DNA of 64,000 bases from an uncultured bacterium (lineage in GTDB: Bacteria; Cyanobacteriota; Vampirovibrionia; Gastranaerophilales; Gastranaerophilaceae). Location: NCBI GenBank assembly GCA_902792085.1, contig CADAYE010000001.1:185596-249595 (forward strand), given 5' to 3'. The first letter of the stretch is position 1. Each line of letters opens with the position of its first letter. Positions 1 to 64,000 of this stretch are shown here, piece after piece. Under the pieces are notes generated by a model. That model had not been told where the DNA came from and did not search any database. It saw nothing but the letters and a program-made list of their open reading frames with translations. Position numbers and translations under genes: made by a program.

Positions 1-93
1 AGGGGTAACAACCCATCTCCCTTGGGGGAGAGAAATTTTTATTAATGAACATAGTAAATTTAGAAAAATGAGAGAGAGTTGTGTATTTAGCCT
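1..93. repeat. intergenic repeat copy at window edge
   Basis: This stretch is close to the reverse complement of part of 12899-13050. Both carry a CCCTTGGGGGAGAG-type palindrome next to an AT-rich block that contains AAATTTAGAAAAATGAGAGAG. It belongs to the dispersed intergenic repeats found throughout the window. No coding signal is visible. Confidence 0.55.
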
Positions 94-94
94 G

Positions 95-325
95 TTATAA
101 TCCCTTAAAAATGTCCGAACACTTTACTTTCAACATCCCCAAAATAGGGAATAAATGCCTTTCTAATAAAACCCCATAAGCCTTTCCGTTTTCAATTTTA
201 TAAAGATACGATTTACAAATACCTGTTTTTTGCGATAATTGAGCCACAGTAATATTTCTCTCTTTTCTTGCATTCCTGATTCTATTGCCAAGTGTTTTGA
301 AAAGTCTTTCGTCTTTTTCGTTCGT
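95..325 (-). CDS. small XRE-type helix-turn-helix regulator with ACG in place of a start codon
   Basis: The minus strand has an open frame of about 76 codons with a clear Cro/C1-type HTH: a stretch reading LGNRIRNARKERNITVAQL is followed by SQKTGICKSYLYKIENGKAY, the usual helix 2/helix 3 arrangement and KIENGK signature. The C-terminal end (LKVKCSDIF) is also typical of the family. A good Shine-Dalgarno (AAGGAG) lies five bases before an ACG triplet at 323-325, where ATG would be expected, so this is either a rare ACG start, a point-mutated start or a base error. It is divergent from the HTH gene at 453 and the two share a palindromic spacer. It probably represses its own promoter or its neighbour's; this is inference. 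Confidence 0.45.
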   Translation of the reverse strand, partial: TNEKDERLFKTLGNRIRNARKERNITVAQLSQKTGICKSYLYKIENGKAYGVLLERHLFPILGMLKVKCSDIFKGL

Positions 326-356
326 GTTTTCTCCTTATTATTTTATTTCATTAATA

Positions 357-380
357 TGTCGAGCGACACGATATCATGTC
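357..380. promoter_or_regulatory. palindromic operator candidate between divergent HTH genes
   Basis: Two overlapping dyads lie here. TGTCG-AG-CGACA (357-368) is a perfect inverted repeat. GACAcGATATCaTGTC (365-380) is symmetric except for one central-flanking pair. Such paired dyads between divergent small HTH genes are typical phage-type repressor operators. No binding data support it. Confidence 0.4.
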
Positions 381-394
381 TATATTTTATGTAT

Positions 395-424
395 TTGTTT
401 CATATTTGTCAATAATGCTACAAT
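395..424 (+). promoter_or_regulatory. promoter for the 68-residue HTH gene
   Basis: TTGTTT (395-400) and TACAAT (419-424) are separated by 18 nt. The -10 is preceded by TGC, as in extended -10 promoters. It lies just downstream of the operator dyads and about 29 nt before the ATG at 453. Confidence 0.4.
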
Positions 425-452
425 TTTGTGTCATAAGAAATGGGAGTGAAAT

Positions 453-659
453 ATGTCATCAAAAGAAACAATAAAAATTTTGTTATACAAAAGGGGTATG
501 ACAATCACAAAACTTGCACAAATACTAACAGAAACTACAGGACATAAATATACAAGACAAAGTATTTCAAATAAATTAGCGAGAAACTCTATAAGATATA
601 ATGAAATGGAAATTATTGCAAAAATTCTCAATTATAAAATTGAATTTGTAGATTTATAA
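453..659 (+). CDS. small HTH protein of 68 residues, phage-repressor-like
   Basis: The product is a short basic protein with a helix-turn-helix pattern: KRGMTITKLAQIL, then a longer turn, then YTRQSISNKLARNSIR as recognition helix, and a C-terminal EMEIIAKILNYKIEFVDL that resembles the tail of small regulators in gut bacteria. GGGAGTG lies a few bases before the ATG. It is divergent from the XRE-like gene at 95-325 and followed by the toxin-like unit at 681-877, so it may regulate either. No catalytic domain is present. Its exact target is unknown. Confidence 0.6.
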   Translation: MSSKETIKILLYKRGMTITKLAQILTETTGHKYTRQSISNKLARNSIRYNEMEIIAKILNYKIEFVDL

Positions 660-745
660 AAATCTTTGAAAATTTAATAAAGCAGGGTAACTAAAACCTC
701 CGACACACAACGACCTGTAAAGTTGCAAAAGGTGAAAAGGAGGTG

Positions 746-826
746 ATGGCATTGAACAATATAACAATAAAAGAAGCCCTAACACTCATAGGACTTCTTT
801 TACAAATTGTATCTGTGTTATTGTAG
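746..826 (+). CDS. toxin-like hydrophobic micro-peptide (24-26 residues)
   Basis: A very strong Shine-Dalgarno (AAAAGGAGG, 735-743) precedes ATG at 746 and TTG at 752. The spacing favours TTG (8 nt), giving 24 residues; ATG would give 26. The peptide has a polar N-terminus (NNITIKEA) and then one hydrophobic helix rich in Leu, Ile and Val up to the stop. Length, layout and the EALTLIGLL-like start of the helix resemble the Hol-Tox/TxpA-like group of membrane-acting type I toxins. A leader peptide or a chance ORF are alternatives, but the ribosome site and RNA structure argue for translation. No toxicity can be shown from sequence. Confidence 0.45.
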   Translation: MALNNITIKEALTLIGLLLQIVSVLL

Positions 827-832
827 TTGCAT

Positions 833-877
833 AGTCGGTTAAACTTTCGCGGAGTTTGACCGACTCCCTGCTTTTTT
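833..877 (+). terminator. intrinsic terminator of the toxin-like unit
   Basis: AGTCGGTTAAACT (833-845) pairs with AGTTTGACCGACT (853-865) through one G-U pair, with a 7-nt loop. It is followed by CCCTGC and a run of six T. It separates the small unit from rnhA. Confidence 0.7.
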
Positions 878-927
878 ATTATAAACTATTATTATACGAA
901 TTTCAAGTGCGATAAAAGGAAAATAAA

Positions 928-1395
928 ATGTTAGTAAAAATATATACGGACGGAGCATGTTCGGGAAACCCCGGCAAAGGGGGATACGGAACAATTTTAA
1001 TGGCGCAGGATGAAGCGGGAAATATTCATAAAAAAGAACTCACACAAGGGTTTAAAAACACTACAAACAACAGGATGGAACTTCTTGCCGCTATTGTAGG
1101 ACTTGAAGCGCTTAAAAAACCATGTGATGTTGAACTCACATCAGATTCAAAATATCTTGTAGATGCGTTTAATCAAAAATGGATTGACGGATGGATTAAA
1201 AAAGGCTGGAAAAATTCTCAAAAAGAACCGGTCAAGAACCGTGATTTGTGGGAACGGTTATTAAAAGCAAAAGAACCTCACAATGTCAAATTTATTTGGA
1301 TAAAAGGACATGCCGGTCATGAATTTAACGAGCGTTGCGACCGTATGGCTGTTGAATCAGCAAACAGCGGCAATTTGCTTGAAGATAAATTTTAA
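928..1395 (+). CDS. rnhA: ribonuclease HI
   Basis: The 155-residue protein is a full-length RNase HI, which cleaves the RNA strand of RNA-DNA hybrids in primer removal and R-loop clearance. It starts with YTDGACSGNPGKGGYG (first catalytic Asp), and has NNRMELLAAI (catalytic Glu), LTSDSKYLVDAF (second Asp) and GHAGHEFNERCDRMA (last Asp and the basic-loop His). AAAAGG lies before the ATG. Its last four bases overlap the stop of the convergent thioredoxin-like gene. Family assignment is secure. Confidence 0.95.
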   Translation: MLVKIYTDGACSGNPGKGGYGTILMAQDEAGNIHKKELTQGFKNTTNNRMELLAAIVGLEALKKPCDVELTSDSKYLVDAFNQKWIDGWIKKGWKNSQKEPVKNRDLWERLLKAKEPHNVKFIWIKGHAGHEFNERCDRMAVESANSGNLLEDKF

Positions 1396-1694
1396 ACATA
1401 TTTCATCAATACATTAAGCAATTCACTTTTTTTGTGAAATCCGGAGAATTTTGCAATTTTTTTACCGTCTTTAAATAAAATAAAAGTCGGATAACCGTCT
1501 ATTTGATATTTGCTTACAATATTTGGACTTTCATCACCATCAACAATACCGATTCTTATATCAGAATTTTCAAATTCTTGAAGTTCAATTCTTTGTTTCA
1601 TGCAATAAGTACACCAAGTTGCATAAAATTCTATGAGTTTCAAGCCTGATTCTATTTCATTGTCAAAATTTTGTTCATTTAATTCAATAATCAT
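1392..1694 (-). CDS. thioredoxin-fold protein
   Basis: The 100-residue protein has the thioredoxin fold: an N-terminal IIELNEQNF strand, active site FYATWCTYC (CTYC rather than the classical CGPC), and the cis-proline loop IDGYPTFILFKDGKK. It would act as a cytoplasmic disulfide reductase or a specialised relative, since the CxxC dipeptide tunes redox potential. There is no signal peptide. The ATG at 1694 is chosen because GAGG lies five bases upstream; a GTG two codons earlier lacks spacing. It is convergent with rnhA with a 4-bp overlap of the coding ends. Confidence 0.85.
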   Translation of the reverse strand: MIIELNEQNFDNEIESGLKLIEFYATWCTYCMKQRIELQEFENSDIRIGIVDGDESPNIVSKYQIDGYPTFILFKDGKKIAKFSGFHKKSELLNVLMKYV

Positions 1695-1771
1695 AAACAC
1701 CTCATATAAACATTATACATGTTATTACAGTTAACAAACTTGCTCTACAGGACCCTCCAGTTAGGGGTATT

Positions 1772-1873
1772 TTAGGATACAAAAGAGACTTCTTGTTTAC
1801 TTTTAATCAGCCAAGAAATAAATGCATTGCCTTCATCTGAAAGGTTTAGCAGAGGGCGCAGATTTTTGAGCAT
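1772..1873 (-). pseudogene. possible gene relic, 33 codons
   Basis: The 319-nt gap between the thioredoxin-like gene and ftsH holds one minus-strand frame reading MLKNLRPLLNLSDEG and ending FISWLIKSKQEVSFVS. Its residue composition looks protein-like and it has a stop just upstream of the ATG, as if it were the C-terminal stump of a longer gene. No ribosome site is evident. It may be chance. The rest of the gap holds only the ftsH promoter. Confidence 0.2.
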
Positions 1874-1939
1874 AGCGAATTATATCTGCGAGTGAGGTTT
1901 GAATTAATATAACCGTCCCTAAAGATAATATTGTTTATG

Positions 1940-1968
1940 TATACATTTTTATCTTTTTAAGTTATAAT
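1940..1968 (+). promoter_or_regulatory. promoter for ftsH
   Basis: TATACA (1940-1945) and TATAAT (1963-1968) lie 17 nt apart, with a perfect -10. The predicted start is about 40 nt upstream of the ftsH ATG. Confidence 0.45.
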
Positions 1969-2013
1969 TTTAACGGTAATAAACAGTTTTATTTTTGGAA
2001 AGGTTATATATTT

Positions 2014-3912
2014 ATGAATAAAAGTCAGTCAACGGGGTTATATGTGATACTTGCGATTATTGTTGCGGTGTTTTTATCAACAATTTTTATGACAGGACCT
2101 GTTACAAACACATCAGAAATATCTTATACAAAATTTTTATCAATGCTTGAAAATAAAGAGTTTTCCCGTATTGAAAAATATGATGATATGATTATTGCAG
2201 TCCCGATTGCTCAGCCAAAACAGGCAGAAAAATCAAAAGAAGATGCGATTAATTCTCCTTTTTTATTGCCTGACAATACAAACGGACAGGCTCCGTTGTT
2301 TCAGTATAAAGTTCAAATTCCTTCAAAAGACGAAACGCTTATGGATAAGTTGAACGCATCAGGCGCTGATATTACTGTCAAAAAGGCGCAGGAATCAGGG
2401 CAGTTGCTCGGTAATATTGGAACAGGTTTAATTGTTCTTTTTGCGATTATTTCGCTTGCGTTGATGTTTAAAGCCATACAGGCAGGTGGTTCTCAAGCAA
2501 TGTCGTTTGGAAAAAGTAAAGCAAAAATGCTTTTAGACAGCAAAGTTAAGACAACTTTTAAAGATGTTGCAGGGATTGATGAGGAGAAAAAAGAACTTGA
2601 AGAAATCGTTGATTTTCTCAAAAACGGTGAAAAATATATGAAACTCGGGGCAAAAATTCCAAAAGGAGTGTTGCTTGTAGGTCCTCCGGGAACAGGTAAA
2701 ACATTGATGGCAAAAGCAGTTGCGGGCGAAGCAAATGTTCCTTTCTTCTCAATTTCAGGGTCTGATTTTGTTGAAATGTTCGTCGGTGTCGGTGCAAGTC
2801 GTGTAAGAGATTTGTTTGAACAGGCTAAAAAACATCAGCCTTGTATTATATTTATTGATGAAATAGATGCTGTTGGTCGTCAACGCGGCGCAGGTTTAGG
2901 TGGCGGGCATGATGAAAGAGAACAAACTTTAAACCAGTTGCTTGTCGAAATGGATGGTTTTGATGCAAATACAAATATTATTGTTATTGCGGCAACAAAC
3001 AGACCTGATATTTTGGATAATGCACTTTTGCGCCCCGGTCGTTTTGACAGACAAATTTATATCAATGCTCCTGATGTTAAAGGTCGTGAACAAATTTTAG
3101 AGGTTCATGCAAAAAATAAAAAACTTGACAGTGATGTTGATTTGAAAATTCTTGCAAAGCGTACTCCTGGGTTTACGGGTGCTGATTTGCAGAACTTGTT
3201 AAATGAATCTGCACTTCTTGCTGCGCGTAAAAATAAAGACAAAATAAGTATGGAAGATGTTGATGTTTCAATTGATCGTGTAATAGCGGGTGTTGAGAAA
3301 AAAAGCAGAGTTTTGACTGATAAAGATAAAGAACTAACTTCGTATCACGAAGTAGGACACGCTTTGATAGACAAACTTTTGCCTGATGCAAACGAACTTC
3401 ATAAGGTCTCAATTATCCCCCGTGGTATGGCTTTGGGTGTAACTTGGACAAGACCGAAAGATGAAAGTGTTCATGTAAGTAAAGCAAAATTATTGGCAAA
3501 AATTGCCGTTTCATTAGGCGGTCGTGCTGCAGAAGAAATTGTTTACGGCAAAAATGAAGTTTCAACCGGTGCTTCACAGGATTTAATAAATGTAACAGAT
3601 ATGGCTCGTAAGATGGTTACGGCATGGGGCATGTCAGAAAAATTAGGTCCCATGGCGTATGGCAAAAATCAGGAAAATGTCTTTATGGGCAGAGATTTTG
3701 GGCATCAGAGAGATTACTCTGAGCAAATCGCTTATGAAATAGATGAAGAAATTAAAAATATTGTTGAAGAAAGATACGAACTTGCAAAGAGATTATTAAC
3801 CGAAAATCGTGATATGCTCGAAGCGATTTCAAAAGAACTTTTAGACAAAGAAACTATTGATGAGCAGGAATTTGCACAAATTATGGACAGGGTGAAAAAC
3901 TCAAGAGCATAA
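2014..3912 (+). CDS. ftsH: ATP-dependent zinc metalloprotease FtsH
   Basis: The 632-residue membrane AAA+ protease degrades damaged or regulatory membrane and soluble proteins. It has an N-terminal transmembrane helix (about residues 7-27), a periplasmic domain, a second helix (about 130-155), an AAA module with Walker A GPPGTGKT and Walker [12 protein letters not shown], the second region of homology [20 protein letters not shown], and a protease domain with HEVGH zinc motif. Length is normal. GGAAAGG lies upstream of the ATG. It is followed after 3 nt by the CFeSP-like pair, probably co-transcribed. Confidence 0.97.
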
Positions 3913-3915
3913 TTC

Positions 3916-4596
3916 ATGATTAATGTAAATAATAAATCAAAATTAATTGCATTAAATATAAATGCAGACAATCAACCTTTGAACAAGGTTGATTGTGATA
4001 TTTTGGCATTGAAATTTGATGAAAATATTGAAAAGTCAAAGGAATTATTTAAAAATATATTGCCTAAAATAAATAAACCGCTTATGCTTTGCGGATGCGG
4101 GAAAGATGATGCTGACAGGATTTTGCTTCCAGAACTTGTCAAAATTGCTGATAGAGAATGTATTATTTCTTATGTAACAGAAAAAACTTACAAAGATATT
4201 ATTCCGCCTGTAATTCAGGGTGGTCATCACGTTGTTTTAAAAACACCTATTGATATAAATTTAGCCAAGGAACTCAATATTTTGTGTATAGATATGGGGT
4301 TAGACAAGAGTAAAATACTTATGAATACTGATATTGGCGGACTTGGTTACGGGTATGAGTACGGTTACAGTATAATGGAAAAAATTCGTCTTGAAAGTGA
4401 AGATGAGTATTTGAATTTGCCGTTAATCAGTGAAGCGGGGTTAGAATCTTTAAAGACAAAAGAGGCAAAATATGGCGGTGAAAAGCGTGCAAGAATGATA
4501 GAACTCACTGCGGTATCCGGTGCATTGGCTGCAGGTGCAAATGTTGTTGTAGTCAAAAATCCCGATAATGTTGGTGTAATTCGAGGGCTTTTGTAG
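3916..4596 (+). CDS. corrinoid/iron-sulfur protein small-subunit-like TIM barrel (AcsD/CdhD family)
   Basis: The 226-residue protein resembles the delta/small subunit of the acetyl-CoA decarbonylase/synthase complex, whose TIM barrel carries or supports the methyl-corrinoid in the Wood-Ljungdahl pathway. Supporting stretches are PLMLCGCGKDDADRILLPEL, the central ILMNTDIGGLGYGYEYGYS and the C-terminal ARMIELTAVSGALAAGANVV. It is shorter than classical CdhD (usually 300 or more). It begins 3 nt after ftsH and ends 1 nt before the partner subunit gene, so the two are translationally linked. No acetyl-CoA synthase, CO dehydrogenase or methyltransferase gene lies in the window. Function outside that complex is possible. 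Confidence 0.7.
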   Translation: MINVNNKSKLIALNINADNQPLNKVDCDILALKFDENIEKSKELFKNILPKINKPLMLCGCGKDDADRILLPELVKIADRECIISYVTEKTYKDIIPPVIQGGHHVVLKTPIDINLAKELNILCIDMGLDKSKILMNTDIGGLGYGYEYGYSIMEKIRLESEDEYLNLPLISEAGLESLKTKEAKYGGEKRARMIELTAVSGALAAGANVVVVKNPDNVGVIRGLL

Positions 4597-4597
4597 T

Positions 4598-5845
4598 ATG
4601 GAAATGACAGGGTTACAAATTTTTAAATATATGCCTGCTGCAAAAAAACTTCCGCAAAGTAATTGCAAAGAGTGCGGTTGTCCGACTTGTATGGTTTATT
4701 CTCTTAAACTTGCAAAACAACAGATTGAAATTGATAAATGCCCTTATGTTTGTGAGGAATTAAGACAAAATTACTGCAAAAGTTTAAAACATCCGCAAAA
4801 TACCGTTGAAATCGGGGATTTAAAAATTGGCGGCGAGAATGTTTTGTATCGTCATGAAAAAACTTTTATAAACCCCACAACTATAGCGGTCATGGTTGAC
4901 TGCTCAAAACCTGATTACGAAGAAAAAATCAAAAAAATCTGTGAATTTGAATATACACATGTCGGACAAACTTTTGGGGTTGATTTAATTATTTTGAAAA
5001 ATACCTCCAAAAAAATCCTTTATAATTGGGAAATGCCGGAGGCAAAGAAGATAAATTGTTTAACCCCTCACCCTTCCCCTTCCCCTTCCCCTTCCCCTTT
5101 GGGAGAGGAAACAGTTGCAGGCGAATTTGTGAGCCGTGCAAATGCGGGTGAGGGTAGTGTTATGGTTTCTTATGAACAATTACAGGCATTAGACTTAAAT
5201 ATTATTGAGGAACAAGACTTTCATACTACAAAAAAATATTTAATAGATACAAGAAAAAGGGCAATATTGTATAAAGACGAAGCTTGTTCTGCGCCTGTTT
5301 GTGTTGTTATGAAAAATGATGATATTTATAGTCAATGCGCAAGAGCAAGTTATTATTTGTGTAAATATGCTAATATGCTAATTTTTGAGGAGTTTGACAA
5401 AGATTTATTTTCAATATTACTAACATTAAGACATAATATTTTTACTGATCCTCAAAAGACTTTACAGGTTGATTCGGGTCTATATAAATACAATAATCCC
5501 GATGAAAATTCTATTATTTTTATGACCACAAATTTTGCGCTGACCTATTTTGCAGTCGCAAATGAACTTGAAAATCTTGATGTTCCGACATATCTGATAA
5601 TTGTTCCTGCTGACGGAATGAGCGTTTTGACAGCGTGGTCGGCACAGACATTCACTCCTGAAATCGTGTCAAAATTTTTGGATGAACTTGATATAAAAAA
5701 TAAAATCAAAACCCGAAGGATTATTATTCCGGGGCTTGTGTCGGATATGATAGAAGAACTGAACGCACAATGTCCCGATTTTGAATTTGTCGAAGGCACA
5801 AAAGATGCTTCTGATATTGCGGAGTTTGTGAAAAAGTTGCAATAA
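4598..5845 (+). CDS. corrinoid/iron-sulfur protein large-subunit-like protein (AcsC/CdhE family) with in-frame repeat insertion
   Basis: The 415-residue protein opens with a four-cysteine Fe-S domain: NCKECGCPTC, then CPYV at about residue 48, the pattern of the gamma/large subunit of the corrinoid iron-sulfur protein. A TIM-barrel-like region follows (for example TIAVMVDCSKPDYEEKI), then a C-terminal part with LTAWSAQTFTPEIVSKFL, as in the corrinoid-binding end of the family. In the middle, residues about 157-190 are a low-complexity run starting LTPHPSPSPSPSPLGEE that comes from a REP-like DNA palindrome inserted in frame. Whether the protein still works is unknown. It pairs with the gene just upstream. 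Confidence 0.75.
   Translation: MEMTGLQIFKYMPAAKKLPQSNCKECGCPTCMVYSLKLAKQQIEIDKCPYVCEELRQNYCKSLKHPQNTVEIGDLKIGGENVLYRHEKTFINPTTIAVMVDCSKPDYEEKIKKICEFEYTHVGQTFGVDLIILKNTSKKILYNWEMPEAKKINCLTPHPSPSPSPSPLGEETVAGEFVSRANAGEGSVMVSYEQLQALDLNIIEEQDFHTTKKYLIDTRKRAILYKDEACSAPVCVVMKNDDIYSQCARASYYLCKYANMLIFEEFDKDLFSILLTLRHNIFTDPQKTLQVDSGLYKYNNPDENSIIFMTTNFALTYFAVANELENLDVPTYLIIVPADGMSVLTAWSAQTFTPEIVSKFLDELDIKNKIKTRRIIIPGLVSDMIEELNAQCPDFEFVEGTKDASDIAEFVKKLQ
5065..5160. repeat. REP-like palindrome inserted in frame, with CCCTTC hexamer tandem
   Basis: The insert begins CCCCTCACCC and ends GCGGGTGAGGGTAG, the same inverted boundary as the intergenic repeats at 23147, 24040, 32762 and 55053. Inside it a CCCTTC hexamer is repeated about five times before TTTGGGAGAGG. 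Hexamer copy changes would keep the frame. It lies inside the CdhE-like gene. Confidence 0.75.
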
Positions 5846-5849
5846 GGGT

Positions 5850-5866
5850 GATAATATAGTTTATGT
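5850..5866. repeat. solo end of a MITE-like element
   Basis: Seventeen bases here (GATAATATAGTTTATGT) are identical to the outer right end of the element at 51523-51898. No second end was found nearby. The rest of the 150-nt spacer is AT-rich without a gene. Confidence 0.4.
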
Positions 5867-5998
5867 GAATAGTGAATTGTCCTTTACAAATTTTATTGTC
5901 ATAAAGGTGCAAAATTACCGTAAAAAACTATTTACAATTCACGACTCACAATTCACGAATTTTTAAAGGTCTTACTGTCTTATTGTCACAATACCTTA

Positions 5999-6655
5999 TT
6001 ATCTTTTCTGGGAAGCAATAAATTTTACTGCTTCATTTGATGGTACAGCAAAGCCGATTCCGATATTTGAAATGTTATGGTCAGGGTTATAAATTGATTG
6101 GCTTATCCCTATGACTTCGCCTGTAGAATTGAGTATCGGACCGCCCGAGCATCCGGGGTTAATGGCAGCATCAGTCTGAAAACGGTTTTTTACATAATCA
6201 ATTCTTGATATTATTCCTTGTGTAAGCGTATTTGAAAATCCAAACGGATTGCCGATAGAAAGGACTTTTTGTCCTACTCTTACTTCTTCACTGTCTCCAA
6301 ATGATACGGTTGAAAGTTTTTCATTCGGTTCAATTTTTAAAAGAGCCAAATCTCTTGAATCTTTCATTTTTGCCATTAATTTTGCTTTGTAGGTTTGACC
6401 GTTTGAGGTGGTGACATCAATGGTTTTTGCGCCTTCAACAACATGCCATCCTGTCAGGATTTGTCCGTCAGTTGTGATTATACAGCCTGTCCCTTCCGAA
6501 ACTCCGTCACTAAGTTGTGCGACAACAGACACGATTGCAGGCGAAATTTTTTCGTAAACATTGATATTTATAAGTTCGTCTTTGTCGTAGTGTTGTGCGT
6601 AACCGGGAGTACAAAGACCAAATATTATTGCTAATGTTGTTATAATTTTTTTCAT
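5999..6655 (-). CDS. secreted trypsin-like serine protease, HtrA family without PDZ domain
   Basis: The 218-residue product has a signal peptide (MKKIITTLAIIFGLCTPGYAQ) and a single chymotrypsin-like domain. Catalytic residues are visible: His in TGWHVVEGA, Asp in DSRDLALLK and Ser in NPGCSGGPILN. Two motifs deviate from the usual family: GWHVV instead of T/SNHVV and GCSGG instead of GNSGG. It ends at the point where DegP/DegQ proteins would begin their PDZ domains, so it resembles the short periplasmic trypsin-like proteases. It probably acts in envelope protein quality control. It is divergent from ycf23. Confidence 0.85.
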   Translation of the reverse strand: MKKIITTLAIIFGLCTPGYAQHYDKDELININVYEKISPAIVSVVAQLSDGVSEGTGCIITTDGQILTGWHVVEGAKTIDVTTSNGQTYKAKLMAKMKDSRDLALLKIEPNEKLSTVSFGDSEEVRVGQKVLSIGNPFGFSNTLTQGIISRIDYVKNRFQTDAAINPGCSGGPILNSTGEVIGISQSIYNPDHNISNIGIGFAVPSNEAVKFIASQKR

Positions 6656-6741
6656 TGTATATTTACCTTATTCACTTAACTAACTTTACTTTTGTTTATG
6701 GTTTATCGTATTCTCCGATTTGTTTACGGCAAATAGCGTTC

Positions 6742-6770
6742 TTGCAAATATTAAAATAATAATGTATAAT
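6742..6770 (+). promoter_or_regulatory. promoter for ycf23
   Basis: TTGCAA (6742-6747) and TATAAT (6765-6770) are exactly 17 nt apart. The leader to the ATG at 6843 is about 65 nt and contains a GTAGGTTGGG repeat piece and a good AAAAGGAG ribosome site. Confidence 0.6.
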
Positions 6771-6842
6771 TGGCTTGTTAGTTGAAAAATAAATGTAGGT
6801 TGGGTAAACTTGCTCAACATGAAATTATAAAAGGAGAAAATT

Positions 6843-7601
6843 ATGTCAAGAATTGATTTATTCAAACATCATTTGGAAGAAAAAAGAGCAGTAAAAGTTA
6901 TCGCAGGTATTGATAATTTTGATATCGAAAATATTAAAAAAGTAGTATCTTCTGCAGAAAAATCAGGCGCAAGTGCAGTTGATATCTGTGCAAGAGAAGA
7001 TATTATTCGTGAAGTTCGTTCAATGACTGATATGCCGATTTTTGTATCATCAGTTGTTCCATCTGAACTTGCAAGAGCAGTTGAACTTGGCGCAGATGGT
7101 CTTGAAGTAGGAAATTTTGATACATTATATAAAGAAGGTCGTTCATTCAGCGCACAAGAAGTTTTGGACATCGTTAAAGAAACAAAATCTTTAATTGGAG
7201 ATAGCGATATATTTTTCTGTGTTACTGTTCCGGGTGAAATTTCTACCGCAGAACAAATTGAACTTGCTCATCATTTAGAAGAAATGGGTATTGATTTAAT
7301 CCAAACAGAAGGACATTATCACGCAAATTCTGAAATGACAGGTGCAAGAGCATTGATGGACAGAGCAGAATTGACTATTTCAAATACAATTGAACTTTGC
7401 AGAAATGTTGAAATCCCTGTTATGACAGCAACAGGAATTAACCCGACAACTGCACCGTTTGCTTTTGCAGCAGGTGCAAGTGCAATCGGTTGCGGTTCTT
7501 GTATCAATAAGTTATCATCAGAACTTTCTATGATGGCTACAATTTCTGCATTAGTTGAAATTGCTCAAAGAAATGCAGTTAAAGTTCCGGAATTGGTATA
7601 A
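6843..7601 (+). CDS. ycf23: Ycf23 / DUF561 TIM-barrel protein
   Basis: The 252-residue protein matches the Ycf23 (DUF561) family of cyanobacteria and red-algal plastids. Recognisable stretches are KVIAGIDNFDIENIKKV near the N-terminus, SGASAVDIC, LGADGLEVGNFDTLYKEGR, and the late barrel glycines in ATGINPTTAPFAFAAGASA followed by IGCGSCINKL. Its biochemical role is not established; an NAD/phosphate-binding barrel is likely. Its presence is one of the best links of this genome to the cyanobacterial line. It has its own promoter and a perfect hairpin terminator, so it is monocistronic. Confidence 0.85.
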   Translation: MSRIDLFKHHLEEKRAVKVIAGIDNFDIENIKKVVSSAEKSGASAVDICAREDIIREVRSMTDMPIFVSSVVPSELARAVELGADGLEVGNFDTLYKEGRSFSAQEVLDIVKETKSLIGDSDIFFCVTVPGEISTAEQIELAHHLEEMGIDLIQTEGHYHANSEMTGARALMDRAELTISNTIELCRNVEIPVMTATGINPTTAPFAFAAGASAIGCGSCINKLSSELSMMATISALVEIAQRNAVKVPELV

Positions 7602-7616
7602 CTTAAAAGATTTAAA

Positions 7617-7651
7617 AAGTCGTTTGACAGTTTGTCAAACGACTTTTTTTG
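7617..7651 (+). terminator. intrinsic terminator of ycf23
   Basis: AAGTCGTTTGACA (7617-7629) and TGTCAAACGACTT (7633-7645) form a perfect 13-bp stem with a 3-nt loop, followed by T residues. The descending arm also contains the -35 hexamer of the next gene. Confidence 0.9.
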
Positions 7652-7660
7652 TGCTATATT
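7632..7660 (+). promoter_or_regulatory. promoter for first mlaE, -35 inside a terminator stem
   Basis: TTGTCA (7632-7637) and TATATT (7655-7660) are 17 nt apart. The -10 ends 8 nt before the ATG at 7669, leaving room for almost no leader and no Shine-Dalgarno. The transcript is probably leaderless. Confidence 0.6.
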
Positions 7661-7668
7661 TACTACAA

Positions 7669-8403
7669 ATGATTAGATTTTTAGGTGTTTGTATTCAAAA
7701 TTTAATAACTTGTATCAAGTATCTTTTTGGCGGTAATCAGAGATTTAAGACTGTCATATCTCAGGCGGCAGCAGTCAGTTATGATTCTTTGGTAATTTCG
7801 CTTGTAATTGCTTTTATTGCGGCAGCAGTTATAACAATTCAGGTTTCAAAAGAATTTTTAATGACCGGTGCTGAAGCGTATATCGGTGGAACTATCGCTA
7901 TTGTAATGATACGAGAAATTGCTCCGGGGTTTGTTGCTTTGGCTATCGGGGCAAGAGCCGGAACGGCAATTTCTGCTGAAATTGCCAATATGCAGGTAAC
8001 TTCTCAGGTTGATGCGATAAAAACTTTGAAAATTGATCCTGTCGGTTATTACTTTACTCCGAGAATTTTAGGTGCGGCAATAACAGTTCCGATGGTTGTT
8101 TTGATAGCGGAATTTATCGGAATTGCAGGAGGTATGGCTGTTGCAGAAGGTACAATAGGACTTCATCCTGCAAGATATTGGCATTCGGTTTGGGCATGGA
8201 TGCATACAAAAGATATTTATATAAGTCTTTTGAAAGCGTGTATTTTTGGCGGTTTAATCGCTCTTGTTTGTGCATCAAAGGGTTATGAAACAAAAGGCGG
8301 CGCTAAAGAAGTCGGAACTTCTACCACTAAGGCTGCTATTCTTTCGACAATTTATATGCTCGTTGCAGACTTTTTAATCAATTTGCTTTTCTATATAGCG
8401 TAA
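7669..8403 (+). CDS. mlaE: MlaE-type lipid ABC transporter permease (first copy)
   Basis: The 244-residue integral membrane protein belongs to the MlaE/TrbA-like permease family that moves phospholipids between inner and outer membranes with an MlaF ATPase and an MCE protein. Typical stretches are EIAPGFVALAIGARAGTAI, AEIANMQVTSQVDAIKTL (the coupling-helix region), GYETKGGAKEVGTSTTKA and several hydrophobic helices. The start at 7669 is chosen because it follows a promoter directly; upstream in-frame codons lie inside ycf23 and the terminator. No ATPase or MCE gene adjoins it. A second copy with its ATPase is at 51952-53496. Confidence 0.88.
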   Translation: MIRFLGVCIQNLITCIKYLFGGNQRFKTVISQAAAVSYDSLVISLVIAFIAAAVITIQVSKEFLMTGAEAYIGGTIAIVMIREIAPGFVALAIGARAGTAISAEIANMQVTSQVDAIKTLKIDPVGYYFTPRILGAAITVPMVVLIAEFIGIAGGMAVAEGTIGLHPARYWHSVWAWMHTKDIYISLLKACIFGGLIALVCASKGYETKGGAKEVGTSTTKAAILSTIYMLVADFLINLLFYIA

Positions 8404-8458
8404 GTTTTTTATTTATTTCTGTTTGTTATATAATACTTTTCATATAGAAAGGATTTTT

Positions 8459-9460
8459 ATGAAACAGGTTATTGTATCGGGTATGCGTCCGACAGGGAAA
8501 TTACATCTTGGACATTATCTTGGTGTAATTAAAAACTGGGTGAATTTGCAGGATAAATATGATTGTTATTATTTTGTTGCAGATTGGCATGCTTTGACTA
8601 CAAAATATGATAAAACCGACGAACTCAAGCAAAATACTTATGATGTAGTTTTGGATTGGCTTGCATGCGGTATTAATCCTGAAAAATCCGTTATATATGT
8701 TCAATCTTTAATCCCTGAAGTTGCGGAACTTAATGTATATTTAAGCATGATTACTCCGCAAAACTGGGTTGAGCGCGATCCGACTTTAAAAGATATGGTA
8801 AAAATCCTAAAAACCAAAGAAGGTCAGGGACAACAAATGAATTACGGACTTTTGGGATACCCTGTTTTGATGAGTGCGGATATTATGATGATGAATGCTG
8901 ATTTGGTTCCTGTCGGAATTGATCAGGTTGCTCATATTGAAATTACAAGAGATATTGCAAGAAGATTTAATAACCTGTACGGTGAGTTTTTCCATGAAGC
9001 AAAACCGTTATTAAATGAATGCTCGTTGATTTGCGGTTTAGACGGAAATAAAATGGGCAAGTCTTATCACAATGATATAAAAATTTCAGATAGTGAAGAA
9101 GAAACTTCCAAAAAAATTATGACTGCAATAACCGATCGTTCACGCTTGCGCAAAGACGATTTGGGGCATCCTGATGAGTGTGAAGTTGCATTCAAGTATT
9201 GGAAAATATTTGGTGCTGATGATGAAATTGCGGCTGTCAGAAGTGAATGTGAACAGGGTTTGAGAGGCTGTGCACAGTGTAAACGACAGTTGGGCGATAA
9301 GATAAATTCAATCCTTGCACCGATTAGAGAACGTAGAAAATATTATGAAGAACATCTTGACGAGGTTGATGATATAATAAGAGCAGGTTCAGCAAAAGCA
9401 AAAGAAAAAGCGAGTCAGGTTCTTGACGGAGTGAAGGAATTGGTAAAAATTTATAAATAA
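8459..9460 (+). CDS. trpS: tryptophanyl-tRNA synthetase
   Basis: The 333-residue class I synthetase charges tRNA-Trp. It has GMRPTGKLHLGHYLG (HIGH-type motif), KMGKSYHND (KMSKS motif) and the family's DIMMMNADLVPVGIDQVAH segment. The ATG at 8459 follows GAAAGGA; an in-frame ATG 12 codons upstream lies beyond the TATAAT at 8429-8434 and is less likely. It is the first gene of a compact operon with ssb, a DUF1537 kinase and pdxA2. Confidence 0.95.
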   Translation: MKQVIVSGMRPTGKLHLGHYLGVIKNWVNLQDKYDCYYFVADWHALTTKYDKTDELKQNTYDVVLDWLACGINPEKSVIYVQSLIPEVAELNVYLSMITPQNWVERDPTLKDMVKILKTKEGQGQQMNYGLLGYPVLMSADIMMMNADLVPVGIDQVAHIEITRDIARRFNNLYGEFFHEAKPLLNECSLICGLDGNKMGKSYHNDIKISDSEEETSKKIMTAITDRSRLRKDDLGHPDECEVAFKYWKIFGADDEIAAVRSECEQGLRGCAQCKRQLGDKINSILAPIRERRKYYEEHLDEVDDIIRAGSAKAKEKASQVLDGVKELVKIYK

Positions 9461-9475
9461 TAAGAGGTAAAAATT

Positions 9476-9820
9476 ATGAATACGGTTACAATAGTAGGCA
9501 GAGTTGGCAGAGATGCATCAGAGAATTTCACATCTTTTGAATCAGGCAAAACAAAGACAAATTTTTCTGTTGCAGTAAACAGATGGGATGCCAAAACAAA
9601 AGCCGAAGTTACGGATTGGTTTAACATTGATGTTTGGGATAAACAGTCTGAATTTGCGTCAGAATATGTTAAAAAAGGCAGACTTGTTGCAGTTGACGGC
9701 AGAATTGCCAACCGCCGCTGGACTGATAAAGCAACCGGAAACGAAAGAGAAACATTTTATATAATTGCCAATAACATCAGGTTATTAGGTTCAAAAAGAG
9801 ATGTAGAAGAAGCAGTATAA
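9476..9820 (+). CDS. ssb: single-stranded DNA-binding protein
   Basis: The 114-residue protein is an OB-fold SSB: MNTVTIVGRVGRD at the start, FSVAVNRWDAKTK in the core, DWFNIDVWDKQSEFASEYVKKGRLVAVDGRI, and ETFYIIANNIRLLG. It lacks the long acidic tail of E. coli SSB and ends DVEEAV, as in short cyanobacterial-type SSBs. It lies 15 nt after trpS, and its stop overlaps the start of the kinase gene (TAATG). Confidence 0.9.
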   Translation: MNTVTIVGRVGRDASENFTSFESGKTKTNFSVAVNRWDAKTKAEVTDWFNIDVWDKQSEFASEYVKKGRLVAVDGRIANRRWTDKATGNERETFYIIANNIRLLGSKRDVEEAV

Positions 9821-11139
9821 TGATTACTAATTCAAATATTGTCGGAATAATTGCAGATGACCTGACAGGTGCGAATGATACCGCTTTGCAATTTAAACTA
9901 AACGGTGCGGATACTAATATTCTGCTCAATGAAAATGTTGCGGGAATAAATGAACATATTCCTCAGGCATGGGCGATTTCAACAGAATCAAGAAACGGAA
10001 CACCGGAATGTGCATTTGAAAAGGTCAAAAAAGCGGTTGAACTTTTTACTGAAAAAATTCATCCTGATTTCTTTTATAAAAAAATAGATTCAACAGTCAG
10101 AGGGAATATAGCGGTTGAAATCATTTCGGCATTAGAAGTTTTGGATTGGGATGCTGCAGTTGTTATGCCTGCGTTTCCAAACGAGGGCAGAATAACTGTC
10201 GGAGGGTATCAACTTTTGAAAGGTTCGCCTATTGAACGAACTGAAATGGCGGCAGATCCTCATTCCCCCATAACAGAATCTCATTTGCCGACATTATTAA
10301 AGCATCAGTTAGGTGAGAATTTGGAAAAACTTGTCGGTCTTGTTGAACTAAAAACAGTTCTTGACGGTGCAGGTCCGATTTTGCGCCGAATAAATGAACT
10401 CATTGATGACGGGAAACGCATTATTATTGTTGATTCTGCATCAAATACCGATATTGAACAAACTGTTCTTGCGGTTCAGAAATCAGAATATAAGATTTTG
10501 CCTGTAGGTAATGCGGCAGCGGCAAAAGTTTTGAGTAATATTTGGTTCCCGAAAGAAAACGAACTTGAAAGAAAAAATGTTACGGTTCCGAAGATGCCAA
10601 AATTTATTGTATCGGGCAGCGCAACGCATATTACTGCCAATCAGATTCATGCACTTGAAAATAATTGTATTTACAGTGAAAAATCAAAGGTCTACGAACT
10701 TGATATGGATACGATTATGACTGGTATTAGTGAAGAATTTGTTGATAAAATTGTGAATGACCTTAATAATACGGGGATTGTGCTCGTTCATACCTCAAAT
10801 TTATTTAAAAATTTCAACGGTTTTGATTCTTCTTCAATAAATGCGGAATTAACAAAATCGGGTTTAGCCGATATGATAACAGATTTCTTGGCGGAATTAA
10901 CGGAAAAAGTTTTATCAAAAATTTGTGCTATTTTAATAACTTTAGGCGGTGAAACATCATATAAGTGTTGTGACGCTCTGGGTGTTTGTCAGTTGAGCCT
11001 TGTTGATGAGGTATTGCCTGCCATTGCGCTGAGTAAAAATATTGATTCAACCCAATATATTGTCACTAAATCGGGTAATTTGGGCAAAGATACCACTATA
11101 ATGGATATTTTGCGCTATTTTGAAACTCATGAGGGTTAA
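9820..11139 (+). CDS. four-carbon acid sugar kinase family protein (DUF1537)
   Basis: The 439-residue protein belongs to the DUF1537 kinases that phosphorylate four-carbon sugar acids such as threonate or erythronate. The N-terminal domain has the signature GIIADDLTGANDTALQF and FFYKKIDSTVRGNIAVEI; the C-terminal nucleotide domain has ITLGGETSYKCCDALG. The next gene is a PdxA-family dehydrogenase, the known partner that oxidises and decarboxylates the 4-phospho product. The exact substrate cannot be read from sequence. Its start overlaps the ssb stop. Confidence 0.85.
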   Translation: MITNSNIVGIIADDLTGANDTALQFKLNGADTNILLNENVAGINEHIPQAWAISTESRNGTPECAFEKVKKAVELFTEKIHPDFFYKKIDSTVRGNIAVEIISALEVLDWDAAVVMPAFPNEGRITVGGYQLLKGSPIERTEMAADPHSPITESHLPTLLKHQLGENLEKLVGLVELKTVLDGAGPILRRINELIDDGKRIIIVDSASNTDIEQTVLAVQKSEYKILPVGNAAAAKVLSNIWFPKENELERKNVTVPKMPKFIVSGSATHITANQIHALENNCIYSEKSKVYELDMDTIMTGISEEFVDKIVNDLNNTGIVLVHTSNLFKNFNGFDSSSINAELTKSGLADMITDFLAELTEKVLSKICAILITLGGETSYKCCDALGVCQLSLVDEVLPAIALSKNIDSTQYIVTKSGNLGKDTTIMDILRYFETHEG

Positions 11140-11142
11140 TTT

Positions 11143-12090
11143 ATGGATAAAATTGCTATTCTGACGGGTGACCCGAACGGAATCGGGGCAGAAATTACTC
11201 TCAAAGCGTTAAAAATTTTGAATTTAACCACAGATAAAGTTGTTTTGATTTCTAATAGTGAAGTGCTGAATTTTTATAATAATTTGGCAGGTTGTCATGC
11301 TGACATTGATAAATATGAAATTATTGAAATTCCGTATAACAAAGCAGATATACACGCAGGAAAAGTTTCTGCTCAGGCAGGCGAATTTTCTTTTCAGTCA
11401 TTAAAAAAAGTGTGTGAATTAAAGCCAAAGGCAATTGTTACTGCTCCTGTTGCAAAAAATGCCCTGCACCTTGCCGGATACAATTTTAACGGTCAAACTG
11501 AAGTTTTGCAAAAATATCTCTCGCATGACGGTCAACTTGCAGAGATGCTTTTTGTAGCGGACAATTTCAGGGTTTTGCTTTTAACAAGACACTGTGCGCT
11601 AAAAGAAATAAATTTGACAAAGGAAATCGTTATAAAAAAAGTTGAAAATCTTGTCAAAACTTTTAGAACTGTTTTTAAAATCGATAACCCGAAATTTGCA
11701 CTTTGCGGATTTAATCCCCACGCAGGTGAGGACGGGATTTTAGGCAGAGAAGAAATTGAAATTTTAATCCCTGCGGTTGAATATTTAAAAGATGAGGGGA
11801 TTGATATTACTTATCCAAAACCGTCAGATACTTTATTTATTAATGCAGGCAGATATTATTATAATAATGAAAAAGACGATTATGATTGTTATATTGCCTG
11901 CTATCACGATCAGGGGTTGATTCCCGTTAAAACGGTTGCAGGTGAAAAAACTGTTAATACAACTATCGGACTTGATGTCATAAGAACATCTCCGGGACAT
12001 GGTACGGCATTTGATATTGCAGGAAAAGGTGTTGCAAATCCTGATAGTATGGTTGAGGCAATTAGACTCGCATTAAAATTAAGCGAATAA
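11143..12090 (+). CDS. pdxA2: 4-phosphothreonate-type dehydrogenase, PdxA family
   Basis: The 315-residue protein is a PdxA-family metal-dependent NAD dehydrogenase. It begins IAILTGDPNGIGAEITLKAL, has TAPVAKNALHLAGY, the metal-binding His region LLLTRHCAL and CGFNPHAGEDG, and DTLFINAGRYY and CYHDQGLIPVKT near the C-terminus. Because it follows a DUF1537 kinase by 3 nt, it is best read as PdxA2 acting on 4-phospho-threonate or erythronate. A role in pyridoxal phosphate synthesis is the alternative. Confidence 0.85.
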   Translation: MDKIAILTGDPNGIGAEITLKALKILNLTTDKVVLISNSEVLNFYNNLAGCHADIDKYEIIEIPYNKADIHAGKVSAQAGEFSFQSLKKVCELKPKAIVTAPVAKNALHLAGYNFNGQTEVLQKYLSHDGQLAEMLFVADNFRVLLLTRHCALKEINLTKEIVIKKVENLVKTFRTVFKIDNPKFALCGFNPHAGEDGILGREEIEILIPAVEYLKDEGIDITYPKPSDTLFINAGRYYYNNEKDDYDCYIACYHDQGLIPVKTVAGEKTVNTTIGLDVIRTSPGHGTAFDIAGKGVANPDSMVEAIRLALKLSE

Positions 12091-12100
12091 TGTATTTGTT

Positions 12101-12174
12101 AAGAATTGTAAACCTGAATTTAAAATAGCGCAAACCCTGTTATAATCTGCTATATGATATGATATGATATGATG
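12101..12174 (+). promoter_or_regulatory. ATATG promoter cassette, copy A
   Basis: A GAATTGTAAA box is followed about 30 nt later by CCCTGTTATAATCTGCT (TATAAT at 12141-12146) and then four tandem ATATG units (12152-12171). No good -35 hexamer is spaced to the -10. The same arrangement lies at 15666 and 25091. It leads into the 111-residue gene at 12258 after about 85 nt. Confidence 0.65.
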
Positions 12175-12257
12175 TGGTGGGGTGGGGCAATCCTTTTGAG
12201 TGAAATGTTTTAATTAAAGTATAAGGGTTATTTAGGTTAAAAGGAAAGGAAATTATT

Positions 12258-12593
12258 ATGTTATCATTTGGGGCAAGAGTTACTGCAAGAATTATTGAAA
12301 AACCGTTGGTCGGTTTGAGTAAAACTATTTTTCCGAAAACTAAGACTGTCGTAAAAAAAATTTTAAATCAGAATTTGCCAAAAGGAGAGCAAATAGTAAA
12401 AAGGACAATTCCAAGAAATGATATAACAAGTTTTGCGAATGTTCATTATTTTGATTTATCAAAACAATCAGGAGAAAAAATATTAAAGGCATTTGATAAA
12501 GACGGAAATTTGCTTGCAGAAGGAATGAATGTAATTAAGCAATTAATGCAAAAAGGTAAAAGAACCGCTGAATTTTGGTATCGTCATCATTAG
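12258..12593 (+). CDS. lineage-specific hypothetical protein, 111 residues
   Basis: I do not recognise a domain. The protein is basic, begins MLSFGARVTARIIEKPL, and has no signal peptide or membrane segment. AAAGGAAAGG gives a solid ribosome site 7 nt before the ATG. The gene is single, bounded by the ATATG cassette upstream and a GGTGCAA-type hairpin downstream. Two other genes with the same leader (15825 and 25261) also encode short orphan proteins, so they may be co-regulated. Being a real gene is supported by ribosome site and promoter. Confidence 0.6.
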   Translation: MLSFGARVTARIIEKPLVGLSKTIFPKTKTVVKKILNQNLPKGEQIVKRTIPRNDITSFANVHYFDLSKQSGEKILKAFDKDGNLLAEGMNVIKQLMQKGKRTAEFWYRHH

Positions 12594-13077
12594 TGAGTAG
12601 GGTGCAATTATTTGCACCAAATTAAAACGGCTGGATTGTCCTCTCGAAAAACAATACTTAATTGTTTTTCTCGGCAGAGTACTTCGTTCGCAATGACATG
12701 TTTCAGGGTGTAGGTCAGGCAATTGCCTGACATAAAATAAAATGTAAGGCGGAGGTAAAAACCCCGCCTTTAAATTTTTCCCTCTCCGTAGGGGATACAA
12801 AGCGAACCGATTTTTGTCATCCTGAACTTGATTCAGGATCTTCAAAATCGTGTGAGCCTGTATGCCTTGTGCTGAGGGCTGTTCCCTGTTAGGGGTTAAT
12901 AAACCTTACCCTCTCTTGAATTTCTAATGCTCAACTTCGTTTTGCATTGAAATTCTTTTCTCCCGATAGGATAAACCCTCTCTCATTTTTCTAAATTCGC
13001 TTCCGCTCATTAAGAAAAATTGCTCTCCCCCAAGGGGGATAGAATGTAGGTTGGATAAAACCCAATAATACTTTATC
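12594..13077. repeat. mosaic of intergenic repeats, no gene
   Basis: The gap starts with a GGTGCAA-n-TTGCACC hairpin (12601-12617) that may terminate the preceding gene. It then holds a GGCTGGATTG...CGCAATGACA module, an inverted CATCCTGAAC/GATTCAGGATC palindrome (12817-12840), the CCTCTCTTGAATTTC-type long repeat and a CCCCCAAGGGGG palindrome with GTAGGTTGG (13020-13055). All of these recur elsewhere in the window. No coding frame stands out. Confidence 0.65.
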
Positions 13078-13944
13078 TTACAGTTTAACTTCTACTCCTG
13101 TTTTATATGAGCCAAGGTATCTGAAAAATGAGGTCTTGGGTTTAATTTCGTTTATTGCTTTTAACATATTTGTTCCCTGAACATGTCCGTCAAAATTTAC
13201 GATAAATATGTATTCATCAGGGTTTGAGCGTGACGGCTGGGATGAAATATATGTAAGGTTAATATTGTGTTCAAGAAATATACTCAGGATTTTTAACAAT
13301 GCACCCGGAGTATGATTTGTGCGAAAAGCAATAGTCGTCTTATCCTTGCCTGTTGGTGTTGTTTCCATATCACCTATTAATATATATCTTGTTTTGTTAT
13401 TCTTATCATCGTGAATATTTTCTTTTAAAATGTTTAACATATTTTCCTGCGCAATTTTTCGGTTTCCTATTGATGCGTATGTAAGGTTGTAATTTCGCAG
13501 TTCATCAGCGGCTTCAAACATTGATGCTGCTTCAATAATTGTATGATGCATAGGAAGTTCATTATTTATAAAATCCTGACATTTTGAAATCATACGGGGA
13601 GATGCGATTAAATTTGTAATACTGTATAATTCTGTTGTTTTTGACAAAAGACAGTATTCTATCGGCATAATAATTTCCGATAAAATTTTAATATTCGGAT
13701 TTTTTGTTGCCATAAGGTAATCTAATGTTTCTCTTATAGTTCCGTCTAAAGTATTTTCAACCGGTAAAACACCTAAAGTATCAGGGTTTTGTTCTACATA
13801 TTCGACGACCTGTTTAATATTATTTAAAGGAGTTGTAAAGCAGTTCATATTATACATTGAGCAAAATTCATCAACTGCCATTGCGCTGAAACTCGTTTCA
13901 GGTTCCAAATATGCAATATTTCTTACCGACTCAAAATTAAACAT
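13078..13944 (-). CDS. pheA: prephenate dehydratase
   Basis: The 288-residue protein converts prephenate to phenylpyruvate in phenylalanine synthesis. The dehydratase domain shows GVLPVENTLDGTIRETLDYL and the catalytic NKTRYILIG; the C-terminal ACT domain shows FRTNHTPGALLKILSIF and ISSQPSRSNPDEYIF. The N-terminal motif reads YLEPETSFSAMA where GPxGTFS is usual, and the ACT effector motif ESRP is replaced by SSQP, so phenylalanine feedback could differ. The ATG at 13944 is preferred over one two codons upstream. It is divergent from the phosphohexomutase. Confidence 0.9.
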   Translation of the reverse strand: MFNFESVRNIAYLEPETSFSAMAVDEFCSMYNMNCFTTPLNNIKQVVEYVEQNPDTLGVLPVENTLDGTIRETLDYLMATKNPNIKILSEIIMPIEYCLLSKTTELYSITNLIASPRMISKCQDFINNELPMHHTIIEAASMFEAADELRNYNLTYASIGNRKIAQENMLNILKENIHDDKNNKTRYILIGDMETTPTGKDKTTIAFRTNHTPGALLKILSIFLEHNINLTYISSQPSRSNPDEYIFIVNFDGHVQGTNMLKAINEIKPKTSFFRYLGSYKTGVEVKL

Positions 13945-13998
13945 TTGCACCTCTTCCTTATTTCAATTACAATTATATCAAAAATAAAGGAAAATAAG

Positions 13999-15462
13999 AT
14001 GGCTGATATAAAATTTGGAACAGATGGTTGGAGAGCGATTGTCGGAGAAGATTTTACAAAAGAGAATGTAGAACTCGTTTCAAGGGCGATAGGCAAGTAT
14101 GTTTTTGATAATTATGGAGTATACAAAACCATAATAATAGGTTATGATCCGCGCAATATGGCTGATGAATTTTCAATGCAGTGCGCTCAAACTCTTGCTA
14201 ATTTAGGATTTAAAGTATTGTATAGTGATAAGGTTGTTCCAACACCTGTTCTTGCATTTAATGCAAAATATCTTGATGCGTGCGCAATTATGTTTACTGC
14301 TTCTCATAATCCGCCACAGTATCTTGGGATAAAATTTATACCGGATTATGCCGGACCTGCGACAAAAGAAATAACAGATGAAATTGTCTCTAATATCGGT
14401 TGTGAATTTGAAACTAATGTCAAAGGCAAACTGATTATGTCTGATTTTTCAAATGCTTATTTTAAAAAAATTAATCAAATTATTGATTTTGAAAAAATAA
14501 AAAACGGGTTAAAAAATACCCATATACTTTTTGATGGTTTATACAGTTCAAGTATCGGTTATTTTGATAAATTACTTTCAAGTCATGATATAAAATTTGA
14601 CAGTATTCACATGTATCATGACCCAAATTTTGGCGGTGGAATGCCTGAGCCTAAGCCTCAATATATGGGTGAAGCAATTGAATATGTAAAATTTCACAAT
14701 ACTCCGTTGGCTTTGGGCGAAGGTAAATTTGCGCTTAAAGGCGGTTATGTCGCATTTGCAAATGACGGTGATGCCGACAGGTTTGGTGTAATCAATGAAA
14801 ACGGTGAATATGTTACTCCAAATGAGATTATGGCAATTTTGCTGATGCACCTGAAACAAAACAAAGGTTATGACGGTTGCTTTGTAAAAACTGTTGCGGG
14901 AAGTCTGATGCTTGATATTATTGCTCAAAAACTTGGTGTAGAAGTTGTTGAAACTGCAGTCGGATTCAAGCATGTAGGCGAAGCAATGAGAAAATATAAT
15001 CCGATTATTGCCGGTGAAGAATCAGGCGGGCTGAGTATTCAGGGGCATATACCGGAAAAAGACGGAATTCTTGCTAATTTATTGATTCTTGAGGCTATGG
15101 CTTATGGTACGGCTTCCCTCGCCCCATCGGGGAGAGGGAGTGAGGGTGAGGGGCAAACTCTCACTTCGCTGCAGCAAGGTCTTAAAGATTTTGTCGGTTG
15201 TGAATTTATTAATACAAGAGTCGATAAAAAATTAGATAATTTTGATGAAATTGCCTTTACAATTGAGAAATTTGCCCAAATGAATGAAATTGCCGGCATG
15301 AATATTATCAGAAGAGATGATAAAGATGGGATTAAATTGTATCTTGAAGATAACAAGACATGGATTTTAGTTCGTGCATCAGGTACCGAACCGCTTTTGA
15401 GAATTTATATCGAAAGTGACTCTCAGGAGAAAATTGATAATATTAAATCTGTATTAAACTAA
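13999..15462 (+). CDS. phosphoglucomutase/phosphomannomutase family protein with in-frame repeat insertion
   Basis: The 487-residue alpha-D-phosphohexomutase interconverts hexose 1- and 6-phosphates. It shows FGTDGWRAIVGEDF, phosphoserine loop FTASHNPP, metal loop ANDGDADRFG, sugar loop AGEESGGLSI and phosphate-binding RASGTEPLLRIY. AAAGGAAAA lies before the ATG at 13999. About 17 residues near position 373 (ASLAPSGRGSEGEG) have no counterpart in the family and derive from a REP-like palindrome at about 15109-15165. Substrate (glucose or mannose phosphate) cannot be decided from sequence. Confidence 0.9.
   Translation: MADIKFGTDGWRAIVGEDFTKENVELVSRAIGKYVFDNYGVYKTIIIGYDPRNMADEFSMQCAQTLANLGFKVLYSDKVVPTPVLAFNAKYLDACAIMFTASHNPPQYLGIKFIPDYAGPATKEITDEIVSNIGCEFETNVKGKLIMSDFSNAYFKKINQIIDFEKIKNGLKNTHILFDGLYSSSIGYFDKLLSSHDIKFDSIHMYHDPNFGGGMPEPKPQYMGEAIEYVKFHNTPLALGEGKFALKGGYVAFANDGDADRFGVINENGEYVTPNEIMAILLMHLKQNKGYDGCFVKTVAGSLMLDIIAQKLGVEVVETAVGFKHVGEAMRKYNPIIAGEESGGLSIQGHIPEKDGILANLLILEAMAYGTASLAPSGRGSEGEGQTLTSLQQGLKDFVGCEFINTRVDKKLDNFDEIAFTIEKFAQMNEIAGMNIIRRDDKDGIKLYLEDNKTWILVRASGTEPLLRIYIESDSQEKIDNIKSVLN
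15109..15165. repeat. REP-like palindrome inside the phosphohexomutase gene
   Basis: The run contains CCCTCGCCCCATCGGGGAGAG and GTGAGGGTGAGGGG, the same halves as the intergenic REP-like family. It adds about 51 nt (17 codons) without breaking the frame. Confidence 0.75.
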
Positions 15463-15474
15463 AAATATTTTTTA

Positions 15475-15660
15475 AATAAGTAAGTTGGGGTTTCTACCCC
15501 AACATTTAGTTTGTTGGGCTGAAAGCCCAACTTACATATTATTCTGAACTGTTTGTCATGCTGAACTCGTTTCAGCATCTCCTTGTTAATCAAATTCAAG
15601 AGTGTTCAGTAGGAGATTCCGAAATAAATTCGGAATGACAAAACGAATAAAATTGTGTAA
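15475..15660. repeat. two intergenic palindromes after the phosphohexomutase
   Basis: AAGTTGGGGTTTCTACCCCAAC with GTTGGGCTGAAAGCCCAACTT (15482-15534) forms two hairpins that may terminate the upstream gene. Then comes a GTCATGCTGAACTCGTTTCAGCATCTCC palindrome copy, and a partner GGAGATTCCGAAATAAATTCGGAATGACA copy in the other orientation (about 15557-15641). The two copies could fold into a long hairpin. Writing is limited here to their positions: 15557-15584 and 15613-15641. Confidence 0.6.
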
Positions 15661-15665
15661 ATATT

Positions 15666-15739
15666 AAGAATTGTAAAGTTGAATTTAAAAAGGCTGAAAC
15701 CCTGTTATAATCTGCTATATGATATGATATGATATGATG
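15666..15739 (+). promoter_or_regulatory. ATATG promoter cassette, copy B
   Basis: This is nearly identical to copy A: AAGAATTGTAAA, then CCCTGTTATAATCTGCT with TATAAT at 15706-15711, then four ATATG units (15717-15736) and ATGTGGTGGGG. The leader to the gene at 15825 is about 100 nt. Confidence 0.65.
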
Positions 15740-15824
15740 TGGTGGGGCGGGGCAATTTTTATTCCTTTTAAGTTTTTATGAAATTAGGTAATAGTTTATA
15801 AAAATGTAGAAAGGAATTTTAATT

Positions 15825-16727
15825 ATGTCATTAAGTGTAAATCGTGTTGGTACTGCTCCTGTGTCAACTTGCTCATTTCAAGCAAGAGAAAGAAAAAATA
15901 ATTTACCTAAGGAGCAAAATAAAACATTAAAAGTGTTAGCAGGTTTGGGGGCATTGGCAGCTTTAGGAACAGCGACTGTATTATTGCATAACTCAAGAGC
16001 CGCAAAAAAAGCTTTTCAAGTAGGATTTAATCATGTCGAGCCTGTTGTTATTAAAGAAACAGCGGCAAGAAAAAATGCAAATGAAATGATTGACCGTGTA
16101 GAAATGCTAAAACGTAATGAAGGCGGGAAATATGCATTTACAGACGGGAAAGGTCCGAGTTATAGGGATATCGGCAGATATCCGAAAGCTGAAGATATGG
16201 AAAAAGTAAATTGGGATGCAAAGCCGATATCAAGAAATCAGGCATTGTTTGAACGTAAATTTTATGGCGATGCTAAATTACCATATATAAATCCTGATTA
16301 TCAAAAAGAAATAGCAAAATTTGAAGAATTTGGCGGCAAAGTTCATGTTAAGGATTTAAAAAATGGTGAAAAAGAAATAACATATATTTATCCTGAAAAT
16401 TCTGTATTTGAATCAAAGACTGTCAGAGGTAAAGTTGCTGATATAGAAAAAGGTCATGATTTTTCAAAATTTGACGAAAAAAGAGTTTGCATAACATTAA
16501 AAGAAAGTGAAGGCGGACATACATACGGCTTAGTTTTAAGAAATAATTTCAGACCAGGTGATGGCGGGAAATATGAAATTCTCTTTGATGGTGCAAATCA
16601 GTGGGGCTATATAAAATCGGAAGATGTATTAAAAGGTTCAAGTCATTTTATAAACTGTGGTAATCTAAGTAAGCAATCAGAAGAAGCAGTTTCTAAATTC
16701 TTCCAAAAAGAATTAGGTCTGGCATAA
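15825..16727 (+). CDS. lineage-specific protein of 300 residues with N-terminal hydrophobic segment
   Basis: I do not recognise a domain. Residues 1-30 are polar and end near TCSFQARERK; a hydrophobic stretch follows (VLAGLGALAALGTATVLL, about 35-52), probably a single membrane anchor. The remainder is a soluble, charged domain rich in Gly and Lys (for example RGKVADIEKGHDF, LKESEGGHTYGLVL). AGAAAGGA precedes the ATG. The gene carries the ATATG cassette and is followed by a 12-bp hairpin. Its role is unknown; a surface or envelope protein is an inference from the anchor. Confidence 0.65.
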   Translation: MSLSVNRVGTAPVSTCSFQARERKNNLPKEQNKTLKVLAGLGALAALGTATVLLHNSRAAKKAFQVGFNHVEPVVIKETAARKNANEMIDRVEMLKRNEGGKYAFTDGKGPSYRDIGRYPKAEDMEKVNWDAKPISRNQALFERKFYGDAKLPYINPDYQKEIAKFEEFGGKVHVKDLKNGEKEITYIYPENSVFESKTVRGKVADIEKGHDFSKFDEKRVCITLKESEGGHTYGLVLRNNFRPGDGGKYEILFDGANQWGYIKSEDVLKGSSHFINCGNLSKQSEEAVSKFFQKELGLA

Positions 16728-16772
16728 TAAGCCTGTAGGGTGCAATTTTTGCATTAACAAAACATAAAATTA

Positions 16773-16801
16773 CAAGAGAAGAACCTGTTGTTCTTCTCTT
16801 G
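16773..16801 (+). terminator. 12-bp hairpin after the 300-residue gene
   Basis: CAAGAGAAGAAC and GTTCTTCTCTTG form a perfect stem with a 5-nt loop. The T-run after it is weak (TTGTGTCTATTT), so termination is likely but not certain. Confidence 0.6.
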
Positions 16802-16802
16802 T

Positions 16803-17170
16803 TGTGTCTATTTCCTCCCCAATGGGGGAGAATGTAGGTTGGGTGAAACCCAACAAAAAATATAAAAATGAGGCTTTTAAGATTCTGAAATAAATTCAGG
16901 ATGACAAAGCCTCATTTTTTGAATAAATGAGTAGGGTGCAATTATTTGCACCGAATTAACTTCGTCATTCTGAGGCTTTAGCCGAAGAATCTTCTATTTA
17001 TTGTTTTTTATCAATGTTCAATCATGCGATTCTTCGGTCATTTCATTCCCTCAGAATGACTGTTAAACAAACCCTTCAACCATTCAACTGTTCAACTAAA
17101 ATCTATCCCCTCCTAACCTCCCCCGTTGGGGAGGAACGATTATAAAAATCATTCAACCGTTCAACCATTC
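16803..17170. repeat. intergenic repeat mosaic upstream of the ribosomal cluster
   Basis: The 650-nt gap before rpsJ holds a GTAGGTTGGGTGAAACCCAAC hairpin-type copy (16834-16854), a GATTCTGAAATAAATTCAGGATGAC copy (16879-16903 region), a GGTGCAATTATTTGCACC hairpin (16936-16953), and a pair CGTCATTCTGAGGC...CCTCAGAATGAC (about 16974-17060) that can fold as one long hairpin. The rest is AT-rich with TTCAACCATTCAAC tandem pieces. No gene is seen. Confidence 0.6.
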
Positions 17171-17235
17171 AACTAATATGTATTGTTTCGCTTTCTCTTC
17201 ATTTTACAATTCTTTACAATCATGCAAAATGCTTG

Positions 17236-17264
17236 TTGACAGTGAATTTTGTTTGTCATAGTAT
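17236..17264 (+). promoter_or_regulatory. promoter of the ribosomal-protein cluster
   Basis: TTGACA (17236-17241, consensus) and TAGTAT (17259-17264) lie 17 nt apart, giving a leader of about 110 nt before rpsJ. Confidence 0.5.
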
Positions 17265-17382
17265 AGTTATACTCAAAAATAATGTCCGAAGTATGTAAAA
17301 TAGCAATTTTGAGTACGAAACAAAGGCTTTTTCGGGGCTTTTGGTTCAAGTAGTACATAGAAAATATAAAGGAATGCTAAAG

Positions 17383-17703
17383 ATGGCAAACAGCACAAAA
17401 AAATCAAGAATCAGAGTTTGTTTAAAGGCTTATGACCACAAACTTATTGATGTATCCGCTGAAAAAATTGTAGAAACAGCGAAAAGAACAGACGCTAAAG
17501 TAGCCGGACCTATTCCTTTACCTACAAAAAGACGTATATATTGCGTTTTGCGTTCACCACACGTTGATAAAAAATCTCGTGAACATTTTGAAATGAGAAC
17601 TCATAAGCGTATTATTGATATATACGATCCGACTCAACAGACAACTGAAGAGTTAAGTAGATTAGATTTACCTGCTGGCGTTGATATAGAAGTAAAATTA
17701 TAA
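17383..17703 (+). CDS. rpsJ: 30S ribosomal protein S10
   Basis: The 106-residue protein shows [55 protein letters not shown] in separate conserved blocks and ends with [11 protein letters not shown]10 sits in the 30S head and also serves antitermination as NusE. The ATG at 17383 is chosen because AAGGA lies 10 nt upstream; in-frame codons further 5' lack a ribosome site. It opens the S10 cluster. rpsL, rpsG, fusA and tuf do not precede it here. Confidence 0.95.
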
Positions 17704-17932
17704 TCAACAGCCGAAATTGAAAATTTAATAGCATTATGCAACATAATGTGATCTACGGCACCCGTAGCGGTGTGAGGTTAAATCCTCAAAAGGTAAAGAA
17801 AAAGGTAGCGCTCACAAGCGAAAAATGTGCAATTCTGAAAAACGAACTTTATTTTGAAAGCTCAAAAGATTGTAAGGTTCAAGAGGCAGATATATTCTGC
17901 ACCAAGTAGGATGAGCATGGAAAGGAAAAATT
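17704..17932. other. 229-nt spacer between rpsJ and rplC
   Basis: The spacer is unusually long for an S10 operon. It contains a CATTATG-CAA-CATAATG hairpin (about 17732-17748) and no ORF with a ribosome site. It could hold a regulatory leader for rplC; nothing definite is seen. Confidence 0.4.
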
Positions 17933-18568
17933 ATGACAATAGGTGTAATTGGTAAAAAAGTCGGAATGACTCAAATCTTTGACGAAAACGGTTTGGCAGT
18001 TCCGGTAACCGTAATCAAAGTTGATGAAACTGTTGTTACTCAGGTAAAAACAGTTGAAACTGACGGTTACAATGCTATTCAGGTAGGAACGATTGCAGCC
18101 AAAGAAAAACATTTGACAAAGGCTCAATTAGGTCATTTCAAGAAAAACAACTTATCAAATTACAGACATTTACAAGAGTTTAGAATTGATAATCCTGCTG
18201 ATTTCAAAGTAGGTGATAAAATTGAACTTTCTGTATTAGATAAAGTTGAAAAAGTCGATGTAACAGGCAAATCAATAGGTAAAGGCTTCCAAGGTACAGT
18301 AAAAAGATGGAACTTTGGCAGAGGACCTATGGCTCACGGTTCTAAAAACCACAGAGAACCTGGTTCAATCGGCGCAGGTACAACTCCTTCTCGTGTTATC
18401 AAAGGCAAAAGAATGGCAGGTAACATGGGTAATGAAAGAGTTACAATTACTAAACTTAAACTTGTTAAAGTTGATGCTGATAACGGTTTAGTATTAGTAA
18501 AAGGTTCAGTTCCGGGTTGCGAAGGAAGATTGGTTACAATCGTTCCAACAAGAACAAAGTGGAATTAA
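17933..18568 (+). CDS. rplC: 50S ribosomal protein L3
   Basis: The 211-residue protein begins IGVIGKKVGMTQIFDENG and has the L3 signature region FGRGPMAHGSKNHREPGSIGAGTTPSRVIKGKRMAGNMG (positions about 125-165). L3 initiates 50S assembly near the 3' domain of 23S rRNA. GGAAAGG precedes the ATG. A 235-nt spacer with repeats separates it from rplD. Confidence 0.96.
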   Translation: MTIGVIGKKVGMTQIFDENGLAVPVTVIKVDETVVTQVKTVETDGYNAIQVGTIAAKEKHLTKAQLGHFKKNNLSNYRHLQEFRIDNPADFKVGDKIELSVLDKVEKVDVTGKSIGKGFQGTVKRWNFGRGPMAHGSKNHREPGSIGAGTTPSRVIKGKRMAGNMGNERVTITKLKLVKVDADNGLVLVKGSVPGCEGRLVTIVPTRTKWN

Positions 18569-18584
18569 AAGGCGTAAGCCGATG

Positions 18585-18640
18585 TGAAGTGCCGGTGTCG
18601 GTTCGCGAGAGCGAAGCGAGCAGGGCACGAAACATAATAT
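18585..18640. repeat. dispersed repeat between rplC and rplD
   Basis: GAAGTGCCGGTGTCGGTTCGCGAGAGCGAAG...GCAGGGCACGAA here matches, with a few changes, 44239-44285 in the element upstream of the 59-residue gene. It contains a GCGAGAGCGA hairpin core. The rest of the 18569-18803 spacer has no gene. Confidence 0.5.
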
Positions 18641-18803
18641 CTCCGCCGTTGTGAATGAAGCATAAGCGAAATGAACGAACAAATCTTTGATTTGACAGGC
18701 GGAATAACAGTAACAGACAAGTTATAAAAATCCTCAAGTTGCCATATAAAACGCAGGTTGCGGAAGGGGTAACAGGCAGTAGTAAAAAGAAAAGGAAAGA
18801 AAA

Positions 18804-19430
18804 ATGTCAAAAGAAATTTTAAGTACAAATGGTGAAAAATTAGGCGAAATCACCTTAGCCAAAGAAGTATTTGGTGTTGAACCTAATATACATGTAATGC
18901 ACTTGGCATTAAGAAGACAATTAAATAATGCTCGTTCAGGTAACGCTTGCACAAAAACAAGAGCAGAAGTTTCAGGCGGTGGGAGAAAACCTTGGAAACA
19001 AAAAGGTACAGGCCGTGCAAGAGCAGGTTCTTTAAGATCACCTTTATTTGCAGGCGGTGGCGTAATCTTTGGACCAAAACCAAGAAGTTATGCTTTCAAT
19101 ATGCCGCAAAAAGCAAGAAAGTTGGCTTTGAAATCTGCATTGAGCGCAAGAGAATCTCAATTAGTTGTTGTTAAGGATTTTTCAACAATTTCCGAACCAA
19201 AAACTAAGTTGATGGTTAGTGCATTGAAATCATTAAATGTTAGCGGAAAAGTTTTAATCGTTGCTAATTTTGCTGCGGATGAAAACAAAAATCTTGAATT
19301 GTCAGCAAGAAATATTCCAAGCGTAAAACTTTTATTACCTAACAATTTGAATGTAAAAGACTTACTTGAAGCTGATTTCGTTGTAATGACAGAATCTGCA
19401 ATAAATGAAATTACAGAAAGGTTAAGTTAG
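18804..19430 (+). CDS. rplD: 50S ribosomal protein L4
   Basis: The 208-residue protein has the L4 extended loop TRAEVSGGGRKPWKQKGTGRAR followed by GSLRSPLFAGGGVIFGPKPRSY, and a C-terminal globular part. L4 lines the exit tunnel and in other bacteria autoregulates the S10 operon. AAAGGAAAG precedes the ATG. Confidence 0.95.
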   Translation: MSKEILSTNGEKLGEITLAKEVFGVEPNIHVMHLALRRQLNNARSGNACTKTRAEVSGGGRKPWKQKGTGRARAGSLRSPLFAGGGVIFGPKPRSYAFNMPQKARKLALKSALSARESQLVVVKDFSTISEPKTKLMVSALKSLNVSGKVLIVANFAADENKNLELSARNIPSVKLLLPNNLNVKDLLEADFVVMTESAINEITERLS

Positions 19431-19519
19431 TCGTTGCCGAAGTATGAGGCTTACGAATAACTTATCCCGAACTTGATTCGGGATCCCAAACAAAAAATAA
19501 AATTGTAAAGGAAAGAAAA

Positions 19520-19810
19520 ATGAGTAAAGAAAATTTATACAATGTAATCAAAAAACCTTTAATAACAGAAAAGTCTGTAGCAGCAACTGAAAATGGTCAG
19601 TATACATTTGAAGTAAGAAAAGATGCAAATAAAATTGAAATTGCTAAAGCTGTAGAATTGGCTTTCCCTGGCAGAAAGGTAAAGAAAGTTCAAACAGTTT
19701 ATATGCCATCTCACTCAAAGAGAATGGGTTATAAATTCGGAAGAACAGATTCTTCCAAAAAAGCCATCGTAACAATCGAAGGCGAACCATTAGAATTTAT
19801 GCAAGTGTAA
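19520..19810 (+). CDS. rplW: 50S ribosomal protein L23
   Basis: The 96-residue protein begins LYNVIKKPLITEKSVAATENG and shows YTFEVRKDANKIEIAKAVE and FGRTDSSKKAIVTIEG. L23 forms the docking site for trigger factor and SRP at the tunnel exit. An inverted CCCGAACTTGATTCGGG repeat (19464-19483) lies in the spacer before it. Confidence 0.93.
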   Translation: MSKENLYNVIKKPLITEKSVAATENGQYTFEVRKDANKIEIAKAVELAFPGRKVKKVQTVYMPSHSKRMGYKFGRTDSSKKAIVTIEGEPLEFMQV

Positions 19811-19908
19811 TAAATTTTAATTTGTGTGAGGGTTTAATCTTCACAAATAACAGGGCGTAGGCGGCATAAGTCCTGAAAAGTAGTAGAAAGCCGTAAGGAG
19901 AAAATAAA

Positions 19909-20739
19909 ATGGCAATCAGAACAATTAATCCGACGTCTCCGGGACAAAGAGGCATGACAAGAAGTGATTATTCTGAAATCACTACTTCAACTCCTGAAAA
20001 ATCATTGCTTAGATCATTAAATAAAAAATCAGGCAGAAATAACACAGGCAGAATCACTTGTCGTCACAAAGGCGGTGGTGTAAAAAGAGCATATCGTGTT
20101 ATTGATTTTAAAAGAGAAAAATTCGGTATTCCTGCAACAGTAAAAACTGTTGAATATGATCCGAACAGAAATGTCAGAATTTCATTATGTTTTTACGCTG
20201 ACGGAGAAAAGAGATATATCTTGACTCCGGAGGGTTTGAATGTAGGAGATAAAATTATAAGCGGTCCTGAAGCACCTGTTCAGACAGGTAATGCACTTCC
20301 GCTTGAACTTATTCCGTTAGGTACATTTGTTCATAATATTGAAATGACCCCGGGTCGTGGCGGAATTTTAGTCAGAGCAGCTGGTAACAGTGCTCAAGTA
20401 ATGGCAAAAGAAGGAAATTATGTTACAGTAAAACTTCCTTCAGGCGAGATGAGAATGATAAGAAAAGAATGTTTGGCAACAATCGGTGTATTGGGTAATG
20501 CTGAATTCAAGAACTTATCAATCGGTAAAGCCGGCAGAAAGCGTTATTTGGGTGTCAGACCTACAGTTCGCGGTGTAACAATGAACCCTTGCGATCACCC
20601 ACACGGTGGTGGTGAAGGTAAAACAGGTCCCGGTGGTAATCCTAAGACTCCTTGGGGTAAACCGGCACTTGGTTACAAAACTCGTAAAAAAGGCAAAGCG
20701 TCTGATAAATTAATCGTAAGAAGACGCAACAAGCGTTAA
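19909..20739 (+). CDS. rplB: 50S ribosomal protein L2
   Basis: The 276-residue protein has [22 protein letters not shown], the peptidyl-transferase-associated [22 protein letters not shown] region and the basic C-terminus. L2 is required for subunit joining and peptidyl transfer. Length is standard and AAGGAGAAAATAAA precedes the ATG. Confidence 0.97.
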
Positions 20740-20777
20740 TAAACAATAAATACTCAATAAACAAAAAGGAGAAATAA

Positions 20778-21059
20778 ATGGCACGTTCATTAAAAAAAGG
20801 TGCATATGTAGAAGAATCTCTACAAAAGAAAATAGATAAAATGAATGCTAACTCTGAAAAGAAAGTTATCAAAACTTGGTCAAGAGCATCAATGGTAGTA
20901 CCTGATATGTTAAACCATACAATAGCAGTACACAACGGAAAAACTCACGTTCCTGTTTATATTACTGAAGAAATGGTCGGACACAAATTAGGTGAATTCG
21001 CTCCGACAAGACTTTTCAAAGGTCATGCAGGTTCTGATAAAACTGCAAAAAGAGGTTAG
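20778..21059 (+). CDS. rpsS: 30S ribosomal protein S19
   Basis: The 93-residue protein reads [19 protein letters not shown] at the start and [20 protein letters not shown] near the end, the S19 signature. It binds 16S rRNA with S13 in the 30S head. AAAAAGGAG precedes the ATG. Confidence 0.96.
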
Positions 21060-21104
21060 TACAAAATCCAAAGTAATATTTATTAAACAAAAAGGATAAA
21101 AACA

Positions 21105-21437
21105 ATGGAAGCAAAAGCAAAACAAACAGACATAAAAATGACAGCACGTAAACTTCGCAGAGTAATTAACGAAGTTCGCGGAAAATCTGTTATTGAGGCT
21201 CAGGATATGTTGCGTTTTATGCCATACTTTGCAGCAAGAGTGGTTGAAAAGAATTTGAAAGCCGCAGTTGCAAACGCAAGAGAACAGTATGGTGTTGCTC
21301 CTGAATCATTGAAGATATCACAAATCTTCGCTGATGAAAGTACAACTTATAAACGCGCAAGAACAAGAGCACAAGGTCGTATGTACTCAAGAATGAAGCG
21401 TACATCACACCTCACATTGGTAGTAAGTGAAAAATAG
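21105..21437 (+). CDS. rplV: 50S ribosomal protein L22
   Basis: The 110-residue protein has [21 protein letters not shown], and the beta-hairpin with its [21 protein letters not shown]-terminal block that extends into the exit tunnel. Length is standard. An AAAGGAT ribosome site precedes the ATG. Confidence 0.95.
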
Positions 21438-21448
21438 GAAATAATGAT

Positions 21449-22195
21449 ATGGGACAAAAAACACATCCAACCGGATTCAGAGTAGGTATCATTCAAAAAT
21501 GGGCAAGCACTTGGTTTGCTAAAGCAAAAGACTACAGAGAATTCGTAGCGGAAGACGCTAAAATTAGAAAATTTGTTAAGAAAAAACTTTATGCAGCCGG
21601 AATTTCTAAAATCTGGATTGCAAGAAAAGGTGACAAAATAACAATCACGGTTGTTACAGCAAAACCTGGTATTGTTGTTGGCAGAGGCGGTCAGGGTATT
21701 GATGATCTTCGTAAAGAAGTATCAAAATACATTGGCAAAGAAGTTGTTATCAATGTTGTTGAAGTTGCAAGAATTGATGCTGATGCACAATTAGTTGCAG
21801 AAAATATTGCTCAACAACTTGAAAAGCGTATTGCATTCCGTCGTGCTATGAAACAAGCAATGCAAAGAACAATGCGTTCAGGCGTACAGGGTATCAAAGT
21901 TATGGTATCAGGTCGTTTGGGTGGTGCAGAAATCGCTCGTTCAGAATGGGCAAAAGAAGGAAGAATCCCTTTGCAGACATTAAGAGCAGATGTTGATTTC
22001 GGTTTTGCGGAAGCAGATACAATCATGGGTAAGATTGGTGTTAAGGTTTGGATTTTCAAAGGCAACTTGATGCCCGGTGAACTTGCTGATCAAAACATCA
22101 AATCAAGCAAAGGTAACAGAGAAAACAATTCCGAAAGACCTGCAAGACGCCAAAGACGCGCAAAAGCAGCGATTTCAACAGAAGAAACTAAGTAA
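21449..22195 (+). CDS. rpsC: 30S ribosomal protein S3
   Basis: The 248-residue protein begins [18 protein letters not shown], contains the KH domain around [19 protein letters not shown] and the C-terminal [33 protein letters not shown] block, seen here as [14 protein letters not shown] and [13 protein letters not shown]. The tail is Lys/Arg-rich. It begins 11 nt after rplV. Confidence 0.96.
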
Positions 22196-22230
22196 TTAAG
22201 GTATAAATAATATAATAGGAGCAATATAAA

Positions 22231-22618
22231 ATGTTACAGCCTAAAAAAACAAAATACCGCAAAATGATGAAAGGCAGAATGAAAGGTACCGAAACAAGAG
22301 GTACAAAACTTGAATTCGGTCATTACGGTTTGCAGGCAGTAGAGCCGGGTTGGATTACCAGCCGTCAGATAGAGGCTGCTCGTCGTGCAATGACTCGTGA
22401 AATCAAACGTGGCGGTAATGTATGGATTAAAATATTCCCTGATAAACCTATTACTGCAAAACCTGCTGAAACTCGTATGGGTTCAGGTAGTAGTAAAACC
22501 AAACAGAATCATGTTTGAACTTGAATACTTTGATAGAGCAGTTGCAGTTCACGCTTTGGAACTTGCAGCACAAAAATTGCCTATCAAAACCAAAATAGTC
22601 GAAAAGACAGAAGCATAA
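22231..22618 (+). pseudogene. rplP: 50S ribosomal protein L16, frame broken by a small deletion
   Basis: The first frame encodes a normal L16 up to RMGSG (22231-22488): [15 protein letters not shown] start, [30 protein letters not shown]. The C-terminal part continues in another frame from 22490 ([33 protein letters not shown]) to the stop at 22618. Between them the universally conserved KGxxEYWVA segment, which contacts tRNA and 23S rRNA, is missing: about nine residues, net about 26 nt. As written the first frame ends at 22518 (95 residues). L16 is essential for 50S assembly, so an assembly error or mixed-strain collapse is more likely than real loss. Confidence 0.85.
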
Positions 22619-22636
22619 TTAAAAAGGAAAATAAAA

Positions 22637-22747
22637 ATGAAATTAAGTGAAATGCGTGAAAAGACAGTCGATGAGTTGCAAAATGCAATTGTTGATTGGA
22701 AAAAACAATTATTAGAATCAAGAGTTGCTCTTGAAAGACAGTTATAA
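22637..22747 (+). pseudogene. rpmC: 50S ribosomal protein L29, truncated by a small deletion
   Basis: The frame encodes 36 residues (KLSEMREKTVDELQNAIVDW, then LESRVALERQL) and stops. L29 is normally 60-70 residues with a second helix. The expected C-terminal end is present in a different frame just downstream (ITEKGKENA, 22744-22773), ending in an overlap with rpsQ. About 19-20 residues of the second helix, ending at the usual RIxTV, are missing between the two parts. This is the second of three similar lesions within 1.4 kb. Confidence 0.8.
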
Positions 22748-22765
22748 CTGAGAAAGGTAAAGAAA

Positions 22766-23011
22766 ATGCCTAAAAAAGAAAAACAAGGAACGGTTATAAG
22801 CAATAAAATGGACAAGACGGTTGTTGTAAAAGTTGCAGATTACGAACCGCATCCGAGATACAAAAAGATTATGGAATCTAACAAACATTATAAAGCACAT
22901 GACGAAAATAATATTTGTAATGAAGGTGACATAGTCAGAATCGTAGAAGCAAAGCCAATGTCAAAAGATAAAAGATGGGCAGTGGCAGAGGTGGTTGAAA
23001 AAGCGAGATAA
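22766..23011 (+). CDS. rpsQ: 30S ribosomal protein S17
   Basis: The 81-residue protein shows KQGTVISNKMDKTVVVKV, HPRYKKIMESNKHYKAHDE and GDIVRIVEAKPMSKDKRW, all typical of S17, a primary 16S rRNA binder. Length is standard. GAAAGG lies before the ATG. The remnant L29 frame overlaps its first 8 nt. Confidence 0.95.
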   Translation: MPKKEKQGTVISNKMDKTVVVKVADYEPHPRYKKIMESNKHYKAHDENNICNEGDIVRIVEAKPMSKDKRWAVAEVVEKAR

Positions 23012-23040
23012 TTGTAGTTTCGCTTTGCGAAACGTACAAG

Positions 23041-23190
23041 TATCTCGTCCTGAATTTATTTCAGGACCTCCACCTACAAAACAAAGCAACATTACCACAG
23101 AGTAATGAGAGGCAGTAGGTCGGTTTAAAATTCAAAAGGAAACTTTCCCCTCAACTTTTGGGAGAGGGTGCCCGCAGGGCGGGTGAGGGT
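23041..23190. repeat. two palindromic repeats between rpsQ and rplN
   Basis: A CGTCCTGAATTTATTTCAGGACC palindrome lies at about 23047-23069, and a REP-like CCCCTCAACTTTTGGGAGAGGG...GCGGGTGAGGGT copy at 23147-23190. They fill most of the 208-nt spacer inside the ribosomal cluster. Confidence 0.6.
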
Positions 23191-23219
23191 AAAAATCGAC
23201 ACAAGAAAAGGAAAGAAAA

Positions 23220-23588
23220 ATGATACAACAAGAGACCAGATTAGTAGTTGCTGATAACACAGGTGCAAAAGAATTATTATGTATCCGTGTTATGGGTAGT
23301 TCAAATAAAAAATTCGCGGCCGTTGGGGACGAAATTGTTGCTTCAGTCAAGGATGCAACTCCTAATATGACCGTTAAAAAAGGTGAAGTTGTTCGTGCAG
23401 TAATAGTAAGAACTAAGGCAGATATCAAGCGTCAAGATGGTTCAGTAATCAGATTTGACGAAAACGCTGCAGTAATTATTGCAAAAGACGGCAACCCGAG
23501 AGGAACTCGTGTATTCGGTCCTGTCGCTCGTGAATTGAGAGACAAAGGATATATGAAGATTGTTTCTCTTGCACCTGAAGTTATTTAG
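23220..23588 (+). CDS. rplN: 50S ribosomal protein L14
   Basis: The 122-residue protein begins [19 protein letters not shown] and has [24 protein letters not shown] and the conserved end [20 protein letters not shown] followed by VSLAPEVI. Length and motifs are canonical. GGAAAGAAAA precedes the ATG. Confidence 0.97.
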
Positions 23589-23624
23589 CCATTAATGAGC
23601 CGTCAGGCGAATTTAGGGATAAAT

Positions 23625-23702
23625 AATCTCGAACTTGTTTCGGGATATAAAGCAAATGAGGGAACTCCCCTCACCATATCCTTTCTCCGGAGGGGCGAGG
23701 GT
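23625..23702. repeat. palindromic repeats between rplN and rplX
   Basis: A CTCGAACTTGTTTCGGGAT copy (about 23627-23645) is followed by a REP-like CCCCTCACCATATCC...GGAGGGGCGAGGGT copy (23666-23702). Confidence 0.5.
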
Positions 23703-23732
23703 ACAGGTTAGTAAAACAAAAAGGAAAGAAAA

Positions 23733-24025
23733 ATGACAAACACAGATAAGAAAGATTTACATGTAAAAAATGGTGACAGAGTTATCATTATTGCAGGTAA
23801 AGACAAAGGAAAAATCGGTAACAAAATATGATTACTAAAGCCCAAAAACCACAGCCTGCTGCAGGTATTCAGGGTGGACTTATCAAATTGGAAGCCCCAA
23901 TTGATTCGTCAAATGTAATGATTGTTTGTCCTGCATGTGACAAGGCAACAAGACCGGCAATGAAAGTTATTGACGGCAAAAAAGTACGCGTTTGTAAAAA
24001 ATGCGGTGAGCAACTAGATGCTTAA
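23733..24025 (+). pseudogene. rplX: 50S ribosomal protein L24, frame broken by a small deletion
   Basis: The first frame gives the L24 KOW start (VKNGDRVIIIAGKDKGKIG) and stops at 23829-23831 after 32 residues. The remaining L24 resumes in another frame from 23828 (ITKAQKPQPAAGIQGGLIK, APIDSSNVMIVCPACDKATR, KKVRVCKKCGEQLDA) to 24025. The central strand, usually KVxxVxxxxxxVxVEGxN, is missing: about 17 residues, net about 43-45 nt. The C-terminal half also contains two CxxC pairs, as in zinc-containing L24 variants. This is the third lesion of the same kind; see L16 and L29. Confidence 0.85.
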
Positions 24026-24039
24026 TGTGTGAAACTTTT

Positions 24040-24076
24040 TCCCTCGCCCTTTGGGAGAGGGTAGGGGGTGAGGGTT
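24040..24076. repeat. REP-like palindrome between rplX and rplE
   Basis: CCCTCGCCCTTTGGGAGAGGG followed by TAGGGGGTGAGGGT is a full copy of the REP-like family. It is almost the same as the copy at 32762-32799. Confidence 0.65.
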
Positions 24077-24127
24077 CTCGCTCCGAGTGATTTACGACAT
24101 TAATACCAATAGTAAAGGAAAGAAAAA

Positions 24128-24685
24128 ATGACAGTAACAAAAAATCTAAAGGAACGCTATTCAAGTGAAGTAGTTCCTGCAATGCAAGAAAAATTCGGAT
24201 ATAAAAATATCCACCAAGTACCAAAATTAGTTAAAATAGTTTTGAACATGGGTGTAGGTGAGGCTTCTCACAACTCAAAAATTGCTGAAGCAATTGAACA
24301 TCAATTGACAAAAATTGCCGGTCAAAAGGCAGTTGTAACAAAGGCTAAAAAATCTATCGCATCTTATAAATTAAGAGAAGGTATGCCTGTTGGAGCAATG
24401 GCTACATTGAGAGGCGAAAGAATGTATGATTTCTTACAAAAACTAATTTGTGTAGTTTTGCCAAGAATCCGTGACTTCCGCGGCGTTAGTGCTAAAAGTT
24501 TCGATGGCAGAGGAAACTATACATTAGGTTTGAAAGAACAGGCTTTGTTCCCTGAAATTTCTTATGAAGAAGTAGATTTAGTTAAGGGTATGAATGTTTC
24601 AGTTATTACGACTGCTGAAACTGATGACGAAGCAAGAGAATTGTTAAGACTTTTGGGCATGCCGTTCAAAGGTTTAAACAAGTAA
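24128..24685 (+). CDS. rplE: 50S ribosomal protein L5
   Basis: The 185-residue protein shows [50 protein letters not shown] and [15 protein letters not shown], all L5 hallmarks. L5 binds 5S rRNA in the central protuberance. GGAAAGAAAAA precedes the ATG. The frame is intact. Confidence 0.96.
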
Positions 24686-24698
24686 GATGAAAAATTTT

Positions 24699-24726
24699 GT
24701 CATTCTGAACTTGTTTCAGAATCTTA
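24699..24726. repeat. inverted-repeat copy between rplE and rpsN
   Basis: GTCATTCTGAACTTG and TTTCAGAATC form the familiar short palindrome of this genome. Confidence 0.5.
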
Positions 24727-24781
24727 AAATTTTTCTTACGAAATGGAAAATAATACACAATAAAACATAAAGGAGAAATTC

Positions 24782-24988
24782 ATGGCTAAAAAAGCGATGA
24801 TAGACAAAGAAGCAAAACGCGAAAGACTTGTTGCAGCTGGTAAATACCCTGCAGTAAGATTACATAACAGATGCAGCATTTGTGGCAGACCACACGGATA
24901 CCACAGAGATTTCGGTCTTTGCAGAATTTGTTTAAGAAAAATGGCACACCAGGGTTTATTACCGGGTGTTACAAAAGCAAGCTGGTAG
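24782..24988 (+). CDS. rpsN: 30S ribosomal protein S14, zinc-binding type
   Basis: The 68-residue protein is the short C+ form with a zinc site [20 protein letters not shown], and ends [17 protein letters not shown]. It is the last gene of the cluster here. The usual followers (rpsH, rplF, rplR, rpsE, secY) are absent; a strong terminator follows after 26 nt. AAAGGAG precedes the ATG. Confidence 0.95.
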
Positions 24989-25014
24989 TTTGCAAGCCAA
25001 ATTAGTAATTGATA

Positions 25015-25047
25015 AAAAGCAGGTATAGGTTTCCTATGCCTGCTTTT
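25015..25047 (+). terminator. terminator closing the ribosomal cluster
   Basis: AAAAGCAGGTATAGG (25015-25029) and CCTATGCCTGCTTTT (25033-25047) form a stem of about 15 bp with one mismatch and a 3-nt loop, with T residues at the 3' side. Confidence 0.85.
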
Positions 25048-25090
25048 GTTTGCTCTCTCCCAAAAGTGAGGGCGAAATATCTATTGTAAC

Positions 25091-25173
25091 GAATTGTAAA
25101 GCTAAATTTCAAAACCCCTCAAACCCAGTTATAATCTGCTATATGATATGATATGATATGATATGATATGTGG
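25091..25173 (+). promoter_or_regulatory. ATATG promoter cassette, copy C
   Basis: GAATTGTAAA, then AACCCAGTTATAATCTGCT (TATAAT at 25130-25135), then six tandem ATATG units (25141-25170). Copies A and B have four units. It drives the short gene at 25261. Confidence 0.65.
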
Positions 25174-25260
25174 GCTCGTGTCAATAATTTTACCCGAAAA
25201 TTTTTTATAAATGTACAGGGGAAAAACATTTATAGAGAATACGAAAGGAGAAAAATTATT

Positions 25261-25530
25261 ATGTTTGTAAAAGGAGTAAGTTGTTTAACAAAGAATTGTT
25301 TTAAAAATGGAAGGATTTTGAAAGGATTGCCTGAAATAAAACTCAATGAGAGTGTCTTAAAATCCTATGAAAAAGTACCAAAATCTTCTCAGGCAAATGC
25401 TACTGCTTTTGTTGAAATGGTAAACAAATCGCTTGAAAAAATGAACAAAAAACCTTCAATTATGGTACGTCTTAAGAGAGTTCCGTACGTATTAAAAAAT
25501 ATTGCACGAAAAATTTTAAATATTTAAGAA
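25261..25530 (+). CDS. lineage-specific basic protein of 89 residues
   Basis: I do not recognise a domain. The protein begins MFVKGVSCLTKNCFKNG, is rich in Lys and Val, and ends with VPYVLKNIARKILNI, an amphipathic basic helix. It has no signal peptide. The ATG at 25261 follows GAAAGGAG by 11 nt; an upstream in-frame GTG-type start lies inside the ATATG cassette and is unlikely. It is monocistronic, closed by a GGTGCGTAGTCTGACGCACC hairpin (25537-25556), and shares its leader with the genes at 12258 and 15825. Confidence 0.6.
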
Positions 25531-25568
25531 TTGTAGGGTGCGTAGTCTGACGCACCCTATTTCATGTT

Positions 25569-25604
25569 TCCCTCTCTTGGGGGAGGGAGTACGGGAGAGG
25601 GTTA
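25569..25604. repeat. REP-like palindrome
   Basis: CCCTCTCTTGGGGGAGGGAG and ACGGGAGAGGGTTAG are a degenerate copy of the REP-like family in the 515-nt gap before the phage-like operon. Confidence 0.45.
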
Positions 25605-25702
25605 GTCTTTTTATATTAAGAATTTAAACCCCACCTAACCTCCCCTACTTAGTTAATAGGTCTGGTTTTAACCTGACAAAATATGCTGTCCAAATAAAAT
25701 AA

Positions 25703-25721
25703 TATGTCATTGCATGACATA
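25703..25721. promoter_or_regulatory. operator-like palindrome
   Basis: TATGTCA (25703-25709) and TGACATA (25715-25721) form a perfect dyad with 5-nt spacing. It lies between the last short gene and the phage-like operon. No adjacent regulator gene is present, so a target is unknown. Confidence 0.3.
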
Positions 25722-25864
25722 CTACTGAAAAATAGTATATAATTACTAAATAATATTATCCGATTGGCTAATAGAATTTTCATCAAAATTTTATTATCGT
25801 TTATATATCAGAAAGGCGGAAGTTTTAAGGAGAAAAATATAAAAATAAAAAAGTGTATCTTAGT

Positions 25865-25930
25865 ATGAAAAAGACATATTTTATTCTATTTTTATTTTTT
25901 AATCCGGCATTTTCACTTTTAATATTTTAA
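25865..25930 (+). pseudogene. isolated signal-peptide-like ORF, 21 codons
   Basis: The frame MKKTYFILFLFFNPAFSLLIF looks like a lipid-exported signal peptide with no mature domain. An AAGGAG sits about 30 nt upstream, too far. It is probably a gene relic. An inverted repeat CCGGCATTTTC (25904-25914) / GAAAATGCCGG (26018-26028) brackets its end and the following 100 nt, suggesting an excision or a large stem. Confidence 0.25.
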
Positions 25931-26045
25931 AGGCACAACAAATGCATTAAACCAAAATATAAACTTCCTATAACTACATAAAGGTTTAATAAGCGTATAA
26001 GCATGCCTGAAAAAATAGAAAATGCCGGTTTCTTCTTTCTAATTA

Positions 26046-28325
26046 TTAGTTAGAGAACATTGAAAAGATTTTTTCTATAGATTTTGAAATGATATTCTGC
26101 ACTGAATTTATTTCAGTATTAAGTTCAGTTATTTCAGCATCCAATTTCTTGGTTTTAATATCAATTTGGTCTTCTTTAAATGTTATTTGCGATTTCTTAG
26201 TTTGGAAATCTGCTTCGGCTCTTGCTATGGCATCTTGATCCTGAACTTCTTCCATATAACCGATTTCGTTATATCTCATCTGATAGAAATAACCGTCATT
26301 ATTCAATGCCATAATTTGATATCTTCCGTCTTTAACCGCACTTTCGAGATATTTACTATCCTGAACCATATCATCATATCGCCATCCGTGTTCACAGATG
26401 TTGTTATACAATTCGTTAAAGAAATCTGCTATTTTTTCATCATTAGTAATACCTTCAATAGTATTGGTAACATATACATAACCGTTATCATCTGTAACAA
26501 AATTTGTTTTACCATCGGTATTACCTTTTCCGACAGTATATCCGGAATCTGTGCCCCTTAAATAATTATCAAAATAAGTAAGAAAAGCAGACACCATATT
26601 TGAGAGATTTACGGCAGCATAATCACCATCTTCATTTGAACCTATACGATTAAAATTATTACAATTTGTATAAGCAGAATTATTTAGCAATGATTTATCA
26701 TTTTTTTCTCCGCCATTTCTTATTGCGTTTCCTGGTTTTAAAAATTGTTTTTGGACGGCTGCCAATGCCATTTTCAATGCAGAATCGGATTCAGGATCCA
26801 CATTTAAACCTCTGCCAATGTGACCATAACCGAATACAGATGCAATATATTCCATCAAATAACCTGCGGACTCTGAAACACTATTTATTGATGAGTCACC
26901 TTTTGCCATCAAAACAATATTCCGGCTTAATAAATCAGATATTGTCAATGATTTTAATTCTGCTTCATTACTACATACAACATCATTAATAGCAACTGTC
27001 AGTTTTTCAATCGTTTTATTACCGTTACTTGATGTGTATTCCCCGCTCGCTATTTCTTGGGTAGATGTTTGAAAAATATCACTAAATTTGGCTGTATAAT
27101 TTGCGTTAGAAGCTGATGCGCTGCCATCCCAAGCGATTCCGTTTGCAGATTTTGCGTTACTTACTTTTGTCTGTTCATAAACTGCCCAATATAACGGACA
27201 TTTATATAAATTTTCATTATCATTATTTAAAACCCCATTTGTATCATAACCTTTTTTTAACTTTTCTAATTCATTAACAAACTGTATTCTTTGTGATTCA
27301 TTTTGACTTAATTCAATTTGAGCCTCAAGATGTGCGAATCTCCCCATTATCAAAAATGCTTCTACATCTATTGCTTCATTTCCAGGTGATGTTTCGGCAT
27401 TCGTAGCACTATAACCAAAATTTTTTATTTGGGTAATTTTTTGTTCATTACTAATACTTAAAGCACTAATTATTTTCCACTGGTCAATTACTTTTTGCGC
27501 CTGTTTCTCAGCTTCAACAACATAGTTATTAACTGTTAATGAATCTATCTGGACGCCAATATTATTATTTATATAATTTAATTTTGCGCTTGCTACATTA
27601 TCTCGGTAACCTTGCATTACATCAGCCATTTGAGCATCAGTCATACCTTCATTTATACCAAGTCCTAAAAGCCCTCGCTCAATCTGAAGCCAATCTAATG
27701 CCCTGCCGCCAATAGTACTGTCGTTCATCAAATCAACCAAATTGGTAGCATCAGCAACCCCCTTATTTTTAGGTGCTGCACCCATGCCTGCAGCATAATG
27801 CCATGATACATCACCGGATGCAGTAGCAGCACCGGTTAATATATTATAAGTTGTTTCGGTAATAATGTTATTATTTGTCTCGCCAATTGCTCTTGGCACT
27901 TGAGGGGTAGCCCCTGATATATTTGCAAGAGCAGCAAGGAATTTATCTCTGCCTTCTTTAGTCGGAGTAGAACCTCCCATTGATATACCTGCATATTCAG
28001 CGGCATCAGCATATTTTGAATTTAAGATTATTGCACCTGTTCTTGTTGAAACCATGTAAGGATTGTAATCGTTTGCGGCAGAAGGCATCATAAGCAAACT
28101 GTAAGACAATCCGAAATCTGTCGGATTTCCGAAACTATCGCAAACGGCACCATTATGCCATACCAACTTGGTTGAATTTAAGGCATTTGCATATTCCTGA
28201 GAAATATCGGTCATTTGGTTCGTTAATTCCAGCCTTTGCTGAGCCAACTCAGTTGATTTGAATTCACAATTGGCTTTTCTTAACGTAATGCCGAGGAATC
28301 TTGCTTGTGATGCGGCTAATCCCAT
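26046..28325 (-). CDS. large orphan protein, 759 residues, helical ends
   Basis: I do not recognise a domain. The N-terminus (MGLAASQARFLGITLRK, then STELAQQRLELTNQMTDI) and C-terminus (ITFKEDQIDIKTKKLDAEI, VQNIISKSIEKIFSMF) are long amphipathic helices, while the middle is Asn/Ser/Gly-rich. That layout recalls axial filament proteins (flagellin, hook-associated), whose two ends pack together, but there is no sequence match I can name. No signal peptide is present. A ribosome site GAAAGGA precedes the ATG. It is the last gene of an apparent operon with the 76-residue membrane protein and TerL. Confidence 0.7.
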   Translation of the reverse strand: MGLAASQARFLGITLRKANCEFKSTELAQQRLELTNQMTDISQEYANALNSTKLVWHNGAVCDSFGNPTDFGLSYSLLMMPSAANDYNPYMVSTRTGAIILNSKYADAAEYAGISMGGSTPTKEGRDKFLAALANISGATPQVPRAIGETNNNIITETTYNILTGAATASGDVSWHYAAGMGAAPKNKGVADATNLVDLMNDSTIGGRALDWLQIERGLLGLGINEGMTDAQMADVMQGYRDNVASAKLNYINNNIGVQIDSLTVNNYVVEAEKQAQKVIDQWKIISALSISNEQKITQIKNFGYSATNAETSPGNEAIDVEAFLIMGRFAHLEAQIELSQNESQRIQFVNELEKLKKGYDTNGVLNNDNENLYKCPLYWAVYEQTKVSNAKSANGIAWDGSASASNANYTAKFSDIFQTSTQEIASGEYTSSNGNKTIEKLTVAINDVVCSNEAELKSLTISDLLSRNIVLMAKGDSSINSVSESAGYLMEYIASVFGYGHIGRGLNVDPESDSALKMALAAVQKQFLKPGNAIRNGGEKNDKSLLNNSAYTNCNNFNRIGSNEDGDYAAVNLSNMVSAFLTYFDNYLRGTDSGYTVGKGNTDGKTNFVTDDNGYVYVTNTIEGITNDEKIADFFNELYNNICEHGWRYDDMVQDSKYLESAVKDGRYQIMALNNDGYFYQMRYNEIGYMEEVQDQDAIARAEADFQTKKSQITFKEDQIDIKTKKLDAEITELNTEINSVQNIISKSIEKIFSMFSN

Positions 28326-28440
28326 TTTTTTCGTGAAATCCTTTCGATTATAGTAATCCTTTACTTACCCATGTTTACGGCATTTTTATTTAAAAACTTG
28401 ATACATGATTAAATTCAACGTAACAAAAGTTTACATATAA

Positions 28441-28671
28441 TTATTTTGAAATTATTAAGCAATCATAAATTTTATCAATTTTTTCTTTAATCTCACTAAA
28501 CTGGGATTTTAAGTCTTCGTAACTGTTCAGGGTAACAAAACGGGCTTCAACTTCCTGCAAAATCTGCCTGTGTTTGCGTTCCAATTCTTCGGGAGTTACA
28601 ACAATTCTTTGCTGAATAAGAAAAATCACGACTGCGACTATTACAGGGGAATAATAAATTAATGTATCCAT
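28441..28671 (-). CDS. small membrane protein with coiled coil, 76 residues
   Basis: The protein has one N-terminal transmembrane segment (YYSPVIVAVVIFLIQ, about 6-20) and a charged coiled-coil remainder (EELERKHRQILQEVEARFV, FSEIKEKIDKIYD). It resembles small membrane proteins found next to phage packaging or lysis genes, without a firm family. AAAAGGAG precedes the ATG. It follows the terminase gene by 12 nt. Confidence 0.6.
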   Translation of the reverse strand: MDTLIYYSPVIVAVVIFLIQQRIVVTPEELERKHRQILQEVEARFVTLNSYEDLKSQFSEIKEKIDKIYDCLIISK

Positions 28672-28683
28672 AATTTTCTCCTT

Positions 28684-29973
28684 TTATAAAACTATCGGCC
28701 AATAAAAATCTACAAGATAACTTGCTGCATCAAACGGATGGGATAAAAATTTTAGTTCTTTAGACTGCTTTATTTGTCTGTAATTTGGGACATCTATTTT
28801 TGATGTACCTTCAATATATTTAAGATTTCTTATATTATACAAAAGTTTTTCGCATTTAGGACTGACATACAAACCTATATCTCCGTTTGCATTGTGAACT
28901 TTTGCGTTAAATGCCGCAACTCTGTTTTTTATAGGCGGATTAAAGGCTTTTATTTTAATATCAACATCATATCCAAATGATAACAATTTTTTCTTTATGA
29001 TGACATAATTTGTGTATTCGCTTGTGCAACTCCTGTTATCACCGGAGGCATCTCCGTTTATAATTATTTTGCCCTTATGTTCCGGATATCTGCGGTGAAA
29101 TTCTTCACATGCCTTTGCAGTTGTCGTATTTTCAAGCACAATTTCATCAAAATAAAAAACTTTATCTTCTGTTCTGTATGCCAAAACCCACGCCATAGGG
29201 TCAACATTAAAATCACAACTTATATGAACATCAAAATCATCATGATATGCAATATCTTTTATGTTTTCATCCGTAAAATCTTTTACAACAAGATTATCAT
29301 CATAACTTCCCGTTTGACCGAGAACAAAAGTATTATAATATTTTTCATCATAAAGTTGTTTTAACTCTTCACAAAACCCTTTAGGCAGATAAATATTTTG
29401 AGTTGTCGGAGCGCAAATTAGCCTGTAATTAGGATTCGGATTTACAAAAAAGGTTTTATAAATCCAGCCCTGCACAATTTCAGGATTCGTATGCCCAAAA
29501 ATTCTGTATTGAAAATTTTTCCAATTTTTATATGGCTTTTGTCTTAATCTTGCCAATAACATTTTGAATGTTTCGTAAGGGGTATCTGACATTTCTTCAA
29601 TCTCAACAAACCCGACATTTAAAGATTTCAGCCTGTTTGGTTCGTCAAAATGTCTGAAAATAATTTCGGAACCGTTATAAAAAGAAAGTTTCTGCTCTGT
29701 TGATGACCATTTAAAATCTTTTCCTTCAACAAATCCCATAGCCTCAAGATGCTCAAAATATGTTTGCAAAGTCGTATCTCTAACAAGCGTATAAGTTTGC
29801 GCCCCAACTAACCCTCTTATCTTTGGATATTTTAAAGCAAGTAAAATTCCCAAAAGTGCGCCGGCAAAAGTCTTACCCGAGCCATATCCGCCCTGATAAA
29901 CCGCAACATCAAGGGTATAATCGTGAGGAATTTCCAAAAATTCCCGTTGGGCATCCAACAGTTTATATTTCAT
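28684..29973 (-). CDS. phage terminase large subunit (TerL)-like protein
   Basis: The 429-residue protein has the packaging motor ATPase with Walker A GGYGSGKTFAG (about 28-38), Walker B region VGFVEIEEMSDTPYE (about 125) and coupling-type residues, followed by an RNase-H-like nuclease domain with HISCDFNVDPMAWV and later IINGDASGDNRS and FDAASYLVDFY as acidic metal ligands. Length is normal for TerL. No small terminase, portal, protease or capsid gene is in the window. AGAGGTG precedes the ATG. It may be a prophage remnant or a domesticated gene; its intact motifs argue for function. Confidence 0.82.
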   Translation of the reverse strand: MKYKLLDAQREFLEIPHDYTLDVAVYQGGYGSGKTFAGALLGILLALKYPKIRGLVGAQTYTLVRDTTLQTYFEHLEAMGFVEGKDFKWSSTEQKLSFYNGSEIIFRHFDEPNRLKSLNVGFVEIEEMSDTPYETFKMLLARLRQKPYKNWKNFQYRIFGHTNPEIVQGWIYKTFFVNPNPNYRLICAPTTQNIYLPKGFCEELKQLYDEKYYNTFVLGQTGSYDDNLVVKDFTDENIKDIAYHDDFDVHISCDFNVDPMAWVLAYRTEDKVFYFDEIVLENTTTAKACEEFHRRYPEHKGKIIINGDASGDNRSCTSEYTNYVIIKKKLLSFGYDVDIKIKAFNPPIKNRVAAFNAKVHNANGDIGLYVSPKCEKLLYNIRNLKYIEGTSKIDVPNYRQIKQSKELKFLSHPFDAASYLVDFYWPIVL

Positions 29974-30074
29974 AAATCACCTCTTAAAAGAAACACGAGT
30001 AAATGTATAAAAAAATTATACGATTTTAGAGATGATTTGAAAATTCCTCTTTTCAGTCACTACCATTTGTAGGC

Positions 30075-30112
30075 AAAAAGACAGGGTAAAACAATTAAAA
30101 CCCTGCCTTTTA
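30075..30112 (-). terminator. terminator of alaS
   Basis: Read on the minus strand, AAAGGCAGGGT and ACCCTGTCTTT form an 11-bp stem (one G-U) closed by an AT loop, followed by TTTTT. Confidence 0.75.
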
Positions 30113-30129
30113 ACCTCATTGATTTATCA

Positions 30130-32739
30130 TTATTTTGCTTTAATATCGCTTTCAACTTTAGCGAGAATTTCATCTAATTTTGACGGGTCTTTTACACCGC
30201 CCTGTGCAAAAGACGGTCTGCCTCCGCCGTTTGCTCCCGTTGCTCTTGCAATTTCACCGACAATAGCACCTGCATTGATTCCTTTGGCAATAAAACTGTC
30301 AGATACTTTTGCAGCAACCATTTTTTCACCCGCAAGGACTACAATATTATCTTTACCTAATTTGCGTGATAACAATTCAAGACCAATCTTAATTCCTACG
30401 GATGTAAGATTAGAAACTTTGGAAATGAATAATTTACCGCCATTAATATCTTGTGCTTTGTCAACAAATGCAGCAAATTTTGACTTCGCATTTTCTTCCT
30501 GAAGTTTTTCAACTTCTTTCTGCAAAGATTTATTTTCTTCCTGAATTTTGTCAATTCTGTCGATAACTTCATCATAATGCGCTTTGAAACGATTTGAAAG
30601 ACTGTCTGTAACTTCAACCTTTGCATTTACATAGTTAAGAGCAGATTTTGATACAACAACTTCAATTCTTCTTGTACCTGCGGCAATAGCACCTTCAGAA
30701 ACTATTTTAACAAATCTCAAGTCCTTGAGTTCTCTTGCATGAGTACCTGCGCAAAATTCCTTTGAAATTGACTGCCCGTCTTTTTCAATGCTGACAACAC
30801 GAACGGTATCGCCGTATTTTTCTCCAAACAATGCCGTTGCACCTGTCAGTTCGGCTTCTTTTATACCCATAACTTTGGTATTAATCGTGTAACCTTCGCC
30901 AATCCATTTGTTCATAAGATTTTCGGTCTTTTTGATTTCGTCTGGTGTCATTGCCCTTGAAAAAGTAAAGTCAAATCTCATTCTCTCATTATCCACATAA
31001 GAACCCGCCTGTTTTACTTCATCTCCGACAACCTTGATCAACGCAGCCTGCAATAAGTGTGCAGATGTATGGTGAACTCTGATTTCTTCACGCTTTTCTA
31101 CATCAATTTTTGCACTGACCTTTGCACCGATTTCAACTTCACCATTGAGTATTGAACATCTGTGAACATACAAATCATTAACTTTGAATGTAGTCAAAAC
31201 TTCCGCTTTGAATGTGTCATTCTCAATATAACCGCAATCACCAATCTGACCGCCACATTCCGCATAGAAAGGAGTTTTGTCTAATACGATATCAACATAT
31301 CCTTCACCCTCAATCTGAGCAAGGATTTTAGCATCATCACATTCATTCTCGCTGTAACCGATAAAGTTTGTTGAACCGACTTCTTTTTCTACCTGTGCAT
31401 ATTTAATGTCGCCTGTAACGGAAATCTTTGCGGTTGCGGCTTTTGCTCTGTCTTTTTGTTCCTGCATCGCAACTTTATAACTGTCTTCATCAACATTTAA
31501 ACCGTTTTCCTGCGCAATTTCTTTGGTTAATTCAAGTGGAAAACCGAATGTATCATATAGTTTGAATGCGCTTTCGCCATCAATATCTTTTTTACTTTCA
31601 ATAAATTCTTCCAGCAATTTATAGCCTCTGTCAAGAGTTTTATTGAATCTTTCTTCTTCAGCTTTAATCGTATCAATAATTTTTTGTTTATTTTTAACAA
31701 GTTCAGGGTACGCTTCACCGTACATTTCAACAACAACATCAACAAGTTTATACAAAAACGGCAGTTCCATACCCAAAATTTTGCCATGTCTTAATGCGCG
31801 TCTTAAAATCATTCTCAATACATAGCTTCTGCCTTCATTTCCCGGAATCACACCGTCAGAAATAAGGAAAGTTACACATCTTGCGTGATCTGTAATAATT
31901 CTCAATGAAACATCGGTTTTTTCCGACTGCTTATAAGGAACACCGCACATTGAAGAAACTTTGTCTAAAATCGGTTTTAATAAATCTGTTTCAAATGTAG
32001 ATGCAACCCCCTGGCAAACCATTGTAATACGCTCTAAACCCATACCGGTATCAACATTTTTTTTGCCCAAAGGCGACTGATTGCCTTCTTCATCCTGATA
32101 AAGTTCTGTAAATACCAAATTCCAAATTTCAACCCATCTGTCACATTCACAGGTATCAATACCGCAATTCGGGTGCCCACAGGAGTATTCTTCACCCAAG
32201 TCATAATGAATTTCTGAACAAGGTCCGCAAGAACCCGATGCCCCCGGAGGACCCCAGAAATTGTCTTTTTTGCCTTTGCGTTTAATTCTTTCTGCCGGAA
32301 CACCGACACTGCGCCAAATATCAAACGCCTCATCATCGGTTTCAAAAATAGTTATCCAAAGTCTGTCTTTGTCTAATTTCAAAACTTCAGTTACAAATTC
32401 CCACGCCCAAGGAATAATTTCTTTTTTATAATAATCGCCAAAAGAAAAATTCCCGAGCATTTCAAAGAAAGTATGATGACGTGGAGTTCTTCCGACATTT
32501 TCAATATCGGAATCTTTTCCGCCTGCTCTTGCGCATTTTTGGCATGAAGTTGCTCTTGCCGGTTCATAAGGACAAGGCTGAATTTCCAAAAATATCGGCA
32601 AAAACTGCAACATACCTGCCGTTGTCAAAAGTACAGTCGGATTATCAGGTACAAGACTTGAGCTTTCGACAACAGTATGCTGATGTTTTTCTTTAAAAAA
32701 GTCTAAATATAATTTTCTTATCTCATTTCCTTTTAGCAT
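30130..32739 (-). CDS. alaS: alanyl-tRNA synthetase
   Basis: The roughly 870-residue class II synthetase charges and proofreads tRNA-Ala. It has the catalytic domain (FFKEKHQHTVVESSSLVPDN, RHHTFFEMLGNFSFGDYY), the editing domain zinc site HHTSAHLL and CAGTHARELKDL, a coiled coil, and the DHHA1 domain with GANGGGRPSFAQGG at the end. Residues MLKGNEIRKLYLDFF mark the natural start, at 32739; an upstream in-frame start at 32757 is possible. It ends with a terminator. Confidence 0.95.
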   Translation of the reverse strand: MLKGNEIRKLYLDFFKEKHQHTVVESSSLVPDNPTVLLTTAGMLQFLPIFLEIQPCPYEPARATSCQKCARAGGKDSDIENVGRTPRHHTFFEMLGNFSFGDYYKKEIIPWAWEFVTEVLKLDKDRLWITIFETDDEAFDIWRSVGVPAERIKRKGKKDNFWGPPGASGSCGPCSEIHYDLGEEYSCGHPNCGIDTCECDRWVEIWNLVFTELYQDEEGNQSPLGKKNVDTGMGLERITMVCQGVASTFETDLLKPILDKVSSMCGVPYKQSEKTDVSLRIITDHARCVTFLISDGVIPGNEGRSYVLRMILRRALRHGKILGMELPFLYKLVDVVVEMYGEAYPELVKNKQKIIDTIKAEEERFNKTLDRGYKLLEEFIESKKDIDGESAFKLYDTFGFPLELTKEIAQENGLNVDEDSYKVAMQEQKDRAKAATAKISVTGDIKYAQVEKEVGSTNFIGYSENECDDAKILAQIEGEGYVDIVLDKTPFYAECGGQIGDCGYIENDTFKAEVLTTFKVNDLYVHRCSILNGEVEIGAKVSAKIDVEKREEIRVHHTSAHLLQAALIKVVGDEVKQAGSYVDNERMRFDFTFSRAMTPDEIKKTENLMNKWIGEGYTINTKVMGIKEAELTGATALFGEKYGDTVRVVSIEKDGQSISKEFCAGTHARELKDLRFVKIVSEGAIAAGTRRIEVVVSKSALNYVNAKVEVTDSLSNRFKAHYDEVIDRIDKIQEENKSLQKEVEKLQEENAKSKFAAFVDKAQDINGGKLFISKVSNLTSVGIKIGLELLSRKLGKDNIVVLAGEKMVAAKVSDSFIAKGINAGAIVGEIARATGANGGGRPSFAQGGVKDPSKLDEILAKVESDIKAK

Positions 32740-32761
32740 TTCTCTTTTCCTTTGCAATTTT

Positions 32762-32799
32762 CTCCCTCGCCCTTTGGGAGAGGGTTGGGGTGAGGGTTA
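32762..32799. repeat. REP-like palindrome upstream of alaS
   Basis: CTCCCTCGCCCTTTGGGAGAG and GGTTGGGGTGAGGGTTAA form a canonical copy. The remainder of 32800-33060 is AT-rich with no gene. Confidence 0.65.
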
Positions 32800-33060
32800 A
32801 ATCCTCTAATAATATCTTTCTTACATCATACCCCAAACATAGATATTAATACATACTAAAAGAATACAAAACTGATTTTCAAATTTCGTATAAAACACGG
32901 GAATTTTCATTATAACCTCATCATTTATGGTTTTAGACCTTAAAATTTATTTAGAAAATAGATTTTTTGGTAGCATTTAGTATAAAGTTAAAGTTATTTT
33001 TGTGTAACTTTATATATAGTTACTTTTTAAATTTGTTACATAAATTTATCTTTTTTAGGG

Positions 33061-33089
33061 TTGAAATGACATGAGAGGTAGTTTATAAT
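33061..33089 (+). promoter_or_regulatory. promoter of a putative small RNA
   Basis: TTGAAA (33061-33066) and TATAAT (33084-33089) are exactly 17 nt apart, with no ORF downstream before a terminator 45 nt later. Confidence 0.6.
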
Positions 33090-33095
33090 ATTAAT

Positions 33096-33167
33096 AGCAG
33101 TTAAAAATACTGTATTTTTGTTCATTTTAGAATGGAAAGGGCCGACGAGGCCCTTTCTATTTTTTTA
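33096..33167 (+). ncRNA. putative small RNA of about 70 nt
   Basis: A strong promoter just upstream and an intrinsic terminator (GAAAGGGCC 33135-33143, loop GACGA, GGCCCTTTC 33149-33157, then T-run) delimit a transcript of about 70 nt. Its 5' part holds an AAAAATA-CTG-TATTTTT hairpin (about 33105-33121). No ribosome site or meaningful ORF is present. The family is not one I recognise; it could act in trans or be a transcription attenuator remnant. Confidence 0.5.
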
Positions 33168-33225
33168 TAATTATTAAATATTTGGTAACTATATAGGAGT
33201 TACCACAAAAATAGGTTAAAATCAG

Positions 33226-33260
33226 CACCCACCCCAACCCTCCCTCGTGAGGGAGGGAGA
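33226..33260. repeat. REP-like palindrome
   Basis: CACCCCAACCCTCCCTCGTGAGGGAGGGAG is a compact member of the family; only its boundaries are given here (33232-33260). Confidence 0.55.
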
Positions 33261-33357
33261 AATTTCAAATTGAACAGAATGTGGTAAATAATATATAATT
33301 GCCAAATATTTATATTGAGTTGTAAATCAACCTGAGTGAATTTGCAACTTATATTTT

Positions 33358-33386
33358 TTGACACTCAATTTCTTTTCTGTTATAAT
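33358..33386 (+). promoter_or_regulatory. consensus promoter for the substrate-binding/TolC fusion gene
   Basis: TTGACA (33358-33363) and TATAAT (33381-33386), both perfect, are 17 nt apart. The start site would be about 38 nt before the ATG, leaving room for the AAGGAG site. It predicts strong constitutive expression. Confidence 0.75.
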
Positions 33387-33430
33387 TTACATTATTATTT
33401 TAAAAATTAGTTTATAAGGAGTTTGGGGAT

Positions 33431-35986
33431 ATGAAGAGATTATTGTGCACATTTTTGGCATTTATGATTGCTATTATATTTAGCGGAAGTGCTTTGGCGG
33501 TACAGGAATCGCCTATGCAGGCGCAGGCACGATTAAAACAGGCAAAAATTGAGCAAATGCTGAAAAATGCAAAGCCTATTGAATTGGCATTTGTTTTTGA
33601 CGGACCGTCAGAGAAAAATTTAGAAGTTTTAAAAACTTTCCAACAAACTATTACAATTTCTTTACTGCCTGATTACAGAGCCGTATTTCCAAAAGATTTA
33701 ATTTTTGTAGGGGACTGGACTGAAAAAGGTGCAAAAGTTGCATCTGACAAGGCTCTCAATTCAAGAGCAAGAATGGTTATTTCTTTAGGCTATATGTCAA
33801 GTAATTATTATTCAGATAAAAAAGACAAGAAAAAATATGTCGTAACTATCGAACAGTATGGTTTAAGAGATTTCGGGAATAAATTTTTTAACCCGATTCA
33901 GCAGACGGCAAACGATTTTTATACTTTCAAGGTGTTAGTTCCGTCAATAAAAAAAGCGGCAATTTTGATGAATGAGAATTTTTATAAAACCGAAACAAAC
34001 TGGAAAGCAAGTGTTCAACAGAAATTGAAAGAAAAAAATTGCGATTTGAATTTTGTAATTGTTCCGATTAATTCAAATTTAAAAGCATCTTTGGCTAAAA
34101 TACCATCTGATGTTGACGGGATTTTTGTTACACCTTTATACAATCTGACAACTGCACAGAGAAAAGAAGTTTATGATTATGCTATCAGCAGAAAACTTCC
34201 GTCTTACTCAATTGTAGGTAAAGAAGATGTTGAACTTGGTGCAATGCTTGGTACTTCTACAATGGATGTTGATAAGAAGATTGCTGAAGCAACATCATTT
34301 AATATTCACGGTGTTTTACACGGTAACGTAGTTAAAAATGAAAGAATACCTTTTTATGATGACAAGGTGATTTTCTATAACTCTGATACCGGTGAAGCGG
34401 TTGATTATACTCCGCCTTTAAGACTTTTAAATAATTCGGTAACTATTACACATAAACAGTTGCCAAAATATTCATTGGGAACTTTGATTGATGCGTTGGA
34501 TGAAACAAACTTGGATATAAAAAGAAAGCAATTCTTAATTAGTGCGGCGCGTCGTTCGGTTGCAAGTGCATATTTAAGATATTTGCCAACATTAAGACTG
34601 GATTTGGGTTATCAGTCTTATAATGATGCTTATGCCCGTTCATATTCAGGTGTTCCAACTCATGCAGGGCAGTTTACCGTAGCAATGGATCAGGTTTTAT
34701 ATTCACCCGATTTGGTCACCAATATTATTGTTAAACATAAAAAGTTAAAATTTGATAAAGCGGAAGAACTTTTGACAAGGGCAAATACGGAATATCATGT
34801 AGGGAATTTGTTTATCGATACTTTGATGCTTGAAAATATGATAAAAGTTCAGGAAGAATCTTTGCAGGAAACAAGAGAAAATCTTGCTATGGCAAGGGTA
34901 AGAGAAAAGACAGGTAAATGCGGCTATGAAGAAGTTTTTCGCTGGGCAGGCGAAGTCAGCGAGCAGGAAAAAAGACTTCTTGCTATGCAGGCAGATTATA
35001 AAAATTTGAAGGTTACTATAAATAAACTTTTAAATAAAGACCAAAAATCTGATTTTGCATTTGTGCCTTTGACGGCAAGTGACCCTGCATTCTTTACTAC
35101 TGATTTGCATATTATTGACCATGTAAGAGATCCTAAAAAACTTGGAAAATTTACTGATATGCTGGTTGAAGAAGCAATTTATTTGTCACCTGAAACAACA
35201 AAATTAAAAGCCGCTATTGCTATGAAAAAAGCAGAAATGGCTAATTATATTCAAAAGTTTGTATTACCTAATGCAAAAATGTCATTAGAGTACGGTACAA
35301 TGTTTGACAGGGCATTACCTTATGAAGATGCTGCCCATAATCAGTTGCGTTCGGGCACTGCATCCGCAACTTCAGGTGCTACTCAGGCACAAACTTTTGC
35401 TGAGACTTATGCTGCAACGGGTAATGCAACCGCCGCTGCAACAGCAGGTGTTGGTGCAGGTTCACAGGCTTTTGGTAATGCATGGAACAGTTCACCTTAT
35501 TTGAATCTTGATAAAACATCTTTAAGGTTCTTTATCGGTGCTCAATGGAAACCAATTGAAGGCGGACATAAGTTTGCTGAAATAGCAAGATGCAAGGCTG
35601 AACTCAATGAACTTAATGCATATTTAGAAGAAGTTAATACTGAAATTGAAATGCAGGTTCGTTCGGTTGTAAACAGAGCAATTTCAAAATACTTTATGAT
35701 TGAAAAATCTTATAAGGCAATGTTTGCTCAAAGTGAAAACTATCAGATGGTTAAGGCTAAATATTTAAGGGGAGAAGTTCCGATTAACCAAATTGCTGAT
35801 GCTCATAAACTTTATTATGATGCAAAGCTTGATGCTATGAATTCTCAATATGAGTTCTTTAAAGAACTTATCTGGGTGCAGAGAGGTCTATTATCTGTAA
35901 ATTGGTCTAAGGCAAGTGATGAAGCAAAACGCTGGATAAAATCTATTCCTGCAATCTTACCGGCAGAAGAAGATTTTACATTATAA
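33431..35986 (+). CDS. fusion of ABC-type substrate-binding domain and TolC-like outer-membrane domain
   Basis: The 851-residue protein begins with a signal peptide (LLCTFLAFMIAIIFSG...ALA). Residues about 45-310 look like an ABC_sub_bind/TrpX-type periplasmic domain (ELAFVFDGPSEKNLEVLKTF, ARMVISLGYMSS, KKAAILMNENFYKTETNW, VDGIFVTPLYNLTTAQRKEV, LGAMLGTSTMDVDKKIAEAT). Residues about 360-840 look like a TolC/OEP module with long helices and two repeats (ARRSVASAYLRYLPTLRLDLG, then after the middle IQKFVLPNAKMSLEYG and PNLDKTSLRFFIGAQWKP-like segment). A Thr/Ala-rich linker sits near 640-690. Fusing a binding protein to an export channel is unusual. Partner pump genes are absent. Confidence 0.75.
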   Translation: MKRLLCTFLAFMIAIIFSGSALAVQESPMQAQARLKQAKIEQMLKNAKPIELAFVFDGPSEKNLEVLKTFQQTITISLLPDYRAVFPKDLIFVGDWTEKGAKVASDKALNSRARMVISLGYMSSNYYSDKKDKKKYVVTIEQYGLRDFGNKFFNPIQQTANDFYTFKVLVPSIKKAAILMNENFYKTETNWKASVQQKLKEKNCDLNFVIVPINSNLKASLAKIPSDVDGIFVTPLYNLTTAQRKEVYDYAISRKLPSYSIVGKEDVELGAMLGTSTMDVDKKIAEATSFNIHGVLHGNVVKNERIPFYDDKVIFYNSDTGEAVDYTPPLRLLNNSVTITHKQLPKYSLGTLIDALDETNLDIKRKQFLISAARRSVASAYLRYLPTLRLDLGYQSYNDAYARSYSGVPTHAGQFTVAMDQVLYSPDLVTNIIVKHKKLKFDKAEELLTRANTEYHVGNLFIDTLMLENMIKVQEESLQETRENLAMARVREKTGKCGYEEVFRWAGEVSEQEKRLLAMQADYKNLKVTINKLLNKDQKSDFAFVPLTASDPAFFTTDLHIIDHVRDPKKLGKFTDMLVEEAIYLSPETTKLKAAIAMKKAEMANYIQKFVLPNAKMSLEYGTMFDRALPYEDAAHNQLRSGTASATSGATQAQTFAETYAATGNATAAATAGVGAGSQAFGNAWNSSPYLNLDKTSLRFFIGAQWKPIEGGHKFAEIARCKAELNELNAYLEEVNTEIEMQVRSVVNRAISKYFMIEKSYKAMFAQSENYQMVKAKYLRGEVPINQIADAHKLYYDAKLDAMNSQYEFFKELIWVQRGLLSVNWSKASDEAKRWIKSIPAILPAEEDFTL

Positions 35987-36008
35987 CTTGAACAATAATC
36001 AAAACGCA

Positions 36009-36040
36009 AAAACAGGAGAGTAAAAATACTCTCCTGTTTT
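36009..36040 (+). terminator. bidirectional hairpin terminator
   Basis: AAAACAGGAGAGTA and TACTCTCCTGTTTT form a perfect 14-bp stem with a 4-nt loop and a T-run, after the fusion gene. Confidence 0.85.
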
Positions 36041-36247
36041 CATAATATATGTTATATGCATGTTCATTTCTTTCTCTTTTATTGCGAGTAAAAGAGAAAG
36101 AAACAGAACCAAAGAAAGAGAAAAACGCAAAAGTACAATACCGCCTTACAGCGGCATAAGACTGCTATTGCAGTAATATGTGTTTTTGCCTGTTGGCAAA
36201 AATCTCTTAGCGCGCCTAAAACTACGGCGCGCATTTACTATGTAAAC
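36041..36247. repeat. partial copy of the long mosaic element
   Basis: TTCATTTCTTTCTCTTTTATTGCGAG... with its inverted partner AAAGAGAAAGAAACAGAACC forms a hairpin at about 36063-36112. It is followed by the shared block ATACCGCC-GGCGGCATAAGACTGC and GTTTTTGCC (36138-36195), found also at 44330, 49110 (inverted) and 51643. The ends with terminal inverted repeats are lacking. Confidence 0.6.
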
Positions 36248-36248
36248 C

Positions 36249-36282
36249 AAAAAAGAGTGCGATTATTAATCACACTCTTTTT
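36249..36282 (-). terminator. terminator of the acyl-CoA synthetase gene
   Basis: AAAAAGAGTG-C-GATTA and TAATC-A-CACTCTTTTT pair as a long stem with one mismatch; the minus-strand gene ends about 20 nt before it. Confidence 0.75.
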
Positions 36283-36302
36283 GTTTACTTATTTGTTTAA
36301 GA

Positions 36303-37979
36303 TTATACGCAGAGCATTTCTCTGACGTTTTTACGCTTAACTTTCAAAGTCGTTGTTTTTGGTAACGGATCTTTTGAAATTACAACCGAAGTCGGTCGTT
36401 TATATGGTGCAAGTTGCTGAGAGAGAGTTTTGACATCAAGTTTAATCATTCTGTCAATATCATCATCTGAATATGTGTTATACATCTCCGCTTTTGGTAC
36501 AACGACTGCAGTAACTTCTTCTGCCCCGTCTTTTGCTCCGAAACTTCTTGAAATCCCCAAAACGCAGACTTCTGCAACATAATGACTGTTTTCAAGTACC
36601 GATTCAACTTCCTCTGGGAATACTTTTTTGCCACCCTGCAAAACAATCATATTTTTAATTCTGCCTGTTATATATATATGACCGTCTTTGTCAATTTTTG
36701 CAATGTCACCTGTGTGAAGCCAACCGTCCTGGTCAATTACTTCTGCTGTCATTTCAGGCTGGTTGTGATAACCCTTCATAACAGAAGGACCTCTTAACCA
36801 TAATTCACCCGTTGATTCTTCAATTCTTGCTTCAAAGTGTCTTAACGGATGTCCAACTGATGCAAGTTCGCCACGCTTGTCGTAATTTACTGATACAACA
36901 GGGCTTGTTTCTGATAATCCGTAGCCTTGATATACTCTGATACCGATTCTTTCAAAAAACTCTCCGACCTCAACATCTAACGGCGCACCGCCTGAAATAC
37001 ATCCGAAGAATTTTCCGCCCCAACTTTGGTGTATTTTTTTGAATAATTTCCTTCTCATTTTGTATGACGGAATGAATTGTGCCGCAAAATACATCATTTT
37101 AAATAGAATTTGAACAAATTTCGGTGCTGTTGAAAGTTCTTTTTCTATCCCTGCTTTTAATAGTTTTAAAAATGCAGGAACGGCAATCATAAACTGAATA
37201 CCTTTTTCTTTCATTACCCCTGTGATGTCTTTTGGTTTGAAACTGCTTGTATAATAAACCGAAAATCCCGAATTTAAGAAAGTCGAAAATCCGACAGTCA
37301 TTTCAAATAAGTGATTCATTGGTAATATTGAAAGCATATTAATTTTCTGATTTTTCGGCAGAATAATATCAACAACTTCCATCAAATCAACAAGTTGGGC
37401 ATTAACATTTTGGAATGAAATTTCAACCCCTTTTGGCGCACCTGTTGTTCCTGATGTGTAAATAATAAATGCTGTTGATTTTGAACTTCTCTGACGCCAT
37501 TTGCCGTCATAATTGTCAGGAAAATCATAAATATTTTGAACATTTGTATCGTTTGTGTGTTCATCAATTACATAAATATGTTTAATTTCAGGAATCATTT
37601 TTTGCAATTCGAGTGCTGTCGGCAAATAATGTTGAGAGGCAAACATTACTGTAGGCAAACAATCTGACAAAATAGATTTTAATTCATATTTTGAAAGTTT
37701 AATATCCAAAGGTACAGTTGTTGTACCAGTCAAAACAGATGCAAATACACACGCACCGTATTCCGGTTTTGATTCTGATAAAATCGCAATACATTCCCCT
37801 TTTTTGATACCGACATCTTCAATCAGGTGTCTTGCAATTTTTCTTGATAAAAGTCCAAGTCCTTTGTAAGTAAATTCCTCCCAGCCGTATTGACCTTTTA
37901 TACCAAGTGCAACCCGTTCTTCGTAGTCGGCTGTCTTGTTTTGAATGTGAGACAAAATGTGACTATTCCGTAATTCCAT
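36303..37979 (-). CDS. AMP-dependent acyl-CoA synthetase (long-chain fatty acid CoA ligase family)
   Basis: The 558-residue enzyme adenylates a carboxylic acid, probably a fatty acid, and transfers it to CoA. It has the phosphate loop FIIYTSGTTGAPKGVEIS, YQGYGLSETSPVVS, GELWLRGPSVMKGYHNQPEMTAEV, DGWLHTGDIAKIDKDGHIY and the hinge GRIKNMIVLQGGKKVFPEEVE. It ends PLPKTTTLKVKRKNVRE with the catalytic Lys region. Substrate cannot be fixed. It is monocistronic. Confidence 0.9.
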   Translation of the reverse strand: MELRNSHILSHIQNKTADYEERVALGIKGQYGWEEFTYKGLGLLSRKIARHLIEDVGIKKGECIAILSESKPEYGACVFASVLTGTTTVPLDIKLSKYELKSILSDCLPTVMFASQHYLPTALELQKMIPEIKHIYVIDEHTNDTNVQNIYDFPDNYDGKWRQRSSKSTAFIIYTSGTTGAPKGVEISFQNVNAQLVDLMEVVDIILPKNQKINMLSILPMNHLFEMTVGFSTFLNSGFSVYYTSSFKPKDITGVMKEKGIQFMIAVPAFLKLLKAGIEKELSTAPKFVQILFKMMYFAAQFIPSYKMRRKLFKKIHQSWGGKFFGCISGGAPLDVEVGEFFERIGIRVYQGYGLSETSPVVSVNYDKRGELASVGHPLRHFEARIEESTGELWLRGPSVMKGYHNQPEMTAEVIDQDGWLHTGDIAKIDKDGHIYITGRIKNMIVLQGGKKVFPEEVESVLENSHYVAEVCVLGISRSFGAKDGAEEVTAVVVPKAEMYNTYSDDDIDRMIKLDVKTLSQQLAPYKRPTSVVISKDPLPKTTTLKVKRKNVREMLCV

Positions 37980-38159
37980 AAATAAACCCCAAATCTTTTA
38001 ATAAATCATACTTTTATCCCTATATTTTATAATTTATACATGTAAATGTCAATTATTGAAAAAGTATATATATTTTGAATGGAATATGGAACAATTCCTT
38101 AATAATTTTAACGCATATTAAATTTATGTTATCATTGTAATTAAACAAGGATTTTAAGT

Positions 38160-40511
38160 ATGAAAAAAGAATGGTTTTTGAAAAATAACGGGGATATTAA
38201 AGGTTCTTTGATAGAAAAACTTTTGATTTCAAGAGGAATTTCAACTCCTGAAGAAATTAAAAATTTTCTTAATCCTTTAGAGATGGAACTTACTTCTCCA
38301 AATGTATTTACTGATATGGAAAAAACGGTCGAAAGACTTGCAAAAGCCATTGATAATAATGAACCGATTTTGATATACGGAGATTTCGATGCTGACGGAG
38401 TGACTTCAACCTCGGTTTTGTATAAAACTTTCAAATATTTAGGCGGGAATGTCAATTACTTTATCCCTGACAGAGAAACTCAAGGTCACGGTTTGGATAC
38501 AAAGGCATTGACTTCGATAATGATAAAATTAAAGCCAAAAGTTATTATTACCGTTGACTGCGGAATATCTAATGTTACGGAGGTTAAATTCGTAAACAGT
38601 TTTAAAACGATTGATGTAATTATTACTGATCATCACGAAGCACCTGAAATTTTGCCTGACGCTTATGCAATTATTAATCCGAAAGCGCCGAATGCGTTGG
38701 ATGAAAAATTGTCTGCAAAACAAATTGAACATCTTACATATCTTGCAGGGTGCGGTGTTGCGCTAAAAGTTGCACAGGCACTTTTAACGCACTACGGTAA
38801 GAGTGCATTTGTGAATGAAATTTTACCGTTTGTTGCTGTTGGGACAATCGCCGATATTGTTCCGCTTTTAGGTGAAAACAGATATTTTGTCACAAAAGGG
38901 CTTGATTTGATTTCGCAGGGCAAACATGAGGGTTTGAAATTACTTTTAGAGAGTGCAAATTATGATATAACAAAAGGTATAACTTCCGAAAATATCGCTT
39001 TTGGTGTTGCACCGAGAATTAACGCATCAGGCAGGCTTGATAATGTTGATAATGCCGTAAAAGTTTTAATTTCGGATAATATTTCGGAAGTAAAAGTTGC
39101 AATAGAAAACTTAAATGAATTAAATTCTGTTCGTCAAAGGCTTTGTGATGATACATTTGAACAGGCGGAGCAGATGTATCTGAAAGAGGGAACAAAAGAA
39201 CCTGCAATTATTTTATATCACCAAGATTGGCATATCGGGATTATAGGAATTGTGGCTTCAAAATTTGTTGAAAAATATTACAAACCGACATTTTTAATGA
39301 CCAAAAAAGACGGAGTATATCGCTGCAGTGCAAGAAGTATAGAGGGAGTACCTTTGTATGATGTAATAAGTGAAAATGCCGAATTATTAGACGGTTTTGG
39401 GGGACATAAACTTGCTGCAGGATTAAGTTTCAGCGAAGAAAAATCCACTTTTGCAGATGTTAAAAAAGCACTTAATGAAACAGTTTCGCACTATGTTTCA
39501 GGACAGGATTTAAAACCGTTTATAAATATTGATTTGAAACTTGAAGCACCTGATATTTCGCTTGATTTCATCGAACATTTATCAGAACTTGAACCTTTTG
39601 GCGCGAATAATCCAAGTCCGGTTTTTGAAACAGATGATTTTGTCGTTTCAGAAAAAAGACTTATGGGTGAAAATGGCAAACATTTAAAACTTGTGGTATC
39701 AAAAGACGGTTACACTTTCCCTGCTATATGGTGGAGCAGGGGTGATGTTCCTTTGGGAGTTGGTGACAGGCTTGATCTGGCTTTTCATCCTCAAAAAAAT
39801 GAGTATAACGGAAATGTTTCAGTTCAATTAATTGTCGATGATATTCATAGCGAAAAATTGATTGAAGATGAACCGTCTGAAGAAAAACTAAAGATTTATG
39901 ATTACCGCCAAAAGACAGATTTTTTAAATAATGTAAATGATTATTTAAAAAATACAAATTCAAAAATTGGTGTATTTGCAGAATGTAAGACGGTCTTAGA
40001 TAGTATAAAACCTTATCCGGCAATAAGTTCAAGAGTTTTTACAAGAGAAAATGTGGATGAATATGATTTTGTAATGTTTTTTGATTATCCGACAGACAGA
40101 GAAACTTTTGATTACATAGTAAATACTGCAAAGCCAAAAGGTTTGCATTTTATGAATTTTGAACCGAAAATTTTTGACGAAATAACTTTGCTAAACACTT
40201 TTAACGGAATGATAAAATTTGCGATAAATAATAATAACGGAAAGGTTGAATTTGTGCGTTGCGCAAGTTTTTTGGGCAAATCATTTGAGGTTGTAGAATC
40301 TTTGCTTAATTTGTTTGTGGAGTTCGGGTGTATAGAAATTTCTCAAAAAACAGACAGTTTTTATGTAGTTACGGCAAAAAATATTGAGAATGTATCAAAG
40401 ATTTTGAAAAGTCCGCAGTATGCGCAGATATTTGAACTTGCGCAGGAATGTGATATGTTCCGCCAAAGTTTGCTGGAAGATGATTTGGAACAGGTTGTTT
40501 ACGGTGGGTAA
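38160..40511 (+). CDS. recJ: single-stranded-DNA-specific exonuclease RecJ
   Basis: The 783-residue protein has DHH motifs YGDFDADGVTSTSVLYKT, TVDCGISN and TDHHEAPE, PRINASGRLDN, the DHHA1 part with GFGGHKLAAGLS, and an OB-fold region (FETDDFVVSEKRLMGENGKH). A C-terminal extension of about 200 residues, longer than in E. coli RecJ, follows, as in cyanobacterial and Gram-positive RecJ. It degrades ssDNA 5'-3' in repair. AAGGA precedes the ATG. Confidence 0.93.
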   Translation: MKKEWFLKNNGDIKGSLIEKLLISRGISTPEEIKNFLNPLEMELTSPNVFTDMEKTVERLAKAIDNNEPILIYGDFDADGVTSTSVLYKTFKYLGGNVNYFIPDRETQGHGLDTKALTSIMIKLKPKVIITVDCGISNVTEVKFVNSFKTIDVIITDHHEAPEILPDAYAIINPKAPNALDEKLSAKQIEHLTYLAGCGVALKVAQALLTHYGKSAFVNEILPFVAVGTIADIVPLLGENRYFVTKGLDLISQGKHEGLKLLLESANYDITKGITSENIAFGVAPRINASGRLDNVDNAVKVLISDNISEVKVAIENLNELNSVRQRLCDDTFEQAEQMYLKEGTKEPAIILYHQDWHIGIIGIVASKFVEKYYKPTFLMTKKDGVYRCSARSIEGVPLYDVISENAELLDGFGGHKLAAGLSFSEEKSTFADVKKALNETVSHYVSGQDLKPFINIDLKLEAPDISLDFIEHLSELEPFGANNPSPVFETDDFVVSEKRLMGENGKHLKLVVSKDGYTFPAIWWSRGDVPLGVGDRLDLAFHPQKNEYNGNVSVQLIVDDIHSEKLIEDEPSEEKLKIYDYRQKTDFLNNVNDYLKNTNSKIGVFAECKTVLDSIKPYPAISSRVFTRENVDEYDFVMFFDYPTDRETFDYIVNTAKPKGLHFMNFEPKIFDEITLLNTFNGMIKFAINNNNGKVEFVRCASFLGKSFEVVESLLNLFVEFGCIEISQKTDSFYVVTAKNIENVSKILKSPQYAQIFELAQECDMFRQSLLEDDLEQVVYGG

Positions 40512-40532
40512 ATTTTATACTAAAATAATATT

Positions 40533-41625
40533 ATGGAGACAGAATTAAAACAGGAATTGAATATAATTAAACCTCGATTTGAAAAAATCAAGGAGTGTCT
40601 TTGACCCGAAAAATCTTGAAAAAGACTTGGAAAAATTAAATTCCCAAATGCAAAATCCAGATATTTGGAATGATAGCGAAAAGGTCTCAAAAATCGGTCA
40701 GGAAGTCAAAGAAAAAAAAGAAATTCTTGATAAATTAAACGGCTGGGAACAGGTTATTGATGATGCTTCAACTTCTTTGGAGTTGGGCGACGATGAACTT
40801 ATATCTTTGAGTTTTGAGGGGTTAAAAACTCTGTCTAAAGAACTTGAAAAATTTGAACTTCAGCAGATGTTGTCAGGGGAATACGATAGTGCAGATGCGA
40901 TTTTGATGATAAATTCAGGCGCAGGCGGTACGGATGCGCAGGATTGGGCGAGTATGCTTTTGCGAATGTATATGCGCTGGGTGGAAAATCGCGGCTGGAA
41001 GTGTGAACTTTTAGACAGACTTGACGGTGAAGAAGCAGGGATTAAATCCGCTACCGTAAAAATTACGGGCAAATATGCTTTTGGGTATGCAAAGGCAGAA
41101 AAAGGGGTGCATCGTTTGGTCAGAATTTCACCGTTCAATGCTAACGGAAAGCGTCAGACAAGTTTTGCCTCAGTTGATGTTTCTCCTATTGTTGAAAATT
41201 TTGAAAAAGAAATTGTTATTCCTGCTGAAGATTTGGAAATTACCACAATGCGCTCAGGCGGAGCAGGCGGACAGAATGTTAATAAAGTCGAAACTGCTGT
41301 GCGAATTTTGCATAAACCGTCAGGGATTGTTGTAAAATGCCAGCAGGAACGCTCTCAACTTCAAAACAAAGAATATGCAATGCAGATTCTTGTATCAAAA
41401 CTTCTTGCAATAAAAGAAGAAGAACAGGAAAAGAAAATGGCGCAACTTCGAGGTGAAACTGCGAATATCGATTTTGGTTCGCAAATTCGCTCTTATGTTT
41501 TTCATCCGTATAAAATGGTCAAAGATCACAGGACAGGTTTTGAAGTCGGAAATGTTGACAGTGTGATGGACGGCGATTTGGATGGATTTGTCGAGAGCTT
41601 TTTAAGGAGTAAAGTTGGAGAGTAA
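40533..41625 (+). CDS. prfB: peptide chain release factor 2, programmed +1 frameshift
   Basis: Translation begins at ATG 40533 and reads 23 codons ([16 protein letters not shown], then KECL) to an in-frame TGA at 40602-40604. A +1 shift continues as [15 protein letters not shown] to the stop at 41625, giving about 364 residues. The product carries the GGQ motif in [18 protein letters not shown] and the SPF-type recognition motif ([15 protein letters not shown]). RF2 releases at UGA and UAA. No Shine-Dalgarno lies before 40533, and TAAAAT at 40521-40526 suggests a leaderless start. Confidence 0.95.
40590..40605 (+). promoter_or_regulatory. RF2 frameshift site
   Basis: AAGGAG (40590-40595) acts as an internal Shine-Dalgarno three nucleotides before CTT TGA C (40599-40605), the classic slippery codon and UGA of prfB. 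Low RF2 favours slippage to GAC, giving autoregulation. Confidence 0.93.
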
Positions 41626-41668
41626 ATGTAGGTCGGCATTGCTATGCCGACAAGATGTGGAGTAGGTT

Positions 41669-42757
41669 ATGGAAGTTACAAATAAAGATATTTTAAAACA
41701 TTATTTATCATCAATTTTGGTTTACGGGGTTATTCTTTTAATTCTTTTTGTCAGTCCGCTGTTTAATCAGAATATTGAAAACCCTTGGACAAGTTATTTT
41801 GCTGTCCTGCTTATATATTACATTTTGTATGTAATTTTTGCCTATCCGATTTTTAAAAAGTTCAAACCTCAGACGATTTTAGAATCAAGAAATGTTGTTA
41901 TTGTTAATTATTTTAAGCGCCAATTTTTAAAAGGCAGGAATATTGAACAAAAATTATTTGAAATGAACTTAAACGAAAATGAAAAACAGGCATTTGTAAT
42001 TCTTTTTATAAAGACATTTTTCGGGGTGTATTCGCTTAATCTTTTGTGTAACAAATTTTTGCCCCAAATGAGTTACAATTTTGATTTTTTGAGTGAAATG
42101 TTTTCTCAAAGTGCGCAATATATTCAGACAAGCGGTGTATTAGGCGGAATGATGCAGTTTATTGATGATACCGCAGATATGTGGCTGACTTTTATGTTTA
42201 CAATCAGTGCGTTAATCTTTGCGTTTAGTTATTTAACCGAAGCCGATTTTCTGAAAAACAGAATAAAATACGCCGATACGACACCTTTGGGAATTTTGAG
42301 CTGCATAATGTGTTTTTATCCGTTTACTTTGATAACGGAAAGACTTTTCCCTGTAAATATGCGTGAACTTGTGCCGATAGAAGATTTATATTTGAGAATA
42401 GCCGTTTACATTTTTGCGATTTTAGTCAATTTTATTTCAATGTTTGCGATTTTAAGGCTTGGCACAAAAGCGGGGAATCTTACAAACAGAGGGATTGTAA
42501 CGGGTTTTCCGTATAATGTGGTAAGACATCCTGATTATGCTATGCAGATATGTTATGTAATTTTAACTTTTGTTCCGTTATATGTGGCAGGAGATTTGAA
42601 TATTTTAGGCGATGTTGTGTTGACAGTCGGAATGATATTGTGGATTGGGGTTTATGTTTTGCGAGCAATAACAGAAGAACGAAATCTGATAAAAGATGAC
42701 GAGTACAAAGCATATTGTCAGAAGGTCAAATATAGGTTTATACCGAAAGTATATTAA
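41669..42757 (+). CDS. integral membrane methyltransferase-like protein (ICMT/PEMT fold)
   Basis: The 362-residue protein has about eight hydrophobic segments. Its last 120 residues resemble the isoprenylcysteine carboxyl methyltransferase/phospholipid methyltransferase fold: FPYNVVRHPDYAMQICYVIL (RHPxY) and AITEERNLIKDDEYKAYCQKV (the conserved EExxL and Y region). It would methylate a lipid-linked or hydrophobic substrate using SAM. The N-terminal half is not recognisable. It begins 43 nt after prfB across a GTCGGCATTGCTATGCCGAC hairpin. Confidence 0.75.
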   Translation: MEVTNKDILKHYLSSILVYGVILLILFVSPLFNQNIENPWTSYFAVLLIYYILYVIFAYPIFKKFKPQTILESRNVVIVNYFKRQFLKGRNIEQKLFEMNLNENEKQAFVILFIKTFFGVYSLNLLCNKFLPQMSYNFDFLSEMFSQSAQYIQTSGVLGGMMQFIDDTADMWLTFMFTISALIFAFSYLTEADFLKNRIKYADTTPLGILSCIMCFYPFTLITERLFPVNMRELVPIEDLYLRIAVYIFAILVNFISMFAILRLGTKAGNLTNRGIVTGFPYNVVRHPDYAMQICYVILTFVPLYVAGDLNILGDVVLTVGMILWIGVYVLRAITEERNLIKDDEYKAYCQKVKYRFIPKVY

Positions 42758-42761
42758 TTTT

Positions 42762-42917
42762 GATAATTATATACTATTTTACAGTAGCATGTCTTTGCGA
42801 ACGAAGTGAAGCAATCCAGCCGTTTGTGTTTGGCTGTCGTTAGTATAATGGATTGCCGCGTCGCTGTCGCTCCTTGCAATGACAGACATATTTACTGTGA
42901 CATTGTATATAGTTACC
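42762..42917. repeat. small inverted-repeat element with CAATGACA module
   Basis: The ends GATAATTATATACTATTTTACAGTA and, inverted, GGTAACTATATACAATG-CACAGTA correspond imperfectly (given here only in part). Inside is the GTCTTTGCGAACGAAG...TGGATTG...CTTGCAATGACAGAC module, itself a hairpin. A half copy of the end lies at 44068-44107. It resembles a small MITE. Confidence 0.5.
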
Positions 42918-42997
42918 TTAATTTCTAACTGCCTTAGTGCCTTATTGCCTTTTTATGCTAAAATTGTTACACTTGAACATAATTGAAAGGCAAAATT

Positions 42998-44047
42998 ATG
43001 GAAAAATTCAGATTTTTAACGGCGGGCGAAAGCCACGGCAAATGTTTGACTGCGATAATTGAAGGTGCACCTGCAGGAGTTGAAATTGATATTGATTTTA
43101 TAAACTCGGAACTTCACCGTCGCCAACAAGGTTATGGACGCGGGGACAGAATGAAAATTGAAAGTGATACCGTTGAAATCACTTCAGGGGTACGCTTTGG
43201 TAAAACTTTGGGTTCTCCGATTACGTTGTTAGTTAAAAATCGTGATTTTGAAAATTGGCAAAAGATTATGAGTGTTTCGCCAAGTGACCAAACAGATGAT
43301 AAGGCGTTTTCTGTGTATCGCCCCGGGCATGCTGATTATGCCGGTTCTGTAAAATATAACCAAAAAGATTTACGCAATATTTTAGAGCGTTCAAGTGCAA
43401 GAAAAACCGCAATTGAGGTTGCAGTCGGAGCGGTTGCAAAACTTGTTTTGAAAACGCTTGGTATAACGGGAACAAGTGAGGTTACGCAAATCGGAACGGC
43501 TTGTTGTCCTGATAAATTTCACCAGGAAATTGACCTGACCAAAGAAAAAGGTGACAGTGTAGGGGGAAAATTTACGGTTGTTTATAAAAATGTTCCTGTC
43601 GGATTGGGTTCATTTGTACATTGGGACAGAGGAATTGACGGCAGACTAGCGCAGGTGTTGATGAGTATTCCTGCGATAAAAGCCGTTGAAATCGGGGATA
43701 ATCCTTTGGGGGTTTGCGGGAGTGAATACCATGACGAGTTTGAAATAAAAGACGGTGAAGTTTGCAGGAGTACCAATCACGCAGGCGGAGTTGAGGGCGG
43801 AATGACAAACGGTCAGGATTTGGTTGTTTCTGCGGTAATGAAACCTATTCCGACTATGTTAAGGCCTTTAAAATCTGTTGATGCAAAAACAAATGAAACT
43901 GCTCAGGCACATTATGAAAGGTCTGATGTTTGTGCGGTTGAATCCTGTGCAGTAGTTGCAGAATCAAGAGTTGCATGGGTGCTTTTGAATGAAATTTTGC
44001 TCAAATACGGCGGTGATTCAATAGAAGAACTAAAAAACAGAATGTAG
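42998..44047 (+). CDS. aroC: chorismate synthase
   Basis: The 349-residue FMN-dependent enzyme makes chorismate, last step of the shikimate pathway. It has FRFLTAGESHGKCLTAIIEG at the start, RPGHADYAGSVKYNQKDLR, ERSSARKTAIEVAVGAVAK, NHAGGVEGGMTNGQDLVV and AVESCAVVAESRVAWVL. The ATG at 42998 follows GAAAGG. pheA, which draws on its product, lies elsewhere in the window. Confidence 0.95.
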   Translation: MEKFRFLTAGESHGKCLTAIIEGAPAGVEIDIDFINSELHRRQQGYGRGDRMKIESDTVEITSGVRFGKTLGSPITLLVKNRDFENWQKIMSVSPSDQTDDKAFSVYRPGHADYAGSVKYNQKDLRNILERSSARKTAIEVAVGAVAKLVLKTLGITGTSEVTQIGTACCPDKFHQEIDLTKEKGDSVGGKFTVVYKNVPVGLGSFVHWDRGIDGRLAQVLMSIPAIKAVEIGDNPLGVCGSEYHDEFEIKDGEVCRSTNHAGGVEGGMTNGQDLVVSAVMKPIPTMLRPLKSVDAKTNETAQAHYERSDVCAVESCAVVAESRVAWVLLNEILLKYGGDSIEELKNRM

Positions 44048-44067
44048 TAAAGCCGATAAATTTAATG

Positions 44068-44107
44068 CAACTATATACAATTTTACAGTAGCCTGTCATT
44101 GCTGTAC
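44068..44107. repeat. half copy of the small inverted-repeat element
   Basis: AACTATATACAATTTTACAG followed by TAGCCTGTCATTGC matches one end of the element at 42762-42917. Confidence 0.45.
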
Positions 44108-44124
44108 ATGTTAAGCAATTAATT

Positions 44125-44410
44125 ACATAAAAAATATTATCTGAATATCTCGCTAAGATATTCTTATTATGTCCACTTTTCTTTTTGATTGCGACGCAAA
44201 AAGAAAAGTGAACCGAAAAGCGGATTGTAAGCAGAGTGCGAAGTGCCGGAGTTGGCTTGCGAGAGCAAGACAAGCAGGGCACGAAGTCACATTTAAGGCG
44301 AACAACCAAGAAGAAAAACACGCTAAGGTACAATACCGCCTACGGCGGCATAAGACTGCTAACGCAGTAATATGTGTTTTTGCCTGTCGGCAAAAATCTC
44401 TTAGCGCGCA
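44125..44410. repeat. mosaic element upstream of the 59-residue gene
   Basis: It begins with a hairpin TCTGAATATCT-CGCTA-AGATATTCTTA (44150-44165 region) that also occurs at 63411, then CACTTTTCTTTTTGATTGCG with inverted partner CGCAAAAAGAAAAGTG (44174-44214), the GAAGTGCCGG module of 18585, and the ATACCGCC...GGCGGCATAAGACTGC block (44332-44360). It is built from modules found separately elsewhere. Confidence 0.55.
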
Positions 44411-44451
44411 CTCCACTCATTAATCATTTGTATTTGCTAACTGTGTAAAAG

Positions 44452-44575
44452 TCCGACCCTCACCCCAAATGGGATATTTGAAGGGAAACGAAACTTACCC
44501 TCTCTTAGATTTCTAACTTTCGGCAAAGCCTCAAGTGGAAATCTTTTTTTTCACGCAGGGGAGATAGGAAGTAAA
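44452..44575. repeat. REP-like and long AT repeat remnants
   Basis: ACCCTCACCCCAAATGGG (44456-44473) and CTTACCCTCTCTTAGATTTC (44494-44513) match parts of 12899-13060. No gene is seen in 44411-44728 besides regulatory sites. Confidence 0.45.
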
Positions 44576-44590
44576 AACTCTCAACCAGAA

Positions 44591-44608
44591 GTGATAGGGT
44601 AGTATCAC
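44591..44608. promoter_or_regulatory. inverted repeat upstream of the 59-residue gene
   Basis: GTGATA (44591-44596) and TATCAC (44603-44608) form a dyad with a 6-nt centre, about 85 nt upstream of the promoter of the small gene. It may be a regulator site. Confidence 0.25.
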
Positions 44609-44692
44609 AATGTAAAGTTTAATTGTTTTTGTAAAGATATGTAACAAATATATACTTTTTATATAAAATTACGCAATTTTTGATTTTATAAA

Positions 44693-44721
44693 TTGTTTAT
44701 ATAAGAGTAACGAGGTATAAT
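44693..44721 (+). promoter_or_regulatory. promoter of the 59-residue gene, leaderless layout
   Basis: TTGTTT (44693-44698) and TATAAT (44716-44721) are 17 nt apart. The -10 ends 7 nt before the ATG at 44729. The upstream GAGG at 44712-44715 would lie outside the transcript. Confidence 0.6.
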
Positions 44722-44728
44722 CAAATCT

Positions 44729-44908
44729 ATGGATGAGAAAAGCAGACAAAACTTTGAAGTAATAGATGATACCAGAGAAAGAGTTAATGAAGTTTCTGAA
44801 CAATCTGTCATTTCTCATCAAACGAATCCGATTAAACGAAAGTTGCTGGACTTTGGCTTGTCCAACAAAACCCGCAAATTTTCTGTTCGTGATTTGTTCG
44901 GTAGATAG
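44729..44908 (+). CDS. small orphan protein, 59 residues
   Basis: The protein is charged and soluble (FEVIDDTRERVNEVSEQ, then PIKRKLLDFGL) and ends with KTRKFSVRDLFGR. I do not recognise a family. A textbook promoter ends just before the ATG, which supports a real, leaderless gene. It is convergent with the 778-residue gene. The C-terminal basic tail could bind a partner, but that is a guess. Confidence 0.55.
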   Translation: MDEKSRQNFEVIDDTRERVNEVSEQSVISHQTNPIKRKLLDFGLSNKTRKFSVRDLFGR

Positions 44909-45014
44909 ACTTAGTAACACGGTTTTATGAGGATCGATACGTACATAAATTTGTGCGGTTTGCGAAAAGTTGAAACGATTGTGCTTCGTTACACTTTTTT
45001 GTGTTTATTTTTTT

Positions 45015-47351
45015 TTAATGAAGCCCGATTGATGAAAATTCATCAAAATAGTATGAATTGTTGTAGGCAAAAAGTCTGTCGTCATGACCTTTTATTTTGA
45101 GTTCGTTTGCGTCAGAAGTTCCGATTACTTTTTTTATTCCCGACGAATTTTTATTAACTGCAAAATGTGTCAGGGCATCTTCAAATGCGTCAAAATAGAT
45201 CAGGCATTTAGGGAATTTGTAATGGTCATAAATCTGATTTTTGGCATTTTTGCCCATTGTTGCTTTTGCTTTTTTACTGCCGTCATCGGTTAGTTTTGCA
45301 ACTGCATAGGTGTCTGTATTCAGATAGTCATTTTCAACTATGTTTTTTATTATAAATTTTTCTGTTGAATCTTTTGTATCAAAAATGTTTAAAATATTTG
45401 AAATTTTTGTTTTTTCGTTTGCGTTTAAATCTCTGTAATCATCATATTTGCATAGATATTCAACTGCTTTGTTCAAATTTGTCTCTTGTGCAATTTTTTC
45501 TGCAACTTCTTTATTTGATGCAAGTTCAAGACTTTGAGGGTAATTTTTTATAAATTCCGCATTAAGAATATATTTGCCGGCTTTTTCAATATCTGTTTTA
45601 CCGTTCGGATTCGTTGCATATTTTACTGCATTTTTAAAAGTCGGATTTTCTTTATCAGAGGTTAAATATTCAATGTAACGGCTCACCCTCATAAGTTGGG
45701 TTTCCGCTTTTTCTTTGTTTTTCAGAGAATGTCCATGAATATTTTTATCAATCGTATCTGTTATTGTTTGGGCAATTTTTATTTGTTGTTCATCAAGGCT
45801 TAAAGGTTTGTATTTTGAATATATTTCTGCAAGATAATTCAGGTTATTTTCATAAAGAATATTTATGCGGGCATCAAAATTTTCCTGAAGATTGCGTAGA
45901 GTTGCGATTTTTTTATTTTCTGCTTTTATTGCTTCAACCCGTTTTTTCTCTTCAATGGCATTTATTCTTTCAGTGTGGGTTGGTTTAATTGAATTGTCGC
46001 TAATATATTCCTCAAGTTCTTTAATTGTTTTTTCACCGTCCCAAACTTTGTCTGCGCCTTGTAAAAATTTGATTAACATTTTTATATCATCCTCTCCAAA
46101 AAGGCAGGAATCGAACTGGACTATTGTGTGTAAAAGTCGTTCACTTTCGTCAAATTTTTCTGCATAAAATTCAAGTTTTTTCTTGAAGTTATCTGTTGTA
46201 TAGTTTTTGTAATCTCTTTGAGATGTTCTGACTTTTTCTGAATCTTGAATAAGTTTTATAATTCTGCTTGGAATTTTCTCAAATTTGTAGTCCGGGTCTT
46301 TAATTGATGAAACTTTTATAGTTGTTCCGTTTTTTGAATATACGATTTCATTAGGGTTTTTGAAATTTGTATATTGCTCTTTTAAAACACTCAATACAAA
46401 ATCTTCATAGTTTATTCCAAGAAGTTTTATATCGTTTTCGGAAATAAGATTTTTATTTTGTTTACGAAATTCCGGAACTGATGAAAAAGAATTTGTGTTG
46501 TGCAGTTTGTAATATCTTGCGCTGATTGCTTTAACAATCGGTCCTATAAGTTTTTTGTATGCGTTATCTTTTTCTTCCTGTGATTTAATTTTTATATTAT
46601 CATTTAATAGTTGCAGAACTTTAGATGATAAAAGTTCTTTCGCTTTTTTCTTGTCTTTTAATACAAAAGCATCATCTAAATCTTCATAAAAATCTCTTGT
46701 TATTGTATCTTCAAGTTTGCGGGCAATAACATCTTCTGGTTTAGACGGAATGTGAATTTTCGGGTATTTCTTTTTAAGTTCTTTTATGGAATGAATATCA
46801 TTCATCGGTTGATAATAATCAGCAAATGTTTTTTTAAGATTAAAATTATCTTCTCCGACTGATGATTTAAACTTGTTAATCAATACATAATCAGTTTTTT
46901 CGTCTGTTATGGGATTTGTCTGCACAATGTAAACATAACCCCGGTCATATACATTTTTTATTGCATTAACTTCTTTTTTTATCTGCATTGCACGGTTGTA
47001 TTTTTGTTGAGGATTTAAAAACTTGTCCGCCCAAAGAACTTCGCCTTCTGCATAAAGCCTTTCAAGTTGATCCTTTAATCTCATCATGACCCGTAAACCT
47101 TTGTATTGAATTTCGGTTTGATTTATTTCTTCTTCGGGTGCATCTTCTTTTAAAATTTCATCAAGTTGTCTTAAGAGTTTATTTTTACCCTCATTTATGT
47201 CGGTAATTTTTTTACCCGTAAAATAAACCGCAGGGTAAGTGTCAGGCAAACTTGTCAGGTTTATTGTTTGTCTGTGTTTAATGCCGGCAGGAGTTTGATT
47301 ATAATTTGTGCGGACATTATTGCGAATTTGGTTTATTGCTTCTGTTTTCAT
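45015..47351 (-). CDS. large orphan protein, 778 residues, alpha-helical
   Basis: I do not recognise a domain. The protein is Lys/Glu/Asn-rich and predicted mostly helical, without signal peptide or membrane segment. The N-terminus (INLTSLPDTYPAVYFTGKKI) has a short FTGK-type motif similar in position to SFQAR in the 300-residue orphan; this may be chance. The C-terminal 60 residues (KGHDDRLFAYNNSYYFDEF) look globular. It is divergent from the 166-residue gene, and the two promoters overlap around TTGCCAA at 47395-47401. Size and single-gene context resemble lineage-specific effector-like proteins, which is speculation. Confidence 0.7.
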   Translation of the reverse strand: MKTEAINQIRNNVRTNYNQTPAGIKHRQTINLTSLPDTYPAVYFTGKKITDINEGKNKLLRQLDEILKEDAPEEEINQTEIQYKGLRVMMRLKDQLERLYAEGEVLWADKFLNPQQKYNRAMQIKKEVNAIKNVYDRGYVYIVQTNPITDEKTDYVLINKFKSSVGEDNFNLKKTFADYYQPMNDIHSIKELKKKYPKIHIPSKPEDVIARKLEDTITRDFYEDLDDAFVLKDKKKAKELLSSKVLQLLNDNIKIKSQEEKDNAYKKLIGPIVKAISARYYKLHNTNSFSSVPEFRKQNKNLISENDIKLLGINYEDFVLSVLKEQYTNFKNPNEIVYSKNGTTIKVSSIKDPDYKFEKIPSRIIKLIQDSEKVRTSQRDYKNYTTDNFKKKLEFYAEKFDESERLLHTIVQFDSCLFGEDDIKMLIKFLQGADKVWDGEKTIKELEEYISDNSIKPTHTERINAIEEKKRVEAIKAENKKIATLRNLQENFDARINILYENNLNYLAEIYSKYKPLSLDEQQIKIAQTITDTIDKNIHGHSLKNKEKAETQLMRVSRYIEYLTSDKENPTFKNAVKYATNPNGKTDIEKAGKYILNAEFIKNYPQSLELASNKEVAEKIAQETNLNKAVEYLCKYDDYRDLNANEKTKISNILNIFDTKDSTEKFIIKNIVENDYLNTDTYAVAKLTDDGSKKAKATMGKNAKNQIYDHYKFPKCLIYFDAFEDALTHFAVNKNSSGIKKVIGTSDANELKIKGHDDRLFAYNNSYYFDEFSSIGLH

Positions 47352-47394
47352 AAAAATCTTTTTATATTTACTATAAAATAAAAAATAAAAAATT

Positions 47395-47423
47395 TTGCCA
47401 ATATTCTAAAAATTACTTATAAT
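47395..47423 (+). promoter_or_regulatory. promoter of the 166-residue gene and prmC, leaderless layout
   Basis: TTGCCA (47395-47400) and TATAAT (47418-47423) are 17 nt apart, and the -10 ends 6 nt before the ATG at 47430. No ribosome site precedes the ATG. TTGGCAA on the other strand may serve the divergent gene. Confidence 0.65.
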
Positions 47424-47429
47424 AACTTT

Positions 47430-47930
47430 ATGTATGAGGTTAAAAAACAAATTTATCCTGATTTCACAAAAAATCAGAAATCTGCGTTATGCAACTATTT
47501 GCGTGCATTTGTCAAAAAAAATCCGCAACTTTCCGAATTAGAGATTTTTGATAAATTTATTGATGATGAAAAATATTATCTTGAGATGAATTGTTCAAGG
47601 TTTGAGTTTTTGAAAGATATTTTATTTGAAGATTGGTTTAAAAAAGATACCGAAAAATATATTCATGAATGTAAAAAATATTATGATTACAAAGAAAGCC
47701 AAAGACCTGTTATAGAGGCAAACAAAGCTTTTGAAAAACAAAAGCGTGAGTTTCTTAAAAAAGTAAAAATGTCCAAGGAATCTCCGACCGAAAAACAACT
47801 TTATTACTATGAAAAATTATGCAAAAAATACGGACTTGAGAAAAAAGAATTGTCGTCAAAGCTTGAAGCAATGGAAGAAATTGATAAAATTATTACAGAA
47901 CACGATGTAAAATTAAATGCAGAGGATTAA
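47430..47930 (+). CDS. orphan protein upstream of prmC, 166 residues
   Basis: The soluble, Lys/Glu-rich protein has aromatic helices (FEFLKDILFEDWFKKDTE) and a C-terminal coiled coil with PTEKQLYYYEKLCKKYGLEK, a pattern resembling short TEKQ...-type helices of DNA-associated proteins, without a firm match. Its stop directly abuts the prmC ATG, so the two are translationally coupled. A promoter with leaderless layout precedes it. Role unknown. Confidence 0.65.
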   Translation: MYEVKKQIYPDFTKNQKSALCNYLRAFVKKNPQLSELEIFDKFIDDEKYYLEMNCSRFEFLKDILFEDWFKKDTEKYIHECKKYYDYKESQRPVIEANKAFEKQKREFLKKVKMSKESPTEKQLYYYEKLCKKYGLEKKELSSKLEAMEEIDKIITEHDVKLNAED

Positions 47931-48764
47931 ATGTTAATAACTGATATAGTAAAAATTTTAACAGATGCCGGAATTGAGCAAAATGAGGCAAATATTGAAG
48001 TAAAAATGTTAATAGAACATTTTGCAGGTTACGGTATTGCAGATATTATTATGGGGACAAAATTAGACGAAGAAAAACTCAAAATTGTTGAGCAAAAGGC
48101 AAAACTGCGTGCTTCAACCCGTCAGCCTGTTCAGTATATTATTGGTGAAGCCGATTTTATGGGTGAAAAATTTATTGTTAATCCGTCTGTTTTGATACCG
48201 AGAGATGAAACAGAAATTCTTGTTCGTAAAACGGTTGAAATTGTAAAAGAAAATCATTTTAAAACGGTGCTTGACCTTGGAACGGGTTCGGGGTGTATCG
48301 CATGTATGGTTGCAAAACTTACAAATGCAACGGTAATCGGTGCCGATATATCTTTTGAAGCAATTGAAACTGCGTTTAAAAATATGGAAAATTTAAAACT
48401 TTTTAATCGCGCGCTATTTCGAAAATCTGATTTATTCTCAATGATAAGAGAGGATGAAAAGTTTGATGTCATTGTTTCTAATCCGCCATATATTCCTCCG
48501 TCTATGAAAAAGAATATCCAAAAAGAGGTCAGATTTGAACCTGAAACTGCACTTTTTACAAAAGATGAAAAGGGACTTGAATTTTATGAAAAAATAATTA
48601 AAGACGCCCCGAAATATCTGAATGAAAATGGATACTTGCTTTTTGAACTCGGGATAAATGAAAGTTTTGAAGTTGCACAAATAATGAAAAATACGGGATT
48701 TAAAAACATTCAAATTGTAAAAGACCTTGCAAACATTGACAGGGTAATATTTGGAAACATATAA
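47931..48764 (+). CDS. prmC: peptide chain release factor N5-glutamine methyltransferase
   Basis: The 277-residue SAM methyltransferase modifies the GGQ glutamine of RF1 and RF2. It has the N-terminal helical domain, LIPRDETEILVRKTVE, SAM motif VLDLGTGSGCIACMVAKL, and the catalytic NPPYIPPS. Its target prfB lies 6 kb upstream. It is coupled to the 166-residue gene. The following element separates it from dtd. Confidence 0.93.
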   Translation: MLITDIVKILTDAGIEQNEANIEVKMLIEHFAGYGIADIIMGTKLDEEKLKIVEQKAKLRASTRQPVQYIIGEADFMGEKFIVNPSVLIPRDETEILVRKTVEIVKENHFKTVLDLGTGSGCIACMVAKLTNATVIGADISFEAIETAFKNMENLKLFNRALFRKSDLFSMIREDEKFDVIVSNPPYIPPSMKKNIQKEVRFEPETALFTKDEKGLEFYEKIIKDAPKYLNENGYLLFELGINESFEVAQIMKNTGFKNIQIVKDLANIDRVIFGNI

Positions 48765-48769
48765 TTCCC

Positions 48770-49295
48770 CATAATACATATTATTGGTAATTTTTGTTTT
48801 ATCAAAATTACCATGCCCCATTTCTTTGACCGCAAAGAAACGGGGCGCAAAGAAACTCCCCGACCTGCACTTCGTTCGCTAATCATTAGTATTTGCTCCA
48901 CATACAGGCGGGATAACTCGCTTATCGCTCAAACAAATCCCGCCTTGTTGTCGTGTCGCAAACAATGATTGCTCACTGCGTAAAGGTCGGACTTCTTGCA
49001 AGCGCGCGCCGTTGTCCTTAGCGTGAGTGAGCAGAGGCAGGAGCAATAGCGACAGTCGAGCAATTATGGCAGTAATGAATATTCTGCCTAATTGCGAGCA
49101 AGCGCGCTAAGAGATTTTTGCCGACAGGCAAAAACACATATTACTGCGTTAGCAGTCTTATGCCGCCGAAGGCGGTATTGTTCCGTAGCGTGTTTTTCTT
49201 TTCGGTTCACTTTTCTTTTTGCGTCGCAATCAAAAAGAAAAGTGAACAAGTAGAAAGTTTTAATTTCTCAATTACTACCGATAATATGTATTATG
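48770..49295. mobile_element. MITE-like element, long copy, inverted relative to 51523
   Basis: The ends CATAATACATATTAT-GGTA (48770) and, inverted, the run at 49271-49295 match almost perfectly. Just inside lies the TTTTTGTTTTATCAAAA hairpin, and at the other end GTAGAAAGTTTTAATTTCTC, both also present in the 376-bp element at 51523 in opposite orientation. Internal modules include a GCGGGATAACTCGC...AAATCCCGCC hairpin and the GGCGGTAT block. No ORF of substance; non-autonomous. Confidence 0.65.
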
Positions 49296-49325
49296 CGTAT
49301 ATATATTATAAAATGCGTTTATTGT

Positions 49326-49763
49326 TTATTTTTCCACCATAAATGTTACGGGACCGTTATTTATTAGTTCGACATCCATCATCGCGCCAAAACTGCCTGT
49401 CTGAGTTTTAATTCCAAGATTTTTTATTTGTGTTACAAAATATTCATATAGTTCGTTTGCTTTGTCAGGGAGTTCTGCATTGTCAAAACTTGGTCTTGTA
49501 CCTTTTTTACAATCTCCGCATAGTGTAAATTGTGATACCACAAGCATTTGTCCACCTACATCTTTTAGTGACAGGTTCATTTTTTCGTTTTCATCCTCAA
49601 AAATGCGCAGATTGACAAGTTTTTGTGAAAGTTTATCGGCATTTTCTTTTGTGTCGCCTTTTTGTACTCCCAAAAATACAAGCAATCCACTATCAATTGA
49701 AGAAAATAATTTTCCATCTATTGTAACTGATGCTCTTTTTACTCTTTGGATTAATGCTTTCAT
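49326..49763 (-). CDS. dtd: D-aminoacyl-tRNA deacylase
   Basis: The 145-residue protein hydrolyses D-amino acids (and glycine) mischarged on tRNA. It has the catalytic [19 protein letters not shown] and the conserved Gly-Pro [11 protein letters not shown] at the C-terminus. Its ATG immediately follows the thyX stop, so the two form an operon on the minus strand. Confidence 0.93.
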
Positions 49764-50483
49764 TTATAAGCCTGCTTTTTTAAAGAGTTCTGATTTTGTA
49801 ATTTTTCTTCCGCAGGATTTGTGTTCGTCACAAAAACCGTTAAATTCACATTTCGGAACGAGGTATTCTTTTAGCCAAGGTTCTTCTTTTGTAATCTCAT
49901 CACACATTGCTTTAACCATCATTCTGATTTCATATTGCGCTCTTGTGCAAAGTCTTAACTGCGCAAGGTGAATAAGTTCTCTCAAGTTCAAACTTGCAAC
50001 AAGAGAAGATGAAGTGGCATTTGGAAGAACAAATCTGGCATCTTCCGCCGGAATTCCCGCATCAACAAATTCCTGATATTTATTTGAAATTTCGCTCATA
50101 AACGAAATAAATTTTTCTTTGAGTTCGGGATTTTTATCAATAGTAGGCGGAATAATAAAATCAAACTGCCCTTTTTCCTGAACATATCTTTGTGATTTTT
50201 GAGAGAACGACATTAAACGATGGCGCACAAGTTGATGAGTGCAGGCTCTTGAAACATTCGATATTGCAAAACTTACCTGAATATGTTCTATTGTTGAATG
50301 GTGTCCTGATGCAACAACATTTTTAATAAGTTTTAACATTTTTTCTTCGTCGGTTGAATTTTCATAAATATTTATTGGCGTATCAGCGCTGTAACAAGTT
50401 CTGCATGCCGTATAAACAGTACGAAGCATGTCTTTTGGTTTTGATATAAGTTTTACAATCGGTTTATTGTTTCTCTCTTCCAT
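49764..50483 (-). CDS. thyX: flavin-dependent thymidylate synthase
   Basis: The 239-residue FAD enzyme makes dTMP using methylene-tetrahydrofolate and NADPH. The ThyX motif RHRLMSFSQKSQRY is intact, with HHSTIEHIQVSFAI and SLNLRELIHLAQLRLC. The start MEERNNKPIVKL at 50483 is preferred because a GGGGA site precedes it; an earlier in-frame start adds 36 residues not typical of ThyX. It is coupled to dtd. Confidence 0.93.
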   Translation of the reverse strand: MEERNNKPIVKLISKPKDMLRTVYTACRTCYSADTPINIYENSTDEEKMLKLIKNVVASGHHSTIEHIQVSFAISNVSRACTHQLVRHRLMSFSQKSQRYVQEKGQFDFIIPPTIDKNPELKEKFISFMSEISNKYQEFVDAGIPAEDARFVLPNATSSSLVASLNLRELIHLAQLRLCTRAQYEIRMMVKAMCDEITKEEPWLKEYLVPKCEFNGFCDEHKSCGRKITKSELFKKAGL

Positions 50484-50925
50484 AATTCCCCGTCCCCTTT
50501 TTTGTTCATGATAATAAAAAAAAATATCATTGGCAATTATTAAAAAATCTTCACAATTCAAGCATGGGGGAAAATTCAACTGTGTTCTCATGTTCCGAGT
50601 TGTGCAAGAGTATTTTAACCTTTTTTTACAAATTTATTGTAAATTTTTTTTGGAAATTAATAATTGTGTAAACTTCCTCAAATTCTTATTTTTAAGATTT
50701 TTATAAAAAATAATTGTAAAAACTTTGGCATGAGGTAAAAAAAATATTGGTCAAAATTCAAAATTTATTCTATTATGAATTTACTTAATCGGGAACGAGA
50801 TTTTTAAACAAGCAATTAGAATTTTTTTTCTTTTTACTTCATTTATCCATCCATTGAACGATTAAATTTTATGGGAAAATAGTTTATTATGAGGACAGAG
50901 AGAGTGTAGTCCGGAGGTAGTTTAA
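50484..50925. other. AT-rich spacer between thyX and cobO
   Basis: The divergent spacer is very AT-rich with long T and A runs. Apart from the GGAGG ribosome site of the next gene, I see no gene, hairpin or clear promoter. Confidence 0.4.
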
Positions 50926-51459
50926 GTGTTAGAGCATGGTTATATACAAATTTATACCGGAGATGGAAAAGGCAAAACAACGGCAGCATTAGGTCTTGCT
51001 TTGCGTGCATTAGGTCATGGCTGGAAGGTTTTGGTTATTCAGTTTACAAAAGGTGACGGGGCGACTACTTATGGTGAAATGCTTTCATCATCAAAATTTT
51101 TGCCGAATTTGGAAGTAATTCAATTTGGAATGGACAGAGTTTGTTATTCTCACAATGTATGTTTAGAAGACTATAAAGAAGCAAAAAAAGGTTGGGAAAA
51201 AGCAAAAGAGGCTATTAATTCAGGTGAATATCAACTTGTTATTTTGGATGAAATAAATATTTGTACCGCTATGAATATGATTAAAGTCAGTGATATCAAA
51301 GATGTTTTGTTGCATAAGCCTGAAAATCTTGAAGTTGTATTAACAGGTCGTTATGCGCATCCTGAACTTATTGCTATGGCTCATTTGGTTACTGAAATGA
51401 AGCCGATTAAACATTATTTTGATATTGGTGTTATGGCAAGACAGGGTATTGAATATTAG
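50926..51459 (+). CDS. cobO: cob(I)yrinic acid a,c-diamide adenosyltransferase
   Basis: The 177-residue CobA/CobO/BtuR-type enzyme transfers adenosyl to the cobalt of corrinoids. It starts with GTG at 50926 behind CCGGAGGTAG, has P-loop IYTGDGKGKTTAALGLALRA, LVILDEINICTAM and VVLTGRYAHPELIAMAHLV. Its presence shows corrinoid handling in this organism, in line with the corrinoid protein pair at 3916-5845. It ends with a strong terminator. Confidence 0.92.
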   Translation: MLEHGYIQIYTGDGKGKTTAALGLALRALGHGWKVLVIQFTKGDGATTYGEMLSSSKFLPNLEVIQFGMDRVCYSHNVCLEDYKEAKKGWEKAKEAINSGEYQLVILDEINICTAMNMIKVSDIKDVLLHKPENLEVVLTGRYAHPELIAMAHLVTEMKPIKHYFDIGVMARQGIEY

Positions 51460-51480
51460 TAAAGGATATTAAGAAAAGAG

Positions 51481-51518
51481 AAAGACAGACGGATTAAAAA
51501 TAATCCGTTTGTCTTTTT
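51481..51518 (+). terminator. terminator of cobO
   Basis: AAAGACAGACGGATTA and TAATCCGTTTGTCTTT form a 16-bp stem (one G-U) with a 4-nt loop, then TT. Confidence 0.85.
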
Positions 51519-51522
51519 ATAT

Positions 51523-51898
51523 ACATAAACTATATTATCGGTAGTCATTGAGAGATTAAAACTTTCTACCTGTTCATTTCTTTTCTTTTGTTTGCGATGC
51601 AAAAGAAAAGAAATGAACCAAAGAAAAGAAAACATCGCTGATTACAATACCGCCTAACGGCGGCATAAGACTGCTAACGCAGTAATATGTGTTTTTGTCA
51701 TTGTTTGCGACACGACAACAAGGCGGGATTTGTTTGAACGATAGTGAGTTATCCCGCCTCTATGTGGAGCAATTACAAATGATTAGCGAACGGAGTACCG
51801 GTCGGCGGGTTTCTTTCTGACCGCTTTCTTTGACCGCCCAAAGAAAGCGGTCATGGTAGTTTTGATGAAACAAAAACTACCGATAATATAGTTTATGT
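51523..51898. mobile_element. MITE-like element with perfect 23-bp terminal inverted repeats
   Basis: The 376-bp element has 23-bp ends in perfect inverted orientation (51523-51545 and 51876-51898), each containing CTATATTATCGGTAGT. Inside are three strong hairpins (about 51570-51618, 51738-51768 and 51845-51878) and the ATACCGCC...GGCGGCATAAGACTGC block. No transposase is encoded. A related, longer, inverted copy is at 48770-49295, and a solo end at 5850. Confidence 0.75.
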
Positions 51899-51916
51899 AA
51901 ATACTTGTTGTTTTTA

Positions 51917-51945
51917 TTTTCACAACAGACAAACTGTGATATAAT
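51917..51945 (+). promoter_or_regulatory. promoter of the second mlaE, leaderless layout
   Basis: TTTTCA (51917-51922) and TATAAT (51940-51945) are 17 nt apart. The -10 ends 6 nt before the ATG, with no ribosome site in between. Confidence 0.55.
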
Positions 51946-51951
51946 TATTTT

Positions 51952-52761
51952 ATGATTACGATTGCGCAATATTGGAAAAAATCTGCAACATATAAAGTGT
52001 TTTCGTCCTTAGGTTTAGAGACAAAACATTTTATTTCAACCATTGGTCAAATTGCCCAAATGGGACTAAGGATGGCAAAACGAATTTTAATTGACGGAGT
52101 TCAGTTCAGAGAACTTTTTGTTCAATGTGAAAGATTTGGCATAAGTTCATTACCGATTACTCTTTCAATCGTCGGAATGACTTCAATTATTGTATCATCG
52201 CAAGTTGCAAATGAGATGGTAAAACAGGGCGGTTCAGGTTTAATCGGTATGCTGATGACTATTTTAACCGTCAGAGAAGTCGGTGTTATAATGTCGGGTT
52301 TTGCCATTATATCAATGATAGGTTCATCGTTGGCATCTGAACTTGCAACAATGAGGGTAACAGAGCAAATAGATGCCATTGATGTTTTAGGTGTTGATTC
52401 TGTAGGGCATTTGTTTACTCCAAGGGTGTTATCGGGAATAATTATGATGCCTGTTATAGTAATTATTGCTTCGGTTTTCGGGGTAATTTTAGGCGGTGTG
52501 GCATCAAATATTTTCTCCGGTCTTTCATACAGAGCATATTTCACATCTGTGTGGTTAGGTCTGTATATGAAAGATTTGTGGGTTTGTCTTACAAAAGCCG
52601 CAGTTTTTGGCGGAACAATTGCGCTTATAAGTTGTACCTGCGGATATTTTGCAAAAGGCGGTGCCAAAGGTGTCGGTCTTGCCACAACAAAGGCAGTCGT
52701 ATGGTCGTTTATCTCAATAGTTATTTGGGATATGATTTTTGCGATGTTATTTTTCTTTTAA
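51952..52761 (+). CDS. mlaE: MlaE-type lipid ABC transporter permease (second copy)
   Basis: The 269-residue protein is an MlaE permease: VGMTSIIVSSQVANEMVKQG, TILTVREVGVIMSGFAIISM, LATMRVTEQIDAIDVLGVD and GYFAKGGAKGVGLATTKAVV, with about six membrane segments. It is followed by its MlaF-like ATPase after 15 nt. It probably moves phospholipids across the envelope. It differs from the first copy at 7669 in the N-terminal 30 residues and core. Confidence 0.9.
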   Translation: MITIAQYWKKSATYKVFSSLGLETKHFISTIGQIAQMGLRMAKRILIDGVQFRELFVQCERFGISSLPITLSIVGMTSIIVSSQVANEMVKQGGSGLIGMLMTILTVREVGVIMSGFAIISMIGSSLASELATMRVTEQIDAIDVLGVDSVGHLFTPRVLSGIIMMPVIVIIASVFGVILGGVASNIFSGLSYRAYFTSVWLGLYMKDLWVCLTKAAVFGGTIALISCTCGYFAKGGAKGVGLATTKAVVWSFISIVIWDMIFAMLFFF

Positions 52762-52776
52762 ATAAAGGACAAAAAA

Positions 52777-53496
52777 ATGAGTATTGAAGTAAAAAATTTG
52801 GTAAAAAGTTTTGAAGATAAAGTTATCATAAATGATATTTCATTTAAAGTTAATGACGGTGAAATTCTTGCGATAGTAGGGTTTTCAGGTTCAGGTAAAA
52901 GTACGGTTTTAAAACTTATTTCGGGTTTAATCCCTTATGATAACGGTGAAATTATAACTTCAGAGGGCGATATTGCAATGGTATTTCAATATTCCGCATT
53001 ATTTGATTCATTGAACGTCTTTGAAAATATTTCTTTTGCTCTAAGAGAAAGAAAAGAACTGCGAAAATTGTATAATGAAGAACAGTTGCATGAAATTGTT
53101 GCCCAAAAACTTGAACTTGTCGGTTTGCAGGGGATAGAAAATAAGTTTCCGTCTGAACTTTCAGGTGGTATGCAAAAGCGTGTAAGTTTTGCAAGGGCAA
53201 TAGTTACTCAGCCTAATACAATTCTTTATGATGAACCGACTGCAGGTTTAGATCCGATGTCGTCAACTTTAATTGAAGATTATATCGTTCGCCTGAAGCA
53301 TGAAATAAATGCTGCCTCTATTGTAGTTACGCACCAAATGTCAACTATTACAAGAACCGCAGACAGAGTAATTATGCTATATGACGGAAAAATTGTATTT
53401 GAAGGTACTCCTGATGAATTGTTAAAACAAGATACCCCTTATACAAAACAATTTGTAACAGCATCTTTAGAAGGTCCTATGCAAATGAAAGCGTAG
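52777..53496 (+). CDS. mlaF: MlaF-type ABC transporter ATPase
   Basis: The 239-residue ATPase has Walker A VGFSGSGKSTVLKLISGL, Q-loop with VFQYSALFDSLNVFENISFAL (typical of MlaF), signature LSGGMQKRVSFARAI, Walker B TILYDEPTAGLDP and H-loop VVTHQMSTI. It energises the adjacent MlaE. An MCE (MlaD) protein is not encoded next to it. Confidence 0.92.
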   Translation: MSIEVKNLVKSFEDKVIINDISFKVNDGEILAIVGFSGSGKSTVLKLISGLIPYDNGEIITSEGDIAMVFQYSALFDSLNVFENISFALRERKELRKLYNEEQLHEIVAQKLELVGLQGIENKFPSELSGGMQKRVSFARAIVTQPNTILYDEPTAGLDPMSSTLIEDYIVRLKHEINAASIVVTHQMSTITRTADRVIMLYDGKIVFEGTPDELLKQDTPYTKQFVTASLEGPMQMKA

Positions 53497-53577
53497 GGGT
53501 AAATATTTCCTTGCTTATGGTTTATGTTTGTCATAAAATATCCTCAAAGATTAGCAAATAGTTTTTAAGGAGAGGAT

Positions 53578-55041
53578 ATGATTGAACTTTTGAAAAAGAC
53601 TGCCTCTGAACAGAGTAAGGCATTGAAAAATAAAGAAATTTCGGCTGTCGAACTTACAAAAGCCGCATTGGAAAGAATAAACGATTTAGATGAAAAACTT
53701 GGAGCATTTAATTCATTAACCGAAAATACGGCACTTGAGACCGCCAAAAAAGTTGATGAAAAAATTGCAAAAGGGGAAGAATTACCGCTTTTGGCAGGGA
53801 TTCCGCTGGCTTTGAAGGATAACATGAATTTGGTCGGTTCAAAAACTACCGCATCATCAAAAATTTTGGAAAATTTCGTGTCCCCTTTCAATGCTACGGT
53901 TACGGAAAAATTGTTAAATAACCTTGTACCTATTGTCGGTAAAGCAAATTTAGATGAATTTGCGATGGGTTCATCAAATGAAAACTCGGCATTTAAAAAA
54001 GTTCACAATCCATGGGATTTAAATAAAGTTCCGGGCGGTTCTTCAGGCGGTTCTGCAGCAAGTGTATCATCTTGCGAAGTAACATTGGCGCTTGGTTCTG
54101 ATACCGGCGGTTCAATCAGGCTTCCGGCATCATTTTGCGGAATTGTCGGTATGAAGCCAACTTATGGTAGAGTTTCAAGATACGGTCTGATTGCATTTGC
54201 ATCATCTTTAGACCAAATCGGTCCGTTTGCAAGAAGCGTTGAAGATGCTGCAAATTTGTTGGAAGTTATTGCAGGACATGACCCTAAGGATTCAACATCA
54301 CTCAATATGCCTGTTGAGCATTATGCAGACTTTTTAAAAAACGACATTAAAGGTAAAAAAGTCGGTATTATAAAAGAACTTATGGGTGAGGGTAATTCGC
54401 CAGAAGTTGCAAAAGCAGTTGAAAATGCTATTGAAACTTACAAAAAACTCGGATGTGAAGTTAAAGAGATTTCGCTAAAACACATAAAATATTCAATCGG
54501 TATTTATTACATTTTGGCAACTGCTGAATGTAGTTCAAACCTTGCAAGATTTGACGGAGTAAGATATGGTTACAGAACGCCTGATGCAAAAAATCTTATG
54601 GAAATGTACACAAAAACAAGAGCAGAAGGCTTCGGACCGGAAGTCAAACGTCGTATAATGCTTGGTACTTACGCACTTTCAGCAGGTTATTATGATGCAT
54701 ACTATAAAAAAGCACAACAGATGAGGGCATTGGTTACTCAGGATTTTGTTAATGCGTTTAAAGAAGTTGATGTCCTTATTTCACCGACTTGTCCAAACAG
54801 TGCATTTGAACTTGGTGCAAAAGCGTCTGATCCTTTGGCAATGTATTTAACGGATATTGCAACTATCGGATGTAATTTGGCAGGAATTCCCGGGATAAGT
54901 GTTCCTGCGGGATTTGACAATTCAGGTATGCCAATTGGGTTGCAAATTTTAGCACCTCAGTTTGAAGAAGGCAGATTATTTAACTTTGCATATCAATTTG
55001 AACAGGCAAATGACTTCTGGACAAAATTAGCAAATATTTAA
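53578..55041 (+). CDS. gatA: aspartyl/glutamyl-tRNA amidotransferase subunit A
   Basis: The 487-residue amidase supplies ammonia for Gln-tRNA or Asn-tRNA formation. It has the Ser-cisSer-Lys signature ([51 protein letters not shown]) and [15 protein letters not shown]. Length is normal. AAGGAGAGG precedes the ATG. gatB and gatC are not nearby. Confidence 0.95.
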
Positions 55042-55052
55042 AAAAATTTATA

Positions 55053-55205
55053 TTACTCCCTCTCCCTTTGAGAGGGTTTTTACTATACCCTCTCCGAGAG
55101 GTAAGATTGGATGAGGGTTTGTTTTTGCTCCCTCTCCGGGGAAGAGGGCTTGGTGAGGGTTAGTTTTAGCTCCCTCTCCGAGGGAGAGGGTTGGGGTGAG
55201 GGTTA
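55053..55205. repeat. cluster of REP-like palindromes after gatA
   Basis: Four consecutive copies lie here: CCCTCTCCCTTTGAGAGGG, CCCTCTCCGAGAGG...GGATGAGGG, CCCTCTCCGGGGAAGAGGG...GGTGAGGG and CCCTCTCCGAGGGAGAGGG...GGGGTGAGGG. The last one ends within the end of the DUF559 fragment. Confidence 0.75.
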
Positions 55206-55206
55206 A

Positions 55207-55440
55207 TCAATATATTTCTTTATCTTTGATAATATTATTATCTTCATTGTGCTGACTGCCATCAAGTTCAATGATTAACCATTTTTCCCGACAGACAAAA
55301 TCAACAATATAATCGCCAATCGGATGTTGTCTTTTAAATTTAACCCCTAATTGATTGTTGCGTATATAGTGCCACAATTTTTGTTCTTGTGGTGTTTGAT
55401 TTTTTCTTAAATTTCGAGCAAGAATATTTTTTGAATTCAT
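55207..55440 (-). pseudogene. truncated DUF559 (Vsr/restriction-endonuclease-like) protein
   Basis: The 77-residue product has the N-terminal and core parts of DUF559 nucleases: LRKNQTPQEQKLWHYIRNNQ, GVKFKRQHPIGDYIVDFVC and LIIELDGSQHNED, with the catalytic D and E-x-D-type residues of the PD-(D/E)XK fold. The usual C-terminal 35-40 residues (YL..xG..VLRFWNxE) are absent; the frame stops exactly where the REP-like cluster begins. Repeat insertion or deletion probably truncated it. Confidence 0.7.
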
Positions 55441-55569
55441 TGTTTCAATAATAGCATAAGTATGTAACTAACCCTCACCCGAAAATCTAAGTTTCGCATC
55501 CGGTGTTCGCATTAAACAGATATCAGCTTCACCTTTCATCTTCTGTTCAAACCGGCTCAACTTGATTTT

Positions 55570-55636
55570 CTTCCCTCTCCCTTTGAGAGGGTTAAATAGC
55601 TCCCTCTCTGGGGGAGAGGGTTGGGGTGAGGGTTAA
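55570..55636. repeat. REP-like palindromes, second cluster
   Basis: CCCTCTCCCTTTGAGAGGG and CCCTCTCTGGGGGAGAGGG...GGGGTGAGGGTTAA lie back to back, 130 nt from the DUF559 fragment. Confidence 0.65.
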
Positions 55637-55673
55637 TAATTATGGACTCACTTCGCTTTGCCCACACTACTGA

Positions 55674-55877
55674 CTAATTAAATATGCTTATCAATTTTTT
55701 AATATTAATAACCCCAATCGTTGAATCAATACAATCATTTATTGAAAACCGTCTGCATTGTATTCCTTCTATAATATCCGGGCAAATATCACGACTGTAA
55801 ATATATTCAATTGCTTTTGTCTTTTCTAATTGTCCTAAATGCCCAAGAGAATAACCCTGATGAATTTTCCCTGTCAT
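55674..55877 (-). CDS. hypothetical protein, 67 residues, possible fragment
   Basis: The frame reads MTGKIHQGYSLGHLGQLEKT and continues to IINIKK-type hydrophobic C-terminus. A GGGGA lies two to three bases before the ATG, a poor spacing. I do not recognise it. Given the DUF559 and parDE relics on both sides it may be a further gene fragment. Confidence 0.3.
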   Translation of the reverse strand: MTGKIHQGYSLGHLGQLEKTKAIEYIYSRDICPDIIEGIQCRRFSINDCIDSTIGVINIKKLISIFN

Positions 55878-55987
55878 ATCCCCTATATTTATGTAAAGTA
55901 TTTCCCTCTTAAAAAATTGCTTTCTATCCTAAGACATTGAAGTTTTATTACATCTCTGATATAATGTGTCTGACAAAGGAGTATGTT

Positions 55988-56220
55988 ATGGATATATCAT
56001 TAACACCTAATATTGAAAGATTTCTTCGCTCAAAAATTGCAGAAGGCCGATGCTTTTGAATTTTTAAATAGGAACACTTAAAAATGATTTAGCGAATAAA
56101 ACAGTTAGAATATACTCTATAAAGAAAAATTTTGTAATCGCATATAGGATTAGAGATAATAAAATCGAAATATTGCGTATTTTAACAAGATACCAAAATA
56201 TTTTTGCAGTTTTAAATTAA
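55988..56220 (+). pseudogene. collapsed parDE toxin-antitoxin locus
   Basis: AAAGGAG precedes ATG 55988, which opens a ParD-like start (MDISLTPNIERFLRSKIAEG) and stops at 56057-56059. From about 56072 another frame encodes the C-terminal two thirds of a RelE/ParE toxin (LKNDLANKTVRIYSIKKN, FVIAYRIRDNKIEILRILTR) ending at 56220. The antitoxin's C-terminus and the toxin's N-terminus are missing, as if one internal deletion fused the two genes. No product is expected. Confidence 0.65.
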
Positions 56221-56263
56221 TATGTAAGTCAGGGATTCTGCCCCGACAGAATGTAAGGGAAAT

Positions 56264-57667
56264 ATGAAAAAGAAATATCATTTTATAGCAATAGGCGGAG
56301 TAGGAATGAGCGGTTTGGCAAAATATCTTTTGCAAAATGGTTATGAAGTTTCCGGCTCTGATATTAATGACAGCAAATATGTAAAAAGCGTTCGTGATTT
56401 AGGCGCAAAAGTTTATATAGGGCACAACGAAGATAATTTGCCTGACGATTGTATAGTGGTTGCAAGTACCGCTATCCGAGAGTTCAATCCTGAAATTCAG
56501 AAGGCGAAGCGCCTCGGGTTGCCTATTTGGCATCGTTCTGATTTGCTTGCTGAGATTTCAAGGGGTGAAGAATATTTTATAGGATACTCAGGAACTCATG
56601 GCAAAACTACAACTTCGGGGCTTTGTTCTTATGTGCTCGAAAAAGCAGGTTTAAAACCGTCTTATGTTGTTGGCGGTATTATCCCTGAAATCAACACAAA
56701 CGCAAATTGCGCACATGCTAAATATTTTATCGCTGAACTTGACGAAAGTGATGGAACAATAGTTAAATATAGCCCAAATCTTGTAGTTGTAAACAATTTG
56801 GAACCTGACCATCTCGATTTTTACAAAAACGGTTTAGAATCTATTCTTGAAACATTTGAAACTTTCATTTCAAATATGAGAGAAAACGGAATAATCTTAG
56901 CCAATATGGATAATGAAGGAGTAAAAAGACTTGTTAAATATTTTTCTGTTCACGAACTTGCGCATAATGCTAAATTTATGACATTTTCTATCGGCGGAAA
57001 TACCGATTATTGCGCTAAAAATATTGTTTACGGGCAGGATTATACGACTTTTGATATTTATTATAAAGATGAATTTCAAACAAATCTTAAAATCAGCCTT
57101 AAAGGGGTGCATAATGTCTATAACTCGCTTGCTGTCTGGGCAAGTCTGCATACTGCCGGAGTTGATATGAATTTGGTAAATCCTTATTTTGCAGGGTTTA
57201 CAGGTATGGGCAGAAGATTTCAAAAGGTCGGGGAGTTTAATGGAGTCCAAATATATGATGATTATGCGCATCATCCGACAGAAATTAAAGCAACATTATC
57301 CTGCTCAAAATCTTTTAAGGACAAACATATTATTGCAGTATTTCAGCCGCACAGATATTCCCGTTTGCAAAATCTCTGGAATGAGTTTATGGAAGCGTTT
57401 GACGGAATAGATGAACTTATTGTAACTGATGTTTACGCAGCAAGTGAAGACGAAATTGTAGGGGTAAATTCAAAATCTTTTGTTGCGGAATTTAAAGAAA
57501 AATCAGATATTCCTTGCCGTCACATATCAGGCAGCATGGAAGAAGTTGCAAAAAATTTGTATAATGACCTTAAACCAAATGATATTGTAATCGGTTTAGG
57601 CGCAGGAACAATAACAAAACTTGGTTCTGAACTTATGAACTTGAGTAAAGAAGTGCAGGTTAAATAA
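56264..57667 (+). CDS. murC: UDP-N-acetylmuramate--L-alanine ligase
   Basis: The 467-residue Mur ligase adds L-Ala to UDP-MurNAc. It has the N-terminal GIGGVGMSGLAKYLL-like nucleotide motif (FIAIGGVGMSGLAKYLLQNG), ATP loop GYSGTHGKTTTSGLCSYV, ELDESDGT, NNLEPDHLDFYK, and DDYAHHPTEIKATL. AAGGGAAAT precedes the ATG. It starts a cell-envelope group with murB, ddl, ftsQ, a polyprenyl synthase and lepB. Confidence 0.95.
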   Translation: MKKKYHFIAIGGVGMSGLAKYLLQNGYEVSGSDINDSKYVKSVRDLGAKVYIGHNEDNLPDDCIVVASTAIREFNPEIQKAKRLGLPIWHRSDLLAEISRGEEYFIGYSGTHGKTTTSGLCSYVLEKAGLKPSYVVGGIIPEINTNANCAHAKYFIAELDESDGTIVKYSPNLVVVNNLEPDHLDFYKNGLESILETFETFISNMRENGIILANMDNEGVKRLVKYFSVHELAHNAKFMTFSIGGNTDYCAKNIVYGQDYTTFDIYYKDEFQTNLKISLKGVHNVYNSLAVWASLHTAGVDMNLVNPYFAGFTGMGRRFQKVGEFNGVQIYDDYAHHPTEIKATLSCSKSFKDKHIIAVFQPHRYSRLQNLWNEFMEAFDGIDELIVTDVYAASEDEIVGVNSKSFVAEFKEKSDIPCRHISGSMEEVAKNLYNDLKPNDIVIGLGAGTITKLGSELMNLSKEVQVK

Positions 57668-57681
57668 TAAAGGAGTTTATA

Positions 57682-57939
57682 ATGGTACATATTTTAGTGA
57701 TACCAAAAAGTGTTCATAAACCGGTTCGTGATCAAATGAATAATCCGATGGTTTTTAACTGTATGGGTTCATACTGTAAGCAACTCAAAAACGCAGATTC
57801 TCAAAAAAGTATCCATGATGCTGAAGCAATTTCTCAAAGAATTGAGCAGTCAATTAGCGCAAGAAAACAACTTGATGCGGATATTTTTGAAAGAGATAAA
57901 AGAATCTTGCAAAGCGCAGATGCAAAAAATGAGATATAA
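57682..57939 (+). CDS. hypothetical protein, 85 residues, downstream of murC
   Basis: The short soluble protein starts MVHILVIPKSVHKPVRDQMN and then is charged and helical (AEAISQRIEQSISARKQL). AAAGGAG precedes the ATG by 8 nt. It lies 14 nt after murC, so it is probably co-transcribed with it. No family recognised. Confidence 0.55.
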   Translation: MVHILVIPKSVHKPVRDQMNNPMVFNCMGSYCKQLKNADSQKSIHDAEAISQRIEQSISARKQLDADIFERDKRILQSADAKNEI

Positions 57940-57955
57940 ATTATAAAACCAAAAA

Positions 57956-58043
57956 AGATTCTGAATTAAATTAAGAATGGCAAAATTGTTTATATAATCA
58001 ATATAAACAATTTATCGTTATCCTGAACTTGATTCAGGATCTT
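57956..58043. repeat. inverted-repeat copies
   Basis: A degenerate AGATTCTGAATTAAATTAAG copy (57957-57983) and a perfect ATCCTGAACTTGATTCAGGAT (58021-58041) flank the start of the GIY-YIG gene. Confidence 0.5.
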
Positions 58044-58064
58044 TTCATGTTATATAATGCGCAT

Positions 58065-58337
58065 ATGTCAAAAAATAATGCTGTATATATAATGACAAAT
58101 TTTGCGAATACAACTTTTTATATCGGAGTAACAAATAATTTACTTCGCAGAATTCATGAGCATAAAACTAAATCTATACATGGATTTACAAGTAAATATA
58201 ATTTAAGTAAACTTGTTTATTTCGAATAGAACGAAAGAATTGAAGATGCTTTAAACAGAGAAAAACAATTAAAAAATTGGAAAAGACAGTGGAAAATAGA
58301 TTTAATCGCTAAAAATAATCCTGATTTTATTTATTAA
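58065..58337 (+). pseudogene. GIY-YIG nuclease-like gene with internal TAG
   Basis: The frame encodes a short GIY-YIG protein of the YhbQ-like group: AVYIMTNFANTTFYIGVTNNLLRRIHEH, then NLSKLVYFE and, after TAG at 58227-58229, NERIEDALNREKQLKNWKRQW and KIDLIAKNNPDF to a TAA at 58335-58337. The TAG stands where a Tyr or Phe codon is usual, so a single base change (for example TAT to TAG) split the gene. Amber readthrough is possible but not suggested by other genes. No good ribosome site is visible at either candidate ATG (58047, 58065). Confidence 0.7.
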
Positions 58338-58363
58338 ATAAAGTGATCCTGAATCAAGTTCAG

Positions 58364-58455
58364 GATGACGGTATTGTCAGGTTTAGGACGACGGTATTGT
58401 CAGGTTTAAGATGACGGTATTGTCAGGTTTAGGACGACGGTATTGTCAGGTTTAG
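58364..58455. repeat. four tandem 23-nt repeats
   Basis: The unit GATGACGGTATTGTCAGGTTTAG varies between GAT/GAC and TTAG/TTAA and is repeated four times, right after a ATCCTGAATCAAGTTCAGGAT palindrome. It may be a variable-number locus. It lies upstream of the murB promoter. Confidence 0.85.
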
Positions 58456-58499
58456 GACGATTAAAGGGAAAAATTGACAAGTTTTATTATTGTAATAAA

Positions 58500-58528
58500 T
58501 TGCACGGCAAAAAATAGTGTAATATAAT
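58500..58528 (+). promoter_or_regulatory. promoter of murB, leaderless layout
   Basis: TTGCAC (58500-58505) and TATAAT (58523-58528) are 17 nt apart. The -10 ends 9 nt before the ATG at 58538, and the intervening bases have no Shine-Dalgarno. Confidence 0.65.
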
Positions 58529-58537
58529 TGTTATGGA

Positions 58538-59440
58538 ATGACTGATTATATAGAAAAAGATTTTGAGATAAAAAATTACACAACATTTAAAATTGGCGGA
58601 AAAATAGACGAGGCTTATTTCCCTGACAATGTTGATGAATTTGTTCGGCTTTTGCAAAAATATCCCAACATACCTGTTTTGGGGAATTTGTCAAACACTC
58701 TTGTTTCAAGTGCAGGATATGAAGGAAAAGTAATTTTAACCCATAAATTGAATAATATTACTATTGAAGATAACAAAGTAACGGCGGAATGTGGTGTTAA
58801 AGGTCCAAAACTTTCTCAGGAAGTTTGCAAAGCGGGGTTATCAGGATTGGAATTTATGATAGGTTTCCCCGGAAGTGTCGGAGGGGAAGTTTATATGAAT
58901 GCATCGGCACACGGTCAGTGTATAAGTGACTGCATTACATCCGTTCTTTGCTATTCAAGGAAAATCGGGCTTGTTACTTTTGAAAAAGACCGTATGGGTT
59001 TTGATTACAGGACTTCCCGCTGTGAAAAAGATGATTTAATAGTATTAAAAGCGGAATTTGAATTGACCCCGAAAAATTCTGACGAAATAAAAAAACAAAT
59101 GGACGAAAATCTTGATTTTCGCAGAAAGCATCAGCCGACGCTTGCTCTGCCTAATTGCGGAAGTATATTTAAAAATCCGCCATGTAATCCTGCGGGCAGG
59201 CTGTTAGAAAGTGTCGGAGCAAAAGAGATTATGATTGGAGATGTCAGGGTTTGGCGCAATCATTCTAATTTTATAGTCAATACAGGCAGCGGAAAATCTT
59301 TAGATGTACTTGAATTGATGTGTGAAATGAAAAAACGGGTAAAAGAGGTTTATAATATTGAACTTGAACCCGAAATAAAATATTTGGGAAATAAAAGTAA
59401 AGAGGAACTGAAATTATGGCAGAAATTAACTCAAAAATAG
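58538..59440 (+). CDS. murB: UDP-N-acetylenolpyruvoylglucosamine reductase
   Basis: The 300-residue FAD enzyme makes UDP-MurNAc. It has NYTTFKIGG, LGNLSNTLVSSAGYEGKVI, GLEFMIGFPGSVGGEVYMNASAHG, DYRTSRCE, HQPTLALPNCGSIFKNPP (catalytic Ser in GSIFKNP), and HSNFIVNTGSG. It is type I/IIb in length. It overlaps the start of ddl by 25 nt. Confidence 0.95.
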   Translation: MTDYIEKDFEIKNYTTFKIGGKIDEAYFPDNVDEFVRLLQKYPNIPVLGNLSNTLVSSAGYEGKVILTHKLNNITIEDNKVTAECGVKGPKLSQEVCKAGLSGLEFMIGFPGSVGGEVYMNASAHGQCISDCITSVLCYSRKIGLVTFEKDRMGFDYRTSRCEKDDLIVLKAEFELTPKNSDEIKKQMDENLDFRRKHQPTLALPNCGSIFKNPPCNPAGRLLESVGAKEIMIGDVRVWRNHSNFIVNTGSGKSLDVLELMCEMKKRVKEVYNIELEPEIKYLGNKSKEELKLWQKLTQK

Positions 59441-60369
59441 ATAAAAATGCAAAAATAGCCGTACTTTGCGGAGGTATGTCGTCAGAAGCTGAAGTATCAC
59501 GTCGCTCGGGTAAAAACTGTTTCGGCGCATTACAAAGACTCGGCTATAAAAACGCTCAACTTGTGGAAGTAGATAAAGATATTGCACAAAAATTAAAAGA
59601 CGGCAAATTTGCTTATGCTTACAATGCATTGCACGGGAAATACGGTGAAGATGGTTGTATTCAGGGAATTTTAGAAATCTTGCAAATCCCATATACAGGT
59701 TGTGGTGTAATGAGTTCTGCAATTTGTATGAACAAAGAATATACAAAAAAAGTTCTTTCAACCTGTCCTGATATTCCGCTTGCAAAATCTGCATTTGTGC
59801 GCAAAGGTGATGATTTAGACAAATTAACGGCAGATTTAAAATTCCCTGTTATTACAAAACCTGTTTCCGAAGGCTCAAGTTTTGGGATGTCTAAGGTTAA
59901 TTCAAGAGAGGAATTGAAATCCGCTTATGAAGAAGCAATAAAATATAATGATGATGTTTTAGTAGAAGAATTTATTGACGGTTTTTTTGTTACTGTCGGT
60001 GTTTTAGAGCAAGACGGCAAAAATTTTGCAACTGAAATTCTCGAAATAAGACCGAAAAACGAATGGTACGATTTTGAGGCTAAATACACTGCAGGCATGT
60101 CAGATTTTATTTTACCTGCAAGATTAAGTGAAGATTTAACAAAGAAAGTTAAAGAAATTTCTGTTAAGGCTCACGAAATAACAGGCTGCAGAGGTGTTTC
60201 AAGAGTAGATTTGATGATAGGAAATGACGGTATTCCTTATGTAATTGAGATAAATACTTCTCCGGGGATGACAGATACAAGCGATTTGCCTGCCCAGTGC
60301 AAAGTTATGGGTATAAGTTATGATGATTTGGTACAAATTATTTTAAACGGTGCGGGGCTGAATAAATAA
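59416..60369 (+). CDS. ddl: D-alanine--D-alanine ligase
   Basis: The 317-residue ATP-grasp enzyme makes D-Ala-D-Ala. It has VLCGGMSSEAEVSRRSGKN, NALHGKYGEDGCIQGIL, YTGCGVMSSAICMNKEYTKK, KPVSEGSSFGMSKV and the metal site VIEINTSPGMTDTSDLPAQ. It starts inside murB and overlaps the ftsQ start by one base, indicating one operon. Confidence 0.95.
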   Translation: MAEINSKIDKNAKIAVLCGGMSSEAEVSRRSGKNCFGALQRLGYKNAQLVEVDKDIAQKLKDGKFAYAYNALHGKYGEDGCIQGILEILQIPYTGCGVMSSAICMNKEYTKKVLSTCPDIPLAKSAFVRKGDDLDKLTADLKFPVITKPVSEGSSFGMSKVNSREELKSAYEEAIKYNDDVLVEEFIDGFFVTVGVLEQDGKNFATEILEIRPKNEWYDFEAKYTAGMSDFILPARLSEDLTKKVKEISVKAHEITGCRGVSRVDLMIGNDGIPYVIEINTSPGMTDTSDLPAQCKVMGISYDDLVQIILNGAGLNK

Positions 60370-61331
60370 TGATGTCTGATAACGAAAGCAACGAATTCAA
60401 AGGTTCTACATATTCACAGCAAATTGAAAAAGCAGTGGAAAAGGGCAAACATTCTGTTCACATGAAACAGAAAGAGCGTCAATTGCGTAAAAAAATAAAA
60501 AAAATGTCACGATTGAAAGCATTTTTGAGTTTTTTGCTTTTTTTGTGTATGGTTGCTTGCATTTATGGATTAATAATGCTTCCGGGGTGGTATTTACGAG
60601 AAGATGCCTTCTCAAAACCTGACGGAAAAACAATTGAAATTATAAACAATAAACTTGTACCTGTTAATATTTTATATAATTCTCTAAGGGAATTGAAAGT
60701 AAATCATGTTCCGATATTTATTATGTCTGTGAATCCTGTTAAAAATGAGTTAATGAAAATTCCTGCAATAAAAGAGGTTTATGTCCGCAGATACGGTTTC
60801 CCAGCACGAATACAGATTATAGTAAGAGAAAGAGAGCCGATGGCAGTAATAAAAACCGAATTAAATAAAATTCCTGTTGCTTTTGTTACGACTGATAATA
60901 TAATGGTTACAAATAAAAACTTTATGCATCTTGCGGAGTCTGATTCGACATTAAGGATTATTGTAAAAAATCCCGAATTCCGCAGGGATTGGACTGTTCA
61001 AAGGGTCAAAGATATAGATAAAATTGCAAAAGAGGTTGAGGCATATTCGGGTGAAAAAGTTCGCTATGTGGATATGCGTAATCCGAATGATGTCTATGTA
61101 AAAATCGAATCAACAAATATCAGGCTTGGGGTCTTAGACAGTCTTGTATTTGAAAGAATTAAAAGGATACATACAATTCTTCCTAAACTTAACAGCGTCG
61201 ATGAAAAAATCAAATTTGTCGATTTGAGTTGGGATAATGTAAATTACCTCAAACTTCAGACCGAAAAAGACCTAAAAGATATTAAAAAAGAACAGGATAA
61301 AAAAGAACAAGAACAAAAGCAGCAACAATGA
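60369..61331 (+). CDS. ftsQ: cell division protein FtsQ-like, POTRA domain
   Basis: The 320-residue protein has a basic cytoplasmic N-terminus, one membrane helix (LKAFLSFLLFLCMVACIYGL, about 50-75), a POTRA-like domain (VPIFIMSVNPVKNELMKIPAI, VREREPMAVI) and a periplasmic beta domain (KIKFVDLSWDNVNYLKL). The tail is Lys/Glu/Gln-rich. FtsQ links the divisome to the periplasm. Context with mur and ddl genes supports this. Confidence 0.85.
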   Translation: MMSDNESNEFKGSTYSQQIEKAVEKGKHSVHMKQKERQLRKKIKKMSRLKAFLSFLLFLCMVACIYGLIMLPGWYLREDAFSKPDGKTIEIINNKLVPVNILYNSLRELKVNHVPIFIMSVNPVKNELMKIPAIKEVYVRRYGFPARIQIIVREREPMAVIKTELNKIPVAFVTTDNIMVTNKNFMHLAESDSTLRIIVKNPEFRRDWTVQRVKDIDKIAKEVEAYSGEKVRYVDMRNPNDVYVKIESTNIRLGVLDSLVFERIKRIHTILPKLNSVDEKIKFVDLSWDNVNYLKLQTEKDLKDIKKEQDKKEQEQKQQQ

Positions 61332-62245
61332 CATTTGAAGAAAAATATGCCGATATAAGACAACTCGCCAAAGACGAAATAGAGTTTATTGAAAAATTTA
61401 TGGTTCAGAATGTTGAAACAAGAGAACCGCTGAATTCTTATATAATAAATTTTCTTAATGCCCCTTCAAAACGCATACGCCCGTTGTTATCAATTTTGTT
61501 TTATAAATCTCTTTACGGAGATATTAGTGATGAAAAACTTAAAGCGCTTGCATCTGTCGAACTTATTCACAGTGCTTCTTTGATTCATGATGATATTATT
61601 GACGAGAGTGATACAAGACGGGGTTTAAAAACGGTTGCTTGTGAGTTTGGAAATAAATTGGGAGTAATTTGCGGGGATTATTTACTTTCTGTCGCTATGA
61701 AAATTGTAACCGAACTTGGTTCTGTTGAATTATTAAAAAACTTTTCAAATACTCTTAATAAAATGTGTGTTGGTGAAATAAATCAAAATTTTGACAGGTT
61801 TAAAATAAGTAAAATAGAAGATTATATTGAAAAATCAAAAAACAAAACGGCATATCTTTTTGAAACGGCATTAATTACTCCGTTTATTTGCCATTGTGAG
61901 TCGTTTAATAATGAGATTTTGCTAAAGTCTCATAATGACGAAATAAAACAAATGGCGTCGGATTTTGGGATTAATACAGGGATAGCATTTCAGATACGGG
62001 ATGATTTGATGAATTTAACATCATCTGACAGTTCAAAACCCCTTAGGAATGATATTGCGGAAGGTATTTATAATGCTCCCGTAATTTATGCCGGTAATCC
62101 CGATAATTATATAAACGGACTTGAAAAAACCCGTGTTTTGTTGAATAATTATATCAAAACGGCTTATGCGAATATCGAAAAATTACCGCAAAATGTATAT
62201 AAGAAGGGTTTGGAAAATTTTTTGGAGTTATTAGGTAATGATTAG
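61328..62245 (+). CDS. polyprenyl diphosphate synthase (trans-isoprenyl)
   Basis: The 305-residue enzyme condenses IPP units; it is likely a solanesyl- or octaprenyl-type synthase. It has the first Asp-rich motif LIHDDIIDESDTRRG and PSKRIRPLLSILFYKSL. The second motif reads IRDDLMNLTSSDSSKP, with N where the last Asp of DDxxD is usual; this is a notable deviation for metal binding. It overlaps ftsQ and lepB by a few bases. A role in quinone or undecaprenyl supply is plausible. Confidence 0.87.
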   Translation: MTFEEKYADIRQLAKDEIEFIEKFMVQNVETREPLNSYIINFLNAPSKRIRPLLSILFYKSLYGDISDEKLKALASVELIHSASLIHDDIIDESDTRRGLKTVACEFGNKLGVICGDYLLSVAMKIVTELGSVELLKNFSNTLNKMCVGEINQNFDRFKISKIEDYIEKSKNKTAYLFETALITPFICHCESFNNEILLKSHNDEIKQMASDFGINTGIAFQIRDDLMNLTSSDSSKPLRNDIAEGIYNAPVIYAGNPDNYINGLEKTRVLLNNYIKTAYANIEKLPQNVYKKGLENFLELLGND

Positions 62246-62927
62246 TTATAAAGAATTAAAAGAAAAATATGATGATTTTAATAAAACCTGGTGGGGGGAA
62301 ACAATTACAACGGTAATTTTTGTTGTTGTAATGCTTGTTATAATAAGATTTTTTATTGGTGAAGTTCGCTGGATTCCGTCAGGCTCTATGAATCCTACAC
62401 TCATTGAGGGTGACAGAATTGTTGTAGAGCGTTTCTCAAGATTTTTTGGGGTTCCCAAAAGGGGGGATATTATGGTATTTTATCCTCCTTCAACGCAGTT
62501 ATCAAAAATGCCTTTGCCTTTAATTTCAAGACTTACGGGTATATTTTGCAAAGATGTTGCATACATAAAGCGTGTTGTAGGACTTCCGGGAGATAAAGTT
62601 GAAATAAAATTTGAAGATGACGGCTCTGCGTTTGTCTATATAAATGATAAAAAATATAAGGAAAATTATATAAAAAGTGTTTATGAATATCCTCTTTGTC
62701 CTGCTCCTATACCTCAAAGGATGATTGCAGATGACAGAATTATGAAATGCGGTCCGTTTCATCTGAAAGATGATGAATTCTTTATGATGGGTGATAACAG
62801 AGGAAATTCACAGGACAGCCGTTATTGGGGTGTATTAAAAAAAGACCGCTTCATAGGCAGAGCAGTCTTTATTTTCTGGCCGGTAAACCGTTTAAGAATT
62901 TTACACCGATTAAAAAATACTATTTAA
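62238..62927 (+). CDS. lepB: signal peptidase I
   Basis: The 229-residue membrane protease removes signal peptides. It has one N-terminal membrane helix (TTVIFVVVMLVIIRFFI), catalytic Ser in IPSGSMNPTLIEGD, catalytic Lys in YIKRVVGLPGD and the box FMMGDNRGNSQDSRYWG. It overlaps the polyprenyl synthase by 8 nt and closes the operon. Confidence 0.95.
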   Translation: MISYKELKEKYDDFNKTWWGETITTVIFVVVMLVIIRFFIGEVRWIPSGSMNPTLIEGDRIVVERFSRFFGVPKRGDIMVFYPPSTQLSKMPLPLISRLTGIFCKDVAYIKRVVGLPGDKVEIKFEDDGSAFVYINDKKYKENYIKSVYEYPLCPAPIPQRMIADDRIMKCGPFHLKDDEFFMMGDNRGNSQDSRYWGVLKKDRFIGRAVFIFWPVNRLRILHRLKNTI

Positions 62928-63301
62928 CTTAGTAAATGGTAGTATTTCATATAGTCAGCCATTATTGTTGAACTTGTGGCATTCACAACATTTGCTTTTA
63001 CGACTTGCTCTTTATCTTGTGCTGTTTTTTGGTCTGTTTTTGTAAGTTCGTCGTGCTGAGGTTGAACTTTTTGTGCATTTTGTTCTTCAACAGTTTCGGC
63101 TATCATATCTTCAACCTGAGCCATAATTTGATTATGAAGTTTTACATCTCCTGAATATGTACCGGTTGACTGAATACCTGCAATATCAAAATCTTCCAAA
63201 ATAGATTCCCATTCAGAATAATTTGTTATGCTTGTTCCTTGTTGTTGTGCTGCTGCCTGTGCTCTTTTTAGTTCTTCAATTGATGTAATCTCTTCAGCCA
63301 T
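62924..63301 (-). CDS. orphan acidic protein, 125 residues
   Basis: The protein reads MAEEITSIEELKRAQAAAQQ, is acidic and Gln-rich, with a helical middle (IMAQVEDMIAETVEEQ) and no hydrophobic segment. The ATG at 63301 follows AAGGAG; an upstream in-frame start is not supported. It is convergent with lepB, overlapping its end by 4 nt. No family recognised; low-complexity ends could indicate a secreted or scaffold protein. Confidence 0.6.
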   Translation of the reverse strand: MAEEITSIEELKRAQAAAQQQGTSITNYSEWESILEDFDIAGIQSTGTYSGDVKLHNQIMAQVEDMIAETVEEQNAQKVQPQHDELTKTDQKTAQDKEQVVKANVVNATSSTIMADYMKYYHLLS

Positions 63302-63400
63302 CACTATCTCTCCTTGAGTGTTTTTATATTCAAATATATAAAAACAATAAAAAAAACAAGATTTCAGCATAAAAAATTTTTGTAACAAATGTTTATATTA

Positions 63401-63535
63401 CATCAAACATATTATCTGAGTATTTTATCAAGATATTCAGATAACATGTCCATTTCTTTTGCTTATGTGTAAAAGTAAAATGGCTTTGGCTTTCGCTCAC
63501 AATCCCCTTTGCGTCCCGTTTCCGGAAGACCCGAA
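63401..63535. repeat. partial mosaic element copy
   Basis: ACATATTATCTGAGTATTTT with its AAGATATTCAGATAACATG partner (63408-63450) is a related hairpin end to 44125-44165, followed by a CCATTTCTTTTGC fragment. No gene is seen. Confidence 0.45.
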
Positions 63536-63820
63536 TTAAATTCTGTTTTTCCAAACTCCGCCTTTTCTGTCAACAAGCGCATCATAACAAGACCAAATTC
63601 TGAAAACACCTGTTAAACCCAAAACAGCATGTGTAACATTTTTTTCATACCCATTATCATTCACAGCCTGACCAATTCCCGGCCAAATTAAAAGTGATAA
63701 TGCGGCTGCACCAACAGAACGACCGCTTACATGACCATTTGTACCATGAGTACCGGCAAATGCAGGTACTGACGCAGATAATATAAATAATGCCATAAAT
63801 AAAATAAATAACTTTTTCAT
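63536..63820 (-). CDS. small secreted protein, 94 residues
   Basis: The protein has a clear signal peptide (MKKLFILFMALFILSASVPA, cleavage after AFA). The mature part has a Gly/His-rich start (GTHGTNGHVSGRSVG), then a second hydrophobic stretch (AAALSLLIWPGIGQ) and a basic end. The ATG at 63820 is chosen because GGGAG lies upstream. The family is not recognised; a membrane-tethered periplasmic protein is likely. The bases after 63833 to the window end hold no gene. Confidence 0.65.
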   Translation of the reverse strand: MKKLFILFMALFILSASVPAFAGTHGTNGHVSGRSVGAAALSLLIWPGIGQAVNDNGYEKNVTHAVLGLTGVFRIWSCYDALVDRKGGVWKNRI

Positions 63821-64000
63821 ATTCCCTCCCATAAATTACCTGACAATTATAATCTAATCTAAAAAAAATAGCAAATAAGACAGAATAACAAAAGTCATTC
63901 CGTCTTATTTACCCTGGATGCGATTAATCACTTCGCTCGCCTTCGACGTGACTGCGCGTCTTGCTTTTTATGGCAAGTGTGCCAAAAGCAAGACTGCTCC

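Follow-up and report, generated by a model that had tools for sequence, protein, structure and literature searches.

Short tandem repeats at promoters are known from Haemophilus, Neisseria and Moraxella, where promoters with simple sequence repeats are phase-variable and the repeat number differs between loci. Phage morons are single unrelated genes which each have their own promoter, and with integron gene cassettes small genes without relation to each other are turned over at fixed sites. In cyanobacteria, the 18-bp motif HLR1 (KTTACAWW-N2-KTTACAWW) is bound by the OmpR-type regulator RpaB (PMC13421787, PMC11633204), and activation by RpaB was reported from about -66 to -45 (PMC13421787). 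In 2013, homologues of RpaB, RpaA and NblS were described in non-photosynthetic Melainabacteria, and it was noted that they 'may have another function' (PMC3787301). RpaB homologues from these bacteria also appear in PMC5877343 and PMC4040986, and NblS in two of the three papers; the function is left open in the passages concerned. Here we analysed a promoter cassette from this group which carries features of each of these systems.

The window, i.e. the whole stretch of 64,000 nucleotides analysed, contains three such cassettes, all on the + strand. The initial annotation had proposed a cassette with a box, TATAAT and four, four and six ATATG units at three loci, and all of this was re-read in the sequence (arrays starting at 12152, 15717 and 25141). 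From 5' to 3' the order is a box with GAATTGTAAA, a weak -35, TATAAT, CTGCT, the ATATG array, a stretch with CAAT at its end, a block rich in T and the gene. The end of GAATTGTAAA is 28, 28 and 29 nt away from TATAAT in copies 1, 2 and 3. In copy 1, the HLR1-type box TTTGTTAAGAATTGTAAA is located at 12095..12112 (one mismatch to WWTGTAAMNNWWTGTAAM), followed by the -35-like TTTAAA at 12119..12124, the -10 TATAAT at 12141..12146, (ATATG)4 at the predicted transcription start (12152..12171), the second spaced block CAAT...TTTTAAT at 12188..12214 and an orphan gene of 111 aa at 12258..12593. Copy 2 consists of the box AATATTAAGAATTGTAAA at 15660..15677 (two mismatches), TTTAAA at 15684..15689, TATAAT at 15706..15711, (ATATG)4 at 15717..15736, CAAT...TTTTTAT at 15753..15779 and an orphan gene of 300 aa at 15825..16727. 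In G005 and G017, other genes are found behind the same upstream gene. Copy 3 has a perfect HLR1 box, ATTGTAACGAATTGTAAA, at 25083..25100, then TTCAAA at 25108..25113, TATAAT at 25130..25135, (ATATG)6 at 25141..25170, CAAT...TTTTTAT at 25182..25208 and an orphan gene of 88 aa at 25261..25527. That no good -35 is present was correctly observed: TTTAAA, TTTAAA and TTCAAA each agree at four of six positions, with a 16-bp spacing to the -10. The core reads CCCTGTTATAATCTGCT in copies 1 and 2 and CCCAGTTATAATCTGCT in copy 3. With up to two mismatches the core word occurred four times in the window against 2.1 expected, which is not unusual; each of the three sites has it without mismatch, and it belongs to a 58-nt repeat family, and the repeat common to copies 1 and 2 extends to 147 nt. 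Three consecutive ATATG units (at most one mismatch) occurred ten times, compared to a mean of 0.02 per window in shuffled sequences.

Are these three the only copies? This possibility had been raised at the outset as an argument against a regulon, and it does not hold. The genome of the window (G000; 1.92 Mb in 39 contigs) contains seven copies, the four further ones being located on contigs C23 (three) and C25 (one). The C25 copy, L011, is without the -35/-10 stretch that, judged by eye, is present in its orthologue L051 of G023. An exact 16-mer matched in 7 of the 46 genomes of the genus. A sequence-only profile was then built from 25 copies. It matched in 38 of these 46 genomes (E<=0.01), and the largest number of copies was 16, in G005. 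Within the family sample, matches (E<=1e-4) were obtained in 183 of 383 genomes, which represent 27 of 41 genera, and up to 21 copies per genome were present among 11 chosen genomes. Copy numbers from the large genome searches are lower bounds because about eight candidates were scored per genome. In a class-wide sample, 143 of 382 genomes and 23 of 97 genera matched (E<=1e-5); all 143 belong to the family of the window, a figure to be read with the reservation that the share of the sample outside this family is not given. An exact pattern scan of named species genomes returned 83 stretches with titles such as Gastranaerophilales, Melainabacteria, 'Cyanobacteria bacterium SIG26' and MAGs, many from gut or rumen. 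Titles and abstracts of the literature on Gastranaerophilales and Melainabacteria, among the matches listed, contained neither an HLR1 promoter nor the cassette. What was annotated at three loci extends to a bacterial family and, as far as sequence comparison tells, is a promoter cassette specific to it. For the following comparisons 187 copies from 55 genomes were aligned, a partial match (L121:1567-1609) being left out. These copies are a non-random set drawn from strong profile matches, and the 11 chosen genomes had been picked for many or unusual copies.

The box with GAATTGTAAA corresponds to the proximal half of the HLR1 motif. Outside G000 and its nearest relatives the commonest box is TGTAACGAAATGTAAA or close to it, and its reverse complement is the HLR1 motif. 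The best HLR1 match had no mismatch in 90 of the 187 copies, one in 32 and two in 53, i.e. 175 copies were within two mismatches. A perfect HLR1 was present in 1 of 144 control stretches of equal length (70 nt) taken 180-250 nt upstream and in 1 of 935 shuffled cassettes. The reversed motif was perfect in 17 of 187 copies because the box is self-similar. The three window copies have one, two and no mismatches, respectively, and in many copies of the G000 type, e.g. copy 2, the distal half is degraded. The position of the box is rather constant. Its offset was identical in 140 of 147 copies, and among the 137 copies with a recognised -10 there were 132 in which 28-29 nt lie between the end of the box and the -10. 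If transcription is predicted to begin 7 nt past the -10, the box extends from about -58 to -41. In this context, a palindrome, TTAC-N5-GTAA, was the first idea for an activator site from the G000 copies; it was dropped because further copies displayed a direct repeat, TGTAAC-N4-TGTAAA. The activator box postulated in the initial annotation has thereby gained a named candidate, RpaB at HLR1.

G000 encodes three OmpR-type regulators (L279, L280 and L281). L279 on contig C12 scored 363.1 bits with the NCBIfam RpaB equivalog model NF045944, above the cut-off of 330, and the two others failed; this was established for G000. Some near relatives carry the name RpaB in one source. Perfect HLR1 sites exceeded a reversed-pattern control in all 46 genomes of the genus (795 versus 92), including genomes negative in the profile search, e.g. 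G002 and G022. In G000 there were 22 perfect sites compared to 3 in the control; 19 of them did not fall within an ORF of 50 aa or more, and by eye many preceded proteins that look lineage-specific. Because the excess is genus-wide, including cassette-negative genomes, and because of the sites in G000, the HLR1 regulon appears to be wider, with the cassette as one of its branches. At the level of sequence, a shared regulon controlled by an activator is well supported, and it is likely that RpaB switches these genes on.

The distance from the -10 to the start of the pentamer array is 3-6 nt in 159 of the 166 copies in which it was measured. Fourteen of the 187 copies had no run of at least 12 nt. 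The units were ATATG in 125 copies, ATAGG-type in 24, GTATG-type in 13, CTATG-type in 8, CATAG-type in one and of other kinds in two. Of 173 arrays, 85 had a period-5 run of exactly 22 nt, the mode, and between loci the runs ranged from 12 to 45 nt. All seven fetched copies of G001 (11 were found) and 15 of 16 copies of G005 had 22-nt runs; run lengths were spread in G000, G020 and G021. The unit type clusters by genome. In G223, 10 of 11 arrays were of the GTATG-type, G071 had ATAGG in 11, CTATG in 8 and ATATG in one, and G058 and G236 were mixed. As the period is kept while the unit changes, this points to the repeat structure rather than the letters as the maintained feature. That one unit is shared across sites points to exchange between copies or to a co-evolving factor. 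A variable unit number had been claimed, and this is correct between loci as well as between species at the same site: runs of 22 and 27 nt were found in L041 and L055, and of 27 and 22 nt in L006 and L048, the latter being the same site by eye. This comparison is based on one genome per species.

Behind the array, words of the CAA-plus-TTTTA type were present in 148 of 187 copies, the whole being 26 or 27 long in 134 of these 148. Another 13 copies had instead a sigma28-like word of the type TAAAGTTTT-N-CCGAT, recognised by its likeness to the sigma28 consensus, and 26 fitted neither type. G000 encodes a FliA-type sigma factor over the cut-off and an FlhA-type export protein. Because of the spacing and of the sigma28-like words in 13 of 187 copies, we read the block, with moderate confidence, as a second core promoter (P2). 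Both kinds of block were also seen by eye behind some HLR1 boxes of G000 which are without an array.

In 163 of the 187 copies the cassette was followed by a co-directional ORF of 40 aa or more which is led by a ribosome site; 24 had no clear downstream gene. The 163 products formed 127 clusters, and 91 products were without a relative among the others. In Pfam, 126 of the 127 cluster representatives were scanned (the short fragment L362:3-173 was left out), and among the best 25 of 52 families LysM had five members, RHS two and each other family one. With the same representatives no PHROGs family had more than four members among the matches listed, and these were mostly LysM-type endolysin models. 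The three window genes had no Pfam match over the cut-off. By a simple hydropathy rule a hydrophobic N-terminus was present in 3 of 163 products, so few look Sec-exported. The downstream genes are mostly unrelated orphans, and the proposed regulon of lineage-specific proteins is supported. We noted that GTAGGGTGC is located within 10 nt after all three window genes.

Next, genes at corresponding sites of different genomes were compared. Among 43 inter-genome pairs with similar upstream DNA in which both genes were seen, 38 had unrelated and 5 related genes. Weaker upstream matches (below 150 bits) include dispersed repeats. At 150 bits or more, 25 pairs were left, 21 with unrelated and 4 with related downstream proteins; these pairs are not independent, 6 of the 21 stemming from pdxA. 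Eighteen of the 21 were re-examined. Seven pairs at five sites had both flanks conserved and different genes in between: pdxA-pheA (G000/G021 and G000/G023), a site on C23 (G000/G006 and G000/G021) and one site each in G020/G023, G038/G045 and G005/G017. In the other 11 the right flank was outside the compared DNA, not conserved or weakly conserved. At the pdxA site, i.e. that of copy 1, the identity between G000 and G021 is 92.5% over 10641 to 12221 and 94% over the part which begins at 13065, as far as the compared stretch reaches; between these conserved flanks they have short repeats alone in common. G023 has another gene at this site, and so has G020, which shares the left side only, i.e. 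four species carry four genes behind the cassette. A second case of four genes at one site (G017, G020, G024, G027) was withdrawn because the upstream gene is common to G024 and G027 alone. G017, G020 and G024 share about 300 nt upstream before different genes; these are not proven same-site cases.

Where does the homology end? In six of the seven pairs it ran unbroken from the left through box, -10 and array, and its end was between +71 and +124 when counted from the cassette start. On this scale the array occupies about +57 to +79, and most genes begin after +140. At four of the five sites it passed the promoter and array and stopped before the start codon. The converse was observed as well: G021 L059 and G024 L149 are one gene (96% protein identity) behind cassettes with different upstream DNA, and here the homology begins at the cassette edge. 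An exchange junction at the array is suggestive, not proven, since cassettes generally diverge behind the array, which itself ends homology there.

Several other explanations have to be weighed. The initial annotation suggested phase variation, i.e. slipped-strand changes in ATATG number would switch or tune each gene within a population. The spread of run lengths between loci (12 to 45 nt) and the differences between species in the pairs L041/L055 and L006/L048 agree with this. However, runs are uniform in the seven copies fetched from G001 and in 15 of 16 copies of G005, and fast slippage would call for longer arrays than four 5-mers. A repeat that alters the -35/-10 spacing, as in classical phase-variable promoters, was not found: the array starts after the -10 (159 of 166), so the unit number leaves the spacing unchanged. 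We therefore regard phase variation as unlikely. Alternatively, the pentamers may act at the 5' end of the mRNA, where they would load ribosomes as sites rich in AUG or would be recognised by an RNA-binding protein, in the way TRAP recognises spaced triplets. In favour of this, the array is found where the 5' end is predicted, every ATATG unit contains AUG, the period is retained while the unit changes, and two of the three window leaders fold better than shuffled sequences (z -2.4 and -3.6). Yet ATAGG and CATAG units are without AUG, and ORFs from the last array ATG extend over 1 to 119 codons, i.e. their length is not kept. A conserved covarying structure as in riboswitches or leader RNAs was not detected in 25 aligned copies (consensus -0.41 kcal/mol, no pairs with changes on both sides), and no Rfam family exceeded its gathering score between 11500 and 28500. 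An action in the RNA is thus also improbable. A conserved leader peptide (MMWWGG... from the last array ATG in some copies) was considered separately and rejected because its length varies from 1 to 119 codons.

The activator itself could be a different one, L280 or L281 in place of RpaB. G000 does have three OmpR-type regulators, and direct-repeat sites of this class resemble one another; but the published RpaB consensus fits the box perfectly in 90 of 187 copies and L279 alone passes the RpaB model, which leaves this alternative with a low probability. Lastly, the cassette might be a small transposable or integron-like element which carries its own gene. Of 12 pairs which have the same gene but no similar upstream DNA, 11 had the start of the main homology block between -10 and +6 of the cassette edge, although several of these loci have little upstream DNA, and one copy (L237) is on a contig with phage-like genes. 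As all cassettes are alike, homology would begin at the edge in any case. Inverted repeats in the three window cassettes, searched without their genes, were internal leader hairpins only. The tails of 134 genes had no common 3' element (a GGGTGC type followed 13, the commonest 9-mer was in 12), and a conserved attC-like 3' recombination site, as in integrons, was not found in these tails. A mobile element is accordingly very unlikely.

The best-supported reading is that the cassette is probably an RpaB-activated promoter platform for exchangeable orphan genes. Its full version, a family-specific HLR1 promoter cassette, activated by RpaB, in front of orphan genes which are unrelated to each other and, at a given site, change from species to species, we consider reasonably probable. 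In such a platform, phosphorylated RpaB would bind HLR1 and recruit RNA polymerase to TATAAT (P1). The RNA would start at or adjoining the array, which would therefore be the first transcribed sequence. The second block would be P2, a core promoter further downstream that is used by a different sigma factor. The genes may be exchanged when near-identical cassettes recombine with one another, the junctions being at the array or immediately after it. Slippage may shift the unit number in small steps, and selection may hold it near four. A far-reaching version is possible, though doubtful: in gut-dwelling bacteria of the cyanobacterial line the light-response regulator RpaB might be the master switch of a gene-exchange platform, recombination junctions at the array might swap orphan genes, and the array, its unit rewritten in concert genome-wide, might be a new promoter element which tunes output in half-turn steps.

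The cassette provides the question on RpaB function in Melainabacteria posed in 2013 (PMC3787301) with candidate target genes, a set which is concrete and testable. At some sites of this family the promoter is the conserved part of the locus and the gene the replaceable part. This is a natural setting to study how orphan genes enter a regulon.

How does the cassette compare with the known systems? With integron gene cassettes it has in common that unrelated small genes are turned over at fixed sites; unlike in integrons each gene here has its own promoter, and a 3' element common to the 134 tails was not found. Like phage morons, these are single unrelated genes with own promoters. In contrast to morons, the cassette is chromosomal, its promoter is near-identical family-wide with a common regulator motif, and genes are replaced at the same site. 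Short promoter repeats which differ in number from locus to locus are shared with Haemophilus, Neisseria and Moraxella. There are differences, however: the array here is located after the -10, it is short with mostly four units, the unit is replaced between genomes while the period is kept, and variation is known between species alone. The cyanobacterial RpaB/HLR1 promoters of the NblS-RpaB pathway resemble it in the 18-bp direct repeat, in its location just upstream of the core promoter and in the presence of an encoded RpaB. Yet the hosts of the cassette are non-photosynthetic, its genes are fast-changing orphans and not photosystem genes, and to the HLR1 promoter it adds a pentamer array and a second block after the -10.

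All three cassette genes in the window are followed by a GTAGGGTGC element (at 12598, 16736 and 25534), which starts no more than 10 nt past the stop codon. Among the 134 genes examined, GGGTGC-type elements were present behind only 13.

Two further perfect copies of HLR1, the 18-bp site of the response regulator RpaB, were located in the window at 44628-44645 (forward strand) and at 17203-17220 (reverse strand), the latter ahead of a cluster of ribosomal protein genes whose start is near 17341. Inspection by eye revealed an HLR1-like box with one mismatch together with a sigma28-like word (28437-28373, reverse strand) upstream of an orphan gene of 759 aa (26046-28325). A gene elsewhere in the same genome resembles this orphan at the N-terminus and likewise has HLR1 upstream. 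A 23-nt tandem repeat occupies 58354-58468.

Two promoter subclasses coexisted within a single related genome, G071 (copies L259-L261 and L362-L376 taken together): they differ in the pentamer unit and slightly in the -10 word.

A phage terminase large subunit (PF04466; 28687-29973, reverse strand) suggests a prophage region close to the six-unit cassette at 25141. One cassette with four units was found on a viral-collection contig, L237, at 9977-10009; therefore, phages may carry such units. As read by eye, this contig contains genes of phage-like character as well as an NAD-kinase-like gene of host type.

In addition to the full-length FlhA-type protein, the genome of the window encodes a second, shorter FHIPEP-type protein (G000:C9:73086-74102). 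It might provide an export route for products which lack signal peptides.
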